Part shown: positions 1 through 64,000 of the stretch, one piece after another
Numbering within the stretch: the first letter of the stretch is position 1
Layout of the letters: every line of letters starts with the position of its first letter
Source: Planctomycetaceae bacterium
GTDB lineage: Bacteria; Planctomycetota; Planctomycetia; Pirellulales; Pirellulaceae
Length of the DNA: 64,000 bases
Assembly: GCA_021298315.1 (NCBI GenBank)
Contig: JAJTFC010000009.1
Coordinates: forward strand, 53,124-117,123
Direction of reading: 5' to 3'
Made by a program: the position numbers and the translations under genes
The notes under the pieces: model-generated
Databases searched by the model: none
Told to the model about the DNA's origin: nothing
What the model saw: the letters and a program-made list of their open reading frames with translations, nothing else

Positions 1-957
1 TACAAGTCGATTCGGCACGCGTTGCAAGCGTCGATCGATGCGATTGGCAAAGTAAACCTACTTGCCGCTAGGGATGCCTTTGGAGATGTAGGTCGAGAGA
101 CCAAGACTCCCAGCGAAAAGCAGCGCACTGATGGAACTGCATCGATCGTGGCTGCAGCAAGCTCGCGGGCTGAGCAAGGCCTACGAGTCATCGAGGAGTC
201 TTGCAAGGTCCTACTGCCTAGCGTCTCGACACAGATCGAGCAACTTCGGTACCGTGTTTACGATCTGAATGCAGCCTTGCAGTTGGCCTGCCAGCGAGAC
301 CTGGCATTTTTGCGCAACGCGAAACTCTATGTACTCGTCGATTGCAAGCTGTCAGTCGATTCGTTTCGCAAGCGGGTCGCGGACATTGCAGACGCCGGGG
401 TTGATTTGATCCAGGTTCGGGACAAGCAGGCCGATCCTATTGGTATTCTCCAATACGTCCAAGTTGCCCTCGATGTGCTTGACGATTCGAAGACTCGACT
501 TGTGATCAATGACCGGGTGGACATCGCCGCGACAACGAACGTTGCCGGGGTACATGTAGGGCAAGAGGATCTTTCGGTAAACGCCTCTCGACGCCTTTTG
601 CAACCATGGCAGTGCTTGGGGCTCTCGACCCACAATCTCGATCAGGTACGCTCGGGCGTTGACCTGGGTGTCGATTACATTGGATGCGGGCCAACTTTTC
701 CCTCGACGACCAAATCCTTTGAAAGTTTTTCGGGCATCGATTTTCTTTCGTCGGCTGCTCAGTGGCTCCGAGAAAATGCTCCAGAGTTGCCAGCATATGC
801 GATAGGCGGGATCGATGCACAAAAGCTTCCAGAGGTTTTGCAAGCGGGTTTTTCGAGAATTGCTGTGGGGGGCTGTGTTTGGAACGCCCAAAATCCAGCA
901 AATGCCGCAGGAGAGCTTCGCGAAATGCTCGAAAAAGGTCCGTCGCCTGCGATTTGA
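1..957 (+). CDS. thiE: Thiamine-phosphate synthase with N-terminal ThiD2-like extension (5' end probably outside window)
   Basis: ORF 22..957; C-terminal half has ThiE motifs (LVDCKL, GVDLIQVRDKQ, LVINDRVDIA, GVHVGQEDL, YIGCGPTFPSTTK, AIGGI). N-terminal ASSRAEQGLRVIEE segment resembles ThiD2-type domain. Frame stays open to base 1. Confidence 0.88.
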   Translation, partial: YKSIRHALQASIDAIGKVNLLAARDAFGDVGRETKTPSEKQRTDGTASIVAAASSRAEQGLRVIEESCKVLLPSVSTQIEQLRYRVYDLNAALQLACQRDLAFLRNAKLYVLVDCKLSVDSFRKRVADIADAGVDLIQVRDKQADPIGILQYVQVALDVLDDSKTRLVINDRVDIAATTNVAGVHVGQEDLSVNASRRLLQPWQCLGLSTHNLDQVRSGVDLGVDYIGCGPTFPSTTKSFESFSGIDFLSSAAQWLRENAPELPAYAIGGIDAQKLPEVLQAGFSRIAVGGCVWNAQNPANAAGELREMLEKGPSPAI

Positions 958-1097
958 AACCCTCTTTTCGATCGATCTCGGGTATCAAACCGAGGTGGGC
1001 TCAGCACGCCAAACCGAGTACACTAAGGAGGCGCAGTCGGCCGCGACTGCGGACCTAATTTCGTACATCCTGTAACCCTAGATGGATCTAGTTAGCT

Positions 1098-2036
1098 ATG
1101 CCGCTCGGAAGAACCTTCAACAACGTCGTCGAAACTGTTGGCAACACCCCTATGATCCGCATCAACCGCTTGCTCGGTCCCGATGCAGCAACGGTGTTTG
1201 CCAAGTGCGAGTTCTTCAATCCGCTCAAGAGCGTTAAGGATCGGATCGGACTGGCGATGATCGAAGATGCGGAGGCCAATGGCCGCATCCACAAAGACAC
1301 CCATATCATCGAACCGACCAGCGGCAATACAGGAATCGCATTAGCCTTTGTTTGTGCAGCCAAGGGATATCGACTGACACTGACGATGCCCGAATCGATG
1401 TCGATCGAAAGGCGAGCGCTTTTGAAAGCCTTGGGGGCAAGTTTGGTTTTGACCCCTGCGGCCGAAGGCATGCGAGGAGCGATTGCCAAAGCCAACGAGT
1501 TGGTCGCTGCCGACAAGAGCGGATGGATGCCCCAACAGTTCGAGAATCCCGCTAACCCTGCAATCCACGAACGAACCACTGGTCCAGAAATTTGGGCCGA
1601 CACCGCAGGCAGCATCGATGCGATCGTCGCTGGGGTTGGGACCGGGGGAACGATCACCGGTGTGGCTCGCTACATCAAGAAGCTCAATCCGAACTTCAAA
1701 GCCATCGCAGTCGAGCCTAAGCAGTCTCCTGTGATCAGTGGCGGTCAACCCGGTAAACACCGCATCCAAGGTATCGGTGCTGGATTTGTACCAAAGAATC
1801 TAGATACTTCGTTGATCGATGAAGTCATTCAGGTCGACGATGAACATGCCTTTGAGTGGGGCCGTAAGCTTCATCGTCAAGAAGGGATCATGGCGGGAAT
1901 CAGCAGCGGTGCGAATATGTGTGCGGCTGCTGAGTTAGCATCGCGGCCTGAATGGAAAGGAAAGCGAATCGTAACGATCATGTGCAGCTTGGGCGAGCGT
2001 TACCTTTCGACTCCACTGTTTGCCGACGCAAGCTGA
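1098..2036 (+). CDS. cysK: Cysteine synthase (O-acetylserine sulfhydrylase, PLP-dependent)
   Basis: [66 protein letters not shown] motifs. Confidence 0.95.
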
Positions 2037-2088
2037 CGCGTCCTATCGATTCGAGTTACCACGACCACTTCCATAAAAGACACATCGC

Positions 2089-3162
2089 ATGAAAAGACTA
2101 CCCCCGATGCAGCGACGTCAGTTCCTCGCAGGGGCGATTGCCGGCGGACTCTTCCTGGGGACATCGCCAAAATGGACCGGCGAAGTTTTCGGATCGGGGC
2201 CAATGGTTCCAGACCGTAACCCCAAGTGGGAAGCCGCCACCCGACGAGGGCTCGATTTCTTGGCACGCACCCAGTCCTCCCGGGGCCAATGGAATACGCC
2301 TCCCTATCCGGTCGCTGTAACGGCTTTGGCAGGCCTGGCTCTTTTGTGCAGTGGTTCGACGGTCACCCAAGGCCCCTACTCCAAGCAGATCGCTCGTACG
2401 ACCGATTATCTTTTGTCGCAGTCCCGCAAAAATGGACTTATCGGTGACCCTCAAAACGATCAACGCTATACCTACGGGCATGGCTTTTCGATGCTCTTTC
2501 TATCGCAGGTTCTCGGCGAAGAGGGGTTGCAAGACAGGCGCGATGATCTGGTCGAAGTGCTCGATCGAGCGGTCGCTTTTTGCGGTAAAGCACAAACACC
2601 CGCTGGGGGCTGGGGCTATGTCAGCGCCAAAGATGGCCAGGATTACGACGAAGGCTCCACGACAATCACCCAGGTTCAGGGATTGAGAGGCTGCCGAAAC
2701 GCAGGCATCAGCGTTCCGGGTGAGATCATCGAATCGGCCAAACGATATATCTACTCCTGCCAGAATCCCGACGGTGGAATCAGTTACTCTAGCCAGCAAA
2801 TGGGTAGCTCTAGACCTGCGATCACCGCAGCATCCCTAGCCGCTTTGTACAACGCCGGAGATTACGGGAACACCAAGGTTCCAGAGATGCTTACCTATAG
2901 CCGAAAGGAACTTTACGACGTCAAGAAGGTCGATGATGCCTTTGGCCATTGGCACTACACCTATCTGTACTATAGCCAAGTTGTCTATCGCCAAGGCGAC
3001 GAAGAGTGGTTGCCGTTTAGGGATCGGCTCTATTCAAATATTGAGAACGATCAAGGCCCAGAGGGAGCTTGGGAGGGCCAGATCCACAACGTCTATATCT
3101 CCGCATGCAACTTGATCATGCTGCAACTGGATCTGGGATACTTACCGATATTCCAGCGCTAA
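2089..3162 (+). CDS. Prenyltransferase/squalene-oxidase repeat protein with N-terminal Tat-like signal
   Basis: N-terminal QRRQFLAGAIAGGLFLG; repeated GGWGY/DGGISY type QW-like motifs. Confidence 0.75.
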   Translation: MKRLPPMQRRQFLAGAIAGGLFLGTSPKWTGEVFGSGPMVPDRNPKWEAATRRGLDFLARTQSSRGQWNTPPYPVAVTALAGLALLCSGSTVTQGPYSKQIARTTDYLLSQSRKNGLIGDPQNDQRYTYGHGFSMLFLSQVLGEEGLQDRRDDLVEVLDRAVAFCGKAQTPAGGWGYVSAKDGQDYDEGSTTITQVQGLRGCRNAGISVPGEIIESAKRYIYSCQNPDGGISYSSQQMGSSRPAITAASLAALYNAGDYGNTKVPEMLTYSRKELYDVKKVDDAFGHWHYTYLYYSQVVYRQGDEEWLPFRDRLYSNIENDQGPEGAWEGQIHNVYISACNLIMLQLDLGYLPIFQR

Positions 3163-4058
3163 GAGGATTTGCTCTGCAACGCTCCGTGGCTCTAGCGATT
3201 CATTCATATCGATGCGTCGCAAGCCTGGCATGGATCGAAACCATATCTCTTGACGGCGGACAAACTGTCGAGTGTGAGCGGCGATTTTGTCCTTCATTTC
3301 CCTCCAAGAGATAGCTCCTGCGAGATGTTCGAGCGGTTCTTTGTACCCGACTGCTTGGGATGCCGTTCGGCCCAGGTTGCCAAACCGCTCCTTAAGTTCC
3401 TTGACCTCTTCGACGAGCCCTTGTTCGAGCATCTGCTCGACACGGGTTTCCACACGGCGATGCAAAGTGGGGCGATCCCAACCAAGAACGAAAGCTTGGC
3501 TGTTGTTGGGAACAACGAAACGTTCGAACTGTGTTTGCCAGTGGCTAAAGGGTTTGCCAGTGATTTTGGAGACTTCCAGCGCTCGGATCATACGCCGGGT
3601 GTCACCCGGTAAGATGCGATGTGCTGAGAGAGGATCGACTTGTTGAAGTCGCTCGTAAAGGGCCTGTGTGCCGACGGATTGAACTTCTTGTTCGACCGAG
3701 TTGCGGAAATCCCAATCTGCCGGTGGGCCTTGAAAGAACCCACAAATGAGTGATTTCAGATACAACGGTGTACCACCCACGAGAACTGGCTGCTTGCCTC
3801 GATCCTGATATCGATCAGGTGATGGGTGACTTGTTGACGGATTTGGGGGCTGGGTTTGGCGGTTCCTATGTCCATGCCTCGGTAGATAGCCATCGAGTCG
3901 ACCGAGATGATTTCGACAAGCGATGATTTTTTCGCCAGGGCATCGGCAAGCTCGACGGCGATTTGGGTTTTCCCCGATGCTGTTGGCCCTGTCAAATACA
4001 AGACATTATCCAGCGGAGGGATGATCCAGTCGGTCGGGAATTTTGATGGAGTTGGCAT
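3142..4058 (-). pseudogene. miaA: tRNA dimethylallyltransferase MiaA, disrupted: N-terminal fragment 3756..4058 and C-terminal fragment 3142..3780 in different frames
   Basis: N fragment has [44 protein letters not shown] fragment continues [10 protein letters not shown]...ARQFVRRQEIWFR-like end. About 25 residues expected between HHLIDI and [11 protein letters not shown] are absent and the frame shifts. Confidence 0.8.
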
Positions 4059-4219
4059 CTGCGTATGGATCTTCCCTGCGACGCACCAGGCGTGGATCGA
4101 AAGAGTGGATTTCCCTTTAGTTTAGTGGTCTGGCAACCACTTGGAATCGACAAAAGCCTGCATAATGCCTAGGATGCTCGCTTTATTGCCCGATTGTATC
4201 ATTTGACCTCCACTGCATT

Positions 4220-4561
4220 ATGTCCACTGATGTTCTTGATCGGTTGATGTCCCAATTGCACCAGCGGGCCATCGATTTGCCAGAGGGTTCCTACACGACC
4301 AAGCTGATCCGCGGCGGCTTGAGCAAGATGGGGGGCAAAGTCGCCGAAGAGGTTTTTGAACTCATCGACTCTGCACGCGAGCAAGGGCAAAGCGGGCGCG
4401 AGCACACGATCCGAGAAGCTTGCGATGTGCTCTATCACCTCTGGGTCGTCTTAGCCACCCGTCAGATCACCGTCGATGAACTGCGAGCCGAACTCGAGCG
4501 TCGCGAAGGTGTATCGGGGATCGTAGAAAAACAGAATCGTCACAAGGAGCAAGGACAATGA
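4220..4561 (+). CDS. hisE: Phosphoribosyl-ATP pyrophosphatase
   Basis: PEGSYTTKLIRGGLSKMGGKVAEEVFELI and EACDVLYHLWVVL motifs; overlaps hisG by 4 bp. Confidence 0.9.
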   Translation: MSTDVLDRLMSQLHQRAIDLPEGSYTTKLIRGGLSKMGGKVAEEVFELIDSAREQGQSGREHTIREACDVLYHLWVVLATRQITVDELRAELERREGVSGIVEKQNRHKEQGQ

Positions 4562-5448
4562 GTTTAAGCGACAACATGCTGAGGATTGGTGTACCGAGCA
4601 AAGGTCGGCTTAGCGAGCTTGCTACGGAGCTTTTGCTCCAAGCGGGATTGAGTTTTCGTCGTCAAGAACGAGCTTTATTCGCGCGAGTCAGTGGACTGTC
4701 GGCGGATATTACCTTTCTCAGAACCGACGATATCCCAACCTTGTGTGCCGAAGGTGCGATCGATTTGGGGATCACCGGAAGCGATTTGGTCGAGGAAGCT
4801 CAAGTCGACATCGATGTCCGAATGAAACTCGGAGTAGGCCGTTGCAAATTGGCCGTGTGTGTTCCTTTGCATGGCAACATTCAATCCGCAGCCGACTTGG
4901 CCGGAAGGCGGGTCGCGACAAGTTTCCCTAGGACGACCCAGCGGTATTTGGAAAAGCACACCGGCGATTCCAAATCGGTGCATTTGGTCGAACTCAATGG
5001 CTCGGTCGAGATCATGATATCGCTGGGCGTTGCCGACGCGATTGTCGATTTGGTCGAGACAGGCAGTACGCTTGCGGCCAACCAACTCAGGATCTTGGAT
5101 ATTATCGGAGAATATGAGACGGTTCTGATCCAGAGTCCCAAGTGCCGTGATCAAGCCACTGCGGATCGCATTGTCAGAAGGCTCGAGGGAGTTGTCATCG
5201 CCCGCGATTACTCGTTGCTCGAGTACAACATCCCACGATCCAAGTTAGCTGTAGCTGAGTCGATCACACCTGGATTTACCTCACCGACGGTCAACAGTTT
5301 GGAGGATCCCAACTGGTGCGCCGTTCGTGCGATGGTCAAGCGCAAGGAGGTCATCACGATCATGGAACGGCTTGAGCAGATCGGGGCGATTGCGATTTTG
5401 GAGTTTTCGATCAACAACTGCCGCCTCGACCAAAGTCCAGGCGGCTGA
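4558..5448 (+). CDS. hisG: ATP phosphoribosyltransferase
   Basis: LRIGVPSKGRLSE, ITFLRTDDIPTLCAEGAIDLGITGSDLV, VELNGSVEIMISLGVADAIVDLVETGSTL; C-terminal regulatory domain present. Confidence 0.95.
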   Translation: MSLSDNMLRIGVPSKGRLSELATELLLQAGLSFRRQERALFARVSGLSADITFLRTDDIPTLCAEGAIDLGITGSDLVEEAQVDIDVRMKLGVGRCKLAVCVPLHGNIQSAADLAGRRVATSFPRTTQRYLEKHTGDSKSVHLVELNGSVEIMISLGVADAIVDLVETGSTLAANQLRILDIIGEYETVLIQSPKCRDQATADRIVRRLEGVVIARDYSLLEYNIPRSKLAVAESITPGFTSPTVNSLEDPNWCAVRAMVKRKEVITIMERLEQIGAIAILEFSINNCRLDQSPGG

Positions 5449-5482
5449 GGCTTTTCGAATTGCTGATTGCTCTGCTTTTAGA

Positions 5483-7435
5483 TCATTCGGAGCGGAGCGG
5501 GCTAGGTGCAAGCCCAGGGGTTTTGAAGAAGGTCGGGATCGCTTCGCTTGCATCGAATGACAAAACGCGTGATTGACCAACGAAGTACGTGTGATCTTGA
5601 TCGACAAGCAGATTGTAGGTCACTGCTGCATCGGCTTGCTTGAGCGATTTGATGGTTGAAAAACCGCTAGCCGTTCGCATCGACATCCCTTCTTGAAGAT
5701 CCTTCGTCTTGATCCAACCCTTGCCGATGATCCACCATCGGTGTCCGAGCGTGGCGCGGATGGTCTCGTTGTTTTCGAACACAATATCGTAAGTGCGGGC
5801 CGGAGGACGAACGGTGGTTCGCAGCACCGGTCGCATTTGGATTTCGCCAGACTCGATGTTCTGCGCTACGACCAGATCACCCACCCGAATGGTTTCGATC
5901 GGTCGCAAGCCCGATTGAGTTTGGATCGGAGTCCCTGCAACCAGACAGCTAAACACCGTTCGTAATGCTGGGTACTTCTCCACGGGATCGGCAAGAACAA
6001 ACGTTTTTTTAGCTTCGACGTACGCGACCGAAGTGTCCTCGTAATAGGAGTAGTCCATGGTTTTCTCGCCAGAGACATACAGCTCCTCGTATTGGTCCCA
6101 CCACTCCCACCATGGCTTGGGTTCGTCACCGAGTTGTTTTTTGGTCACGGCCCTCAGAACGGTTGTAAGACGGGATTGAAGCTCTCGAATCTCGCCATTG
6201 GTTCGATCCACCAAAGCTTGTGATTCTTTAGCGACCCGGAGGCTCTCGTTTTCAGCGATCGACTTTGCAACTTGGTTCTTGACTAGACCTGACTCTCGAA
6301 CAGGCTCCCGATTACGTAGGGTTCTGAGTCTCGAAGCCAACACATGGCTCACTGCGGTTGAATTGGTGTTGTTTCCAGAAAGCCTTCGTTGAAACTGGTC
6401 GATGTCGTACTTACGCCTCATTTCGCGGATCTGGAGAATCTGCAATTTCATGGCGCCATTTCCACCTGTAGACACGTTATGGGTCATTTGGAATTCGCTA
6501 GACATCAAGTCTAGAAAATCAGGGACGAAGAATCCCAAGGGGTACTTGCCCAGGCTTTCGATTGCAGCTTGTCCAAGCTCGCTAGTCGGATCGGCAATCG
6601 CTAGATTCGCGAGCAGGAAACAGGCTTCGGCGGTATGAAATCGTTCGATAGCACCGACAAGATGCAAGGCGGCATCGGGGCTTACGTTTCCAATCGCGAC
6701 CCCCATGGCTGGAAGTACGCCAGGATCGTCAACCTCTTTGAGTTGCCGGATTGCCTTCAAACGCTTTTTGGAATCTTGTCCTTCGATCGATGATACCCAA
6801 TCGCGAACCTTCGGTATCCAGTTCTTGAGCGCTTCATAGTCAGCTTTTGCCTTGAACTGGATGGAAGCAATTTCTTCCGGGCTCAACCAACGATTGTCAT
6901 GATAGACATAACGGAGAGCGTCTCGAGCCTCTTGGTCGCTAGGGTTTTGCTCGAGAACAGCAAACCAGTGCGCTCTGGCTTGGAGTTCCAAGTTGCGATT
7001 TCCGCACCATCGTGCAATTTTTCGATGGCTTTCAAGGTCTAAGACGCCCTCGCCCCGTTCCTTTATGTATTTTGCGTGATCCGTACTTTGCATCCCGGGG
7101 GCCAGATCCCCGACTGGAATCCAGGTGTCCGCAAATTCAATCTGTCCTGAATGCCATCGGAAGAGTTTAGGGCCAGATTCCACGCCCGCGTCGATGGCTT
7201 GTTTCTCGTCTAACAAGATCCATTTGGAAAGCTCTCTTGAGCGATCGTGCAGTTTGCCTTCGGATTCCTCGTGAAGAATCAGCAGCAGAGGATCCTTTGA
7301 GGCGATTTCCCCCTTTTTGTTGCTAGGATCCTGAGCTTTCCCCAGGGACACCAACGACAGGAACGCAAAAGTCCAATAAACCGAACGTTTCAGCAACCGA
7401 CCCCGAGCTTGCAGAGGCAAACCGAACCTTGGCAT
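5483..7435 (-). CDS. Secreted HEAT-like repeat protein with C-terminal Hint (Hedgehog/intein) domain
   Basis: N-terminal hydrophobic signal; C-terminal SCLVAGTPIQTQSGLRPIETIRVGDLVVAQN ... LGHRWWIIGKGWIKTKDLQEGM ... YNLLVDQDHTYFVGQSRVLSFD. Confidence 0.75.
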   Translation of the reverse strand: MPRFGLPLQARGRLLKRSVYWTFAFLSLVSLGKAQDPSNKKGEIASKDPLLLILHEESEGKLHDRSRELSKWILLDEKQAIDAGVESGPKLFRWHSGQIEFADTWIPVGDLAPGMQSTDHAKYIKERGEGVLDLESHRKIARWCGNRNLELQARAHWFAVLEQNPSDQEARDALRYVYHDNRWLSPEEIASIQFKAKADYEALKNWIPKVRDWVSSIEGQDSKKRLKAIRQLKEVDDPGVLPAMGVAIGNVSPDAALHLVGAIERFHTAEACFLLANLAIADPTSELGQAAIESLGKYPLGFFVPDFLDLMSSEFQMTHNVSTGGNGAMKLQILQIREMRRKYDIDQFQRRLSGNNTNSTAVSHVLASRLRTLRNREPVRESGLVKNQVAKSIAENESLRVAKESQALVDRTNGEIRELQSRLTTVLRAVTKKQLGDEPKPWWEWWDQYEELYVSGEKTMDYSYYEDTSVAYVEAKKTFVLADPVEKYPALRTVFSCLVAGTPIQTQSGLRPIETIRVGDLVVAQNIESGEIQMRPVLRTTVRPPARTYDIVFENNETIRATLGHRWWIIGKGWIKTKDLQEGMSMRTASGFSTIKSLKQADAAVTYNLLVDQDHTYFVGQSRVLSFDASEAIPTFFKTPGLAPSPLRSE

Positions 7436-7649
7436 AACACACCTCGCCTAACTAAAGGCACTAGCGAAGGAAGCAAAAACAAACACGATGGTCTTGATCC
7501 ACAAGCAGATCCCGTTTTTCGGCCCTGGGACGATTTTTGAGCCTCAATACCGTTCGAACTGCACTTTCGTTATGGAATTCCTGCCAAACAGTCTATCAAA
7601 AGTCTATCCAAAACGATGTCTGTAATCAAATTTTAATAGTCCATCGGCC

Positions 7650-7779
7650 ATTATCGTGGCTGGCAATTCATACCGCTGGTTCTTTTCGTACTCGTACTCG
7701 TACTCAGTGAAACGGTACTCGTACTCGAAGAGAAGTATTGGGATTTCGTTGACAAGCGGGCAAAATACCGGGGTTCCAG
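7650..7779 (+). repeat. GTACTC-core dispersed repeat, copy A-left
   Basis: ATTATCGTGGCTG...TTCGTACTCGTACTCGTACTC...GGTACTCGTACTCGAAG...GTTGACA..CGGGC..ATACCGGGGTTCCAG; similar to reverse complement of 48969..49073. Confidence 0.8.
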
Positions 7780-7791
7780 CTTCCCTGAAAG

Positions 7792-7891
7792 GGTGATCGA
7801 CTTGAATCGATTCAGGCGTTTTCGAGTACGAGTACCGCGAGGCTGAGTACGAGAAAGCCGAGCATCTACCCACGAAAATACCTGAAGGACC
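7792..7891 (-). repeat. GTACTC-core dispersed repeat, copy A-right (inverted relative to A-left)
   Basis: Reverse complement matches 21174..21279 at every base except one fewer GTACTC hexamer. Confidence 0.9.
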
Positions 7892-8123
7892 ATTTTAATT
7901 CCCACCTACTCTTAAGAGCTTGTTCTTGTGATGTCGGTTCGCATCGCTTACGTTATAAAGAAACTAGGGGATTCTGAGCGGTTTTATGCCTACGAGTTCC
8001 CTTGGAAAACGATTGAACGGGTATCGGTGCAACCCAAGCTGCACGGTTTCATTTTTCAACGCGTGCTAGGATCGAATCGATTTCCTTTCTTCAATCCGCC
8101 TCCAAGGGGGGCAAACCACGGCG

Positions 8124-9476
8124 ATGATACTCCTACTTTTTTCCCTGCTGCAAGTATGTCTTACAAGTTCGATCGTCTTGGCCGCGTGTGTGCAGCGGGA
8201 AGATGACTCCTTACAGGCTGAATCTGGCTTAGATTCCATTTCAGCGATTGAGAAAATTCAGAAAGACTACGCTGAGTTCACTGGTAAAAGCAAATTGATT
8301 GCGAAGGAATACGAGAGTGTTTTAACGACACTAAGAGACACCGAAGCTGATTTCCAGAAGATACAAGTCGATGCTGTCAAGCAGCAGATGTCGGCGATGC
8401 AATCCTCGCTTCAATCGTTGGAGTACCAGAATCAAACTTATGAATACATACAGCGGTTCAACGACGGAGCCAATCCAGTACAAGGCAAAAGACCGAACGC
8501 TCGAACAGGTGGGAAAATAGCGAGAGACTCGGTTCGTACGCTCATTGACGCGAAGGCGAAGGCCGATTTGGCCGTCGCTAGCCGTGCAATCGAGCTTCAG
8601 CAACTCTCTGCCGCGCAGCAGGCTCTTGTGCGCAGGCGTATCGAGACGATTCAAAAGGGGCACACGCTCCAGCAAGAGTGGATCGAGTGGCACGCGGATT
8701 GGCCCAAGTTCATGGACCGCTATTGGCCTTACTCGGATCCCGAACGGCGAATGACTCACTCCCAAGTCCAGGCGTGCTTGGATGCTCTAGCCAAAGCGGA
8801 TTCTCAAGATATTCCCGCAATGATCACTTCGGCACTGCTCCTTGAGCGCATCGGTAAACACGATGAAGCGTTGGCCATGATCGATAAGGCCCTTGCAATC
8901 AAGACCTCCTTGGAAACCACCGGCATGCTTGCCAAGGTTTCGATTTTGTATTCGCTTGGAAAAACGAAAGAAGCCAAAGCCTCCTTGCTGGTGATTCATA
9001 AAAGTTTGGTTAACGTGCCATTGATGTCCCAGCAACCGATCGATCGCTGGCTCAAGGCTCGCATCGCCGCCTCGCAGAAGCAATATCCACAAGCGGAAGC
9101 GGAATGGAAATCGCTAGTGAATCACAAACCGATGGAGCTCGAAGCCCGACGAGCGTTGGCCCTGCTCTCGTTTGTTCGCGCAGAAAGATCACCCATCGAA
9201 GGCAAAAAGGCATTGAAAGAAGCCCAGCTTGCGATGGATCTCGAGCCCCGAGCCGATTGGTTCTCTCACTTTGTCCTGGGTGCTGCGATGCATGCAGCCC
9301 AACAGGGCAAGGAAGCGTTGAAGGAGTTGACCGAAGCCGAAAAGACAGCGACCGAAGAGAACCTTGAGCTCTGCAGCCGGCTCAGAAAACACATCCAAGA
9401 CGGCGAGCCATTCGAATGGGATTTTGTACATGCAAGCTCAACGAAGACCGCTGATGCAGAAAAACCCGACCGCTGA
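8124..9476 (+). CDS. Secreted TPR-type protein
   Basis: Signal-like N-terminus MILLLFSLLQVCLTSSIVLAAC; helical TPR-like segments (EALAMIDKALAIKTSLETTGMLAKVSILYSLGKTKEA). Confidence 0.65.
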   Translation: MILLLFSLLQVCLTSSIVLAACVQREDDSLQAESGLDSISAIEKIQKDYAEFTGKSKLIAKEYESVLTTLRDTEADFQKIQVDAVKQQMSAMQSSLQSLEYQNQTYEYIQRFNDGANPVQGKRPNARTGGKIARDSVRTLIDAKAKADLAVASRAIELQQLSAAQQALVRRRIETIQKGHTLQQEWIEWHADWPKFMDRYWPYSDPERRMTHSQVQACLDALAKADSQDIPAMITSALLLERIGKHDEALAMIDKALAIKTSLETTGMLAKVSILYSLGKTKEAKASLLVIHKSLVNVPLMSQQPIDRWLKARIAASQKQYPQAEAEWKSLVNHKPMELEARRALALLSFVRAERSPIEGKKALKEAQLAMDLEPRADWFSHFVLGAAMHAAQQGKEALKELTEAEKTATEENLELCSRLRKHIQDGEPFEWDFVHASSTKTADAEKPDR

Positions 9477-10080
9477 TGCACACTAATATTCGCTAATAAA
9501 GACCAAAGCCGACCGCTGATGCACACTCATCAACGCTGATGCAGTACCTGCAAAAATGCAACGATTTGCACCGTTAGCCGACTAGCGCCAGCGTCGGGCA
9601 TTGACCGTACACGGCACATCGCAATCGACCATCTTTATGAGAACGAATTCATCTCCATCGCTCCTGGCTCTTCGGCTGTTCCCCTGAAGCCTGATGCCTG
9701 ATGCCTGAAACCTGCGCCCTCCGCTTGGCCCCCTTTCGCCCCCAGGGCTTTGGCTGGGGGAGAAAGGGCGGGGGGATAGAGGGGGACGACCGTGCGTAGG
9801 GCTGTTTTTTCGAACCGCTGATGAACACCAATATTCGCTGATGAAGACCAAAGCCGACCGCTGATGCACGCTCATGAACGCTGATCCAGCGCGTAGGGTA
9901 CGTGAAGCGGTTGTGCGCATTGGATGTCTCTGTTGGTTCTAGAAAAAAGTCGCCTCACAGAGATCGTAACAGGATAATCCACCAACCGCGGAACGTACCA
10001 TCGAGCGCGTAGGGCTGTTTGGCTGTTCCCCTAACGCCTAACGCCTAACGCCTTACGCCTAACGCCTTAAGCCTAAAGCT
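9470..10080. repeat. Intergenic island of degenerate short direct repeats
   Basis: Two blocks of CCGCTGATGCACACTMAT..ATTCGCTRATRAAGACCAAAGCCGACCGCTGATG; GCCTGATGCCTGATGCCTGAAACCTG at ~9690; CTAACGC period-7 run at ~10032-10075; GC-rich hairpin at ~9719-9775. Confidence 0.75.
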
Positions 10081-11041
10081 ACTTCTTAGCCGGTAATATC
10101 ACACGTCCAGGAACGCCAAGATCCAATCGATAGACAGCCCCGGGTTTTCCATCCGCGTTGATCGCTCCGGTGACAAACAACTGATCATGCTTCGGGCCCC
10201 CAAAGGCGACGTTGCTCGTGAGTTGATTTCCCACCTTATAGGATCGCAGCAATTTACCAGTCGGATCAAGAACTTGGACCTGCCCCATCCCATAGTGGGC
10301 CACATAGAGATTGCCTTTGGCATCCAAGCACATGCCATCGGGTTGATTGTCTTCCCATTTGCCACTGGCGTTCTTGGGCAAATCCGCAAAGACTTTCATC
10401 GGACCGACTTTGCCTGGTGCCACAACCGGATACTCGAGCACTCGATTGAACTGGCTCTCACCAACAAGCAATCGCTTGCCATCTTGAGTCAGCACAATTC
10501 CGTTGGGGAATGCCAATCCAGAAGCAACTAAATGCGTCTTGCCCGCCCCATCGACATAGTGAATCGTCCCGATGAGTTTGTCTTTGCCAGAGTCGCCCGG
10601 ATCGGTGAAGTAAAAACCTCCTTGAGGATCGGGAGTCAAGTCGTTTGGGCCCCGAAGTGCTTTGCCATCGCATTCTTTGGAAGCATGAGGAAGTGGTTTG
10701 CCGTCGCGATCCAGATGGAGCACTGCATGCTGGCTTGCATCGCAGACCAAATGACTCCCATCGGCTAGAACTTTGTGGCCATTGGGTGCGCCGGTGACTG
10801 CGAAATCTTTGTGGGCTCCATCGAGTTGAAATACCGTCAGGGTTTTGTCCCAAGAGATATAGCCTTTGCCGTCATGATCAAAGACGACACCTTCGCAATA
10901 GCTTGGTACCTCAAAAAGTTTCACTGCCGTGATCTTGTCGGCACTGGGTAAGTCTTGTGCATGCATCCATCGAGAATCGGATGTCCAAGAGCCAATCAAT
11001 GTCAGCAAGCCAACCATCAAAGAGTTGATCGATCGCATCAT
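10079..11041 (-). CDS. SMP-30/gluconolactonase-family beta-propeller protein, secreted
   Basis: GPNDLTPDPQGGFYFTDPG, FPNGIVLTQDGKRLLVGES, QPDGMCLDAKGNLYVAHYG motifs; N-terminal signal. Confidence 0.88.
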   Translation of the reverse strand: MMRSINSLMVGLLTLIGSWTSDSRWMHAQDLPSADKITAVKLFEVPSYCEGVVFDHDGKGYISWDKTLTVFQLDGAHKDFAVTGAPNGHKVLADGSHLVCDASQHAVLHLDRDGKPLPHASKECDGKALRGPNDLTPDPQGGFYFTDPGDSGKDKLIGTIHYVDGAGKTHLVASGLAFPNGIVLTQDGKRLLVGESQFNRVLEYPVVAPGKVGPMKVFADLPKNASGKWEDNQPDGMCLDAKGNLYVAHYGMGQVQVLDPTGKLLRSYKVGNQLTSNVAFGGPKHDQLFVTGAINADGKPGAVYRLDLGVPGRVILPAKK

Positions 11042-11253
11042 CGTAGAACCTTAACGAAGAGGAAATGAAAAACGAAACTTGAAAACCAACTGTCATCCTA
11101 TACGACAAAGAGAGCAATGCAAGAATGTCGCACCTGGGCTGAAATCGGACTTTATGAACAATAAAGCTTGGTCTGGCGAATCTGCTTAGGAGTACAATTG
11201 ACTGTAAAGGGATGGATTCAGTTCGATTCTCATGCAAACCCGAGGGTACAGAT

Positions 11254-11691
11254 ATGGCTTGGACAATCAACAAAGCGGTCTTGGTTCCTTATGATTTCTC
11301 AACCCATTCGAGGGTGGCTGTCGACAAGGCCTTGTCGATCGCCGATTCCCCTTCGCAGGTGCATATCCTTCATGTCCTGCCAACCTTTATCCCGTTAGCA
11401 CCCGAGGGGTTTCCGGTAGAAGCCATCGACGATCAAGTCCGTCTGGAGTACACCCAAAAGGCTCTCGATGAGGAATTTGCCGACCCACGCTACTCGCAAT
11501 GCTCCAAAGAAGTTTTGATCGGAGATCCTGGGTCGATTTGCGTCGATAGGGCCAAGAGCATCGGAGCCGACTTGATTGTTATTCCTTCGCATGGACGCAG
11601 CGGAATCACAAGGCTCGTACTCGGTAGTGTGGCTGAGCGTGTTGTTCGATTCTCCCATGTGCCAGTGCTGGTGCTCAAAATCACCGATTGA
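11254..11691 (+). CDS. Universal stress protein (UspA family)
   Basis: VLVPYDFSTHSRVAVDKAL ... IVIPSHGRSGITRLVLGSVAERVVRFSHVPVLVLK; likely ATG at 11254 within ORF 11212..11691. Confidence 0.92.
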   Translation: MAWTINKAVLVPYDFSTHSRVAVDKALSIADSPSQVHILHVLPTFIPLAPEGFPVEAIDDQVRLEYTQKALDEEFADPRYSQCSKEVLIGDPGSICVDRAKSIGADLIVIPSHGRSGITRLVLGSVAERVVRFSHVPVLVLKITD

Positions 11692-13450
11692 TTGCTCCAT
11701 GGGAGTCGTCCAAACGCCTTCGGCTGTGGTGGTATCCATAGCATGTGTAGACGAGCAATCCGATTAAGCACCAGATGCTAAACCAAGTCCAATTCAGGGC
11801 TCCAAGGCCAGCGATCAAGTAAAGATTGATCACGACTCCAAGCACCGGGATCGCGGACCATCGGTACCTGATCGCAGCAACCGACAAGCCTAGAAAGACC
11901 GATAGGAAAATCAAATACGGAATCCGGTCGTAATGAAATTTTCCTTCGGGCATCCAATCGCCCCAGAACTGATGGCTCTGAGGCAGTTTGGAGAGAATAG
12001 CAAGGTAGGCCACTAGACACATCGGAACGATGACATGGCCCGGCAAGTGGGGGACGCGAAAACCGCTCGGTCGCACAAGGTCCGCGCGTGAGTCGTGAGT
12101 ATCGGACACCAGAATCCCAGCGCATACGAACATGAATGCAAACAAGGTGCCGATGGAAGCAAGGTCGGTCACGAATTGCGAATTCAAAAACACCGTCGGT
12201 AGGGCGACCATAAGACCGGTGATGACCGAAGCAAACGCGGGTGTCTTGAATCTAGGATGGATCGATGCAAACCGCTTTGGAAGCAGTCCATCGCGTGCCA
12301 TGCTCATGAAGATCCGAGGTTGACCCAGCTGGAAGACCAGGAAAACACTCGTCGTAGCGATCACCGCGCTCAAGGAGATGATTCCCACCAATGAGGGGAG
12401 GCCCACTTTCCCGAAAACATAAGCCAGCGGATCGTCGACGTTGAGCTCCTTGTAAGAGATCATCCCGGTGAGTGTGAACGACAGGATGATGTAAATGATC
12501 GTGCACAGCAAAAGAGTAAGCAGCGTTGCTCGCGGGATGTCCCTCTGCGCATTCTTGCACTCTTCGGCAGTCGTTGAAATTGCATCGAAACCGATGTAAG
12601 CGAAAAACACACCGGCAATCCCTTTAAATACACCTTCGAGGCCGTTGGGAGCAAAAGGGCTCCAGTTTTCTGGTTTGATGTAAAAAAATCCGATCAAAAC
12701 CACCATCAAGACGACCGCCATCTTGAGCAGTACCATGGCGTTGCTGACCCGCTTGGATTCCTGAATGCCGATGATGACCAAGCCGGTGACCAGCAGATTG
12801 ATCAAAATCGCTGGCAGATCAACGATGAATTTAAAACCACCGAGGGAAGGTGCTGTCTGCCAAGCCTCGAGGTGTCTTTGTAGTTCACCGTTGAGGGTAC
12901 CACCTGCGGCTTCGACCGCAGCGGCTTGCTCCGGAGCACGCGCACAACTGTAGTAGTCCTGTACGAGCCACTGCGGAATATGGAAATTCAATCCGATACT
13001 TGCAAGCCATCCTTGCATCCCTTCAAGGAGATTCATAAAGTAGCTCGACCAAGCGAATGCAAGCACGCTATTGCCGATGGCGTACTCCATGAGCAAATTC
13101 CATCCGATCATCCAAGCCGTCAGTTCCCCGAAGGCAACAAAGGCGTAGGTGTAGGCGCTGCCGCTGACCGGTATGCTCGATGCAAACTGCGCATAGCACA
13201 ACGCTGAAAACAGACAGGCAACGGCGGTAATCACAAAAAGCACTGAGATCGCTGGGCCACCGTCGTAGGACGCCTTGCCAATCGTAGTAAAAGCTCCAGC
13301 CCCGATAACGGCAGCGATTCCAAAGCAAGTCAGGTCAAAGAGGGTAAGACTTCGAACAAGAGATTGGGAACTTTCTGACTCAATCTCTCGATCGATTTGC
13401 GACAATGTTTTGCGCTTGAGCAAACGTGCTTTGATCGATTCCCAAGTCAT
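11681..13450 (-). CDS. APC-family amino acid permease (cationic amino acid transporter-like)
   Basis: Multi-TM; FGIAAVIGAGAFTTIG, GPAISVLFVITAVACLFSALCYAQFASSIPVSGSAYTYAFVAFGELTAWMIGW; GVFFAYIGFDAISTTAEE. Confidence 0.92.
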   Translation of the reverse strand: MTWESIKARLLKRKTLSQIDREIESESSQSLVRSLTLFDLTCFGIAAVIGAGAFTTIGKASYDGGPAISVLFVITAVACLFSALCYAQFASSIPVSGSAYTYAFVAFGELTAWMIGWNLLMEYAIGNSVLAFAWSSYFMNLLEGMQGWLASIGLNFHIPQWLVQDYYSCARAPEQAAAVEAAGGTLNGELQRHLEAWQTAPSLGGFKFIVDLPAILINLLVTGLVIIGIQESKRVSNAMVLLKMAVVLMVVLIGFFYIKPENWSPFAPNGLEGVFKGIAGVFFAYIGFDAISTTAEECKNAQRDIPRATLLTLLLCTIIYIILSFTLTGMISYKELNVDDPLAYVFGKVGLPSLVGIISLSAVIATTSVFLVFQLGQPRIFMSMARDGLLPKRFASIHPRFKTPAFASVITGLMVALPTVFLNSQFVTDLASIGTLFAFMFVCAGILVSDTHDSRADLVRPSGFRVPHLPGHVIVPMCLVAYLAILSKLPQSHQFWGDWMPEGKFHYDRIPYLIFLSVFLGLSVAAIRYRWSAIPVLGVVINLYLIAGLGALNWTWFSIWCLIGLLVYTCYGYHHSRRRLDDSHGAINR

Positions 13451-13660
13451 ATTGATCGCTTTCGCACAGGATCGAGTTGCCCAGTAAAGCCCATCGGATG
13501 AGCCCGAAGGCCGATGGCTCGATTAATTTGCCGAATATCGTAACGGTTCTCGTGCTCGGTAGGACTACGCGAGAGGGCATTTTGCGGGTAAATTTATCCC
13601 TTTCTTCGGGCCACCAAAAGAGCAACGCGGCCTTCGAGTTTATTGAAACCATCAAGAATT

Positions 13661-16499
13661 ATGAAAACAGACGAACTGCGCGAAAAGTATCTAGCCTTCT
13701 TCCAATCCAAGGGACACCATCGGCAAGCCAGTGATGTGCTGGTGCCGACCTGGGATCCCTCGGTACTTTTTACGCCTGCGGGGATGAACCAATTCAAAGA
13801 CCATTTCTTGGGTAAGGTCAAACTCGACTTCACCCGGGCGACGACATGCCAAAAGTGCTTGAGAACCGGTGATATCGATAACGTCGGCCGAACCGCTTAT
13901 CACCACACGTTCTTCGAGATGCTCGGCAACTTCAGCTTTGGCGATTATTTTAAAAACGAAGCCATCGAGTGGGCTTGGGAGTTGCTCACCGATAAAAAGT
14001 GGTTCGGGATCGATCCAGATCGATTGACCATAACGGTCTACAAAGACGATGACGAAGCCGCCAAAATTTGGAACGAGAAAATCGGACTACCGATGAGCCG
14101 GATTTCGAGGATGGACGAAGCCGATAACTTTTGGCCAGCGAGCGCTCCGAGCCAAGGTCCCGATGGCGTGTGCGGCCCCTGTTCGGAAATCTATTACACG
14201 CTCGATGGTGGCAAGAACGTCGAGATTTGGAACTTGGTTTTCACCCAATTCAACCGAGTTGGTAATCCACCGGATAACCTAAGACCCGGATAACCTAAGA
14301 CCTTTGCCAAGCAAGAACATCGATACAGGGATGGGACTCGAACGCGCCGCGAGCGTTCTGCAAGGTGTTCCTACCAACTTCCACATCGACATCTTGTATC
14401 CAATCGTCCAAGCTGCTGCAGAGGTTTGCGGAACCAACTACGCTTACGAAACCGATGATGGTCGACGTCTTCGCCGAATCACCGATCACGTCCGAGCTTG
14501 CACCTTTGCGATCCATGAAAATGTCTATCCCGGACCCAAGAAGGCTCGGTATGTGATCAAACGATTGCTACGACGAGCCGTTCTCGATGGACACCAAATG
14601 GGAATGCGCGAACCATTCCTTCACCAATTGGTTCCTGTCGTCGCACAGATGATGAAAGCCTCCTATCCTGAACTCTCCGAAACCATCGAGCGCGTCGCGT
14701 CAGTGATGAAGCGAGAAGAAGCCGACTTCTTCTCGACGATCGGTTCGGGACTGGATCGAATCGAACGTCTCTTTAGCGACATGAGCAGCAAAGGTACTGC
14801 GATGGTCGATGGGGCAGAAGCCGCGACGCTCTACCAAACACACGGCGTACCACCTGAGTTGTTCCAACAGATCGCCGCTGAACGAGGTTACTCCTTCGAT
14901 TGGGACGCTTACCGCGAAGCGATGCTCAGACACGGCGATATCAGCGGTGGCGGTACCATCGAACTGTTCGAAACAGGACCAATCGAGACCCTAAAGGAAG
15001 CGTTGCACCAGTCGGAATTCTTGGGCTATGTATCGACCAAATCCCCCGCACAGGTCAAAGGGGTGATCGTCGGTAAACCCAAAGACGATCGGCTCGTAAG
15101 TAACGTTTCGGTCGAAACCCAAGGGGATATGCTCCGCGTGGTTTTAGACCAATCCCCCTTCTACGGAGAAAGCGGTGGACAAGTTGGCGATTCAGGGAAA
15201 CTCCAAACACCAAGCGGTAGTTTTGAAGTCACCGATACCCAGAAAAGTGGTGATCTAATCGTCCACTACGGACGGATGCTATCGGGAACCATCAAGGAGG
15301 GGGAGACCGTGCAGGCGTTGGTCGATGAGAACCGTCGCAATGCAATCCGACGCGCCCACTCGGCAACCCATATCTTGCATCATGCTCTGCAGACCAAACT
15401 CGGCAAGCATGCACAGCAACAAGGTAGCAAGGTGGATGCTGATTGGTTGCGATTCGACTTTAGCCACCAAGATTCAATTTCCGAGGATGATCTCAAAGAG
15501 ATCGAAGGAATCGCCAATGCGAGGATATCGCAAGCAGCATCGATCCAGTGGGAAACCGTCCCGCTGGCTCGCGCTCGCGAACTCGGGGCGATGATGCTTT
15601 TTGGCGAAAAATACCCTGACCCTGTTCGCATGGTCTCCATGGGTGACTTCTCCCGCGAACTATGCGGTGGAACGCACGCAAGCAATACCGCTGAGATCGG
15701 AACGATCGAACTGCTCGCCGATGAGAGTGTTTCTTCAGGCGTCAGACGCATCACCGCACTGACCGGTTCGAACGCTCTGGAGCATAGGCACAGGATTGAA
15801 GCACAAGCAGCCGCGGCAGCCGAAAAACTAGGGTGCTCGATCGATCAACTCGGAAGCCGCGCAGTGGAGCTTATTACGGCGATTCGCAAGTTGAAAAAGA
15901 TCGCTACATCGGCAGGAGGCGGAGAAGCCGCTCCAGCAAAAATCGGAGGTCAAAACAAGTCTTCGCTTGGTAAGCCTCCTTATTTGGAGACCCGCAGCGC
16001 GCTCAAGCAAGCCGCTCGGGCATTGAACGTTTCTCTCGAGGAAGTCAGCGGTCGGATCGAAACACTTCTGACCGAAGAAAAACAACTCCATGAGCAACTT
16101 TCGCAACTCTCAAGTGCAAGTGGTTTCGATGTCGATCAACTCCTCGCCGATGCACAGAGCGTCGGACAGACTGCACTGATCATCGCCAAAGTACCCAATG
16201 CCAATCCAGCAATGATGCGGCAATGGATCGATCAAGTCCGCAAAAAATCTACAAAGCCAGTGGCTGTGATGTTTGCCACAAGCGATCAGGACAAGGTGAC
16301 GCTGCTTGCGGGGCTGAGCCAAGTCTTAGTCGATCAAGGACACAGCGCTGGAAAATGGATCTCTCCAGTAGCCCAAGCAGTTGGTGGAAGTGGCGGCGGT
16401 CGGCCAGACTTTGCTCAAGCTGGCGGGAAATTACCCGAGAAGATCGACGAAGCATTGCAGGTCGCTCAAGCGACTTGGCAGTCGATGGCAGGAAAATGA
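13661..16499 (+). pseudogene. alaS: Alanyl-tRNA synthetase interrupted by a 16-bp tandem duplication (fragments 13661..14293 and 14304..16499)
   Basis: N part [17 protein letters not shown]...[18 protein letters not shown] part LPSKNIDTGMGLERAASVLQ...ELCGGTHASNTAEIG. Removing one copy of CGGATAACCTAAGACC restores [23 protein letters not shown]. Confidence 0.9.
14271..14302 (+). repeat. Perfect 16-bp tandem duplication within alaS
   Basis: CGGATAACCTAAGACC at 14271-14286 and again at 14287-14302. Confidence 0.97.
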
Positions 16500-17275
16500 C
16501 CACGAACCTTCTGGCGCTTGAAACCTCTGGCCGAAGCGGCTCGGTTGCCTTGTCCTGTGCATCGCAACCACTCAGAGAACTTCAAGAATCCATGGGCAAT
16601 GGTTCCGACTTCGAAAGCCTGCTCGATCGAATCATGACGCATTCGATCGAGCTTGATCCTCGCTGGGGTTCTGCCAAAACGCTGGCTCCAGCGATTGAAG
16701 AGTTGCTATCGGTACAAGGGATCACCCCCGCCGATGTCCATGCGATCGCTGTGGTGCAAGGGCCTGGATCATTTACTGGTCTACGCGTAGGTATCGCGAC
16801 GGCCAAGGTCATGGCCTACGCACTTGGAATTCCTGTGATCGCTGTCGACACGCTGGATGTGATCGCCAAGGAGTTTTTCAAGTCTCGCACGCAGGGCTCG
16901 GATTCCATCGATCTTATCGCTGTCGTCGATGCCTTCCGTGGCCAATCTTTTTGGGCGAAGTATCAGTTGCACGACGGACGATGTGTTAAGACCGGGCAGA
17001 CTCGAATCGATGATAACGAATGCCTAGCCATGGAGATTCAAAGAGGTTCTCAAGGCGCTGAAGTATTCGTCGTCGGGCCATCGTTGCAAAAGCTCAAAGA
17101 CTGTTGCACGGAATCCAAGCACGCGTGGTTGGATTGCCAACCGCAGGCTGCAGTGGTTGCCGAGTGTGGCTGGCAGGCATGGCTTGGCGGTCAAACCTCC
17201 GACATCTTCAGCTTGCTGCCAATGTATTACCGAAGCAGTGCCGCGGAGGAAAAGCAATCCTCAGCAAAGTTGTAG
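16496..17275 (+). CDS. tsaB: tRNA threonylcarbamoyladenosine biosynthesis protein TsaB
   Basis: LLALETSGRSGSVAL, VVQGPGSFTGLRVGIATAKVMAYALGIPVIAVDTLD; ATG at 16496 overlaps alaS stop. Confidence 0.9.
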   Translation: MTTNLLALETSGRSGSVALSCASQPLRELQESMGNGSDFESLLDRIMTHSIELDPRWGSAKTLAPAIEELLSVQGITPADVHAIAVVQGPGSFTGLRVGIATAKVMAYALGIPVIAVDTLDVIAKEFFKSRTQGSDSIDLIAVVDAFRGQSFWAKYQLHDGRCVKTGQTRIDDNECLAMEIQRGSQGAEVFVVGPSLQKLKDCCTESKHAWLDCQPQAAVVAECGWQAWLGGQTSDIFSLLPMYYRSSAAEEKQSSAKL

Positions 17276-17291
17276 TTCTTGGGTAAGCCTT

Positions 17292-20200
17292 TTACTCGAG
17301 GCCGAAGTATCCTGCCGGCGGGATCGCTTGGCCACCGACGACTCCCAGTCCTCGGGTCGGTAGGAAACGTGGTTCGAAGGCAAACTGCAACGAAGTGTTA
17401 TCGCGACCACTGTCGATGCCTAAGCCCACGCGGAATAGGAACGATTCGCCGATTCGAGTCAGTCCGATCGTGTGACCATTGCTACCGGTCGATCCGAAGT
17501 CGTAGACAGAGCTACCCACGGCAGCCCACTTGTCATTCATGCGGTAGGTCAGCGTAGCGGTTAAAAGTTTTGCAGAGATTGGGCCATCGAGATTGGTAAA
17601 ACCGATGTAGAAGTCACCGCGTAGTGGTCTTGAAATCAAGGTCCCAAAGGAGGTGGCTTGTAGCCCACGATCGAACATGTCGTAATAACCATCGCTGAGC
17701 AACGTGACTCGATCACCTAAGTGATAACGGAAGTCGTAATTGAGTGCGCCAAAGTTCTCTCCATAGTTGTCTCGATCGGGTTTGCCAAAGTAGATCGCAT
17801 CGACGTCGAATTCAACAACATCGGCTATCCGTTCCCGACCTGGTACTCCACGTTTGGTCTGCCAGCGTTGATGAATGCCAAAGCGGCTTTGCAATTGATC
17901 GGCCACAATCTGTGAGCTTGATGCTGTCACGTAGCGTTGCATTCCCTGGCGCACCGCATAGTCGCGGGAATCGAACTGAGCAGGCAAACTGCCCCCAAAC
18001 GTGTTGAAAACCAAACGCCGACGGAAGTGCTCTTGGCTGTTGTCGTCGATGGGGTCGTACAGAGGTAGCAAACTCAGATCCTTTGTGGTGTCGGCATACC
18101 ACGTTTCGGTTTCAAAGGATACCTTGTGGGCCAACCCGTTGAGATTGAACAGGGAACTTTGCACCTCGGGTGCCACTTTGATCATCGGAAGGGACGTTCT
18201 TAGGCCAGCTTGTCCGGTTAGTCGACCCAGCGAATCGCCGTTGAGATCTTCGCCCCAGTAAGCCGCTTCGCCAGAGACAAAGGGGGTCCACTTGCTATGC
18301 CCCGTATCAAATGGAAGGGACAATTCCTGACGCGTGATCGCCTGGATTCCCGAAGAGGACTTTTCCCAAGGTTGTAACTGGAACTTGGCAGCATCTTGTG
18401 GATCGGTCGGAGTCGAAGCGACCTTCAATTGTCCGTACCCAACCTGGGAGTGGGCATACCAAGTGAATAAATTACCGAGGTCTTGACCAAGCCAGTAATG
18501 ATCGACTCGCGGTAACCACTGAGTTTCCGTGAAAAAATCATTCAAGCGAACTTGGCCCCAGATGTCGAGCATCTGTTGACCGAGGAAGTAGTGACGATAT
18601 CGAAGAGCCGTCGATCGATCCTTGAGCGTGTCCCATTCCTGTTCGAAATACTGCTCTAGAAAATTCCGATCGCTGATGTATCCAAATTCACCCCATAGTT
18701 CTTGATCCGGAGAGAGCAGCTGGCGATGTTGCCATACGATCCGTCCCCGAGTGTCCGACTCTGGGGTCATGTTCACCCGGTCAGAGCCGAGGGTATCGAG
18801 TCCATCGTCGTTCAACCCCCAGGCATCGAATTCACCATAAGCGGGCCCACCACCGTGGAGCGAGGGTAGGTTGTATCGGAAATTGGTACCAAGCGCAAAG
18901 CCTCGCTTGCTGAGGTAATCGGTCGATAATGTCCATTTCGTTCCATCGATCGCATCGATACCCAGGATCTGATACAGATTCCAATCGAGCATCACTTGGT
19001 TCCCAAAGATGCTGTCGTTTCGATACTTCACCCCCGAGATGTAAAAATTGGGAGTGTCCACGTTGGTGTTCATGATCGGCCAATAAGCGACTGGTAAGCC
19101 TTCCATGTAGACGAAGTTGTGCCGCGCCTTGGCCTTCATCGACGTGGTGTCCCCTGAGGGAGAAAGCATTCCAAAGCCTAACAGTCCAGTTTGCTCGGTC
19201 GATTGGCGTTGGTCGTTGAGTTCAATACGGTCCGATTGCAGCCAATACCTAGGCACACCCAAACGACTGCTGGTCATCGCGGCTCGATTGGCCAAAAAAT
19301 TCTCTCGAGAACGTTGCTGAATCACATCGGCTTTGAGTCGTACGATCCCTTCGTACTTGGGAGCAGGCGTCAGGACCTCTGCCCCCAGGATCATTCCGTA
19401 CTCGGATTGCACGTTATAGTACATCCGGTCGGCATAGATCACGCGGGCTCCTTGTTGAAACACGATGTTCCCTTCGAGGTACAACTCGACGGGTAGATCA
19501 TCGATCTTTTGCGAGAGTAGGCGATTCAAGTCCGCCGTCCAAACCACGCAACGATCGGCTTCGATCAAAACGGTTCCCATATCGAACAGACCGCCAGATG
19601 TCTGCACCGAGACATCGCCGATCATCAGGCGGATACCTCGACTGATCGTGATGACACTGTCGCCACGTTCAGGCCGACTCTTGGCCGAATACAATGGATC
19701 GATGCCGCTGCGACCGCTGATCTTGAAAGTGCGAGCACCGACTCGAACACCCGATCGCACGTTGGGTGCCGAAGCGGCTACAGGGGCAGCCAACGGGATA
19801 GGAACAGGCCCGCTATTGGCCACCGGGGCCGGAAGCTGAAAGGACTCGACTTGCTGGGCCGCTGGTGGAGTGTTGGGTACCTGAGGAGCAGGTTGGATCG
19901 TTTCAAACAGCGGAACCGAACCTGGATCCAATACGGTGCCTCCCAAGGTGGAGTTCCCAATTTGCATCGAGTTGCTCGAACCAAGAGGTTGCGAAGGTTG
20001 CACGCTTGGGGTCGCTGCCGGTGGCTGTGCTTGCAGGATCTGAGACGCTAATCGCAGATGGGTTTGTTCGTCATGCTCAGTCCAAGCGATCGCGTCTTTG
20101 ACATTGTTGTCCCTGGCGTTGGTTTCCTTTGCAGCGGGTTTCGATTCGTAAGACCAATCCAAGGGTACCACTGGATTGACCGGTTGTTGCCAAACTTGAA

Positions 20201-20813
20201 CCTCGAATTTAGGTTCGTGCTGGCTGTAGAGTCTGCCCATCCACTTCAGATCTCGTAAGCGTTGGTCTTCGGACCAGTGGATATCGCAATCACCTTGCGC
20301 ATCGAGGATCACACGATGGATCATCGCTTGAGGATTCATCGCTGCATGGAGTGCCGAAGTCGGCAGTGCCTGCGTGGCCTCCTCTGGCTTGATCTCCTCG
20401 CTTAGTACCCACAGATTCGCCTTCTGGCACGAGGCTCGAAAGGAACCTTGCGAGATCTTCACACCCCCATCGAGCTGATAGACGATGTAATTGCCTTGCT
20501 TGGACTTGCTGGCCGTGTGCGCTTGGACTGAAATCGAAAAGCGTGGATCGGTAAGCGGCAGTCCGATATCGCTGCTGTAGATGTTTGCAGAGAGCCAGAC
20601 AAGCACCGACAGAGCCGTGCATAAGCAAGCCAATAGATTGGCAAGCAGTTTTCGGAGTATGCGGTCCGAATTGGAGTCCACTAGCGATCGATTGTTCCTA
20701 GGATGAGTTCCCCAAAGAATGCTCAAAAGCATTGTTCCGTGGGGCTTTGCGCTTCGGGGGAGTATAGAAATCCCGAAAAACCGACTCAATACCGAGGTTT
20801 GACTAAAGTCCAT
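17292..20813 (-). CDS. lptD: LptD/OstA-like outer membrane LPS-assembly protein
   Basis: 1173 aa; N-terminal OstA-like segment (GARVIYADRMYYNVQSEYGMILGAEV), then long C-terminal beta-barrel-like region (LGTNFRYNLPSLHGGGPAYGEFDAW..., YRMNDKWAAVGSSVYDFGSTGSNGHTIGLTRIGESFLFRVGLGIDSGRDNTSLQFAFEPRF). Confidence 0.75.
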   Translation of the reverse strand: MDFSQTSVLSRFFGISILPRSAKPHGTMLLSILWGTHPRNNRSLVDSNSDRILRKLLANLLACLCTALSVLVWLSANIYSSDIGLPLTDPRFSISVQAHTASKSKQGNYIVYQLDGGVKISQGSFRASCQKANLWVLSEEIKPEEATQALPTSALHAAMNPQAMIHRVILDAQGDCDIHWSEDQRLRDLKWMGRLYSQHEPKFEVQVWQQPVNPVVPLDWSYESKPAAKETNARDNNVKDAIAWTEHDEQTHLRLASQILQAQPPAATPSVQPSQPLGSSNSMQIGNSTLGGTVLDPGSVPLFETIQPAPQVPNTPPAAQQVESFQLPAPVANSGPVPIPLAAPVAASAPNVRSGVRVGARTFKISGRSGIDPLYSAKSRPERGDSVITISRGIRLMIGDVSVQTSGGLFDMGTVLIEADRCVVWTADLNRLLSQKIDDLPVELYLEGNIVFQQGARVIYADRMYYNVQSEYGMILGAEVLTPAPKYEGIVRLKADVIQQRSRENFLANRAAMTSSRLGVPRYWLQSDRIELNDQRQSTEQTGLLGFGMLSPSGDTTSMKAKARHNFVYMEGLPVAYWPIMNTNVDTPNFYISGVKYRNDSIFGNQVMLDWNLYQILGIDAIDGTKWTLSTDYLSKRGFALGTNFRYNLPSLHGGGPAYGEFDAWGLNDDGLDTLGSDRVNMTPESDTRGRIVWQHRQLLSPDQELWGEFGYISDRNFLEQYFEQEWDTLKDRSTALRYRHYFLGQQMLDIWGQVRLNDFFTETQWLPRVDHYWLGQDLGNLFTWYAHSQVGYGQLKVASTPTDPQDAAKFQLQPWEKSSSGIQAITRQELSLPFDTGHSKWTPFVSGEAAYWGEDLNGDSLGRLTGQAGLRTSLPMIKVAPEVQSSLFNLNGLAHKVSFETETWYADTTKDLSLLPLYDPIDDNSQEHFRRRLVFNTFGGSLPAQFDSRDYAVRQGMQRYVTASSSQIVADQLQSRFGIHQRWQTKRGVPGRERIADVVEFDVDAIYFGKPDRDNYGENFGALNYDFRYHLGDRVTLLSDGYYDMFDRGLQATSFGTLISRPLRGDFYIGFTNLDGPISAKLLTATLTYRMNDKWAAVGSSVYDFGSTGSNGHTIGLTRIGESFLFRVGLGIDSGRDNTSLQFAFEPRFLPTRGLGVVGGQAIPPAGYFGLE

Positions 20814-20913
20814 TCTCTGGGGTGTCGATCCCTCAGGCCTACAGCCAAAAATAGGCTTGCAGGAATCCCTAGCCTGCGCAAGTCACCTAGGTTAACAGAC
20901 GTATCGCAACGCA

Positions 20914-21153
20914 ATGGCCAATCTCGAATCGCTCGTGCAGACATTGATACGCGAAGGCCACTGGTCGGAAGCCGCTGACCTGGTTCGTGACGAACTCGGC
21001 GTTTCGCAACCGCAAGCGGAGGCCAAAGTCTACGCACTGGCCGAGGAACTCGGGATCAGCGATCCTTATCGTTGGACACAGTGGATCGCAATTGCTTTAG
21101 CCGCAAGTTCCCTGCTGATTCTTGCTGGCTGCCTACAACGGTATCTGAGCTAG
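20914..21153 (+). CDS. Small hypothetical protein with C-terminal TM segment
   Basis: 79 aa; WTQWIAIALAASSLLILAGCLQRYLS C-terminal hydrophobic stretch. Confidence 0.5.
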   Translation: MANLESLVQTLIREGHWSEAADLVRDELGVSQPQAEAKVYALAEELGISDPYRWTQWIAIALAASSLLILAGCLQRYLS

Positions 21154-21173
21154 TCCCTCTTAGACCAAAATCT

Positions 21174-21279
21174 GGTCCTTCAGGTATTTTCGTGGGTAGA
21201 TGCTCGGCTTTCTCGTACTCAGCCTCGCGGTACTCGTACTCGTACTCGAAAACGCCTGAATCGATTCAAGTCGATCACC
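21174..21279 (+). repeat. GTACTC-core dispersed repeat, copy B
   Basis: GGTCCTTCAGGTATTTTCGTGGGTAGATGCTCGGCTTTCTCGTACTCAGCCTCGCGGTACTCGTACTCGTACTCGAAAACGCCTGAATCGATTCAAGTCGATCACC; same as reverse complement of 7792..7891 plus one hexamer. Confidence 0.92.
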
Positions 21280-21305
21280 TTTTCCGGGAATTTGACGGCA
21301 TTGGC

Positions 21306-22277
21306 CTAGACGACATTGGATCGATGGAACTGGATATCGAGGGTTCGCAGATGCGTGTGTAGTCCTGCATCTTGGATCGGCATCAGATAAGCTGGCTCGC
21401 CCGATTCGTTGTGGTGTGAGTGCCACCAACCCGGAGGGGTGATGAAGGCTCCGGCTGATTCCCAAGGAACCTTGATCGGATCGATAAGATTCCCCTGGCT
21501 ATCTACTTTTTCGGCCACAGCCGTATAGCATCCCGGTTTGCAAGAGATGATCAAATCCAGGGCTACGGATTTGTGTGCGTGAGGTAGCTGGTTTGCACCC
21601 ACGGGCAAGATACCGAGCATTGCCCAGAGGACATGCGTGATCGTTAGAGTTTGTGGAAAGTGAGAGTTTGTAAGCAGAACGCTGATGCGACTGCGTTGGG
21701 CCGCTAGTGGATCTGAAGCAGCTTGGGCTAATGCCGCTTGCGACTCGTCTTTGGCGTAGAGGGTTGGATTGAATCGAGGGTGGGTTGCCGTTACCCCTAA
21801 GTACTTCAAAAGGGGTTGGTCGTTAACCCAGTAAAAAACGGTTTCTTCGTCGGCACTTAGGATTGGATCTGGACCGCACGGTAGGGTGATCAAGTCGCCG
21901 GCTTGGTAAGGGATCGTTGTGTCCGCAAAACGGATGACACCCTGACCACGGATCGCATAGAAGAGGTGCGAAGTTGCCCTATTCGGGGCAGCTAGGCTTT
22001 CCTTGGGGTTGATCCGTATGAAACTTGCAAGAAGACTGGCGCTGGATGCTGGAGCAACAGAGCCGAGTTGCTCACTGATGTCCAAGGGGATGATGCGAGA
22101 CGGACCAGACTCGTGCAGTGTGGCAGGGAACTGGACAATCGGGATTTGGGAGATGGATCCTGAGGCGATCGGGTTGGCAGCTTTGGAGTATTCCAAATAT
22201 CCGCTGTCTTGGGTCAGGCTCGGTTCGATTGCGATAGCGTTTGCCATGGGACGACGATGGGGTAAGGGTAAAGGCAA
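21306..22277 (-). CDS. Cupin-domain protein (gentisate 1,2-dioxygenase-like)
   Basis: LFYAIRGQGVIRFADTTIPYQAGDLITLPCG; second cupin with LPHAHKSVALDLIISCKPGCYTAV and GAFITPPGWWHSHHNESGEPAYLMPIQDAGLHTHLRTLDIQF; initiation may be at an internal Met (MANAIAIEP). Confidence 0.7.
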   Translation of the reverse strand: MPLPLPHRRPMANAIAIEPSLTQDSGYLEYSKAANPIASGSISQIPIVQFPATLHESGPSRIIPLDISEQLGSVAPASSASLLASFIRINPKESLAAPNRATSHLFYAIRGQGVIRFADTTIPYQAGDLITLPCGPDPILSADEETVFYWVNDQPLLKYLGVTATHPRFNPTLYAKDESQAALAQAASDPLAAQRSRISVLLTNSHFPQTLTITHVLWAMLGILPVGANQLPHAHKSVALDLIISCKPGCYTAVAEKVDSQGNLIDPIKVPWESAGAFITPPGWWHSHHNESGEPAYLMPIQDAGLHTHLRTLDIQFHRSNVV

Positions 22278-22479
22278 CCTTAGGCTGCGGATCGGCTGGA
22301 ATTCCTCTGCGGATTATACCGAGAAGTCGTGGATGTGTCGTTTTCCGAGTCTTTTTTAGGGACGATCCCCCTACAAAGATTTTCGCCTTTTGGTAGGATT
22401 TTCCCCTCTGAACTAGGCCTAGGCAGTGAATTTCAGTTTTGGAATTCGGTAAGGCTCAAGTGCAGTGCCACCCATCCAG

Positions 22480-22552
22480 GAGAGCGTAGCTCAGTCGGTA
22501 GAGCAAAGGACTTTTAATCCTTGGGTCGAGGGTTCGAGTCCCTCCGCTCTCA
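22480..22552 (+). tRNA. tRNA-Lys(TTT)
   Basis: GAGAGCG/CGCTCTC acceptor stem, D-arm GCTC..GAGC, anticodon arm AAGGA-CTTTTAA-TCCTT, T-arm with GGTTCGAGTCC. Confidence 0.96.
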
Positions 22553-22555
22553 CTC
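22509..22555 (+). repeat. Putative attL: 47-bp direct repeat spanning the tRNA-Lys 3' half
   Basis: GACTTTTAATCCTTGGGTCGAGGGTTCGAGTCCCTCCGCTCTCACTC repeated exactly at 23789..23835. Confidence 0.95.
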
Positions 22556-22572
22556 TTGAAAAAGCCTTCGAA

Positions 22573-22606
22573 ACCCCGATTTTCCTTTGAGAATTCGGGG
22601 TTTTTT
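22573..22606 (+). terminator. Rho-independent-type terminator downstream of tRNA-Lys
   Basis: ACCCCGA...TCGGGGT stem followed by T-tract. Confidence 0.75.
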
Positions 22607-22913
22607 ATTGTGGCATGACGCTCCGCCGTAAAGCACCTAGAGCGCTGTGTTTCCGCTGTAGGTACCGGGGCAAGAATCATGCGTCCCGGTCCCTTGAAAC
22701 ACTTCCACAGTTCGAAATGCATCGCGCAATCTGGCCACCGCTGCGGCCTGGGAACAAGTGACCGGCCCGGATCTTTAAGCCACTCGTCGAGCATCGGTTG
22801 GCCACACGAGACATCCCAGAAAAGCGAAATCGCCTGAGTTTCAAGGAAATGCAGGGGCGACGATGAGGATGATGTGGCGTTGAGCTTTGACCGCCAAATG
22901 GAATCAAATAGAC

Positions 22914-22936
22914 TTGTACGGAAATATGCCGTACAA
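22914..22936. promoter_or_regulatory. Palindromic operator candidate upstream of TA operon
   Basis: TTGTACGG-AAATATG-CCGTACAA, perfect 8-bp arms immediately upstream of antitoxin start. Confidence 0.55.
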
Positions 22937-22959
22937 TGAAGCGATCCAAGGAGCAAATG

Positions 22960-23250
22960 ATGGCAACTGCAAATAACACCTCAAAGTCAGCTCGAATTGA
23001 AACGCGAGTTTCTCATGAGCAGAAAGAACTCATCGAGCGGGCTGCCGCCTTCAGTGGTCGGACCGTTTCCGAATTTGTGCTTACTCATGTTGCAGTCGCT
23101 GCTAAGAAGGTGATCGACGAGCATGAGAAGCTGCACTTAGACCAAGTGCAAAGCAGGATACTTGTTGACGCTTTATTGGCTCCCAAGAAGCCAAACAAGA
23201 AGTTGAAGCTTGCTATGGAGGACCATCGCAAGCAGGTCGAAAGCCGTTGA
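22960..23250 (+). CDS. DUF1778 ribbon-helix-helix antitoxin (TacA-like)
   Basis: ARIETRVSHEQKELIERAAAFSGRTVSEFVLTHVAVAAKKVIDEHEK; AAGGAG ribosome binding site 6 nt before ATG 22960 (ORF from 22936); overlaps downstream gene by 4 bp. Confidence 0.88.
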   Translation: MATANNTSKSARIETRVSHEQKELIERAAAFSGRTVSEFVLTHVAVAAKKVIDEHEKLHLDQVQSRILVDALLAPKKPNKKLKLAMEDHRKQVESR

Positions 23251-23744
23251 AAGCCTACGTTTGTGAGCCGCTTGGCAATCACCACGATCGAACGCAATTC
23301 GATTGTGGCGTGTCAGTTCTCAACGATTATCTCGCCAAATATGCCAAGCAAGATGTCAAGCGAAAGGCGTCGGCAGTATTTGTTATCGTTGAGCGTTCGG
23401 CGCCGAAGCGAGTGATCGGTTTTTATACGCTGTGCGCAACGTCGGTAGCCCTTGCTGAGCTACCCGAAGAGGTCACGAGGAAACTTCCGCGTTATCCCGA
23501 AATCCCCGCAATCTTGGTTGGAAGACTGGCACGAGACGTGAATCATCCTGGTGTCGGCTCGCTACTTTTGTCCGACGCAATCACACGTTGCGTCCGAGTG
23601 GCAAGTGAGATCGCGGCAAGCCTGATCGTTGTCGATTCCAAAGGTGAAGCCGCAACGTGTTTCTACGAGAAGTTCGGGTTTATCTCGCTACCGAAATTAT
23701 CTGACCGTATGTTCCTTCCAATGCAAGTGGCAGAGAAACTTTGA
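23247..23744 (+). CDS. GNAT-family acetyltransferase toxin (TacT-like)
   Basis: HDRTQFDCGVSVLNDYLAKYAKQDVKRKASAVFVI ... IPAILVGRLARDVNHPGVGSLLLSDAITRCVRVASEIAASLIVVDSKGEAATCFYEKFGF. Confidence 0.9.
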   Translation: MKAYVCEPLGNHHDRTQFDCGVSVLNDYLAKYAKQDVKRKASAVFVIVERSAPKRVIGFYTLCATSVALAELPEEVTRKLPRYPEIPAILVGRLARDVNHPGVGSLLLSDAITRCVRVASEIAASLIVVDSKGEAATCFYEKFGFISLPKLSDRMFLPMQVAEKL

Positions 23745-23788
23745 GTGTTCGCGGAGTATCTAACATCCGCCACGTTGGTGTGATCCTC

Positions 23789-23835
23789 GACTTTTAATCC
23801 TTGGGTCGAGGGTTCGAGTCCCTCCGCTCTCACTC
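23789..23835 (+). repeat. Putative attR: second 47-bp copy of tRNA-Lys 3' half
   Basis: Exact copy of 22509..22555; no tRNA 5' half adjacent. Confidence 0.95.
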
Positions 23836-23916
23836 CTTACCCGTAGAACGGGCCTCCTTACCCGTAGAACGGGCCTCCTTACCCGTAGAACGGGCCTCCT
23901 TACCCGTAGAACGGGC
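23833..23916 (+). repeat. Four perfect tandem copies of a 21-bp hairpin unit
   Basis: CTCCTTACCCGTAGAACGGGC x4, each containing CCCGT-AGA-ACGGG; begins inside the attR end. Confidence 0.95.
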
Positions 23917-24029
23917 CTCCGAGCCCGTTGGCAGATATCTAATTGCTCTTCCACCCTCACCCCTCCTGCCCGCGGGTTTTGAAGTTGCGCTATTCGGGTG
24001 TTTCGGAGTGTCAATCGATGTTTTTCCTT

Positions 24030-24106
24030 GCTTTTCGTACTCGTACTCCGCGGTAGCAGTACTCGTACTCGTACTCGAAGAGAGGGCATCGAGTACGAGT
24101 ACCATT
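24030..24106 (+). repeat. GTACTC-core dispersed repeat, copy C
   Basis: TTTTCGTACTCGTACTCCGCGGTAGCAGTACTCGTACTCGTACTCGAAGAG...GAGTACGAGTACC; shares core with copy A. Confidence 0.75.
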
Positions 24107-24143
24107 TCATTGAGTAGAAGCAGGTTGCTTAGCTCATGATTGC

Positions 24144-24896
24144 TCATTGCGTAGTAGGATCAAGCAGGTGCGTTAGCATGCGTTCGGGCGATTCTAAAAA
24201 ACTGCGTGTTACTCGGTAATGCTCGGTCTCTTTATAAGCAACCGCTTGTACGCCCCGCTCACCAAACGAATAGATCAAGGCATCGGGATAACTCATGATG
24301 ATCGGCGAGTGAGTCGCAATGACCAACTGAGAGTCCTTCTGAATCAAACGATGCATCAGTACCAAAAACTCCAACTGGCGCTGGGGCGATAAAGCCGCCT
24401 CCGGTTCATCCAGGAAATACATCCCCTGCGAAAACCTATTTTCGACCAATGACATGAATGCCTCTCCGTGCGATTGCTCATGCAACGACCTTGGCCCGTA
24501 ACTCGATTGCACTCCCAAGTTCTCGATCTCCGTGGCCACGTTGAATAAACTCTCCGCACGCATAAACCAAGCGTCTGGAATCAACGCGTGATATCTCCTT
24601 AATCGCAGGATCTTGTACAACTCCGAATGGCTCTCTCTGGTCGAAAACACCATGTTGCGACTACCACCCTCGGCATTTAGACCGTTGGCCACTGCGATAG
24701 CCTCGAGCAACGTCGACTTGCCCGATCCGTTCTCCCCGACGAAAAAAGTCACCTTCGGGTGCAGATCCAGCTTACTAAGCCCTTTGATCGAGGGTAAACC
24801 AAAAGCATAGTGATCCGGATCGATGATCTTGCTGCGATCAAAAAGAACCGACTCAATGAACGGTCCGGGTGTTACCCCAGGCTTAAGCTTCCTCAT
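24144..24896 (-). CDS. AAA-family ATPase (ABC/SMC-type predicted ATPase)
   Basis: Walker A FFVGENGSGKSTLLEAIA; signature-like region; Walker B MYFLDEPEAALSPQRQLEFLVLMHRL; H-loop VIATHSPIIMSYPDALIYSF. Confidence 0.88.
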   Translation of the reverse strand: MRKLKPGVTPGPFIESVLFDRSKIIDPDHYAFGLPSIKGLSKLDLHPKVTFFVGENGSGKSTLLEAIAVANGLNAEGGSRNMVFSTRESHSELYKILRLRRYHALIPDAWFMRAESLFNVATEIENLGVQSSYGPRSLHEQSHGEAFMSLVENRFSQGMYFLDEPEAALSPQRQLEFLVLMHRLIQKDSQLVIATHSPIIMSYPDALIYSFGERGVQAVAYKETEHYRVTRSFLESPERMLTHLLDPTTQ

Positions 24897-25323
24897 GTTG
24901 CCGCTTGATTACTTCTACAAATTCCCTCACTTCGTCGGCAGAATCGTCACACACGATCCGAACACCCCCCTGCCCCGCAACTGCAAAACAAATCACTGGG
25001 GAAGTGATCGTCAAAAGACCAATAATCGCCATCGCTCCGACGACTAAATACAGCAAAATCGCCATCCAAGTCCCCAAACCAAGCGCCCATCGGAGGTACA
25101 AAATTCCGCAAGCTGAACCAATCAGAGCAACCGAAAAAGGATTCACCGTACGACCCACTCGGATCGACTCGATCTTGGCAAGCTCCCAGGTTGCGATAAG
25201 CTTCCCATTTTCCTCCCGGATCAAATCACTCGAAGTGACTCGCAAGTGCGTTTCAGGTAAACTTGTCATTGGTTCTGTTTCGTTCTCAGTCATGGCATCT
25301 ACCTTCCTCAAAGCCACCTGCAA
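24883..25323 (-). CDS. Hypothetical membrane protein
   Basis: 146 aa with central hydrophobic segments; overlaps start of downstream ATPase ORF by 14 bp, suggesting an operon. Confidence 0.55.
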   Translation of the reverse strand: MQVALRKVDAMTENETEPMTSLPETHLRVTSSDLIREENGKLIATWELAKIESIRVGRTVNPFSVALIGSACGILYLRWALGLGTWMAILLYLVVGAMAIIGLLTITSPVICFAVAGQGGVRIVCDDSADEVREFVEVIKRQHEEA

Positions 25324-25331
25324 GTTCTATG

Positions 25332-25703
25332 TTGGTCGTTCTCCTTATAGTATACGCAATGTGCCTTTCTTTCTTTTGCGTTTCGACTCTCATGGATCCT
25401 CAAGAAAGAAAAGAAATCCCCGGGTTCCTCGGATGGTACTTTGCCATCGTTTTGCCCGTGATCGCAATCACCGGCGGTTTCCTTCACTATTTTGAGCCAC
25501 CGGTCTCCCAAGTAGCCTATTATGGCTTTCTGGTCCTATGGCTAACTTCGATACTCGCTACCCTCGATGAAGTTGCAAGCCTGCGGAAAGTCGAAGGTGG
25601 ATTTTCAATTTCCAATATCCTCATGGGATCCTCGATGATTGCGATCCTCTTTGGTCCAGGCCTACTGCTCGGAGCATTGTGGCTAAGAATGACACCTCAC
25701 TAA
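25332..25703 (+). CDS. Hypothetical multi-TM membrane protein
   Basis: MLVVLLIVYAMCLSFFCV...WYFAIVLPVIAITGGFLHYF...YYGFLVLWLTSILATLDEV; start inferred inside ORF 25263..25703 to avoid overlap with divergent gene. Confidence 0.5.
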   Translation: MVVLLIVYAMCLSFFCVSTLMDPQERKEIPGFLGWYFAIVLPVIAITGGFLHYFEPPVSQVAYYGFLVLWLTSILATLDEVASLRKVEGGFSISNILMGSSMIAILFGPGLLLGALWLRMTPH

Positions 25704-25752
25704 GGCGGATCTACAAATCATGACCTAGCTCGATCTCCTCGTGATCCAATGA

Positions 25753-27423
25753 CTAGGTCGCACCTTCATGAATGACGGTAACGATCCCTTGACTGGCCTG
25801 TCCATCAGGTGTTCGTATTGTGTAAGCGAACTGATCTCCGAGCCTTACACCATAACTTCCTAAAAAGCCCGCTTGATAAACGACTTTCTTGAGGATTGGA
25901 TCCCATGCAATCGTCGCATCGGATTGCGCCCATGGAGTAATTTCTACACTTAAATCGTCTTGTCTCGATGCAAAACCCTTGAGCTTATCGTTGGCAAAAA
26001 GATCGAGCATGACCGGTTGGCTTCGACTCACTGAGGTGAAATAGTCGTCTACGGCTTCTGGATTGAAAGCGTCGGGTTGCTTGGTGACTTTCACGAGTGT
26101 CGAATCGCTCACGTTGCCGTAGTTGACTCCGATGCTCGTGTAGAGGAAGGCCCATCCGTCGAGTCGAATCCCAGTGCTGGACGAATAGCCATCGGCAGGT
26201 TTGTAGTACAGGTTCGCAAGGATGCGGTTAACTCCTGCGATGTCCCCTACGATCCACACGCCGCCACCTGCCGTCGGATAAAGGGTGCCCATCGCTGTAG
26301 TGCTTCGTGAGAGCAACTGGCCGACGAATCGCTCGCCTACGGAGAATCCTTCGGCAAACTCCCATCTTAAATAGACGCCAACTTGGGCACCGCTAAAGCC
26401 GACGTATTGGAATTGGATCAAAGGAGACGAATCGGCACCTCGAAAGTTGATCTCCTGACCCGCTGGCCCTTGAACTTCATCGGGCATCACCAACTCAAAA
26501 CTCACAGCCGTATCCTGTTGCACTTCGTATTTGATCGAAACAAAGGCAGTTGATCGACGACCGTCAGCCGATTCGATCATGTACAGGAATCGATCGTAGT
26601 TGGCGCTAGAGGCGTTTGGGGTGTAGACCAATACTGTATTATTTGGATTGCTCGAGGAGGGCCGTATCGATACGGTTCCTGTAGCTGCCATTCCAACTTC
26701 GACGATGCTGAGTCCTTCTCCGATGTCGTTCATCAAAACATCGATTTCGATCTCAGGCTTTTGCGTCGCATCGGCAGGCACGTAGACCAGTTGGATGTCA
26801 TCGACGGCAGTGACTTCGTTTTGGCTATCTTCACCCGAACCACCCCCCGAATTGCCAAAATTCAAGTTAGGCATGTTACGGACGAACTCGGAATTGAGGG
26901 TGTCGATTACCACTAGCGCATCGACGGGGCTTACGAAACCATCGTTGTTCGTGTCTGCCATCATCCTGCTACTTGCCACCGACGATTTGTCCGATCGGTT
27001 GAGTTCATCGATGACCATCAACGCATCGATCGGCGAAGCAGCTCCATCCAAGTTGACATCCGAGGGATTCACAAGATTGTGCCTCATCCCAATATGAACG
27101 TCCGATGCCATCAAGGACCGTGACTCAAGCGACTCGATCAGCAATCGTCGACGTCGTCCAGATCGCACGGTTCGAAGAGAATTACCTTTGGGCATCGGTG
27201 TGTTCCTAGATAGAGGCTGTAAGACAACGGATTTCGATGGTAACGATTGAACGTATCGAATGGGTGCCGATTTAGCCACCGGAAAGCGTAAAAACTCTTG
27301 AATTGTAGCATGAAGGCAAGTCGGATTCCGACGCCCTGGGAGAACTGTCGAAATGGGTTGGAAATCACGGGGTTGACCCAAATTTCGGTTTCCAGACCAA
27401 TTTTTTTGGTCAATTTCGGTCAA
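25753..27423 (-). CDS. Planctomycete surface/extracellular protein with N-terminal LESRSLMA motif and dockerin-like EF-hand repeats
   Basis: RRRRLLIESLESRSLMASDVHIG; DVNLDGAASPIDALMVIDELN and DTNNDGFVSPVDALVVIDTLN; probable true start near 27195. Confidence 0.75.
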   Translation of the reverse strand: MTEIDQKNWSGNRNLGQPRDFQPISTVLPGRRNPTCLHATIQEFLRFPVAKSAPIRYVQSLPSKSVVLQPLSRNTPMPKGNSLRTVRSGRRRRLLIESLESRSLMASDVHIGMRHNLVNPSDVNLDGAASPIDALMVIDELNRSDKSSVASSRMMADTNNDGFVSPVDALVVIDTLNSEFVRNMPNLNFGNSGGGSGEDSQNEVTAVDDIQLVYVPADATQKPEIEIDVLMNDIGEGLSIVEVGMAATGTVSIRPSSSNPNNTVLVYTPNASSANYDRFLYMIESADGRRSTAFVSIKYEVQQDTAVSFELVMPDEVQGPAGQEINFRGADSSPLIQFQYVGFSGAQVGVYLRWEFAEGFSVGERFVGQLLSRSTTAMGTLYPTAGGGVWIVGDIAGVNRILANLYYKPADGYSSSTGIRLDGWAFLYTSIGVNYGNVSDSTLVKVTKQPDAFNPEAVDDYFTSVSRSQPVMLDLFANDKLKGFASRQDDLSVEITPWAQSDATIAWDPILKKVVYQAGFLGSYGVRLGDQFAYTIRTPDGQASQGIVTVIHEGAT

Positions 27424-27560
27424 TGAGGTCAGGATTTTGATCCCATTCCCTTATGTCATTGGATGACAATCCTATCAATCGCTGTCATCTTGTTTTTCGG
27501 GTAAAACCTAGCAAGTCTTTCAAACAATTTCGGTAGGCGTATTTATTGCTCTAAAGGTTT

Positions 27561-27827
27561 GTGATGCTGTCGGAATCTGAAACGATCCAAAATTTGATGC
27601 AAGCCCGTTCGAGGATTGCCGCTGCGGCTTGGTTGCTTACCCGCGACTACCATGCCTCCGAGGACTGTTTCCAAAATGTGGTTCTTAAGGCGATGACCAA
27701 GGAGGTTTCTTTTCCAAACCAAGCGGCCTTGATCTCTAGGCCTCTTGTGGTGATCCGTCGTGATGCGATGGATTGGCTCGATCGCCGAGGTCGCAAAGTA
27801 GCCAACCCCAAAACAAATCGATATTAG
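27561..27827 (+). CDS. Short sigma-70 region-2-like protein (88 aa, no region 4)
   Basis: RIAAAAWLLTRDYHASEDCFQNVVLKAMT...LISRPLVVIRRDAMDWLDRRGRK resembles ECF sigma region 2; stop codon precedes any region 4. Confidence 0.5.
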   Translation: MMLSESETIQNLMQARSRIAAAAWLLTRDYHASEDCFQNVVLKAMTKEVSFPNQAALISRPLVVIRRDAMDWLDRRGRKVANPKTNRY

Positions 27828-27882
27828 GATAACATAAAAGTCACAAAAAAACCAAAAGCGATCTCCCAAGGAGACACTAGCG

Positions 27883-30800
27883 ATGAGACCATTCAATACC
27901 AACAGACGATTTGGAAAATCGATCATCGGTTTCCTATTTGGATTATCAATCCATGCTTCGATCTTTGCCCAGTCCACTTCAGAATCGAATCCTACAAGTG
28001 GTCGGATCGCGATGATGAGCCCACAATTTCGTCCGATCATTCAATCGGGCGAATTTGTGTACGTAGCAAACACGCCAAATAACACCATCGATGTGATCGA
28101 TAAAAAGTCCAATCGGATCGAGCGCCAAATCCCAGTGGGGGTCGAACCTGTGGGGCTTGCAATCCGACCTGATGGCAAAGAACTTTGGGTGGCGAACCAC
28201 GTTTCCGATTCGGTTTCCATTATCGACATACAAACCGACAGTCCAAGTCGATTTCTGGTCGTTCATACAATCCAGGATTTCGATCCAAAGACCAAAGCGA
28301 CGCGATTCGATGAGCCGGTCGGTGTGGTGTTTGCCGATGACCATAAGGCTTACGTATCACTCTCGTCGGAAAATCAAGTTGCGGTCATCGATGTCGATTC
28401 GCGCGCGATCACCAAACGACTTCGGATCACCGCACAAGACCCTCGGGGCTTGATCGTTCGAAACGGTCGGCTGTATGTCATTCCCTTCGAGTCCAACAAC
28501 CAAACGCAACTTTCCGGAGGCAAAAAACAAGATATCGATGGCGATCTTGTCACCTTCGATGCTTGGGATCATTCGATCCAAAACAACAACGTGCTGTCGA
28601 TCGGCCATGTGGTCGATATCGTGAAAAATCCCAAAGTCCCAGATCGGGACCTTTTTGTTTTTGACACAACCAACGAGGAGTTGATCGAAACGGTTTCGAG
28701 TCTAGGTACCCTACTCTACGGAATCACCGCCGATTCCCAAGGCAATGTTTACGTCTCGCAAACCGATGCTCGCAACGATGTCAACGGCAGAGCTGGAACC
28801 AAGAAGCATGGCCTAGCGGAACTCGAAAACCGCCCGTTTTTCAATCGGATCACAAGGGTCGAAAAAGCTGGAATCAAGGATGGTATAAAACCCACGGTTA
28901 CTTGGTTCGATCTTGAACCCCTCCCTCCAGAGCACCCTACTTATCAGACTGCACAAGCGACTCCATTTGCCATCGAAATCAGCGACGATGATCGATACTT
29001 GTATTTGACGGCAGCTGGATCGGATGCGTTTTCGATCCTGGATGCTCAGTCAGGGAAACTCGTTGGGCGTTGCCAAGTTGGAGCCGTTCCCCAAGGAATC
29101 AGCATCGAGTACCGCGATGCAAAGCCGATATCTGCATGGGTGCTCAATGCTGCAGCCAATTCAGTCTCTCAAATCGATATTCAAGACCCTGCGCAACCGC
29201 GACTTTTGCAATCGATCCAACTAGAAGATCCTACCGACGCAGTCGTGAAAAACGGTCGCATCGCTTTTTCAACCGCCAAAGCATCGACGACAGGAACCTT
29301 TTCCTGCGCTAGCTGTCACCCCGATGGTCACACCGACCAATTGCTTTGGATTCTCAATACACCAATCGTTACCGGTGGGAATCAAATCATGCCTCGCTCG
29401 ACGATGCCTGTGCGAGGTCTGCGGGATACGGCTCCTTTTCATTGGGACGGTATCCCAGGGGATCCTTACGGTGGCATCCATAGCGGCAGCATCCGCACGA
29501 GTGTCAAACCCAATAGCGATATCCATAGTCCCGAGTCGACCACACGCCATCTAATCGATGGAGGCTTGGCGTCGACCATGGCCCGTGTCGGCGATACAAC
29601 CAAGAACGACGAGGGGAAAGCCGGATTGCTCAGCGCTCAAGAGCGAGATGGCATGGCAAAGTTTTTACTGAACGTCCCCTACCCTCCCGCCCAAAGACGC
29701 GCTTACGATAACCGACTCTCGAATCGGGCCGTACGCGGCTTCCAATTATTTCATGTCGATGGCGATCTGGATCCAAGCAAACCTAAACCGAACGTTTGCG
29801 GCGATTGCCATCGAATGCCACACTGGGTTAGCACCAACACACCCGGCACAGGCATGGATGCTCCCACTTGGAGAGGTGCTTACGACCGCTGGCTGATCTT
29901 GCCCCAAGGGCGACTCAATATCATCGATTTTGATTTCTTTAAGAATATCATCCAGGAAGGTGCTCCAGAGCGAAGTGTTTGGCAAATGTCTTGGGCAGGC
30001 AGACCTCGATTCGATCCGGTTTGGGAAATGGTTCTCGAAGGGAGCACCGGGTTTCCTGGAGCCTTCGCGCGACAAGTCACCTTCAATCGTCAAACGGCAA
30101 AATCCACTCAGACGATGGACTTGGCTCGAACGCTGATCGATGCAGCAAGACAAGGAACCATCGAACTCATAGGAACCGGACTGCGTCTCGATAGCCAGAA
30201 TGCTCGAGAATTAAGCGTCTTTTGGGACTCCGATTCGCCCGGTGGCTTGCGATTTATAAGCGAGGGCAAGTCTCAAGAGATCGACCTCGATGAAATCAGA
30301 AACCTTGCCGAGCAAGGGCAACTGGTGCTAACGCTCAGAGCCGAACTTGGATCACAGGCGATCGCTTCCTTGCCGCAACCGGAGCTTTGGACATCTGGGG
30401 ATATCCAGCAGCAACGCGGGCGTCAAGTCTTCCCGATTGCAAACGGCCAGGACAAGACCCTGAGGCTCTCTGGCCGGTACTTTGGGCCTGACGCTTGGAT
30501 CTTCGTCGATGGCGATAGGGTTTCCGGTACGATCGAGATTGATCAAGCCGATGGGATCGTTCTTAAACTCGACGAGTTGCCGCAAGCCGGCATGCATTTT
30601 TTGCAAGTTCAAGTCCCTCATGGATTCATGAGCAACGATTTCATCTTCTATGCGGCACAAGACCGAGCCGCTGCATTGGCGCTTCAGCAGAAGATCGATG
30701 AACCGCACAGTGAAAGCGCTGCGATCAAAAGAGCACTTGAAGACAAGAGTAAGATCAACGACCGAATGAATAGTGGCGCAACACCGCTATCCCAAGCTGC

Positions 30801-31128
30801 TCTATGGGGGCAATTGGCGTTGGTCAAGGAACTCCTCGGAAATGGTGCTGATCTCAGAGCGACCAACAGTGATGGGAACACACCCTTGCACTTGGCTGCC
30901 TTCATGTGCCACCAAGAGGTTGTCGAACTACTTATCGAGCACGGGGCAGAGATTGATCGCAAGAATAATCGTGGCGAAACACCATTGGATGTGGTCAACC
31001 AAGCTTGGACCGAAGAGCTTGCCGAGTTCTATCGTCAGTTGGGTGTATCGCTAAGTTTGCCAGTCGATACGATACGACTCCAAAAAGATAGGCCTAAAAT
31101 GGTTTCCATCTTGAGCGGTAGCAAGTAG
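27883..31128 (+). CDS. Beta-propeller (YVTN-like) / cytochrome c / ankyrin-repeat multidomain protein, secreted
   Basis: YVANTPNNTIDVIDKKSNRIERQIPVGVEPVGLAIRPDGKELWVANHVSDSVSIID; heme motifs CASCH and CGDCH; C-terminal ankyrin repeats GATPLSQAALWGQLALVKELLGNGADLRATNSDGNTPLHLAAFMCHQEVVELLIEHGAEIDRKNNRGETPLDV. Confidence 0.88.
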   Translation: MRPFNTNRRFGKSIIGFLFGLSIHASIFAQSTSESNPTSGRIAMMSPQFRPIIQSGEFVYVANTPNNTIDVIDKKSNRIERQIPVGVEPVGLAIRPDGKELWVANHVSDSVSIIDIQTDSPSRFLVVHTIQDFDPKTKATRFDEPVGVVFADDHKAYVSLSSENQVAVIDVDSRAITKRLRITAQDPRGLIVRNGRLYVIPFESNNQTQLSGGKKQDIDGDLVTFDAWDHSIQNNNVLSIGHVVDIVKNPKVPDRDLFVFDTTNEELIETVSSLGTLLYGITADSQGNVYVSQTDARNDVNGRAGTKKHGLAELENRPFFNRITRVEKAGIKDGIKPTVTWFDLEPLPPEHPTYQTAQATPFAIEISDDDRYLYLTAAGSDAFSILDAQSGKLVGRCQVGAVPQGISIEYRDAKPISAWVLNAAANSVSQIDIQDPAQPRLLQSIQLEDPTDAVVKNGRIAFSTAKASTTGTFSCASCHPDGHTDQLLWILNTPIVTGGNQIMPRSTMPVRGLRDTAPFHWDGIPGDPYGGIHSGSIRTSVKPNSDIHSPESTTRHLIDGGLASTMARVGDTTKNDEGKAGLLSAQERDGMAKFLLNVPYPPAQRRAYDNRLSNRAVRGFQLFHVDGDLDPSKPKPNVCGDCHRMPHWVSTNTPGTGMDAPTWRGAYDRWLILPQGRLNIIDFDFFKNIIQEGAPERSVWQMSWAGRPRFDPVWEMVLEGSTGFPGAFARQVTFNRQTAKSTQTMDLARTLIDAARQGTIELIGTGLRLDSQNARELSVFWDSDSPGGLRFISEGKSQEIDLDEIRNLAEQGQLVLTLRAELGSQAIASLPQPELWTSGDIQQQRGRQVFPIANGQDKTLRLSGRYFGPDAWIFVDGDRVSGTIEIDQADGIVLKLDELPQAGMHFLQVQVPHGFMSNDFIFYAAQDRAAALALQQKIDEPHSESAAIKRALEDKSKINDRMNSGATPLSQAALWGQLALVKELLGNGADLRATNSDGNTPLHLAAFMCHQEVVELLIEHGAEIDRKNNRGETPLDVVNQAWTEELAEFYRQLGVSLSLPVDTIRLQKDRPKMVSILSGSK

Positions 31129-31144
31129 CCATTTGCCAAGCGAG

Positions 31145-32785
31145 TTACCAGTCGTCGGTTCGAAATGGCGAAGCTGGAAGGCCGTCGCGATTGTACAGGT
31201 TCGCACCTTGAGGGTTCATGCTAAAGGCGTATCGGACGGCCACTGGTTGCGGGACATTAGGATGTGTGCAAATGACATTGCCACCTTCTATTTTCGCTTG
31301 TGCCCAGTACCACTTGCGGTCATGTCCGGCGATAGCGAATCTCTTGAGTGGAGTTGATTCAGGGAATTCGACAGGTTGACGCCCCGTTTTGTTACCTGCG
31401 ACAAGTCCGCTTCCGACATGATCGAAAGCGATGATTGCTTTGTTGCCTTCGATCGTGAGAGAGCGATACAAGGGGCCAGAGACTTCCAAGGGATTCGAGT
31501 ATTCTCTGGCAAGTGCCCAGCGGGCTAGGCGTTCGCCTACGTCGTACTTGTTTTTAGGATGAATATCCTCGGCGTCACCGATATCGATTGCCACAGCCAT
31601 CCCGGTATGGGGAAGGTTCAAGCATTGGCGTTGAGCATCACGAAAGAAAGCCCATCCATCGGCAAGTCCAGGATCTTCTGTCGGCTTTTGCCAAGCGGCT
31701 AGTTGTACATAGTAGAAGGGTAGATTTGGATCCCCAAACCACTCTCGCCAATCATGGATCATGGCACGCTTTTTCTCGATGTATTGAAGTCCGTCTGCAG
31801 CATTTCCTGCATTGTTTTCGCCTTGGTACCACAAGACTCCTTTGAGAGCAAAAGTCTTCAGTGGATGGATCATTCCATTGTGAAGCGTAACACACCGGGG
31901 ACGAAACATTTTTTCGCCGAAGGGGAATTCGGGGATCGCTGGCGGCATTGGGACTTGAGAACCTGCGCTGATTGCATCGCGAGAGCGTTTCGTCCAGGCC
32001 TCCACCTCAGGGATGACGGCTTGCAGATCGTTTTGATACTGAGTCAGAGACTCTCGCATCATTTTCGCATAGGGTTCGAGAGTTGGCGTGTTCATGAGGG
32101 TTTCTTGAGACATCCAGCACTCGATATTCGTGCCACCAACACTGGATCTCAGTAAGCCGATCGGTATCGCCGTTTCCTCGTGAACCCGACGTGCGAAATA
32201 GAATCCAACGGCCGTGAACCCAGGAGCGGTTTCCGGTTTGCAGACGTTCCAGCGTCCTTTGACGTTGGGTTGGGGCGAGGATGCAAAGTTGGCTTCGACA
32301 CCGAAATGGCGTATTTGAGGGAAGTTGGCAACTCGGATATCCTCGGGTGCGTCACAGCCTCCGAGTCCCCATTCCATATTGGATTGACCGCTACAGAGCC
32401 ATACGTCGCCGACGAGAATATCTTTAATTAGGATTTCATTGCTTGCTAAGATCTTCAGTTCGATTGGGATGCCGGTAGCTGGTAGTGCATGGAGAGTGCA
32501 GGTCCAGCGTCCATCCGGGGCAACTTGGGTTTCTGCGGTTTGTTCTGCTAGGGTGACGCGTAAGTTTTCGCCCGGAGTGCCAAAGCCCCAGACGTGGATT
32601 GGGCGATCGCGTTGAAGGACCATGTGATCGCCAAAGAGGGCTGGAAGACGGACTTCAGCTCGTCCTTTGGATGCCAGGCCATGGGCATGCATCATCACGC
32701 ATGCAAGCAGAGCAACTGCGAGTCTAGCGAACCGTTGGTAGTTTGGTTGATACGGCATAAAAACATGCTTAGGGTTGGAGTACAC
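31145..32785 (-). CDS. Sialate O-acetylesterase-like (SGNH-type) protein
   Basis: LPALFGDHMVLQRDRPIHVWG, DVWLCSGQSNMEWGL, LKGVLWYQGENNA; N-terminal signal. Confidence 0.88.
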   Translation of the reverse strand: MYSNPKHVFMPYQPNYQRFARLAVALLACVMMHAHGLASKGRAEVRLPALFGDHMVLQRDRPIHVWGFGTPGENLRVTLAEQTAETQVAPDGRWTCTLHALPATGIPIELKILASNEILIKDILVGDVWLCSGQSNMEWGLGGCDAPEDIRVANFPQIRHFGVEANFASSPQPNVKGRWNVCKPETAPGFTAVGFYFARRVHEETAIPIGLLRSSVGGTNIECWMSQETLMNTPTLEPYAKMMRESLTQYQNDLQAVIPEVEAWTKRSRDAISAGSQVPMPPAIPEFPFGEKMFRPRCVTLHNGMIHPLKTFALKGVLWYQGENNAGNAADGLQYIEKKRAMIHDWREWFGDPNLPFYYVQLAAWQKPTEDPGLADGWAFFRDAQRQCLNLPHTGMAVAIDIGDAEDIHPKNKYDVGERLARWALAREYSNPLEVSGPLYRSLTIEGNKAIIAFDHVGSGLVAGNKTGRQPVEFPESTPLKRFAIAGHDRKWYWAQAKIEGGNVICTHPNVPQPVAVRYAFSMNPQGANLYNRDGLPASPFRTDDW

Positions 32786-32829
32786 GTCTAATACATCGTT
32801 GACGCAAGAGATTGTAGCTTGGATTTTTT

Positions 32830-33027
32830 GCAGCTATTCGGATCTTGGTTGTTTTCGCGATGGATTATGTCGAAGGAAGAAGCCTGGCAGAGCAACTCAA
32901 AATAGCACCCTTATCTATTCGCGACGCTGTAGTGCTAACGAGCAAAATCGCTCAAGCTGTGGTCCGCATTCTAATCGAGCTAGCGGTCAAGCAACTCGCT
33001 CGTTACCATCACAGGCTGGCTTTGTGA
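32830..33027 (+). pseudogene. Relic of a planctomycete-type Ser/Thr protein kinase
   Basis: VFAMDYVEGRSLAEQLKIAPLSIRDAVVLTSKIAQAV resembles the hinge/alphaD-alphaE region of STPKs; no ATP-binding or catalytic loop nearby. Confidence 0.55.
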
Positions 33028-33086
33028 GCTATTGGTGCACGCAGGGCGTTTCAAATGCGTCGCATTTTTTCGATAGGGTTGGAGGT

Positions 33087-33596
33087 ATGGTATTTCGCAA
33101 AGTACGAAACGTCATCATCGTCGCACTCGCTGTTTTTGCGATCTATCTGATGAATCTTTACTGGTTGGCTCTGCAGCAGCAAGGGGCAATTCGGCAAGTG
33201 CGTAAGTTCTCGGATTGTGTATTGAGCTATGATGGTAAGTCCGCAAGCATGCTGGATCTAACATTACTCTTGGCCGACAGTCCCCAACGACTTCCGGAGT
33301 TGACTTGGGCCGAATCCATTCTCGGGTACGATTTCGTTCATCGCTGCAGTGGTGCCGAAATCAACTTCGACCAATTAGAGAATGCACTTCCAGCGCTGAG
33401 CCGACTTCCTTATCTGACCGAGTTGTCCGTGGTGCAGTTCCACGATGGGCCCCTCGACTCGGACACGACGGCATTTGATGAGCAAGCGACAAGGAATCAG
33501 ATCGAGCAGAAACTGCCCAAAGTGAAATTAACCTGGGTGAGATTTTTGCTCAATGGCGATGATCAGCATCGGGTTCGCTTGCCTCGGGAGCTATAA
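33087..33596 (+). CDS. Hypothetical membrane-anchored protein (paralogue 1)
   Basis: N-terminal TM VIIVALAVFAIYLMNLYWL; CVLSYDGKSA; RLPYLTELSVVQFHDGPLDS. Confidence 0.5.
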   Translation: MVFRKVRNVIIVALAVFAIYLMNLYWLALQQQGAIRQVRKFSDCVLSYDGKSASMLDLTLLLADSPQRLPELTWAESILGYDFVHRCSGAEINFDQLENALPALSRLPYLTELSVVQFHDGPLDSDTTAFDEQATRNQIEQKLPKVKLTWVRFLLNGDDQHRVRLPREL

Positions 33597-33613
33597 AGGA
33601 ACCAGGATTCAAA

Positions 33614-34087
33614 TTGCTCATGAACACACCGTGCAAGAGCTATTGTCGAGCAGTCGCATTAGGGTTGGGGTTGATTACCTTTTGGATTACAGGAGAGCGA
33701 ATCTATCAAGGTTTTGCTCAGCATGCGGCGGTCATTGAATTAATGCAGATCGACGGATGCAAGGTGCTTTACGATGGAGCGAAAGATCTTCCTTTGCAGA
33801 CCTTTGAGAAATCGGGCAGGCCAAGTCTAGTGCAAGATCTAATGGGACGATGCGGATCGGTCACGATCTCCATGGATCGTATCGAGGGAGTGCTACCGAT
33901 CTTAAAGCGACTCCCTTTCCTGCGTCAGTGCGTCGTAAAAAAATCGATGATCGATCAAAGCGAAACCCGATTGGTGCTGAAACATTTGTCCGAAGAACTA
34001 GCCCCGGTGGCCATCTTTCTTAAATATGAGATTAGCGATTTAGAATCGAATTTGGCCGAGAGGGAAACCACCAGCAAATCTAGGTAG
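33614..34087 (+). CDS. Hypothetical membrane-anchored protein (paralogue 2)
   Basis: N-terminal TM; CKVLYDGAKD; LKRLPFLRQCVVKKSMIDQSETRLVL; same layout as 33087..33596. Confidence 0.5.
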   Translation: MLMNTPCKSYCRAVALGLGLITFWITGERIYQGFAQHAAVIELMQIDGCKVLYDGAKDLPLQTFEKSGRPSLVQDLMGRCGSVTISMDRIEGVLPILKRLPFLRQCVVKKSMIDQSETRLVLKHLSEELAPVAIFLKYEISDLESNLAERETTSKSR

Positions 34088-34493
34088 TTTTCCTGATGGC
34101 CCGCGAGTCACTTTGGCAAACCTGATAGAAAAACTAATATTGATCTGGTTCGGGGTAGTTGCGCCAGGGACGGAGAATTGGCTGTGCAAGCAACGACACC
34201 AGCGTTTTTTGGGGCGACTAGGTGGCTTATCGGACTCCCATTTTGGGGGCAAGCGAAGGCAAAGCCATGACAAAAATCATTGCGGGAGTGGACGGCCAGC
34301 CAAACAACATCTAAAATTTAAGGCCCAGCGGTGGCGAAAGATGGAGAGTTTTTCCCCGCCGCTGATCCTCCCCATGGTTTATTCGTTGCCACCTCAGGTG
34401 TTCGTTGGGGCAAAGTCACGTGGATCGCCGCATGCGCTTTTGTTTCGTGAACCGTTACCGGCAACCTTGCCTACTTGTTTAGGATTTCTGCAC

Positions 34494-36509
34494 ATGTCGG
34501 CCTTCATTAGGGTTTTGAGCGGTCCGGACAAAAAAGTCGAGTATCCGCTAAATCGAGCCCTCGAGAATTTGATCGGCCGTGGTATCGAATGCCACATTCA
34601 ACTCAACGACCCTAGCGCATCACGCCTTCACGCAAAATTCGTTTTCAAAGAAGAAGGCTGGCAATTGATCGACTCTGGCTCCAGAAATGGGACGATGGTC
34701 AATGGCTCAAAAATCGATTCAGCCCTACTTGTCGATGGTGCCAAAATTTCTATCGGTGATACCGAGATGCTGTTTACCGAATCTGGCATGCACGAGGTAG
34801 CGACAGTCGAGATCACCAGCATAGATTCGGTGATTATGTTAGGGGAGTACAGCGAACTGGCCGCCTTGGAATCCAAGGAATTCGGAGTTCAAGCATTTGA
34901 ATCGCTCAGGTCTGTAGGAAGAGAAAAAGAATTGTCGGCACTGCATTCCTTTACACTCCGTTGCAATGCCTTATCGACCGAGCAAGAGCTTGTGTCCGTC
35001 GCGATGGCCCTGCTGTCAGAGTGGACACAGGCTGATGCCGTGGCATTTTTGTTGTGCAATGAATATGGAGGATTGGATCTAGCAGGGCGACTTGCGGCGA
35101 ATCCTGAGTATAAACCCCCTATAAGCGATCACCTGACCGACTTGGTCACGCGTCAAAAACGGGCGGTCTGGGTTCAGCATGAAACTCCTCAATCCACGAA
35201 ATTGCCTGAATCTGAATTGGCGAAAAAACCGGGATTTGACGACGCGATTTGTGTCCCACTGATCGACAAAGGGAACACCATCGGAGCCTTGCACTTGTAT
35301 CGCGCAAGAGGCAAATTCAAACGCAGTGACTTTGATTTTGCCATCGCTGTAGCTAGCACTCTAGGGGTGTCGTTAGTTCGAGTACTATCGGCTCAAGTCA
35401 TGCAAGCTGACTTGGGGCGATTGCAGGACAAGAACGCTGCATTCGACGAACTGATCGGTGACAGTGAAGGGATGACCGAACTGAAACATCGGATCTGCCG
35501 TATCGCCAGAGCGTCGGGTTGCATTTTGATTCGAGGTGAAAGCGGTGCAGGCAAAGAGTTGGTCGCTCGCGCCATTCATAAGAATAGCCAACGAGCGTCT
35601 CGACCCATGCTCAGCGTCAATTGCGCTGCGATTCCGGATGAATTGATCGAGAGTCAACTCTTTGGTCACGTCAAAGGAGCATTCACTGGGGCAGATCGAG
35701 ATCACGTTGGATTTTTCCAACAAGCCAACAAAGGTACTCTTTTCCTCGACGAGGTCGGCGAACTGAACCTCGAGGGGCAAGCCAAGCTGCTTCGCATTTT
35801 GGAAGGTCACCCATTTCTACCCGTCGGAGCGACTAAAGAAGTGACGGTCGATGTGCGGGTATTGTCAGCTACCAACCGCGATTTACGAGAATTTGTCGCC
35901 GAGAAAAGATTTCGAGAAGATCTTTATTACCGAATTAGCGTCTTCGAATTGCAAATCCCACCATTGAGACAACGAGGACCTGATATCGACTTATTGGTGG
36001 AGTTTTTTCTCAACCACTTCAAAAATCAAAATGGACGACGCAATCTACGGATCAGCGATGAAGCGATGGAGGTTCTCCGAACTTACCGATGGCCTGGCAA
36101 CGTTCGACAACTGCGAAACGTCATCGATAGCGCTGTGGTCTTAGCCGACGGCAATGAAATTCTCCCACGAGACCTGTCTCTTAGAGATGCCCATTCGCTC
36201 AACGAGCCTTCTTCTGCTACTCCTCCAGTTGCAGGAACAGGAAGCACGCTTCCTCCAAGTGCCTCATCCAAATCACCGAAGGTAGGAGCGAACGCCTCCT
36301 CAGGGCCAAATAACGCGCAAAACGCCGACTTTGACACCCTAAGTGTTGATGTTTGGGAACATCGTTTGATTCAAGAGGCCCTGCGTCGAACCCAGGGGAA
36401 CATCCCAGCCGCCGCCGAACTCATGGGAATCTCCAGGGCAACTCTCTATCGGAAAATGGAAAAGGGCACTCCGGAAAACCCTCAGGTTCCACCAAATCCA
36501 GAGTCCTAA
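34494..36509 (+). CDS. FHA-GAF-sigma54-interaction-HTH(Fis) transcriptional activator
   Basis: FHA (GRGIECHIQLNDPSASRLHAKF...DSGSRNGTMVNG); AAA+ GESGAGKELVARAIH, GAFTGAD, GTLFLDEVGEL; C-terminal AAAELMGISRATLYRKM; probable ATG 34494 within ORF 34113..36509. Confidence 0.93.
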   Translation: MSAFIRVLSGPDKKVEYPLNRALENLIGRGIECHIQLNDPSASRLHAKFVFKEEGWQLIDSGSRNGTMVNGSKIDSALLVDGAKISIGDTEMLFTESGMHEVATVEITSIDSVIMLGEYSELAALESKEFGVQAFESLRSVGREKELSALHSFTLRCNALSTEQELVSVAMALLSEWTQADAVAFLLCNEYGGLDLAGRLAANPEYKPPISDHLTDLVTRQKRAVWVQHETPQSTKLPESELAKKPGFDDAICVPLIDKGNTIGALHLYRARGKFKRSDFDFAIAVASTLGVSLVRVLSAQVMQADLGRLQDKNAAFDELIGDSEGMTELKHRICRIARASGCILIRGESGAGKELVARAIHKNSQRASRPMLSVNCAAIPDELIESQLFGHVKGAFTGADRDHVGFFQQANKGTLFLDEVGELNLEGQAKLLRILEGHPFLPVGATKEVTVDVRVLSATNRDLREFVAEKRFREDLYYRISVFELQIPPLRQRGPDIDLLVEFFLNHFKNQNGRRNLRISDEAMEVLRTYRWPGNVRQLRNVIDSAVVLADGNEILPRDLSLRDAHSLNEPSSATPPVAGTGSTLPPSASSKSPKVGANASSGPNNAQNADFDTLSVDVWEHRLIQEALRRTQGNIPAAAELMGISRATLYRKMEKGTPENPQVPPNPES

Positions 36510-36680
36510 TCGTCAGCGATCCCCTTTTTGACTTTCCAAAGACCAAGAAAGCTAGCAAACATTTTTGTGTTATAGGTCGAAATCGCTTTAAAGTACCGCA
36601 GGTAGCTCCGACGAAACTGCTTGAGAGTGTAACGGTTGTAGCACTTTTCCGGTTGATGGTACTTTTGAGGTTGATCGCCA

Positions 36681-38552
36681 ATGGCAAGCGTACGCCAAAA
36701 TAGGTTCGTGCAACGTGCAAGAAAACCAGGCACGGTCAATGCAGTAACCTTCGGAGCATTCTTGACGACGGCCTTAATTGGACTTGATCATTGCCCAGGA
36801 CAATCCCCATCGCAATTTCCGGAACCTCAGGTTCCTCCTCGCCTTAGCAATCCTGAGATCGTCACTCCCGTGATACCCATGGTTCCTCCAAGGCCGATGG
36901 GGCCCCTTTCGGCACCTGAAAAGCCCAAGGATTTTGCTAATGTGATGGATCTCGTCGGTCCACTTTCCAACGTCGATGCGACGCTTGAATTGTTTGTTGG
37001 ACAGGCTAGAACCCTGACGCTCAAAAAACCGGTCTCTGAAGGCAAATCAGTGGGGGTCGTTGCGCTTGGAGATCCCTCGATTGCAGATTTTGAGATTCTT
37101 CCCAATCCACGAATGCTACGACTTTCTGGAAAACGCGCAGGCTTAACCGACCTTACGATCCTCTTCGGGGATGAATCGATCTTAACGCTTCAGGTCTTTG
37201 TTAAATACGATCTGGAGCTCCTTCGTGCAGAGATCAACCAGCGATTCCCCGATGCCAACATCAAAATCTCGCAATTGAGAGAAAACATCGTACTTGAGGG
37301 GCAGGTTCGCACAGGTGCCATGGCAAGTCAAATCATGGGCCTTGCGGAGGCTTGGCTCTCTCGAGGCTCGGTAAGTGCTGCAAGACCAATAGGTGCAAGC
37401 GGTGGCCAAGGGGCCGATAAAATGCAGTCGCTTGAAGATCAAGCAATGTCGGATCCGAATCCCATGGCCAATGATCTGACTCGCGAGGTTGCAGGTCTTG
37501 AGGTTGGCGGAGGCGCAGGTTCCGGTTCTCAAACGCCTAAGGGTGGTGTGATCAACCTTTTGAGGGTTCCAGGCACACAGCAAATAATGCTTCAGGTTCG
37601 CGTGGCTGAATTGAACCGGACAGGGATGAGGGAAGTCGGGGCGGATTGGATTTTTGGATCCGATAACGGAAATGTTGTAGGTACCAACATCAGCGGAAAC
37701 GTTGTGACCGCAAAAGGAACCATGGGTAGTACGTCCGACAACGGAATGGTAAACGGAGGTCTTAATTCTGCTGGAACTGGAAATGTACTTGGCGCCAACG
37801 GAACGGCTTTTGGAATCTTTCCTAGCGCCAATTTTGATGTGCTTCTTCGCATACTCAGAAAGAACGCCCTGTTGTCCATTCTGGCTGAACCCAATCTCGT
37901 GGCTATGAGTGGTCACGAAGCTAGTTTCTTGGCTGGTGGGCAGTTCCCTGTGCCAGTTGTCAGTGGATTGGGGGGACAAGTCTCCATTCAGTACAAAGAC
38001 TTTGGGGTGCAGTTGCGATTCACTCCAACAATTCTTGATGAGGATACGATTCGCCTGAATGTAGCACCCGAGGTCAGCACGATCGACGAAACGCTCGGTA
38101 CGACTCTTGTTCCTGGAGGTATCCCAACCCCAGGGATCAACACGCGCAAGGTCAATACGACCGTCGAAATGCGCGAGGGAGAAACCCTCGCCTTGGCCGG
38201 GTTGCTCGAAGTGGCCATCGATGCGCAGACAACACGAATCCCTGGCCTAGGAGACCTTCCTTACTTGGGCCCATTCTTTAGCAACACTTCTCAGCAACGT
38301 GTCGAGAAAGAACTTTTGGTGCTGGTAACTCCCTATTTTGTTGCTGCCTCACCGAACTGCGAAGATTTCGTATTACCTGGCCAAGACATCCAAGAACCTA
38401 ATGACTTAGAGTTTTATTTGCTTGGTCGAATTGAAGGAAAGACAGGTCGGTCGTTCAATACTGTCCAGTCCTGGGAAGATCCATGGAATTGTGTTGATCG
38501 AATAAAACTCGAACGGCAGTGCCTCCATGGCCCCGTAGGATTCTCAAGGTAA
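36681..38552 (+). CDS. cpaC: Tad/Flp pilus secretin (CpaC/RcpA-like)
   Basis: VGQARTLTLKKPVSEGKSVGVVALGDPSIADFEIL; secretin core LAEPNLVAMSGHEASFLAGGQFPVPV, VQLRFTPTIL, RKVNTTVEMREGETLALAGLL, GLGDLPYLGPFFSN, ELLVLVTPYFV. Confidence 0.92.
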   Translation: MASVRQNRFVQRARKPGTVNAVTFGAFLTTALIGLDHCPGQSPSQFPEPQVPPRLSNPEIVTPVIPMVPPRPMGPLSAPEKPKDFANVMDLVGPLSNVDATLELFVGQARTLTLKKPVSEGKSVGVVALGDPSIADFEILPNPRMLRLSGKRAGLTDLTILFGDESILTLQVFVKYDLELLRAEINQRFPDANIKISQLRENIVLEGQVRTGAMASQIMGLAEAWLSRGSVSAARPIGASGGQGADKMQSLEDQAMSDPNPMANDLTREVAGLEVGGGAGSGSQTPKGGVINLLRVPGTQQIMLQVRVAELNRTGMREVGADWIFGSDNGNVVGTNISGNVVTAKGTMGSTSDNGMVNGGLNSAGTGNVLGANGTAFGIFPSANFDVLLRILRKNALLSILAEPNLVAMSGHEASFLAGGQFPVPVVSGLGGQVSIQYKDFGVQLRFTPTILDEDTIRLNVAPEVSTIDETLGTTLVPGGIPTPGINTRKVNTTVEMREGETLALAGLLEVAIDAQTTRIPGLGDLPYLGPFFSNTSQQRVEKELLVLVTPYFVAASPNCEDFVLPGQDIQEPNDLEFYLLGRIEGKTGRSFNTVQSWEDPWNCVDRIKLERQCLHGPVGFSR

Positions 38553-38556
38553 ATCT

Positions 38557-39357
38557 ATGCTATTGGTATCTCAAATACGAAGGTCTTGCTTCCTGGTGCT
38601 ATCGTCCATCCATGTGTTGGGAACGCCTAGCATTATGTTTGGCCAAACTCCGAATTCAACCCAGGAACCGGCACCAACATCGCCGGATCTACAGGCGCCA
38701 GAGAGCGTCGCTAGAGACCAGAGCATCGGACGATGTGTTCCTGCGATGCCCGATTATCCCGCGTTTCAATCGTCCTACGGCAATCCCTATCGAATCATGG
38801 ATTGTCGAAACGGAGATTGCGAATCGACGAAAATAGAGCGATGGAAACGCAGCATGCAATCGAGCCATTGGGGCTACCCTGAGTATTTCCATCGCAACAC
38901 TTACGGACACGCACACCGAAACGCTTTTGCAAATAACATTCGCGATGGTGCTATCGAACGTGCCACGCTCTACCATCTGGATTTCTATCCTGAGGACTCG
39001 CCCTACGCACACATGCTGACTCCAAAAGGGCTCGAAAAATTGGAAAAAGCAATTTGCGTCAGCAACACTTTTGGCTCGCCATTGAAAGTAGAAAAATCCA
39101 ACAACCCAGAACTCAACGAAAAACGTCGCCAATGGCTCTCTGAACAGTCGACGGTCGCGCAAGCAGGAATCTTGCCCGATTCCATTTGGCTTACCGCTAA
39201 ACCGATGGGGATCCAAGCTACTGAGGCGATTCGTAATTATCAGCAAGGCATTTCGCCACGATCTGCAAACCAAGGAATGGCCAATCAAGGCATGGCCACT
39301 GGCTTCCCTGTCCTGCCTGGCGCCGGATCCTCGATGAACTCTCCTATCCCCCGCTAG
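38557..39357 (+). CDS. Hypothetical protein in Tad locus
   Basis: 266-aa ORF between secretin and TadD-like genes; signal-like N-terminus, short MANQGMANQGMA repeat. Confidence 0.55.
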   Translation: MLLVSQIRRSCFLVLSSIHVLGTPSIMFGQTPNSTQEPAPTSPDLQAPESVARDQSIGRCVPAMPDYPAFQSSYGNPYRIMDCRNGDCESTKIERWKRSMQSSHWGYPEYFHRNTYGHAHRNAFANNIRDGAIERATLYHLDFYPEDSPYAHMLTPKGLEKLEKAICVSNTFGSPLKVEKSNNPELNEKRRQWLSEQSTVAQAGILPDSIWLTAKPMGIQATEAIRNYQQGISPRSANQGMANQGMATGFPVLPGAGSSMNSPIPR

Positions 39358-39360
39358 AAC

Positions 39361-40104
39361 ATGACTGATCACCGCTCCATGCCAAACCGATTGCTGGTAG
39401 TTCTAGTTGCCGCTCAATTTATCTCCATGAGCGGGTGCAGTAGCTGGAAAGCTCTGAGCTTGAACTCCGACAGCAAATCCAAAGTCACCTCGCTAGACAA
39501 ACCTTCAAGCCTGTTTGATTCAAAACCCAACACGCGACAAGCACAACTGGATCTGGCGATTGTCGCGGCAGAGCAACACGAGGCAAAAGAAGAATATCGT
39601 GAAGCGATGAAGACTTACCAGAGTGTGCTTGAACTGGACAAAAAAAATAGCCTTGCACACCATCGCTTGGCGCTTCTTGCTTGCCGAATGTCGGCATCCA
39701 AACAAGCTCAGGAGCACTTCGAAGCCGCCTTGCGGCTTACACCCAAAAACACCGATTTGATCGCTGACTACGCCTACTGGTATTATCTTAATAAGCAAGA
39801 TTCCAATGCGACCGAACTGGTCGACCAAGGCCTCAAGAGAGAGCCTCAATCCGAGCGACTCCATGGAATCAAGGGGCTTCTTTTAACCCGAGAGCATCAG
39901 TGGGAACCAGCCGTCGATAGTTTCGTAAAATCCGGTTGCACGACTCAGCAAGCCTGGGCCAATATCGGACACGTGCTACTGCTCGAAGGAGACGTTCAAG
40001 CAGCTTCCTACTGGATCGAACATGCGGCGCAGGGCGAACAAGGTTCACTTGTCGCTAAAAAGACTCATAATGTCCTGCAAGCCTCTTACCCTGCTCCCAA
40101 CTAG
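39361..40104 (+). CDS. tadD: TPR lipoprotein, TadD-like
   Basis: Lipobox-like SMSGCSSW; TPRs AMKTYQSVLELDKKNSLAHHRLALLACR, AQEHFEAALRLTPKNTDLIADYAYWYYLN. Confidence 0.75.
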   Translation: MTDHRSMPNRLLVVLVAAQFISMSGCSSWKALSLNSDSKSKVTSLDKPSSLFDSKPNTRQAQLDLAIVAAEQHEAKEEYREAMKTYQSVLELDKKNSLAHHRLALLACRMSASKQAQEHFEAALRLTPKNTDLIADYAYWYYLNKQDSNATELVDQGLKREPQSERLHGIKGLLLTREHQWEPAVDSFVKSGCTTQQAWANIGHVLLLEGDVQAASYWIEHAAQGEQGSLVAKKTHNVLQASYPAPN

Positions 40105-40138
40105 AAAAGTTGCCAGCCTGAATCCCTCCGTTGATGCT

Positions 40139-40669
40139 CTAGGCCAACGATGCAATCATACGCATCGATTCAATGATCAGGACTCCAAGGGCTACCGGTA
40201 AGGCATAAGGGATGAGTCTCCGTCGTTTTTCGGACGAGTTAAATACCTCGTCTATCCCCGTTTGATGGTCTACCCCAGAAGCTTCACAGTCCGATGGCTC
40301 CACCGGGCTTGGACGATTCCGGTTGCTTACGAACCACAAAATAGAAATCACCCCTAGTATCATTCCACTGACCAAAAACACACCCAAGATCCCCTTGGGA
40401 CCATACCATGCCCCAAGTGCCGAAAGCCACTTGACGTCTCCTGCAGTCATTCCACCGATGACATAAAAGGGCATTAACAACAGGAATCCTACAAGTATAC
40501 CTAAGCATCCATGGACGATCCCATCCCAGCCATGAATGCAAGTATTCAAAGCAAGTCCAGCGACGAGCGTAATGACTACAGAGCGATTCGATATGCGGTA
40601 TTGACGCAGATCAGATTGCGCTACGAAGAGCACCAACGCCAGTAGGATCCAGGATCGGTATGAGTCCAT
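40139..40669 (-). CDS. Prepilin peptidase (A24 family, CpaA/TadV-like)
   Basis: SDLRQYRISNRSV (first catalytic Asp), GGMTAGDVKWLSALGAW (GxGD-like second Asp). Confidence 0.85.
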   Translation of the reverse strand: MDSYRSWILLALVLFVAQSDLRQYRISNRSVVITLVAGLALNTCIHGWDGIVHGCLGILVGFLLLMPFYVIGGMTAGDVKWLSALGAWYGPKGILGVFLVSGMILGVISILWFVSNRNRPSPVEPSDCEASGVDHQTGIDEVFNSSEKRRRLIPYALPVALGVLIIESMRMIASLA

Positions 40670-40677
40670 TTGGAATC

Positions 40678-42252
40678 CTATTCAACAAGGTAGACGGATT
40701 TGCCCATCGCCTTTGGCGAATTGTTGCCTGCAGTGACCTCCACAACCCCACTACCTGTTACCTTCATGTCCGATACGACGAACTGGGCATCGTATTTGCC
40801 TTGACCTGAAATACTGATCGGCATCCACTTCCCATAAAAAGTACCTGTGAGACTCGTTTCAGAGGTGTTTCCCGTGATTGACAGCACCTGGGTGTTGTGG
40901 CGACGCTGGTAGAACATCATCCCGTTGAAATCCTTGGAAATCGCTTTAGCCCCTGAATAAAGACTGGAATAGTTGTATTTAGTCGTATCGATGGGGCTTG
41001 TGTGAAAGGACGAATTGATGGCCGTGGAGCCAAATGTGGTGGTCGCCGCACTCGGCGGCGGGCTGGTAAGGTCAGTTGAATCAGGAAGCCCTGTCGTAGG
41101 ATTGAAATTCCCTCCGGTGTTATAGAACATGAGGCCCTCGGCAATCACCGTACCCCCCGTAAGCTTGAGAACATCTTGGTTGGCTTTTAGGGATCTTAAA
41201 ACGTAAATTCCAGGTACAAAATAGACCTTACCTCCGGTAATTGAGATGCTGTCATAAATACCTGGATAGAGGATCACGTCCCCCAAGGCTGCGCTATACA
41301 ATCCGCCAGCCACCGATTCATTGTTCGTGGCGCGATGATTCTGTCCGGTCGTATCGGAATTTAAACCCGTGACATTGTTGTTCGTCACCGACACGCTCCC
41401 TCTCAAACGGGCATCGAGTCCATTGCTTGCCATGGGGGTAACCACGTTGAGATAGGGGTCGGGTTCGGGTTGGACCTTGGTGTGCAGCGGAGGGACTTCG
41501 CCTGGAATCAATGGTTTAAACACGCTCGGGTTATCCACACCTCCAACAGAATCGATAATCCGAGCAAAAACGCCTTTTTCTGAATTGGGCGAACCGCCAG
41601 AAATCGCAACTCCATTGTTTCCATTATTGACGGCGTTGCCATACTCGTCGACTCCGCCACCCTCGGAATTGACGGCGATTCGACCGTTGACCTTTAATGC
41701 CGCCGACCCACTAACCGATAGACCAGGTCTCGCGTTCGGATTCAGTGTGATCACACCATCCTCGGGCAAAAAAGCCTCCGCACCAGCCACCGCTCGAGCC
41801 GTTACATCGATGTACGATTTGCTGAATGGAGAAAGACGTAGAAACAGAGTGTGGACTCTCTTTCGAGCGATGATCTCAAGATATCCTTCAACGTTAGCAT
41901 ACGGCCCAGAGGTAGGCGGCGAATGGATATCGGCTATCGTCGAATCGGTGTTGTTTAATGTCGCGAGATACTCCAAGGCCTTTGGATTCGATACGCTCGA
42001 CTGATTCCCCTCGATGATCTTCTTTCCACCAGCCAACGCCGCAGCATCCGCTGCGTTTTGGCAATGGCGCCATGTGTAATTGATCAAAGCCAGATCATAC
42101 ACCATGGCCAATATGCCGAAAAATAATGTTAAGCTAACCGTGAACATGGCGAGATAGGCTCCTCGTCGATTTCTTCGACGAGACCTTTTGGTCGCTCTCC
42201 GGATTCGAGGTGATAGATCGCTCTTCTTTGTCCAATTCAATTGAGACAGCAT
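40678..42252 (-). CDS. TadG-like pilus assembly protein
   Basis: RRNRRGAYLAMFTVSLTLFFGILAMVYDLALINYTWRHCQNAADAAALAGGK. Confidence 0.8.
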   Translation of the reverse strand: MLSQLNWTKKSDLSPRIRRATKRSRRRNRRGAYLAMFTVSLTLFFGILAMVYDLALINYTWRHCQNAADAAALAGGKKIIEGNQSSVSNPKALEYLATLNNTDSTIADIHSPPTSGPYANVEGYLEIIARKRVHTLFLRLSPFSKSYIDVTARAVAGAEAFLPEDGVITLNPNARPGLSVSGSAALKVNGRIAVNSEGGGVDEYGNAVNNGNNGVAISGGSPNSEKGVFARIIDSVGGVDNPSVFKPLIPGEVPPLHTKVQPEPDPYLNVVTPMASNGLDARLRGSVSVTNNNVTGLNSDTTGQNHRATNNESVAGGLYSAALGDVILYPGIYDSISITGGKVYFVPGIYVLRSLKANQDVLKLTGGTVIAEGLMFYNTGGNFNPTTGLPDSTDLTSPPPSAATTTFGSTAINSSFHTSPIDTTKYNYSSLYSGAKAISKDFNGMMFYQRRHNTQVLSITGNTSETSLTGTFYGKWMPISISGQGKYDAQFVVSDMKVTGSGVVEVTAGNNSPKAMGKSVYLVE

Positions 42253-42270
42253 GACCCGGGTTCCTTGTTC

Positions 42271-42780
42271 TCAGTGCGCGATCGCCATGGTTACGGTTGA
42301 TGAAATATTCGTCGTCAACGAAGTACCTCCCGTCGATGCAGAAAGGGTACCGTCAGGAAGGCTAGAACTGGAAATCGTCACTTCGACCCGATTCCCGCTG
42401 ATTCCACTGTTGCCTCCATCGGGCCAAGTCAATCGGTAGTAGATGCTCATAGGATGACCTGCGTTGTATTTGCTGGCCATCAGATCCCCAACCACACTAC
42501 CATCGCCAAAGGAGCCAGTTAGGGTCGTTGGGCCCCAAGGCCCAAGTTTCTCCGCCGCAGAACCATGAACAATGGCTTTTCTGGCCAAGAATTTTGCCAT
42601 CGCTGCATAACGCTGGGTTTGATAGATCCGGATACCCAACGTGAACACTGAAATCACAGTGATGATGTAGACTGGGAAAACCAAGGCAAACTCCAGTGAA
42701 ACAGCTCCCCAACGCCTTGGAAGCCCAACTCCTGGTTTGCGATTTTTCGGAACCGACGCGACGCAACACGGGTGTCTCAT
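42271..42780 (-). CDS. TadE/TadF-like pseudopilin
   Basis: RRWGAVSLEFALVFPVYIITVISVFTLGIRIYQTQRYA. Confidence 0.8.
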   Translation of the reverse strand: MRHPCCVASVPKNRKPGVGLPRRWGAVSLEFALVFPVYIITVISVFTLGIRIYQTQRYAAMAKFLARKAIVHGSAAEKLGPWGPTTLTGSFGDGSVVGDLMASKYNAGHPMSIYYRLTWPDGGNSGISGNRVEVTISSSSLPDGTLSASTGGTSLTTNISSTVTMAIAH

Positions 42781-42790
42781 CTTTGATTTC

Positions 42791-43267
42791 CTATCCAGCA
42801 GCCATCACGGAAACTTGACTCGATACGGTTGCCTGGCTGGGCAGTCCAGGCCAAACAAAATAGACTCGGTGCGTATACTCAACCTTTACGGTGATGCGTT
42901 TCTCCACGTTGGAAATCTGTTCAATAACCGGCGTATACACAACCAATGACGAAGGATCCACCCATGGGGAACCTTGCACCGAACTGATGGTCGCTTGATT
43001 GAGCCCTTGTTGCCATGACTGAAGGGATACATCGGTCACTGGATTAAATGCAGCGTATCGGCTTGCTGCACCCGCAGCATCGGCGACCACCAGTCGGAAG
43101 TAAGCGACTCGTGCGATATCCAAGGTTGCGATCGTTAGTAGCATTGTGACCGGGATCGTAATCGCAAACTCAAAGAGTGCGGCTCCTTTACGATATCTCC
43201 TTACACGCGAAATCGACCGTGGATTCGTCCTGAGGGAAACTGCGAATAAGACAGTTTTTTTTATCAT
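42791..43267 (-). CDS. TadE-like pseudopilin
   Basis: RYRKGAALFEFAITIPVTMLLTIATLDIARVAYFRLVVADAAGAASRYA. Confidence 0.82.
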   Translation of the reverse strand: MIKKTVLFAVSLRTNPRSISRVRRYRKGAALFEFAITIPVTMLLTIATLDIARVAYFRLVVADAAGAASRYAAFNPVTDVSLQSWQQGLNQATISSVQGSPWVDPSSLVVYTPVIEQISNVEKRITVKVEYTHRVYFVWPGLPSQATVSSQVSVMAAG

Positions 43268-44136
43268 TGCTTGGACAACTCCCGGAAAATCGTGATCGCT
43301 GCTGGTCCCATCGTTACGACAAAGAGTGCAGGCAGGATACAGATAACAGTTGGTATCAAAATCTTTGCCACAGCCTGCTGAGCGAGTGTCTCGGCAGCAT
43401 ACATCCGTTTTTGCCGCATGGAAGCGGCGAAAACTTCCATCGCGTCAGATAAGCTTGATCCATATTTTTCAGCTTGGACGATTACCGTAGACATACTACG
43501 CAACTCTTCCAAATCAAATCGATCTGCCAATGATCGCATCGATTCGCCCACACCGCGTCCCATGCGAGTCTCACGGTCAACGATCGCCAACTCTAAGGCT
43601 AACTCAGGATGAGCCGTTGCCAATTCCTGGGAAACCCTCGCTAGCGATGCGGGCAAACTCATTCCTGCCTCCAAGCAAATACTGAGAATATCCAAGGCAT
43701 CTGGGATAGCGCGTCGAATGAGTGTCTGACGCTTGGTCTTTAGCTTGTCGAGCACAAACGATGGGACAATAATCCCCGCGATCGCCACTGCACCCCCGAC
43801 CAAGATCGTCGTACTGAACGGGATTTTTGTAAACGATGAAACACCTACCGCGACCAAAAGTGGAATAACGAACGACAAGAGTTTCGATGCTGTGATCCAA
43901 AAAATAGCATTCCGACCATAAAAGCCCGCTTGAATTAATCGTTGACGCAATTGCTCCTGTTGATCGTTCTTTTCAATTCGCTTGCGAACATCCCGGTGGA
44001 ATTGGGACTCGCCGGGCTTGGGCGCATCGCTCTTCGATTTGTCAGTTGCATGCCCTTGGCCTGTCGATAAAAAGTAGAACAAGCCGACAGCTAATACAGT
44101 TGCAGTGGCGATGTAGAAAATTGCACTTAAGTCCAT
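43264..44136 (-). CDS. tadC: Tad inner-membrane protein TadC-like (GspF/T2SF domain)
   Basis: DALDILSICLEAGMSLPASLARVSQEL; LRSMSTVIVQAEKYGSSLSDAMEVFAASMRQKRMYAAETLAQQAVAKILIPTVICILPALFVV. Confidence 0.88.
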   Translation of the reverse strand: MDLSAIFYIATATVLAVGLFYFLSTGQGHATDKSKSDAPKPGESQFHRDVRKRIEKNDQQEQLRQRLIQAGFYGRNAIFWITASKLLSFVIPLLVAVGVSSFTKIPFSTTILVGGAVAIAGIIVPSFVLDKLKTKRQTLIRRAIPDALDILSICLEAGMSLPASLARVSQELATAHPELALELAIVDRETRMGRGVGESMRSLADRFDLEELRSMSTVIVQAEKYGSSLSDAMEVFAASMRQKRMYAAETLAQQAVAKILIPTVICILPALFVVTMGPAAITIFRELSKQ

Positions 44137-44147
44137 TTAGCACCTCG

Positions 44148-45113
44148 CTACTGGTCGAAATTGATGATGCGTTGCATCCAAAAATAACCGACTCCCATCC
44201 AAACCACTGTTCCGGCAATCAAAGGCTTGAATTCCAGCAAGGGGAGCAGGTAAGTTGGACTCAGAACCGATAGCATGCCGGCAAGACCGATCGGCAAGGC
44301 GATCATCATGTAGGCTTGCATCCTACCTTCAGCCGTTAGGGCCATCACCTTTTGTCTCATTTTCTCGCGATCTCGGATCACATGCGAGAGTTTGTTAAGC
44401 AGTTGAGATAAGTTGCCACCAGCTGTGGAGTTGATGGTCAATGCGACCACAAAAATCTTAACCTCCAAAAGCCCCGTCCTCTTGGCCAATTCCTTGAGAG
44501 ATGCCTCCGGGGTCAATCCGAGGTTCTGTTGTTCCCAGCAATAGGCGAACTCTTCTGCCAAAGGGGATGTAAACTCGTCGGCAATCGCTCGCATCGCTTG
44601 ACTGACCGTTTGACCCGATCGCAGAACCCTCGCGAGCATCTCATAGGCGTCAGGCAACTGAGACAACAGCTTTTGCTGACGCTGTTTTCTTTTAACTAGC
44701 ACGAATGCAAAGGGCAAAAAACCAGCGCCAAAACCACAAAGGATTCCAATCGATATGCTTTTCAACAGAAATCCTGACACGGCCGCAACCAGGAGTGTTA
44801 CGCAGGCAGCCATCGCGACAAACGCTTCAGGCCGTACGCCTACGATACCCGACTGGGCTACGATCAATTTCCACTTGGCCCACAACGAAGGATTTTCATA
44901 GTATTGAGCGATCTGCGATACCGCCTTTTGCTGAGCCTCCTTCGAGTCGAACTCGATTCGAGCCCGTTCGGCATTTCGCAGACGTATCTCCTCCTTCATC
45001 CGAGTCGCTTGATGCTTGCGACGATCCTCAATCACCTCAATCATGAAGTAATTCATGGCGGCAATGAAAGCGAAGCCCGCGAAGAATGCCATCGTAATGT
45101 ATACGATCAACAT
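44148..45113 (-). CDS. tadB: Tad inner-membrane protein TadB-like (T2SF domain)
   Basis: LPDAYEMLARVLRSGQTVSQAMRAIADEF; INSTAGGNLSQLLNKLSHVIRDREKMRQKVMALTAEGRMQAYMMIALPIGLAGMLSVLSPTY. Confidence 0.9.
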   Translation of the reverse strand: MLIVYITMAFFAGFAFIAAMNYFMIEVIEDRRKHQATRMKEEIRLRNAERARIEFDSKEAQQKAVSQIAQYYENPSLWAKWKLIVAQSGIVGVRPEAFVAMAACVTLLVAAVSGFLLKSISIGILCGFGAGFLPFAFVLVKRKQRQQKLLSQLPDAYEMLARVLRSGQTVSQAMRAIADEFTSPLAEEFAYCWEQQNLGLTPEASLKELAKRTGLLEVKIFVVALTINSTAGGNLSQLLNKLSHVIRDREKMRQKVMALTAEGRMQAYMMIALPIGLAGMLSVLSPTYLLPLLEFKPLIAGTVVWMGVGYFWMQRIINFDQ

Positions 45114-45115
45114 CT

Positions 45116-46594
45116 CTAGACTCTCCCTTTGCAGTCCATGAGCATCCGTCGCTCAAACAACTCTACCGGCACTTCTACACCGTAAGCCGACAAGCGGTCT
45201 AGGAGAACAGGCCGAATACCGGTGGCCCAAAACTGACCTTTCGTCACCAAATCCTCATTGAGCCCCATTTGCTTGAACTCAAAGATATCGTGCATGCTGA
45301 TGACATCACCTTCCATCCCGGTGATCTCAGAGATTCGAGTGATTTTTCGAACGCCCCCCGGAAGACGATTGACCTGTACGACCATATGCACCGCTGAGGC
45401 GACTTGTTTGCGAATGACCCAGATGGGCAAGTCGAATCCGGCCATACCCACCATCATCTCCAAACGGCTTACTGCATCCCGCGAGGTGTTGGCATGGATT
45501 GTCGTCAAACTACCCTCGTGGCCAGTATTCATCGCTTGCAACATGTCCAAGGCCTCTGGTCCCCGACACTCACCGATGATGATCCGATCTGGACGCATTC
45601 GAAGTGCATTTTTTACCAAATCCCGAGCTGTCACCGCCCCGTGCCCTTCCACATTTGCAACCCGAGTCTCCATCCGAACAACGTGCGGTTGTTGCAATCG
45701 AAGCTCTGCCGCATCCTCAATCGTCGCGACTCGCTCATACTCAGGGATGTATCCAGAAAGACAGTTCAATAGAGTCGTCTTTCCGCTACCTGTTCCTCCG
45801 GAAACAAGCATGTTGATACGGGCTTTGACACAAGCCGTTAGGAATTGAACCATTTCCGCCGTTATCGACTGGTTGGCGATCAATCGATCGGCCGTCAAAG
45901 GCTTGGAACCAAATCGACGAATCGATACCAAAGCTCCATCGAGTGCCAGAGGTGCAATCACGGCATTCAAACGGCTACCATCTGCCAATCTCGCATCAAC
46001 CATCGGAGTGGTTTCGTCGATTCTCCGTCCAACCTCAGCAACGATTCTCTGAATAATCTGAACCAAGTGCTCGTCATCATGAAAAATGATCGGCGTTCGA
46101 AACAGCCTCCCTTGCCGTTCAACGTAGATCATCTTGGGACCATTGATCATGATGTCCGAGACCAACGGATCGGCTCTCAATGCTTCCAGTGGCCCAAGGC
46201 CGAAAACTTCGTCCATTACCTCGTCTATCAAGGTCGAGTGAGTAACGTCCAAGCCTGCCAAATCCGCTGATCCACAAATCGACTCCGCTTGACGCCGAAC
46301 CTCGACTCGCAACTTTGAAGGATCCCACCTGGCCATCGAGCCGATGTCCAGATTGCTGATCACCTTTTGGTGCAACTGGCGTTTCAATGCAACAAACTTT
46401 GGATTCGCTTTTGGTTCCAGAGTCTTCAGCCAGGCTTGAGTCTCATCCAGAGGCTTGACAGCAACCGTTGGCTGAGTCGGATTCGCAGTCTCTGCCGACG
46501 GATCGGAATCCTTTGATAAATCACCTTGGGGATCTGTCGCTGAGGAACTACCTACAGTCTTTTGATTTCGGTTTGTCCCTTTGAACCAATTCAT
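45116..46594 (-). CDS. tadA: Tad secretion ATPase (CpaF/TadA)
   Basis: LVSGGTGSGKTTLLNCLSGYIPEYERVATIEDAAELRLQQPHVVRMETR; NALRMRPDRIIIGECRGPEALDMLQAMNTGHEGSLTTIHAN. Confidence 0.97.
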   Translation of the reverse strand: MNWFKGTNRNQKTVGSSSATDPQGDLSKDSDPSAETANPTQPTVAVKPLDETQAWLKTLEPKANPKFVALKRQLHQKVISNLDIGSMARWDPSKLRVEVRRQAESICGSADLAGLDVTHSTLIDEVMDEVFGLGPLEALRADPLVSDIMINGPKMIYVERQGRLFRTPIIFHDDEHLVQIIQRIVAEVGRRIDETTPMVDARLADGSRLNAVIAPLALDGALVSIRRFGSKPLTADRLIANQSITAEMVQFLTACVKARINMLVSGGTGSGKTTLLNCLSGYIPEYERVATIEDAAELRLQQPHVVRMETRVANVEGHGAVTARDLVKNALRMRPDRIIIGECRGPEALDMLQAMNTGHEGSLTTIHANTSRDAVSRLEMMVGMAGFDLPIWVIRKQVASAVHMVVQVNRLPGGVRKITRISEITGMEGDVISMHDIFEFKQMGLNEDLVTKGQFWATGIRPVLLDRLSAYGVEVPVELFERRMLMDCKGRV

Positions 46595-46622
46595 TCAGAT
46601 ACCCCTAAGTTTTTAAACGATT

Positions 46623-47621
46623 CTACTTGGATTTCGTCCGAACGGGTACCACCCCCACTCGTGATCCACGAATCGTTCGAATGGCGGTAAATCCAGGTGG
46701 ACGTGTATTGGCCTCCGCGAAACTCGAAAGCAACGCTTGCATCTCCTCAACAGTCATCGACTCTTCAGCCGGTGTCGTAGGGTAGATCTCCTCTTCCACT
46801 AGCTCCACAGTCCCCTGGCTATCTTTGGCTCCATCGGCTGTAGAGTCCGACACTCCTTGGTTATTCGAAATCTTGCGCAGAGCGCTCAGATCCGTCGCAT
46901 CGCCAAGATCTGCCTCGAGTATCTCCTCGCTCATTGTAATCGTTTGGTCCTCGGGGTTCCTGAGTGAAAGGGATAATACCCCCTCTTTCTGCCCCAATCC
47001 TAACACCGCTGCTTGCTTGGGCGTTACCATCAACGTTACGGTCGATGCCTTCGATTCGTTCTTGTCGCTTGCACCCCCTGCCCTATTGGCTCCAGTGCTA
47101 TCGACAATCCTGTCAACGGCCATCACCTCTACGTTTTGTAGAAGGGTCTCTGAAACCCCCGAATCAGAACCACCCCCGCCCGGATTGGACTTCGTCAGCA
47201 ATACGTCCACCTTGTCTCCCACATTGATCAATCCCGAAACCCGATTCGCAGAACTCGCTGCGGTGATGCTATATGCCCTCAAACCCGCAGGGATCAGAGT
47301 CGCCAGTCCCGCTTTTGCTCCAACACTAGTTATTTTATTGCTCATGACGTACTCGCCCTCGTACATCGCGACTGTGGCAACGCGACCAATCACTTCCTCG
47401 AGCGATTGAGGCATCGATTTGTGAGCAAACTCGGCAGGTATCTGGCGAGCCTCAACGTGCTCTTCCTGAATCTTGTACCCCCGACCTATTGGCTTTTTGA
47501 CAGTAATGACCGTGGTCAACTCCTTTGCCACTTTGTTCGAATGAATCTGGGTAACCCCTACGATCGCAGATACCCCGCTTGCAATTGCAAGAAGAAAAAC
47601 CAGCCAAGTTCTCAACGTCAT
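46623..47621 (-). CDS. cpaB: Flp pilus assembly protein CpaB/RcpC
   Basis: VKKPIGRGYKIQEEHVEARQIPAEF; GLRAYSITAASSANRVSGLINVGDKVDVLLT; TVTLMVTPKQAAVLGLGQKEGVLSLSLRNPED. Confidence 0.92.
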   Translation of the reverse strand: MTLRTWLVFLLAIASGVSAIVGVTQIHSNKVAKELTTVITVKKPIGRGYKIQEEHVEARQIPAEFAHKSMPQSLEEVIGRVATVAMYEGEYVMSNKITSVGAKAGLATLIPAGLRAYSITAASSANRVSGLINVGDKVDVLLTKSNPGGGGSDSGVSETLLQNVEVMAVDRIVDSTGANRAGGASDKNESKASTVTLMVTPKQAAVLGLGQKEGVLSLSLRNPEDQTITMSEEILEADLGDATDLSALRKISNNQGVSDSTADGAKDSQGTVELVEEEIYPTTPAEESMTVEEMQALLSSFAEANTRPPGFTAIRTIRGSRVGVVPVRTKSK

Positions 47622-47687
47622 AACCCACCTACCTTGCCCCTAAAAACAAATCGATCAAAACCCTGATAACTCGACACGACCAAGCCA

Positions 47688-47728
47688 AAAGGGGCGGCTC
47701 GACGCCTTAGCATCGACCGCCCCTTCCC
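47688..47728 (-). terminator. Hairpin between flp copy 1 and cpaB (terminator/attenuator)
   Basis: AAGGGGCGG..TCGA...TCGA.CCGCCCCTT inverted repeat just downstream of flp1 on the minus strand. Confidence 0.6.
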
Positions 47729-47753
47729 CTCCCAAGCAGATTCAGAAATCTAG

Positions 47754-47936
47754 CTAGCTAGGAATTTTGGTCGACGCGTTTTCGAACAAGGAGGTCAAGT
47801 TGCCTCCAAGCAGTGTCATCGCTGCGACGGCAACGATGGCGATAAGGCCAACGAGCAAACCGTATTCAAGCATGGTTGCTCCACGCTCATCACGAACAAA
47901 ACGACCAACAACCTTCGATACTAGTGCGCTATACAT
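47754..47936 (-). CDS. flp: Flp/Fap-type pilin, copy 1
   Basis: MYSALVSKVVGRFVRDERG|ATMLEYGLLVGLIAIVAVAAMTLLGG: class IVb prepilin motif; ATG at 47936 inside ORF up to 47999. Confidence 0.92.
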   Translation of the reverse strand: MYSALVSKVVGRFVRDERGATMLEYGLLVGLIAIVAVAAMTLLGGNLTSLFENASTKIPS

Positions 47937-48022
47937 GAATCTGACCCTTACAGGAATCTTCCGCTCCGACTCGTGCGCCTCAACCAATCCGCTGTCCACT
48001 TGTCTTTACGGAAGGTGCTAGA

Positions 48023-48038
48023 TGCGATTAGTGTGCCA
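48023..48038 (-). promoter_or_regulatory. Sigma54-type promoter upstream of flp copy 1
   Basis: Minus strand TGGCACACTAATCGCA: GG-N10-GC match to the -24/-12 consensus. Confidence 0.75.
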
Positions 48039-48309
48039 AACTCACCGCAGGCTGAGGGTTTTTGTTTGAGAATTAAATCCATTTCCTGATTTGGTCGAAA
48101 AACACAGTAAATTCGCGACCGATTTTTATACCCAAAACACTCGACGCAAGACTAAACCGATCCACTGTCCTGGAAATCGCATTTCGAATCTTAGAACGCA
48201 ATTCCAATCTGAGATGGCTGATACAACTGGTTAATCCAGCTCGGGACAATCAGAATCAGAATCAGAACCCAGAGCACCGACCTCCAACAAACGCGCCGAT
48301 GAATGAACG

Positions 48310-48356
48310 AAAAAAGGGTGAGTGATACCTTCTTCGGTATCGCCCACCCTTTTGGT
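48310..48356 (-). terminator. Hairpin terminator downstream of flp copy 2
   Basis: AAAAGGGTGaGTGATACC-TTCTTC-GGTATCgCCCACCCTTTT long inverted repeat between the two flp genes. Confidence 0.7.
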
Positions 48357-48384
48357 GATTTTCCCTTGTTGCCGCTTCTGCAGG

Positions 48385-48567
48385 CTAGCTAGGAATTTTG
48401 GTCGACGCGTTTTCGAACAAGGAGGTCAAGTTGCCTCCAAGCAATGTCATCGCTGCGACGGCAACGATGGCAATAAGGCCAACGAGCAAACCGTATTCAA
48501 GCATGGTTGCTCCACGCTCATCACGAACAAAACGACCAACAACCTTCGATACTAGTGCGCTATACAT
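48385..48567 (-). CDS. flp: Flp/Fap-type pilin, copy 2 (protein identical to copy 1 from the ATG)
   Basis: Same 60-aa product as 47754..47936; two synonymous nucleotide differences noted. Confidence 0.92.
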   Translation of the reverse strand: MYSALVSKVVGRFVRDERGATMLEYGLLVGLIAIVAVAAMTLLGGNLTSLFENASTKIPS

Positions 48568-48653
48568 GAATCTGACCCTTACATGAATCTTCCGCTCCGA
48601 CTCGTGCGCCTCAACCAATCCGCTGTCCACTTGTCTTTACGGAAGGTGGTATA

Positions 48654-48669
48654 TGCGATTGGTGTGCCA
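48654..48669 (-). promoter_or_regulatory. Sigma54-type promoter upstream of flp copy 2
   Basis: Minus strand TGGCACACCAATCGCA: GG-N10-GC. Confidence 0.75.
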
Positions 48670-48968
48670 AAACCGCTGGCCGAAGATTTTATTTGTTCGA
48701 AAATAAATCCGGTTCGCCGATTTACCAAGAAAAACACTGGAGATTTGTGATGGGTTTTTTGGTGCTGAAACTCTCGCCGATCGCTTGAACAGATATCAAG
48801 TCCTGCATTTGCGTCTCGAATCTTGGGATGCTATTCCAATCTGAGATGGCTGATACAACCGTCGACCGCCTTGCACCTTGATCCCAACCACCATTGCGCT
48901 TGATGAAGCTCTTTGATGGTCTTGGTTTGACTCAATTCGATGAGCATCTCCTGACGCACAATACGACC

Positions 48969-49073
48969 TGGAACCCCGGTATTTGGCCCGTATGTCAACA
49001 AGATCCCAACACGTCCCTTCGAGTACGAGTACGAATAGAACCAATGGCATCAAGTCTCAGCCACGATAATTCC
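48969..49073 (-). repeat. GTACTC-core dispersed repeat, copy D
   Basis: Reverse complement ATTATCGTGGCTG...TGGTTCTATTCGTACTCGTACTCGAAGGGA...TTGGGATCTTGTTGACATACGGGCCAAATACCGGGGTTCC aligns with 7650..7779. Confidence 0.75.
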
Positions 49074-49206
49074 TCAAGAGCCCAAAAACTAAACCCACCC
49101 TAAAAAACACCGGGCTTTTATGAACACATCGCAAGCGATCGATCAAGAAAGGTAGAATGATGTCTTCCGGGTTCCCCGATTCCCTTACTTCCTCAAAGCA
49201 ATCGCT

Positions 49207-50115
49207 ATGCATCAGTTTCGATTCCTGCCCATCTCTTGGGTAGCTATGATCCTCTGGGCTTTGTTTCTCATGCAATTCGCCGAAGCTCAAAACGAAACGA
49301 GCTTCCCACCCATCGATCTTTCGGAGGTTCGTAAGATCGATGCGATGCAAGTTAGCGATGTAATCAAAATCGATGGTAAGCTTGATGAGTCTAGCTGGGC
49401 CAAGGCTGACCGTTCCGATAGTTTCGTCGATCTGATCACGGGAAAACCAACCCATCTAAAAACACACGTCTCTGTTCTGTGGGACGAAAAATATCTGTAC
49501 ATCGGCTATCAGATCGAGGAACCCAACGTCACGGCCAAATTCACCAAAGAGGATGATCCAATCTATCAGGATAACGATGTCGAGTTCTTCATCGCCGGCC
49601 AAGACGCTTACTACGAATTCGAAATCAACGCGCATGGAACTGTTTACGACGGACTTTTCGTCTGGCAGTCTGCTTATGAAACATCCGGGCTCTCCAAATG
49701 GCCACAATTCGATCGCACCAAGCCCAACGTGCAGTCGCAAGTTTTTAACGGAGTTGGCTACACCAAACATCCTAGAGGATTACGCTGGGCGTTTCTGGAC
49801 TGGGACTTTTCCGCGATCAAGTCCGCTGTGCATGTCCAGGGCTCTCTGAATGATCCCTCGGACAAAGACCAAGGATGGAGTGTAGAAGTGGCCGTACCGT
49901 GGAAAGATTTGGCCATGCTCGATCTTTCTAAGCCACGGTCGCTGCCCCCCAAAATCGGCGACACTTGGCGCATCGATTTCTCAAGGTTCAATCAAACCAA
50001 AGATCCAAACAATCCCAACGATTCCGGCGGTTGGGCATTGAGCCCCCACGGCGTGTGGGACTCGCATATTCCCGAAGTTTTTCCCAGAGTTATTCTTGTA
50101 GGTCCAACACGCTGA
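49207..50115 (+). CDS. Secreted carbohydrate-binding family 9-like protein
   Basis: DVIKIDGKLDESSWAKADRSDSFVD; VSVLWDEKYLYIGYQIEEPNV; DNDVEFFIAGQDAYYEFEINAHGTVYDGLF. Confidence 0.78.
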   Translation: MHQFRFLPISWVAMILWALFLMQFAEAQNETSFPPIDLSEVRKIDAMQVSDVIKIDGKLDESSWAKADRSDSFVDLITGKPTHLKTHVSVLWDEKYLYIGYQIEEPNVTAKFTKEDDPIYQDNDVEFFIAGQDAYYEFEINAHGTVYDGLFVWQSAYETSGLSKWPQFDRTKPNVQSQVFNGVGYTKHPRGLRWAFLDWDFSAIKSAVHVQGSLNDPSDKDQGWSVEVAVPWKDLAMLDLSKPRSLPPKIGDTWRIDFSRFNQTKDPNNPNDSGGWALSPHGVWDSHIPEVFPRVILVGPTR

Positions 50116-50249
50116 AAGCAGATGACGGAATTCTCATGCGAATCTTGCTAGGCCAGCTTGCCGAAAGCGAAATTGTGTAGCCGATGTCTCGACCATAACT
50201 TCAACCCCTAACCTTTTTCTTCGCACTCCAGCCAGACACATTACATCCG

Positions 50250-51578
50250 ATGGTAAAGAACCTGCTTCGCATCCTACTGATTTGCTGGTCGATCGTCTCC
50301 ATGGAGTGCCATGCACAGGACTCGATTGCTTACGATGCATTTTTTCAGGACCAGGCATTGCGGATCGAACTGTTTCTCTTTGGAACCGGTTCCGACCTGA
50401 AAGTGGTTCCAGGCAAGATCGTGCAGGAGCCGATTTGGCCCGGGCCTCGCAATCAATTGGTTTTTCCTTTTCCCTACGGCAAGAACGCTATCAGGGTATA
50501 TGACTTGGATAGCGATCGACTGATTTACTCGTTTGGTTTCGATACTCTCTATAGTGAGTATGCAACCACTGAGCCAGCTTCCCAAGGCAAATGGAAAGCG
50601 TTTCCGATTTCGGTGCGATTTCCAAAACCCAAATCGCGATTTCGAATCGAGTTCCTCTCACGACGCAAAGACAATCACTGGGAAACGATATGGTCCGAGA
50701 GTATGAAACCTTCAGACAAGAACATTCGTCGCGAAGGAGTCGACTTGGGTGATACCGTTTTCGAACTGCAGAAAACAGGCGATCCCAATGACCGCTTGGA
50801 TTTGGTATTTCTAGCCGAAGGTTACACGGATAGCGAGAAGGAGAAATTCCATGCCGACGCGCAGCGGATGACTCAGTACATGTTCGAACACGAACCCTTT
50901 CGTCGGCACAGAGGTAAGTTCAATGTATCGGCCGTCTTTCGGCCCTCGTCCGAGTCGGGGGTCGATGAGCCCGATCAAAGGCGTTACCGAAACACCGCTC
51001 TGGGCGCATCGTTTAACACCTTGGAAATCGACCGATACTTGCTGACCGATCAAGGGCACACGCTTCGCGAGTACGCCGCTCAAGTTCCCTACGATTCGGT
51101 AGTGGTGCTAGTGAACTCCAAAAGATACGGTGGAGGGGCAATTTGCCTGGATTACTGCGTCTCTACGGTGGATGATCCAAAGAGCGAAGCCGTTTTCTTG
51201 CACGAGTTTGCCCACTCGATCGCTTATCTGGCCGACGAATACATCGGCTCAGTGACCTACAACGACATATACCCCGAAGGTGTAGAACCCGTCGAACCGA
51301 ATATCACTCGAGAGTTGGATCCGGCGAAGATCAAGTGGAAAGATGCGTTGACCACAGGCGTGCCCCTGCCTACCCCAAAGGATTTCGGTGCTGCAACACA
51401 GGAAACAGCTTCAATCGTGGGAGCCTTTGAAGGTGGTGGGTATCTGAAAACAGGGATGTACCGGCCTGAGAAATCCTGCGCGATGGGAAGCGGCCTCGAT
51501 CCCTTCCGCTTCTGCATCGTATGCGAAAAAGCGATCGAACAAATGATCGAGTACTACGCACCCTCAACGGACAAATAA
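50250..51578 (+). CDS. M64-family (IgA peptidase-like) metallopeptidase, secreted
   Basis: DLVFLAEGYTDSEKEKFHADAQRMTQYMFEHEPFRRHRGKFNV...; zinc motif HEFAHSIAYLADEY. Confidence 0.88.
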   Translation: MVKNLLRILLICWSIVSMECHAQDSIAYDAFFQDQALRIELFLFGTGSDLKVVPGKIVQEPIWPGPRNQLVFPFPYGKNAIRVYDLDSDRLIYSFGFDTLYSEYATTEPASQGKWKAFPISVRFPKPKSRFRIEFLSRRKDNHWETIWSESMKPSDKNIRREGVDLGDTVFELQKTGDPNDRLDLVFLAEGYTDSEKEKFHADAQRMTQYMFEHEPFRRHRGKFNVSAVFRPSSESGVDEPDQRRYRNTALGASFNTLEIDRYLLTDQGHTLREYAAQVPYDSVVVLVNSKRYGGGAICLDYCVSTVDDPKSEAVFLHEFAHSIAYLADEYIGSVTYNDIYPEGVEPVEPNITRELDPAKIKWKDALTTGVPLPTPKDFGAATQETASIVGAFEGGGYLKTGMYRPEKSCAMGSGLDPFRFCIVCEKAIEQMIEYYAPSTDK

Positions 51579-51581
51579 CCA

Positions 51582-52895
51582 TCAAGGCTTAGCCCGAGAC
51601 TCGCTTAGCAAATACTCCGCTTGCTCGTCGGCAAGCTGAGCCTCTCGCACTAAACCACGACGGCGATAGAGCTCAGCAAGATTCCGCCATGAATAGGGGG
51701 TCGGTCCAGCATCGATCGCTTTTTGCAGAGCTTTGGCAGCCTCTTCGAGCGAACCAAGATGAAGCAAGTTGTAGCCAAGTTGGTTGGCGATGTAGCCTCG
51801 CGAAGGTGCGATCCGCAGGGCAGCTTGATAGGATGCGAGCGATTGCTGTCGCAGCACCTCTTGGAGTTTCGGGGCGAATTCCAACTCTCGTTCGTAGGTT
51901 TTCCCTAGAGCATACAGCAGGTCAGCAGCCCATGGGTGATTTAAGGTCGCTTGGGGAAGTAGATCCGAAAATGTTTCGAGTGGCTGGGCGATCTGATCTG
52001 CAGGAGAATATGTGCACTCGTCGAGCTCACGGAAAGCATGTTGCAAGGCCGATTCGTGAGGCATCGATCTGCGGATTGCCGACCGTCGAGGAGATTGGTC
52101 GACCGCCGGGCCTGAGAGTTGATCGAGCTTGCGAGCAAGCAGCGTCAGCCCGTTTCGTATCTCATCTCTTGCGCTATGAACGCTGTTTTTACGCAAAAGC
52201 GAATCGCAAGCTTGCAACTTGGCAAGCAATTCTGGGCGCAGCTCTTGCCAAGCGGCATCGGCGGCTCGTTCGATTCGCGATCTTGATTCCTTTCCCTCTG
52301 CAGAGCGGCTCGGAACCCACTGGTCGTTGAGGAACTGAAACAATCCCGGGTCGCTTAAGTCCAATAGATAGTCTTTCGGAAAGCTGGCCACAAGGCGACG
52401 CTGTTGTTCATTGCGTTGCCTCGCTGCTTTCTTGCCCTTGTTGCCTTCATCTTGCTCATCGCCGATTATCTCAAGATCATCTGAGCCGGAGACCAATTCA
52501 GATCGCAAGGCCGATCGTTCTGAAAAATCCACATCCGGCAAACCGCGTGAGATCTTGTTTCCAAGTCGCGAGGGTTGGCCATTGGATGATTGAAAGGGGG
52601 AAGCCGGATCGGCAGCATCAAATGCATCCGATGAACCAGAATCCAAGACGACTCCTTGTTGGGGGAGTTGATTCCATTGGCCTTGGGTGCTACTCGAAAG
52701 CGGTTTTGGTGGCATCAACCGCAAGGGCTCTGTCGGTGAGACGATCGACTGGGCCGTTAAAGAACAAGCCATGATCCCAAGGAGAAGAAGCGATCCGACG
52801 CCGCGAACCAATAGCCTTGGGAGGGTCTCTTGACTCGAGATTGGCGAAAGGTTTTCGGTTGTGGTCGGAAAGTGCGAATCCATATCCGAAGTCAT
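51582..52895 (-). CDS. TPR-repeat protein with N-terminal signal/TM
   Basis: SLASYQAALRIAPSRGYIANQLGYNLLHLGSLEEAAKALQKAIDAGPTPYSWRNLAELYRRRGLVREAQ. Confidence 0.7.
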   Translation of the reverse strand: MTSDMDSHFPTTTENLSPISSQETLPRLLVRGVGSLLLLGIMACSLTAQSIVSPTEPLRLMPPKPLSSSTQGQWNQLPQQGVVLDSGSSDAFDAADPASPFQSSNGQPSRLGNKISRGLPDVDFSERSALRSELVSGSDDLEIIGDEQDEGNKGKKAARQRNEQQRRLVASFPKDYLLDLSDPGLFQFLNDQWVPSRSAEGKESRSRIERAADAAWQELRPELLAKLQACDSLLRKNSVHSARDEIRNGLTLLARKLDQLSGPAVDQSPRRSAIRRSMPHESALQHAFRELDECTYSPADQIAQPLETFSDLLPQATLNHPWAADLLYALGKTYERELEFAPKLQEVLRQQSLASYQAALRIAPSRGYIANQLGYNLLHLGSLEEAAKALQKAIDAGPTPYSWRNLAELYRRRGLVREAQLADEQAEYLLSESRAKP

Positions 52896-53070
52896 CGGAG
52901 GATCGAGTCAGCTCGATTGAGCTCGGATAGGACTGGTGAACCAAGCGGCACCGATCCAAGCGATTCTCTAGGCATGAAACGAACAGTCCCCGCAGTTTAA
53001 CACTATGTCGGTTGTCAAACTGTAGGGACTTTGACGTTCGTATCGAACGATGATCAAGAACGGTCAGCGA

Positions 53071-53817
53071 TTACTTGTCTTCGGCGATCTGAGGATAAAC
53101 CACCCCGGCCAAGAAGGCACCGATGATGGGAGCGACCCAGAATAACCAAACCTGGGTGATTGCACTGGTGTCTTGACCAAAGATCGCAAGGATCAGAGCC
53201 GGACCGGTGCTTCGGGCAGGATTGACCGAGAGGTTCGTCACAGGGATCCCGATCAGGTGGATCAGTGTTAATCCCAACCCAATTGCAATCGGAGCAAAGC
53301 CCGCTGGAGCTCGCTTGTCGGTAGCCCCTAGGATGATCATCAGAAAGAAGAAAGTCAGGACGACTTCGGCGAGAAAAGCCGACACGAGGTTGTATTTGCC
53401 TGGCGAATATTCTTCAAATCCGTTGCACGCAAATCGGCCCTCTAGGCTAAATCCTGGAGCACCGCTTGCAATAAAATACAAGACAAAAGCGCCGAGGAAC
53501 CCGCCAGCGACTTGGGAGATCACATAAGGAACCAAGTCCGAGGATGGGAATCGCTTAGCGATCATCAATCCGACGCTGACCGCAGGGTTCAAGTGGCAAC
53601 CTGAGATGTGGCCAATCGCATAGGCCATCGTCAGTACCGTCAGACCGAAAGCCAACGAGACTCCAACGAACCCGATCCCAAGGTTGAGCAAGGTAGGTCC
53701 ACCTGCATGCGCCATTTCCTTGGCGAACAGAGCTGCCAAAACCGCACTACCGCAACCGCCAAAGACCAACCAGAACGTGCCAATAAACTCAGCGGCACAA
53801 CGCTTACCAATATTCAT
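53071..53817 (-). CDS. aqpZ: Aquaporin (MIP family, AqpZ-like)
   Basis: [22 protein letters not shown] boxes [11 protein letters not shown] and [12 protein letters not shown]; start inferred at MNIGKR. Confidence 0.93.
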
Positions 53818-54142
53818 CATTCGCTCCTTAATAAAGAGAAATCCAACACAACGAGGGATCCAATGGCAATTCGCGCGCTGCTCCTTGCGCAAAGAATCCT
53901 TGTCGGGCTCACTACCCAGAAGCTCCCTATATTACAGATTCCATCGTTTCGTGCCACGTACCCTCTGGAACTTCCCACCGCTCAACAAAAATCACAGTAG
54001 CTCCTAATCCAGCGAAAATCCCAAGTAAATTTCCCTCTCAGGTCCCTCAGGGGGTGAACTTTCAAGGGACTTGCGCGTCTAACTCGATGGTTAGCAAGGT
54101 TGCTTGTTTTCGACGTTTTTGGGCAGAAAGCTTATTACCAGG

Positions 54143-55447
54143 ATGATTCAGGAATTTTGGCACTACCTATCGAACCTTCTGCAGAACAACCAAATTTTTA
54201 GTGGTGGTTTGGTGCTGATGGTCGGTGGTGCGCTCTTGGCCTACTTTCGACAAGTCCCAGCGCAGATCTACCAGTTTGTCCGTCGCCGTGTGATCACCGA
54301 GATCGACATCTTGGATCGTGATCCAGCCTTCCAGTGGATCGAAAAATGGTTGGCCCAACATACCTATGCGAAAAACCGAGCTCGCTCGCTAACGGTCAAG
54401 ACCGAGTCGATCGATTACGATGAACGGCGCGATAACCCGAACATGGATCCACGCCCACGCATCCTCTTTACACCTGCTCCAGGTGTCCACTGGCTCTTCT
54501 TTAGGAATCGTTTGATCTGCTTACACCGCGAGCGTCCAAAGCCCAACGAAGGTTCCGGGCAAACCGTTAACGTGCGAGAGTGCTTCAACATCACCATTTT
54601 TTCGCGTGACCGCAAACTGGCTCAGCAACTCCTCGAAGAAGCCCGCGATGTCGCCATACCGAAGTCCGAATTGCGGCTGACGGTCCACCGTGCCGGCCAA
54701 GGCTACTGGATGGAGCAAATGAAACGGCTGCCTAGGCCTGTCGATTCGGTCATTCTTGCCAACGGCTTGATGGACGACTTGCTCGAAGACGCCAAAACAT
54801 TCCTCGCCCGTCGCGAATGGTATGTCCAGCGAGGGATCCCTTACCGACGCGGCTATCTTTTGCACGGACCTCCAGGCACTGGCAAGAGCTCGGCGGTTGT
54901 TGCTCTGGCCTCCGCACTCCAAATGGATATTGCCGTGTTGAGCCTGGGCGATTCAAACCTCGATGATAACAGCATCTCTGAACTCTTCAGCTCGATCCCA
55001 GTCAACAGCATCGTGCTCATGGAAGACATCGACTGCGCGTTTTTGGAACGCAAAGAGGGGGAGGATAAGCGGAGCAAGGTGACATTCAGTGGACTGCTCA
55101 ATGCCATCGATGGTGTCGCTGCTGGCGAAGGCCGCTTGCTGTTTGCAACGACCAACCATATCGCTCGGCTCGACCCAGCCCTGATCCGTCCAGGTCGAAT
55201 CGATCGGAAGCTTTACATCGGCCCGGCCAATCGCGAACAAGCCCAACGGCTCTTCCTAAGATTCTTCCCTGAAGCTTCGGCAGAATCGACTCAAGCCTTT
55301 GCCCAGAAGATCCCGCTAGGCAAAATCACCATGTCTGCGCTTCAGACTCACCTACTGATGTACGCAGACGATATGCACGGTGCGATCGAACAACTCGACG
55401 ATATGATCGAAACATTCGAGTACCAAGTCCCCGTCGAGTCTGCCTGA
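54143..55447 (+). CDS. BCS1-like AAA+ ATPase with N-terminal TM segment
   Basis: GYLLHGPPGTGKSSAVVALASALQMDIAVLSLGD; IVLMEDIDCAF; TFSGLLNAIDGVAAGEGRLLFATTNHIARLDPALIRPGRIDRKLYIG. Confidence 0.88.
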   Translation: MIQEFWHYLSNLLQNNQIFSGGLVLMVGGALLAYFRQVPAQIYQFVRRRVITEIDILDRDPAFQWIEKWLAQHTYAKNRARSLTVKTESIDYDERRDNPNMDPRPRILFTPAPGVHWLFFRNRLICLHRERPKPNEGSGQTVNVRECFNITIFSRDRKLAQQLLEEARDVAIPKSELRLTVHRAGQGYWMEQMKRLPRPVDSVILANGLMDDLLEDAKTFLARREWYVQRGIPYRRGYLLHGPPGTGKSSAVVALASALQMDIAVLSLGDSNLDDNSISELFSSIPVNSIVLMEDIDCAFLERKEGEDKRSKVTFSGLLNAIDGVAAGEGRLLFATTNHIARLDPALIRPGRIDRKLYIGPANREQAQRLFLRFFPEASAESTQAFAQKIPLGKITMSALQTHLLMYADDMHGAIEQLDDMIETFEYQVPVESA

Positions 55448-56662
55448 TCAGTCCAATCGTATCTTTACACTCTGGCGGTGCGCAGTGAGCCCCTCTTTGT
55501 CAGCCAACTGGGTCACGTGGGGCTCGATCGCTCGCAAGCCATCGAGGGTAAATTCGACTTCGCTGTAGGATCTTAGAAAATGATTGGCAGACAACCCCGA
55601 TGCCCATCGTGCCGTCCCTCCCGTTGGTAAGACGTGCGATGGACCGGCCGCGTAATCTCCTAGTGCCACTGGAGAATAATGCCCCTTGAAAATCGCTCCT
55701 GCATTTCGGATTTGACTCGAATACCGATCGGGATCGTCCACAGAAATCTGCAAATGCTCAGGAGCCAACCGATCGCAGATCCTAACGACTTCTTGCTCGG
55801 AGTCGCACAAGATGCTGGCGCCAAATTTGATAAGCGAATCCTTCGCCAACTCGGCTCGCTCGAGCCGCGTTAGTTGTAGTTGGATCTGCTCATCGATTTG
55901 GTCAAGCATCTTCGCATCCGATGAAAGGACGATACTCGAACCGGGCGAATGTTCGGCTTGAGCGATCAAATCCGAAGCGGCATTGGGAGACTTGGTGGTC
56001 CGGTCTGCAATCACCACCACCTCGCTAGGGCCGGCAATCGAGTCGATCGCGACGGTTCCATAAACCAATCGCTTGGCAAGTGCCACAAAAAGATTCCCTG
56101 GCCCGACGATCATGTCGACGGGTGGTGCCATAATCGCGATTTGCTTGACTCCTGCAATTTGCGCCGGTACAGCGGTCATTAACACGGTCGAGGGATAAGC
56201 CGCCGCACCACCCGGGACACATATTCCGATCCGCTCAAGTGGCCTGTACCGCTGCTTGAGAACCTGCCCCAACCCATCGGTCAGCTCGACATCCTTGTGC
56301 AAAATCGCTTGCTGAAACCTCGCAATGTTGTTTCTAATCGCACGAACTGCCTGCAGAAACTCAGGAGCAACCGCTTTGTGCGCTTCGACCATTCGCTCGC
56401 TGGGCACCCTCAGTCGGCTTGCATCCATCCGAGGATCGTCCAGTGCCCGAGCATACTTCAATACCGCTTGGGTCCCCTGGATCCTGACCTCACGACAAAT
56501 CCTCTCGACAACCTGCTGTGGACTGATCGCTTCACCAAATAGCGACATGGTCAGTTGCGCAGATCGTTCAGATACGACTGTCCCATCGGGACTCAATTTC
56601 TTTCGCAATTCGTCGAGTCGCTCTTCGAAATCACGGGCCGATGTATCGAGTCGTGTGAGCAT
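55448..56662 (-). CDS. hisD: Histidinol dehydrogenase
   Basis: ICVPGGAAAYPSTVLMTAVPAQIAGV; VGPGNLFVALAKRLVYGTVAIDSIAGPSEVVVIAD; LAPEHLQI; GPSHVLPTGGTARWASGLS. Confidence 0.96.
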   Translation of the reverse strand: MLTRLDTSARDFEERLDELRKKLSPDGTVVSERSAQLTMSLFGEAISPQQVVERICREVRIQGTQAVLKYARALDDPRMDASRLRVPSERMVEAHKAVAPEFLQAVRAIRNNIARFQQAILHKDVELTDGLGQVLKQRYRPLERIGICVPGGAAAYPSTVLMTAVPAQIAGVKQIAIMAPPVDMIVGPGNLFVALAKRLVYGTVAIDSIAGPSEVVVIADRTTKSPNAASDLIAQAEHSPGSSIVLSSDAKMLDQIDEQIQLQLTRLERAELAKDSLIKFGASILCDSEQEVVRICDRLAPEHLQISVDDPDRYSSQIRNAGAIFKGHYSPVALGDYAAGPSHVLPTGGTARWASGLSANHFLRSYSEVEFTLDGLRAIEPHVTQLADKEGLTAHRQSVKIRLD

Positions 56663-56688
56663 CCATCCACTCTTGGGGCAGAGATTTT

Positions 56689-57438
56689 TTAAGATTGCAG
56701 AGACTGTAACTGCTCGACCGTAAAATTCACGTTGGTCGCAACCGATTGCACATCGTCATGGTCTTCGAGTTTTTCAAGCAGTTTCATCACCGATACGGCG
56801 GTATCGGAGTCGACCTCGACAGTCATCTTCGGAATACGCGTGACCTGCTTAGACTCCAAGGCAATCTGTGCAGCTTCCAGCGCATCGACCAACTCGGTGT
56901 ATACGTCGGTCGGACAAGTCACATCGTAGCCGGACTCACTCTCGGTGACATCCTCGGCACCGTTTTCAAGCGCCAACTCCATGAGCTTCTCCAGATCCAC
57001 AGCAGACTTGGCGACGTTGATTAAACCTTTGCGGTCAAAGTTGTAAGCAACACAGCCCGTTGAGCCGAGATTGCCGCCATGGTTGTCAAACAACTTGCGG
57101 ATCTCAGGGGCCGTTCGGTTGCGATTGTCAGTCATGATATCGCATAGGATCGCAACGCCACCGGGACCATAGCCCTCATAGAGCACCTCTTCAACATCAC
57201 CCCCATCGAGCTCCCCTGTCCCCTTCTTGATCGCTCGATCGATGTTGTCTTTGGGCAACGAGACCGCTTTAGCATCGAGGATCGCAGCTCGCAAACGGAT
57301 GTTGCTCGATGGATCCCCTCCCCCTAGCTTTGCAGCAACAATGATCGCCTTGGAAAGCTTGCTCCAGAGTTTACTGCGTTTGCTGTCAACGAGCGCTTTT
57401 CTGTGCTTGATGTTTGCCCACTGCGAGTGTCCTGCCAT
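56689..57438 (-). CDS. yebC: YebC/PmpR-family regulatory/translation-associated protein
   Basis: MAGHSQWANIKHRKALVDSKRSKLWSKLSKAIIVAAKLGGGDPSSNIRLRAAI; NVEEVLYEGYGPGG-like DVEEVLYEGYGPGGVAIL. Confidence 0.96.
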   Translation of the reverse strand: MAGHSQWANIKHRKALVDSKRSKLWSKLSKAIIVAAKLGGGDPSSNIRLRAAILDAKAVSLPKDNIDRAIKKGTGELDGGDVEEVLYEGYGPGGVAILCDIMTDNRNRTAPEIRKLFDNHGGNLGSTGCVAYNFDRKGLINVAKSAVDLEKLMELALENGAEDVTESESGYDVTCPTDVYTELVDALEAAQIALESKQVTRIPKMTVEVDSDTAVSVMKLLEKLEDHDDVQSVATNVNFTVEQLQSLQS

Positions 57439-57497
57439 GGATGATGCTCCAATGTATTTTCGATAAACTGTGATTCAGTAAATGGTAGGGTGTAACT

Positions 57498-58811
57498 CTA
57501 CCGTGGCTTCTTCTTCGTCAAGTTCGTACCTACCGAAGCGTTATTTCCTTTGACCGGAGCTTTACCAGCCTTGCTTGAATCCTTGGATTCTTTTTTGATC
57601 GGTTTGCTCTTGTCGTTTTTGGACTTTTCAGGCTTGCCCTTTTCAGGCTTGCTCTTATCGGATTTACCGGTTTGAGGTTTGCTATCAGCAGGCTTGCCTT
57701 TGACTGGCTTACCCTTTTCGAGCTTGCCCTTCTCAGTTGTGCTTTTGGATGGTTTGCTGCTTTCGGGCTTGGACTTTGCGTTTTTGTCCGCCTTGGACAA
57801 GTCCGGTTTGCTAGAGGTCGATTTACCAGCCGCCGGCTTGGGTGTCGGCTTGTTAGGTGACTTGGTTTCCTTGGAAACCGTCGGCTTGAGAGCACCTGCC
57901 TTTTGCGACTCGACAGGCTTTGTCGTCTCTTTGGGCTTAGCCGCTGTATCCTTCGTCCCCGTATCCTTAGTCGCCGGCGATTTGGCAGCCGTTCCCTTGG
58001 CTAGCGTCTGCTCGGCAGTGGCCTTCGGTGCACTGGCAATAGGCTCTGGTTTCTTCAGTTGTGGTTCTTTGGTGCCCGATGTTTTCGGCGGTGGAACCTT
58101 CGAGCCTTTTGCCTTCGAATCGCTTGCTTGCTCTTCAGGCTTGGGCTTGGTCTTGTAAGCGACTCCCATCTCTTTAAGAACAGCCAGAGGTGCGGCGCTT
58201 CGAGGATGGTGGTACAAGTCGCCGGCGAACTGATGCATCAGACCCGCGAACTCAACCCCTTTATTCTTAGGAATTGCTCGTTCGATTCCAGGAATCGCTT
58301 TCTTTTGCAATTCGGCCAGCGTCAATATCTCGCATTGCCACATCGCATCGCAGATCAAGTTGCTTGCAGGGATCGAATGGCCACCCAAGGCGTGTTGGGA
58401 AACGTAGGAAACCACAAAAGGTGACATCCCCTTCCAAGCTTCCAACTCTGCAGTTGCCTTGCCCAAGTTCGCTTTCTTCATGTCGTCGATATCGTACTGA
58501 TACCGCGTTTCAAAGATCGATTGCAAGCACTGCTTAATCCTCGATGCAGCTTGCAAAGGAAACGGCAAGGGCTTGAGAGCCTCCGCCAATTCAGCGACCG
58601 TCGTGACTCGGACTTCATTCCAATCGAAATAAGTCTGCTGCAACTTGGCAAACCCCTCGTCGGCTTGCTCGATGCGGGCGTCTTCCAGGCAGCATGCATA
58701 CAAAAGATGCTCAAGCACCGAACGCTCCGGAGGCTCAGCAAGAGGCTTGTAATGCTTTCTCAAAGACTTTAACAGGTTTTCGTATTTGACCGTTCGGTTT
58801 CCGGAACTCAT
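57498..58811 (-). CDS. HhH-GPD/endonuclease III-like N-terminal domain fused to long Lys/Pro/Ser-rich (histone H1-like) tail
   Basis: N-terminal ~220 aa helical domain (SVLEHLLYACCLEDARIEQADEGFAKL...; MSPFVVSYVSQHALGGHSIPASNLICDAMWQ); remainder low-complexity KGKPVKGKPADSKPQTGKSDKSKPEKGKPEKSK. Confidence 0.65.
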   Translation of the reverse strand: MSSGNRTVKYENLLKSLRKHYKPLAEPPERSVLEHLLYACCLEDARIEQADEGFAKLQQTYFDWNEVRVTTVAELAEALKPLPFPLQAASRIKQCLQSIFETRYQYDIDDMKKANLGKATAELEAWKGMSPFVVSYVSQHALGGHSIPASNLICDAMWQCEILTLAELQKKAIPGIERAIPKNKGVEFAGLMHQFAGDLYHHPRSAAPLAVLKEMGVAYKTKPKPEEQASDSKAKGSKVPPPKTSGTKEPQLKKPEPIASAPKATAEQTLAKGTAAKSPATKDTGTKDTAAKPKETTKPVESQKAGALKPTVSKETKSPNKPTPKPAAGKSTSSKPDLSKADKNAKSKPESSKPSKSTTEKGKLEKGKPVKGKPADSKPQTGKSDKSKPEKGKPEKSKNDKSKPIKKESKDSSKAGKAPVKGNNASVGTNLTKKKPR

Positions 58812-58876
58812 CGATCGTTCCTTTTCCTTTCAATCGCTCTTATTCAGTTACATCAAAGGTTGCTGTCTGGGTTCGT

Positions 58877-59359
58877 CTACTGCTTGCGACGTTTTTTTCC
58901 CTGCGTGTCTTCTTCAGAATCTTCGTCTTCAAACTCGCCGTCAGGTGCAAGATCATCGAGTATTTCTTCGATCGATTTGTCCTCCAAAGGCGGATCATCG
59001 CTAGCCTTACCGTCGCGCTCTTTGGCAATCTGCTCGAGAATCTGCTGTACAGCTACGGACTTTTTGACCCCGTCGTCGATGACAAACGATAAGCGGGGGA
59101 TGTAGCGAGTCTCGATTCGATCGGCAATCTTCGATTGGAGAAAGCCAACAGAATTCTGAAGCCCTTTGAGCACCGTTCTCTGCTGGGCATCGCTCCCCAT
59201 AACGCTTACCAATACCTTGGCCTCCCGCATATCGGGAGTCACTTCGACCCCGACGACGGTGACATTCTGCACGCGAGGGTCTCTCAATTCGGTAAGGATC
59301 GCCATCGAGACGACTCCGCGAATCGCCTCGGCAGCTTTTAGCAACCTTCGTGAACTCAT
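58877..59359 (-). CDS. rbfA: Ribosome-binding factor A
   Basis: [66 protein letters not shown]; adjacent to infB. Confidence 0.92.
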
Positions 59360-62343
59360 GATTTCGAGTTGTCCAGCGTTCTAGCCACTTGCTCGATACG
59401 ATAAGCCTCAAGAACATCATCGACTTTCACGTCGTTGAATCCTTGCAGTTTGATACCGCACTCCATACCGCGGTTGACTTCCTTGACGTCGTCTTTGACG
59501 CGTCGGAGTGTCTCAAGCTGGTACTCACCGATCTTGCGACCTTCACGGTGGACGCGTATGCGACATCCACGCTCGATAGTGCCCTGAGCTACAAAGCAAC
59601 CGGCAATCGTACCGACCCGCGAAACGCTAAAGACGGCTTTGACAAACGCCCGTCCGAGTTCCACGACCTTCTCTTCAGGCTTGAGCCTACCTTCGACCAA
59701 AGCTCGAATGTCTTGGGCCAAGTTGTAGATGATGTCATAGCGGCGAATCTCGACATTCTTCGCGTCGGCCATCGATCGGGCCGCTTCGTCAGGGATAACG
59801 TTAAATCCGACGATAACCCCCTGCGACGCATTAGCCAGAGTCACGTCAGCTACAGTGATACCGCCGACTGCCTTTTGCAATATCCGAATATCGACCTCGG
59901 GGTGATCGAGTTTGGTTAGCTCCTTTTCGATGGCTTCAAGCGATCCGCGAGCATCGGCTCGAATGATCAGATTCAAAACCACCTTTTCCTCTTTGACCCC
60001 TAACTTGCCGGTCTGAAGCAACTCTTGGAATGCTTCGAACGAAACCTTGGGAGAGGATCCCGATAGAGACGCAGCCCGGGCTTCCTGTTCACGGGTAGCA
60101 GCCAATTGTCGAGCTTGTCCAATGTCATCGATGACGTAGAACTTCTCTCCAGCTTCAGGAGCTCGATCCAAACCGGTAATGTTCACGGGCATCGAAGGCC
60201 CTGCTTCGGTAACCTGCTTGTTCCTCTTAAGCGTGTCGTAAATCGCTTTGACCCGTCCAAAGGTTGTACCGCAAAGAACGATGTCTCCGACGCGGAGTGT
60301 ACCGGTCTGAACCATCACCTTGGCGATCACACCTCGATCTGCCGATTGCTCGCTCTCCAAGCAAACGCCCATGGCCGCCCGCTTGGGGTTGGCTCTGTAG
60401 TCGTGCAGTTCAGCGACCGTCAAAACCGTTTCTAGCAATGTATCCATCCCTTCACCAGTGATGGCACTGGTAGGAACAACTTCGACGTCGCCCCCCCAAG
60501 CACTTGGAGTCAGACCGTGCTCGGTCATTTGAGTCATCACCCGGTTGATATCAGCTCCAGGCAAATCGCACTTGTTAGCGGCCACAACGATCGGCACCCC
60601 GGCAGCCTTGGCGTGCGAAATGGCTTCCTCGGTCTGAGGCATGATTCCGTCGTCTGCTGCGACGACCAAGATCGCTATGTCGGTGACATTCGCACCCCGG
60701 GCCCGCATCTCGGTGAAAGCTTCGTGACCAGGTGTATCGACAAACGATACAGCTCGACCATCCTTCTTGACCTGATAAGCGCGTATATGCTGGGTGATAC
60801 CGCCAGCCTCACCTGTGACGATTTTCGTGCCGATCAAAAAGTCCAACAAAGACGTCTTGCCGTGGTCGACGTGCCCGAGGAACGTGACGATCGGTGGTCG
60901 GGTGATGAGATCCTCAGGGGTGTCCACAAAATCATCAAGCTTGGCGATGATGCTCGTTTCGAGTGTCTCGGCTTGTTTGAATTCCAAGTCAACTCCAAGA
61001 TCGACAGCCAGCAATTCGGCTTGCTCTTGAGAGAGTGTCGCGTTGATGTTGGTCATCGAACCCATCATCATCAAAGATCGAAGCACCCTTGCTGCAGGAA
61101 CACCGGCGGCTTCGGAAAAACTCCGTACCGTACACGGCAGAGCCAGCACCACTTTTTCTTTTCGGCTCGTGTCGGCCTGCTGCTTCTTTTTGTGCCGATG
61201 TGCGGCCAAACGTCGTTCTTCTTCTTCCTCCACACCATCGAGGTCTTTGGTGGTTTGGATCCGATTGGGAACTCGCAGTTTGCTTCTCTCGGCTCGACTC
61301 GATTCGAGGCTCGCTAAGCCCTTCTTACGTACAGGCTCTTCAGCCTCTTCGGCAGGCTTGCGATGCTTCTGATTGAGCTTGTTCTCAGCCGCTTGCTTGA
61401 ACTCAGTCAAACCAGCATGCTGCGTTTGACTCGGGGCTGTCGCGCGTCCGGCCCCAGTCCCCGATTTAGCAGCCGCACCACCGGCAGCAGCCTTGTCTTG
61501 AAGATTCTGCTGCTGAACCCCTTTGAGCACCTCTGGAGTTAACTTGACGATTGGTTTGAGAGCCGCAGGTTCTTGAGAACGAGCAGCGGGTGTGGCTGTT
61601 CCAGATTTAGGAATTTTCGCAAGATTGATCACAGGCTCTCGCGTCTTGCGAGCGACCTTCGAAGGCTCACCACTGCCGCTAGGCTTGGCCCCCTCGGCCG
61701 GCTTGGTTCTGCCGATGACTCGCACTTTGCCAGATGGATTTAGCGATGTGAAGTCTCGAGTCGGTTCGTCGAGTCGCGATTCTCGGACCCGCACGGGCGC
61801 TTCGGGAGGACTTGACGCTGCTGGGGCCTCTACGCGAGCGGCCGTCGCCGGCTTGGTCTCGACGGCAGTCTCACTTTCCTCTTGCGTTTCCTGAGCGACT
61901 TGCCCAGTTCGCCCGACTCGAATTCCCGGTGACTTCTCCGCACTGGCATTAACGACTGGCTCTTCGGTCACTGCGGGTTCCGAAACGACATCTGCCCCCT
62001 TGGCCACAACGGCCTCCTGAGGCACTTCACTAGGCTTATCGTCACCCGGTTTGGTACCCTTGCGAATCGCACCGATTTCTCGCTTGGCCGTAACGGGTTT
62101 TCCTATCTCCCGAATCGGTGCCTCTCGAATCGGCTCTCGCATTGGCTTGGCCGGTTCCTTGGTAGCTTCTGGTGCCGGAGCAGAACGCTCCGCAAGATGG
62201 CTTTTGATTTTGGCGATCTCATCGTCTTCAAGACTCGCCAGTGCGCTTCCTTTGCCCTGGATTCCTATACGCGCACACAGATCGACCAGCTCTTTGCTGT
62301 CGATTCCAAGATCTTTTGCAAGCGAATAAATTCGAACTGCCAC
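59356..62343 (-). CDS. infB: Translation initiation factor IF-2
   Basis: [102 protein letters not shown]. Confidence 0.97.
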
Positions 62344-62646
62344 TGAGCAAAAATCCCCGGGGCTTTAGCCCTCGATTTGTCAGGCGAGATACCGACATCA
62401 ATCCGGTCATCTTAGCTCGCCTTTTTGTTGTTTTGAATTATCTCATTGAACGCCCCTTCGCATTGCCAGCACATCCCAATGAAGAGATTCCACATAAGAA
62501 CCCTTCTGTCGGTGATGGCCCAGCGGTCGCGATATGCCATCCATCGAAACGGTAGAATACGTAGTCTAACGCAGAAGCTGGAATTCGTCAGGGATCCAAG
62601 CCCCCAAATTCACTTTTTTCTCTGCAGAATTGGGTCTTTTGTGAGC

Positions 62647-63972
62647 CTACTGAGCTTCAGCTGGTGGCTCGGTCGGCGGTTTTACGGAATCTTCGAGTTT
62701 GTCGAGTTCCTCAGCCGCACGTCGCTCTTTGTCCGCTTTTTCCTGTTGCTTGCGGGATTCCTCTTCGGCCTCTTGCTCGGCGGCTCGCTCTTCGGCTTGC
62801 TCGACGATCGCATTGACCTGATCCTCGGTGTATCCACCCATCTCGATGAGGGCCTCAGGTTCGATGACCGATAAATCATCGAAGGACAGATACCCTTGCT
62901 CGACAAGTTGTTGGGCAACTTCTTCGGTCATCCCGTCGATCTGCATGAAGGCTTCCATCGCCCTTTCGATTTGCCGCTCAAGCTCCGGGGCTGTCATGAT
63001 CTCAATGTCCCACCCACAAAGCTTGCTGGCCAGACGAACGTTCTGACCAAAGCGTCCGATGGCTTGCGAAAGATGCTCGTCGTTGACCAACGCAATCGCT
63101 CGACCGATCATATCGCACAAGAGGACTTGTTCGACCTGAGCCGGTTGCAAAGCATTGGGGATGAGCACCATCGGGTCATCGCTCCAGCGGACAATGTCGA
63201 TCCGCTCACCGGCTAGCTCGCTGGTGACGTTTTTGATTCGGTTACCCCGCATGCCGACGCAAGCCCCAACGCAGTCGATGCGTTGGTCGCTGCTACTGAC
63301 GGCCACTTTGCTACGATACCCAGGTTCGCGGCTGATGGCGTTGATCTTGATGACACCTTCGGCAATTTCAGGGACTTCTTGCTCGAAAAGCCGCTGTACA
63401 AGCGTTCCTTTGGTCCGCGAAAGGATGATCTTCACGCGGTTGCCGACCGCTTTGACTTCGTAGATCACGGCGCGAACACGCGAGCCGTTGTGATAGGCTT
63501 CGCCAGGTATCTGCTCGCTCTTTGGCAAAATGGCTTCGACATTACCGAGTTGGACGATCGTAAGTCCCTTTTCGGTGCGCTGCACGATACCCGTAACGAG
63601 TTGGCCTACTTGCTCGTGGAATTCATCAAGCCGAGCATCGCGCTCGGCCTCTTTGAGCTTCTGGATAATCACCTGCTTGGCAGTCTGAGCCCCGATTCGA
63701 CCGATTTCGTCTTGGCTAAGCGTTTTGCCGTCGACCGTCGCATTGATCGCACCGACACCGCGGACGATCTGAATATCGACCTCAGATTCTTCCCCAAATT
63801 GCCGTTTCGCGGCAGTAACTAAAGCGGCCTCGATCGCTTGCATGACCAATTCGGGATCGATCTGCTTTTCGCGATGCAGAGAATCGACGATTCTCAGCAA
63901 ATCTTGGGGATTCATGCTGTACTTTTTCGTGCTAATGGTGTCGGTTTGGCGTCCCTGACGGGAGTTTGTCAA
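62647..63972 (-). CDS. nusA: Transcription termination/antitermination protein NusA
   Basis: MNPQDLLRIVDSLHREKQIDPELVMQAIEAALVTAAKRQFG; KH-domain CVGACVGMRGNRIKNVTSELAGERIDIVRWSDD; likely start at the internal MNPQ (near 63915). Confidence 0.95.
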   Translation of the reverse strand: MTNSRQGRQTDTISTKKYSMNPQDLLRIVDSLHREKQIDPELVMQAIEAALVTAAKRQFGEESEVDIQIVRGVGAINATVDGKTLSQDEIGRIGAQTAKQVIIQKLKEAERDARLDEFHEQVGQLVTGIVQRTEKGLTIVQLGNVEAILPKSEQIPGEAYHNGSRVRAVIYEVKAVGNRVKIILSRTKGTLVQRLFEQEVPEIAEGVIKINAISREPGYRSKVAVSSSDQRIDCVGACVGMRGNRIKNVTSELAGERIDIVRWSDDPMVLIPNALQPAQVEQVLLCDMIGRAIALVNDEHLSQAIGRFGQNVRLASKLCGWDIEIMTAPELERQIERAMEAFMQIDGMTEEVAQQLVEQGYLSFDDLSVIEPEALIEMGGYTEDQVNAIVEQAEERAAEQEAEEESRKQQEKADKERRAAEELDKLEDSVKPPTEPPAEAQ

Positions 63973-64000
63973 TCTGCGAAGGCTACTCGCAAAACCCCGG

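Follow-up and report, generated by a model that had tools for sequence, protein, structure and literature searches.

The closest described counterpart of the locus presented here is found in Desulfovibrio vulgaris, where the sigma-54-dependent regulator DVU2114 has been mapped to the Tad pilin operon DORF39640-DVU2116 and to a pilus assembly operon (PMC3333781, PMC4641369). PilR-type sigma-54 control of pilA in Pseudomonas, Geobacter and Myxococcus is cited in the former report (PMC3333781). In Caulobacter, pilA is controlled by CtrA (PMC11264516). A broad survey of sigma-54 that includes Planctomycetia mentions neither flp nor Tad (PMC12316311).

Here, we analyse a Tad locus in a 64-kb stretch of DNA from a Pirellula-group planctomycete (64,000 nucleotides; hereafter, the window), part of a draft genome of 5.3 Mb in 205 contigs. 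Its pilin has its nearest named relatives in Pirellula and other planctomycete metagenome genomes. From the comparisons detailed below, we consider it likely that the two flp genes of this locus are transcribed as separate units from sigma-54 promoters, and that they are activated by the product of the activator gene in the same locus, with possible gating by its FHA and GAF domains. Each duplicated flp would form a unit of its own, in which a sigma-54 promoter is followed by about 76 nt of leader, the pilin gene of 60 codons and a hairpin resembling a terminator. RNA polymerase carrying RpoN would be held at the -24/-12 element pending arrival of the activator; the latter would bind upstream by its Fis-type helix-turn-helix (HTH) and remodel the complex with the GAFTGA loop of its AAA+ domain, with the ATPase presumably gated by its N-terminal FHA and GAF parts. 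We propose that, through such separate units, pilin synthesis is uncoupled from the assembly machinery and made signal-dependent. The sequences themselves show the promoters with their selective conservation, the Tad locus, the domain make-up of the activator, its homologues next to flp in relatives and an intact RpoN; from these we infer action of this activator at these promoters and a signal carried by FHA/GAF.

Organisation of the Tad locus

The Tad locus (34494-48567) looks complete, including flp, prepilin peptidase, cpaB, secretin, cpaF, tadB, tadC and tadE; its arrangement over the two strands is given in Table 1. The two flp genes, whose encoded pilins are identical, are part of a 300-nt unit (promoter, leader and flp gene) that is tandemly duplicated with 95% identity and a spacing of 631. 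A stem-loop and a T run follow each flp, which, as judged from predicted folds, probably makes each copy a transcription unit by itself; a simple terminator scan listed neither of the two 3′ stem-loops. RpoN is encoded in a single copy in the genome, intact and full length, with region I and the RpoN box.

Table 1. Features of the Tad locus, in coordinates of the window
Feature	Position	Strand	Basis and remarks
FHA-GAF-AAA+(GAFTGA)-Fis HTH sigma-54 activator, proposed activator of flp	34494..36509	+	Pfam, domain comparison, motif positions
cpaC secretin, 266-aa protein without Pfam match, TPR (TadD-like) protein	36681..40104	+	codirectional with activator; matching genes in relatives
tadV, tadG-like, two tadE-like, tadC, tadB, cpaF, cpaB	40139..47621	-	
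Stem-loop then TTTT between flp1 and cpaB, probably a terminator or attenuator	47686..47725	-	fold -41.9 kcal/mol
flp1, Flp/Fap pilin, 60 aa	47754..47936	-	PF04964 5e-14; protein identical to flp2 product
flp1 conserved 5′ leader	47951..48021	-	predicted hairpin about 48014-47958, beginning at predicted transcript start
flp1 -24/-12 sigma-54 promoter (predicted), TGGCACACTAATCGCA	48023..48038	-	predicted +1 near 48012; conserved in relatives
Block common to both flp upstream regions, flp1 copy	48179..48227	-	candidate enhancer region; 88% over 49 nt
Stem-loop then T run 3′ of flp2, probably a terminator that would set flp2 apart from flp1	48312..48353	-	inverted repeat; fold -32.3 kcal/mol
flp2, Flp/Fap pilin, 60 aa	48385..48567	-	PF04964 5e-14
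flp2 conserved 5′ leader	48582..48652	-	predicted hairpin about 48645-48589
flp2 -24/-12 sigma-54 promoter (predicted), TGGCACACCAATCGCA	48654..48669	-	predicted +1 near 48643; conserved in relatives
Block common to both flp upstream regions, flp2 copy	48811..48859	-	candidate enhancer region; 88% over 49 nt

Further flp copies occur in the same genome (G000), both at contig ends (L148, 1-170 of contig C41; L149, 1-190 of contig C9), each with the sigma-54 site TGGCATACCCTTTGCA and the leader. The G000 contigs break within the repeated pilin gene, and several draft genomes in the comparison have contigs interrupted in flp repeats; Tad genes were not found within the first 4 kb of C9. Elsewhere in the window, two further proteins are encoded: one of 650 aa (5483-7435, minus strand) that has HEAT-like repeats and ends in a HINT (pretoxin-type) domain, and one of 1081 aa (27883-31128, plus strand) that is beta-propeller-like and, weakly, cytochrome c peroxidase-like, with C-terminal ankyrin repeats.

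The activator, its possible input and its probable target

The initial annotation described gene 34494..36509 as a sigma-54 activator with a GAFTGA loop and N-terminal FHA and GAF domains. Pfam and the motif positions agree: the domains FHA, GAF, Sigma54_activat, AAA lid and HTH_8 (5e-14; a C-terminal Fis-type HTH) are identified, GAFTGA is located at residue 395 and the Walker motifs are present. As to its position next to the pilus genes, the activator indeed belongs to the same locus, where it adjoins cpaC, but it is about 11.5 kb away from flp, at the opposite end.

In seven other genomes, an activator gene immediately precedes flp on the same strand. Four of these genomes (G010, G012, G016 and G017) are of the same genus as the window, and their flp-linked protein is homologous to the window activator (that of G016 is divided between two contigs whose overlap is identical). 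The other three (G033, G035 and G041) represent other genera, one of them in another family, and their flp-linked activator is more distant, with a different N-terminal region. In G012, a short ORF that specifies little beyond an activator-type Fis HTH, without AAA+ domain, is extant directly before flp with its own sigma-54 site (L080, about 4180-4400 of contig C255); its product could be a competitor or a remnant.

The FHA and GAF domains may carry the signal to which the window activator responds. One refinement of the proposed scheme, more than a full rival to it, is that phosphothreonine bound by FHA is the main control on the activator. The FHA match of the window protein (1.5e-16) includes the conserved Arg, Ser and Asn contacts for phosphothreonine, with the motifs GRG, SRLH and NGT intact, and the G016 protein retains SREH and NGT. 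These contacts are, however, altered in the flp-linked proteins of G017, G012 and, truncated, G010 (NG to DG, EG or SG; SRxH to SSIH or ALVH), though promoter and gene order are kept, and in the more distant loci the N-terminal region of the flp-linked activator is of another kind. We therefore regard this refinement as possible, if somewhat doubtful.

The GAF domain is no more constant: it accompanies FHA in the window activator and in G016, whereas the flp-linked activators of G017 and G012, both complete, have FHA and, by domain comparison, no GAF. No protein kinase was found among the neighbouring genes scanned. With GAF missing or the FHA contacts altered in relatives, sigma-54 control of flp looks conserved and its signal input does not. 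The initial annotation's proposal of phosphothreonine- and GAF-signal-controlled sigma-54 expression of the pilin thus separates into two parts. For sigma-54 control by an activator of the locus, conservation and gene neighbourhood provide strong support. A phosphothreonine or GAF signal may be involved: the contacts in the window protein speak for it, the variation among relatives and the kinase scan do not. Phosphothreonine control is possible in the window species, and its generalisation is not warranted.

In its HTH, the window activator shares 67-77% identity with the genus-level flp-linked activators as against 54-60% with same-genus FHA-GAF paralogues, so that it probably recognises the same DNA as the flp-linked group; the AAA+ domains do not separate the two groups, being 70-76% identical to either in full-length comparisons. 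This bears on the idea that the sigma-54 promoters are genuine but activated by another enhancer-binding protein, such as the conserved FHA-GAF paralogue encoded on contig C48, with the Tad-locus activator serving cpaC or something else. The genome specifies ten other strong Sigma54_activat domains, any of which might act at flp, related FHA-GAF proteins occur in nearly all relatives, and the distance to flp noted above is in line with another activator. Yet, it is not with the paralogue that the HTH of the window activator groups, and the paralogue is present in most relatives while their flps without a linked activator have no sigma-54 sites. We hold action of another activator at the flp promoters to be unlikely.

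Two predicted sigma-54 promoters and their conservation

The two promoter 16-mers, each of which starts 102 nt before the ATG of its flp gene, fit GG-N10-GC on the minus strand, as the initial annotation had it. Compared with the wider context TGGCAC-N5-TTGCW, with GG and GC 10 nt apart, their sole deviation is TCGC for TTGC in the -12 box, a form common to most members of the genus. They are the two top-scoring sites in the window for a sigma-54 matrix that approximates the published consensus (16.0 versus 15.2 for the next site), and the only exact matches to TGGCACNNNNNTNGCA in its 64 kb. None of 200 shuffles of the 290-nt flp upstream stretch scored as high. The near-identity of the two promoters, although real, is by itself weak proof: it is explained first by the tandem duplication of the 300-nt unit, so that the pair amounts to little more than one observation within the genome. 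Further upstream, shared 8-mers (one mismatch allowed) were only modestly in excess over shuffles, and we claim no enhancer motif.

We fetched flp loci from 60 relatives and scored the 290 nt before each flp. A close group, class A, was delimited on the basis of pilin similarity (three copies were assigned to it by locus), irrespective of whether an activator was present; as it includes paralogous copies, some of its members are not independent of each other. At p<=0.01, a site is found before 13 of the 16 class A flps, always between -76 and -120, and the opposite strand scores no better than background. The three that miss this threshold comprise two further tandem pilins in distant loci (L087 and L089) and a truncated copy, L085. 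The latter is a flp remnant in the source genome (about 7528-7686 of L085; contig C50) that retains part of the leader and a visible sigma-54-like site, TGGTACACGGTTCGCA, which fell outside the scanned range.

Among the flps of other planctomycete Tad loci, 4 of 82 reach p<=0.05, equal to chance expectation. When genomes are compared, the -24/-12 element is kept, and the 100 nt preceding it are hardly more similar than shuffled sequence, which argues for selective conservation of the promoter and not for common ancestry of the whole stretch. The two flp promoters could be alike only through duplication of the flp unit, with an incidental sigma-54 match and a sigma-70-family promoter in use, and the 95% identity of the duplicated units and the TCGC box would agree with this, but retention of the element between diverged flanks in orthologues, the strong contrast with loci devoid of an activator and a search of the flp region in which no sigma-70-like promoter was found make it highly improbable.

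The association of activator and promoter is not without exception. In two loci of other relatives (class B; L195 and L167), a sigma-54 activator is encoded nearby, and the 290-nt upstream scan found no clear sigma-54 site before flp. A class-wide sample of 40 further loci was meant as an independent validation of this linkage; it held no directly adjacent activators and, therefore, mainly extends the negative set. The exception is G214, one of three loci in the sample with a strong site (score 12 or more): it has an activator beside cpaC and a strong sigma-54 site before flp, the window's own layout. In the other two, G249 and G469, no activator was found within the fetched DNA.

A conserved 5′ leader

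Downstream of the promoter, a stretch of about 60 nt is conserved, with the predicted transcript start at its beginning. In the window, the predicted hairpin has a folding energy of -21.5 kcal/mol (z -2.1 and -1.5). A covariance model run against 241 family genomes found the leader only before the flp copies of four genomes of the genus, plus one weak match (G205; E 0.05), which we judged spurious, with no flp found in the fetched contig. The leaders of G017 and of the G012 C511 locus are unrelated to it.

No Rfam family matched up to E=1, and a CsrA site was discarded as the GGA motifs are not kept in G010. The outer stem cannot be taken as a proven covarying helix: five pairs are changed on both sides, but 62% of cells pair, the same count was reached by 55 of 500 shuffles, and the C41 copy breaks two outer-stem pairs. 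The inner helix is almost invariant and hence says little either way on structure. We consider the leader an undescribed, genus-specific conserved 5′ element and possibly a new structured RNA. A more far-reaching reading, which we put forward tentatively, is that flp transcripts begin with an undescribed structured RNA confined to the genus (core GAC-NAGTG ... GCGCA-NNGTC) that would exert post-transcriptional control of pilin output, in addition to an activator whose sensor end would have been exchanged between species while its target stayed unchanged.

Comparison with known systems

DVU2114 resembles the window activator in that it is sigma-54-dependent, has GAFTGA and acts on Tad-type pilin genes. 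Since its targets are Tad pilin genes, a Tad pilin under sigma-54 is nothing new, and the statement that such regulation is not commonly described for Tad pili has to be toned down in view of this precedent (PMC3333781, PMC4641369). DVU2114 is a two-component response regulator, whereas the proposed regulator in the window is of the one-component type, with FHA and GAF; there, moreover, the pilin gene is present in two copies with a promoter each, and the leader is conserved. The PilR/pilA systems likewise place a pilin gene under sigma-54 and a dedicated activator, but they are two-component systems, and their pilins are not Tad pilins but Type IVa or related, in contrast to the combination of Tad/Flp and FHA-GAF in the window.

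Tad pilin transcription under a dedicated regulator is also a trait of CtrA/pilA and of the tad locus of P. aeruginosa, which is controlled by PprB, as Bernard et al. reportedly found in 2009 (cited in PMC3333781); to our knowledge, neither uses sigma-54. Amongst planctomycetes, the sigma-54 activators (enhancer-binding proteins) of Pirellula sp. strain 1 are said to have been surveyed in silico by Studholme and Dixon in 2004 (cited in PMC12316311). The locus described here provides a specific, comparatively supported case in Planctomycetota of a surface pilus under sigma-54 with a locus-encoded activator, and it leads to the prediction that Tad loci with an activator in the locus are sigma-54-controlled and others are not. 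Comparison of activators that have a common DNA-binding domain and different sensor ends (FHA-GAF, FHA alone or, in distant loci, unrelated N-termini) would reveal how inputs change in a switch of this kind. What is new is the FHA/GAF one-component activator in the locus, its exchangeable sensor ends and the genus-specific conserved 5′ leader, which together constitute a variant of a known scheme.
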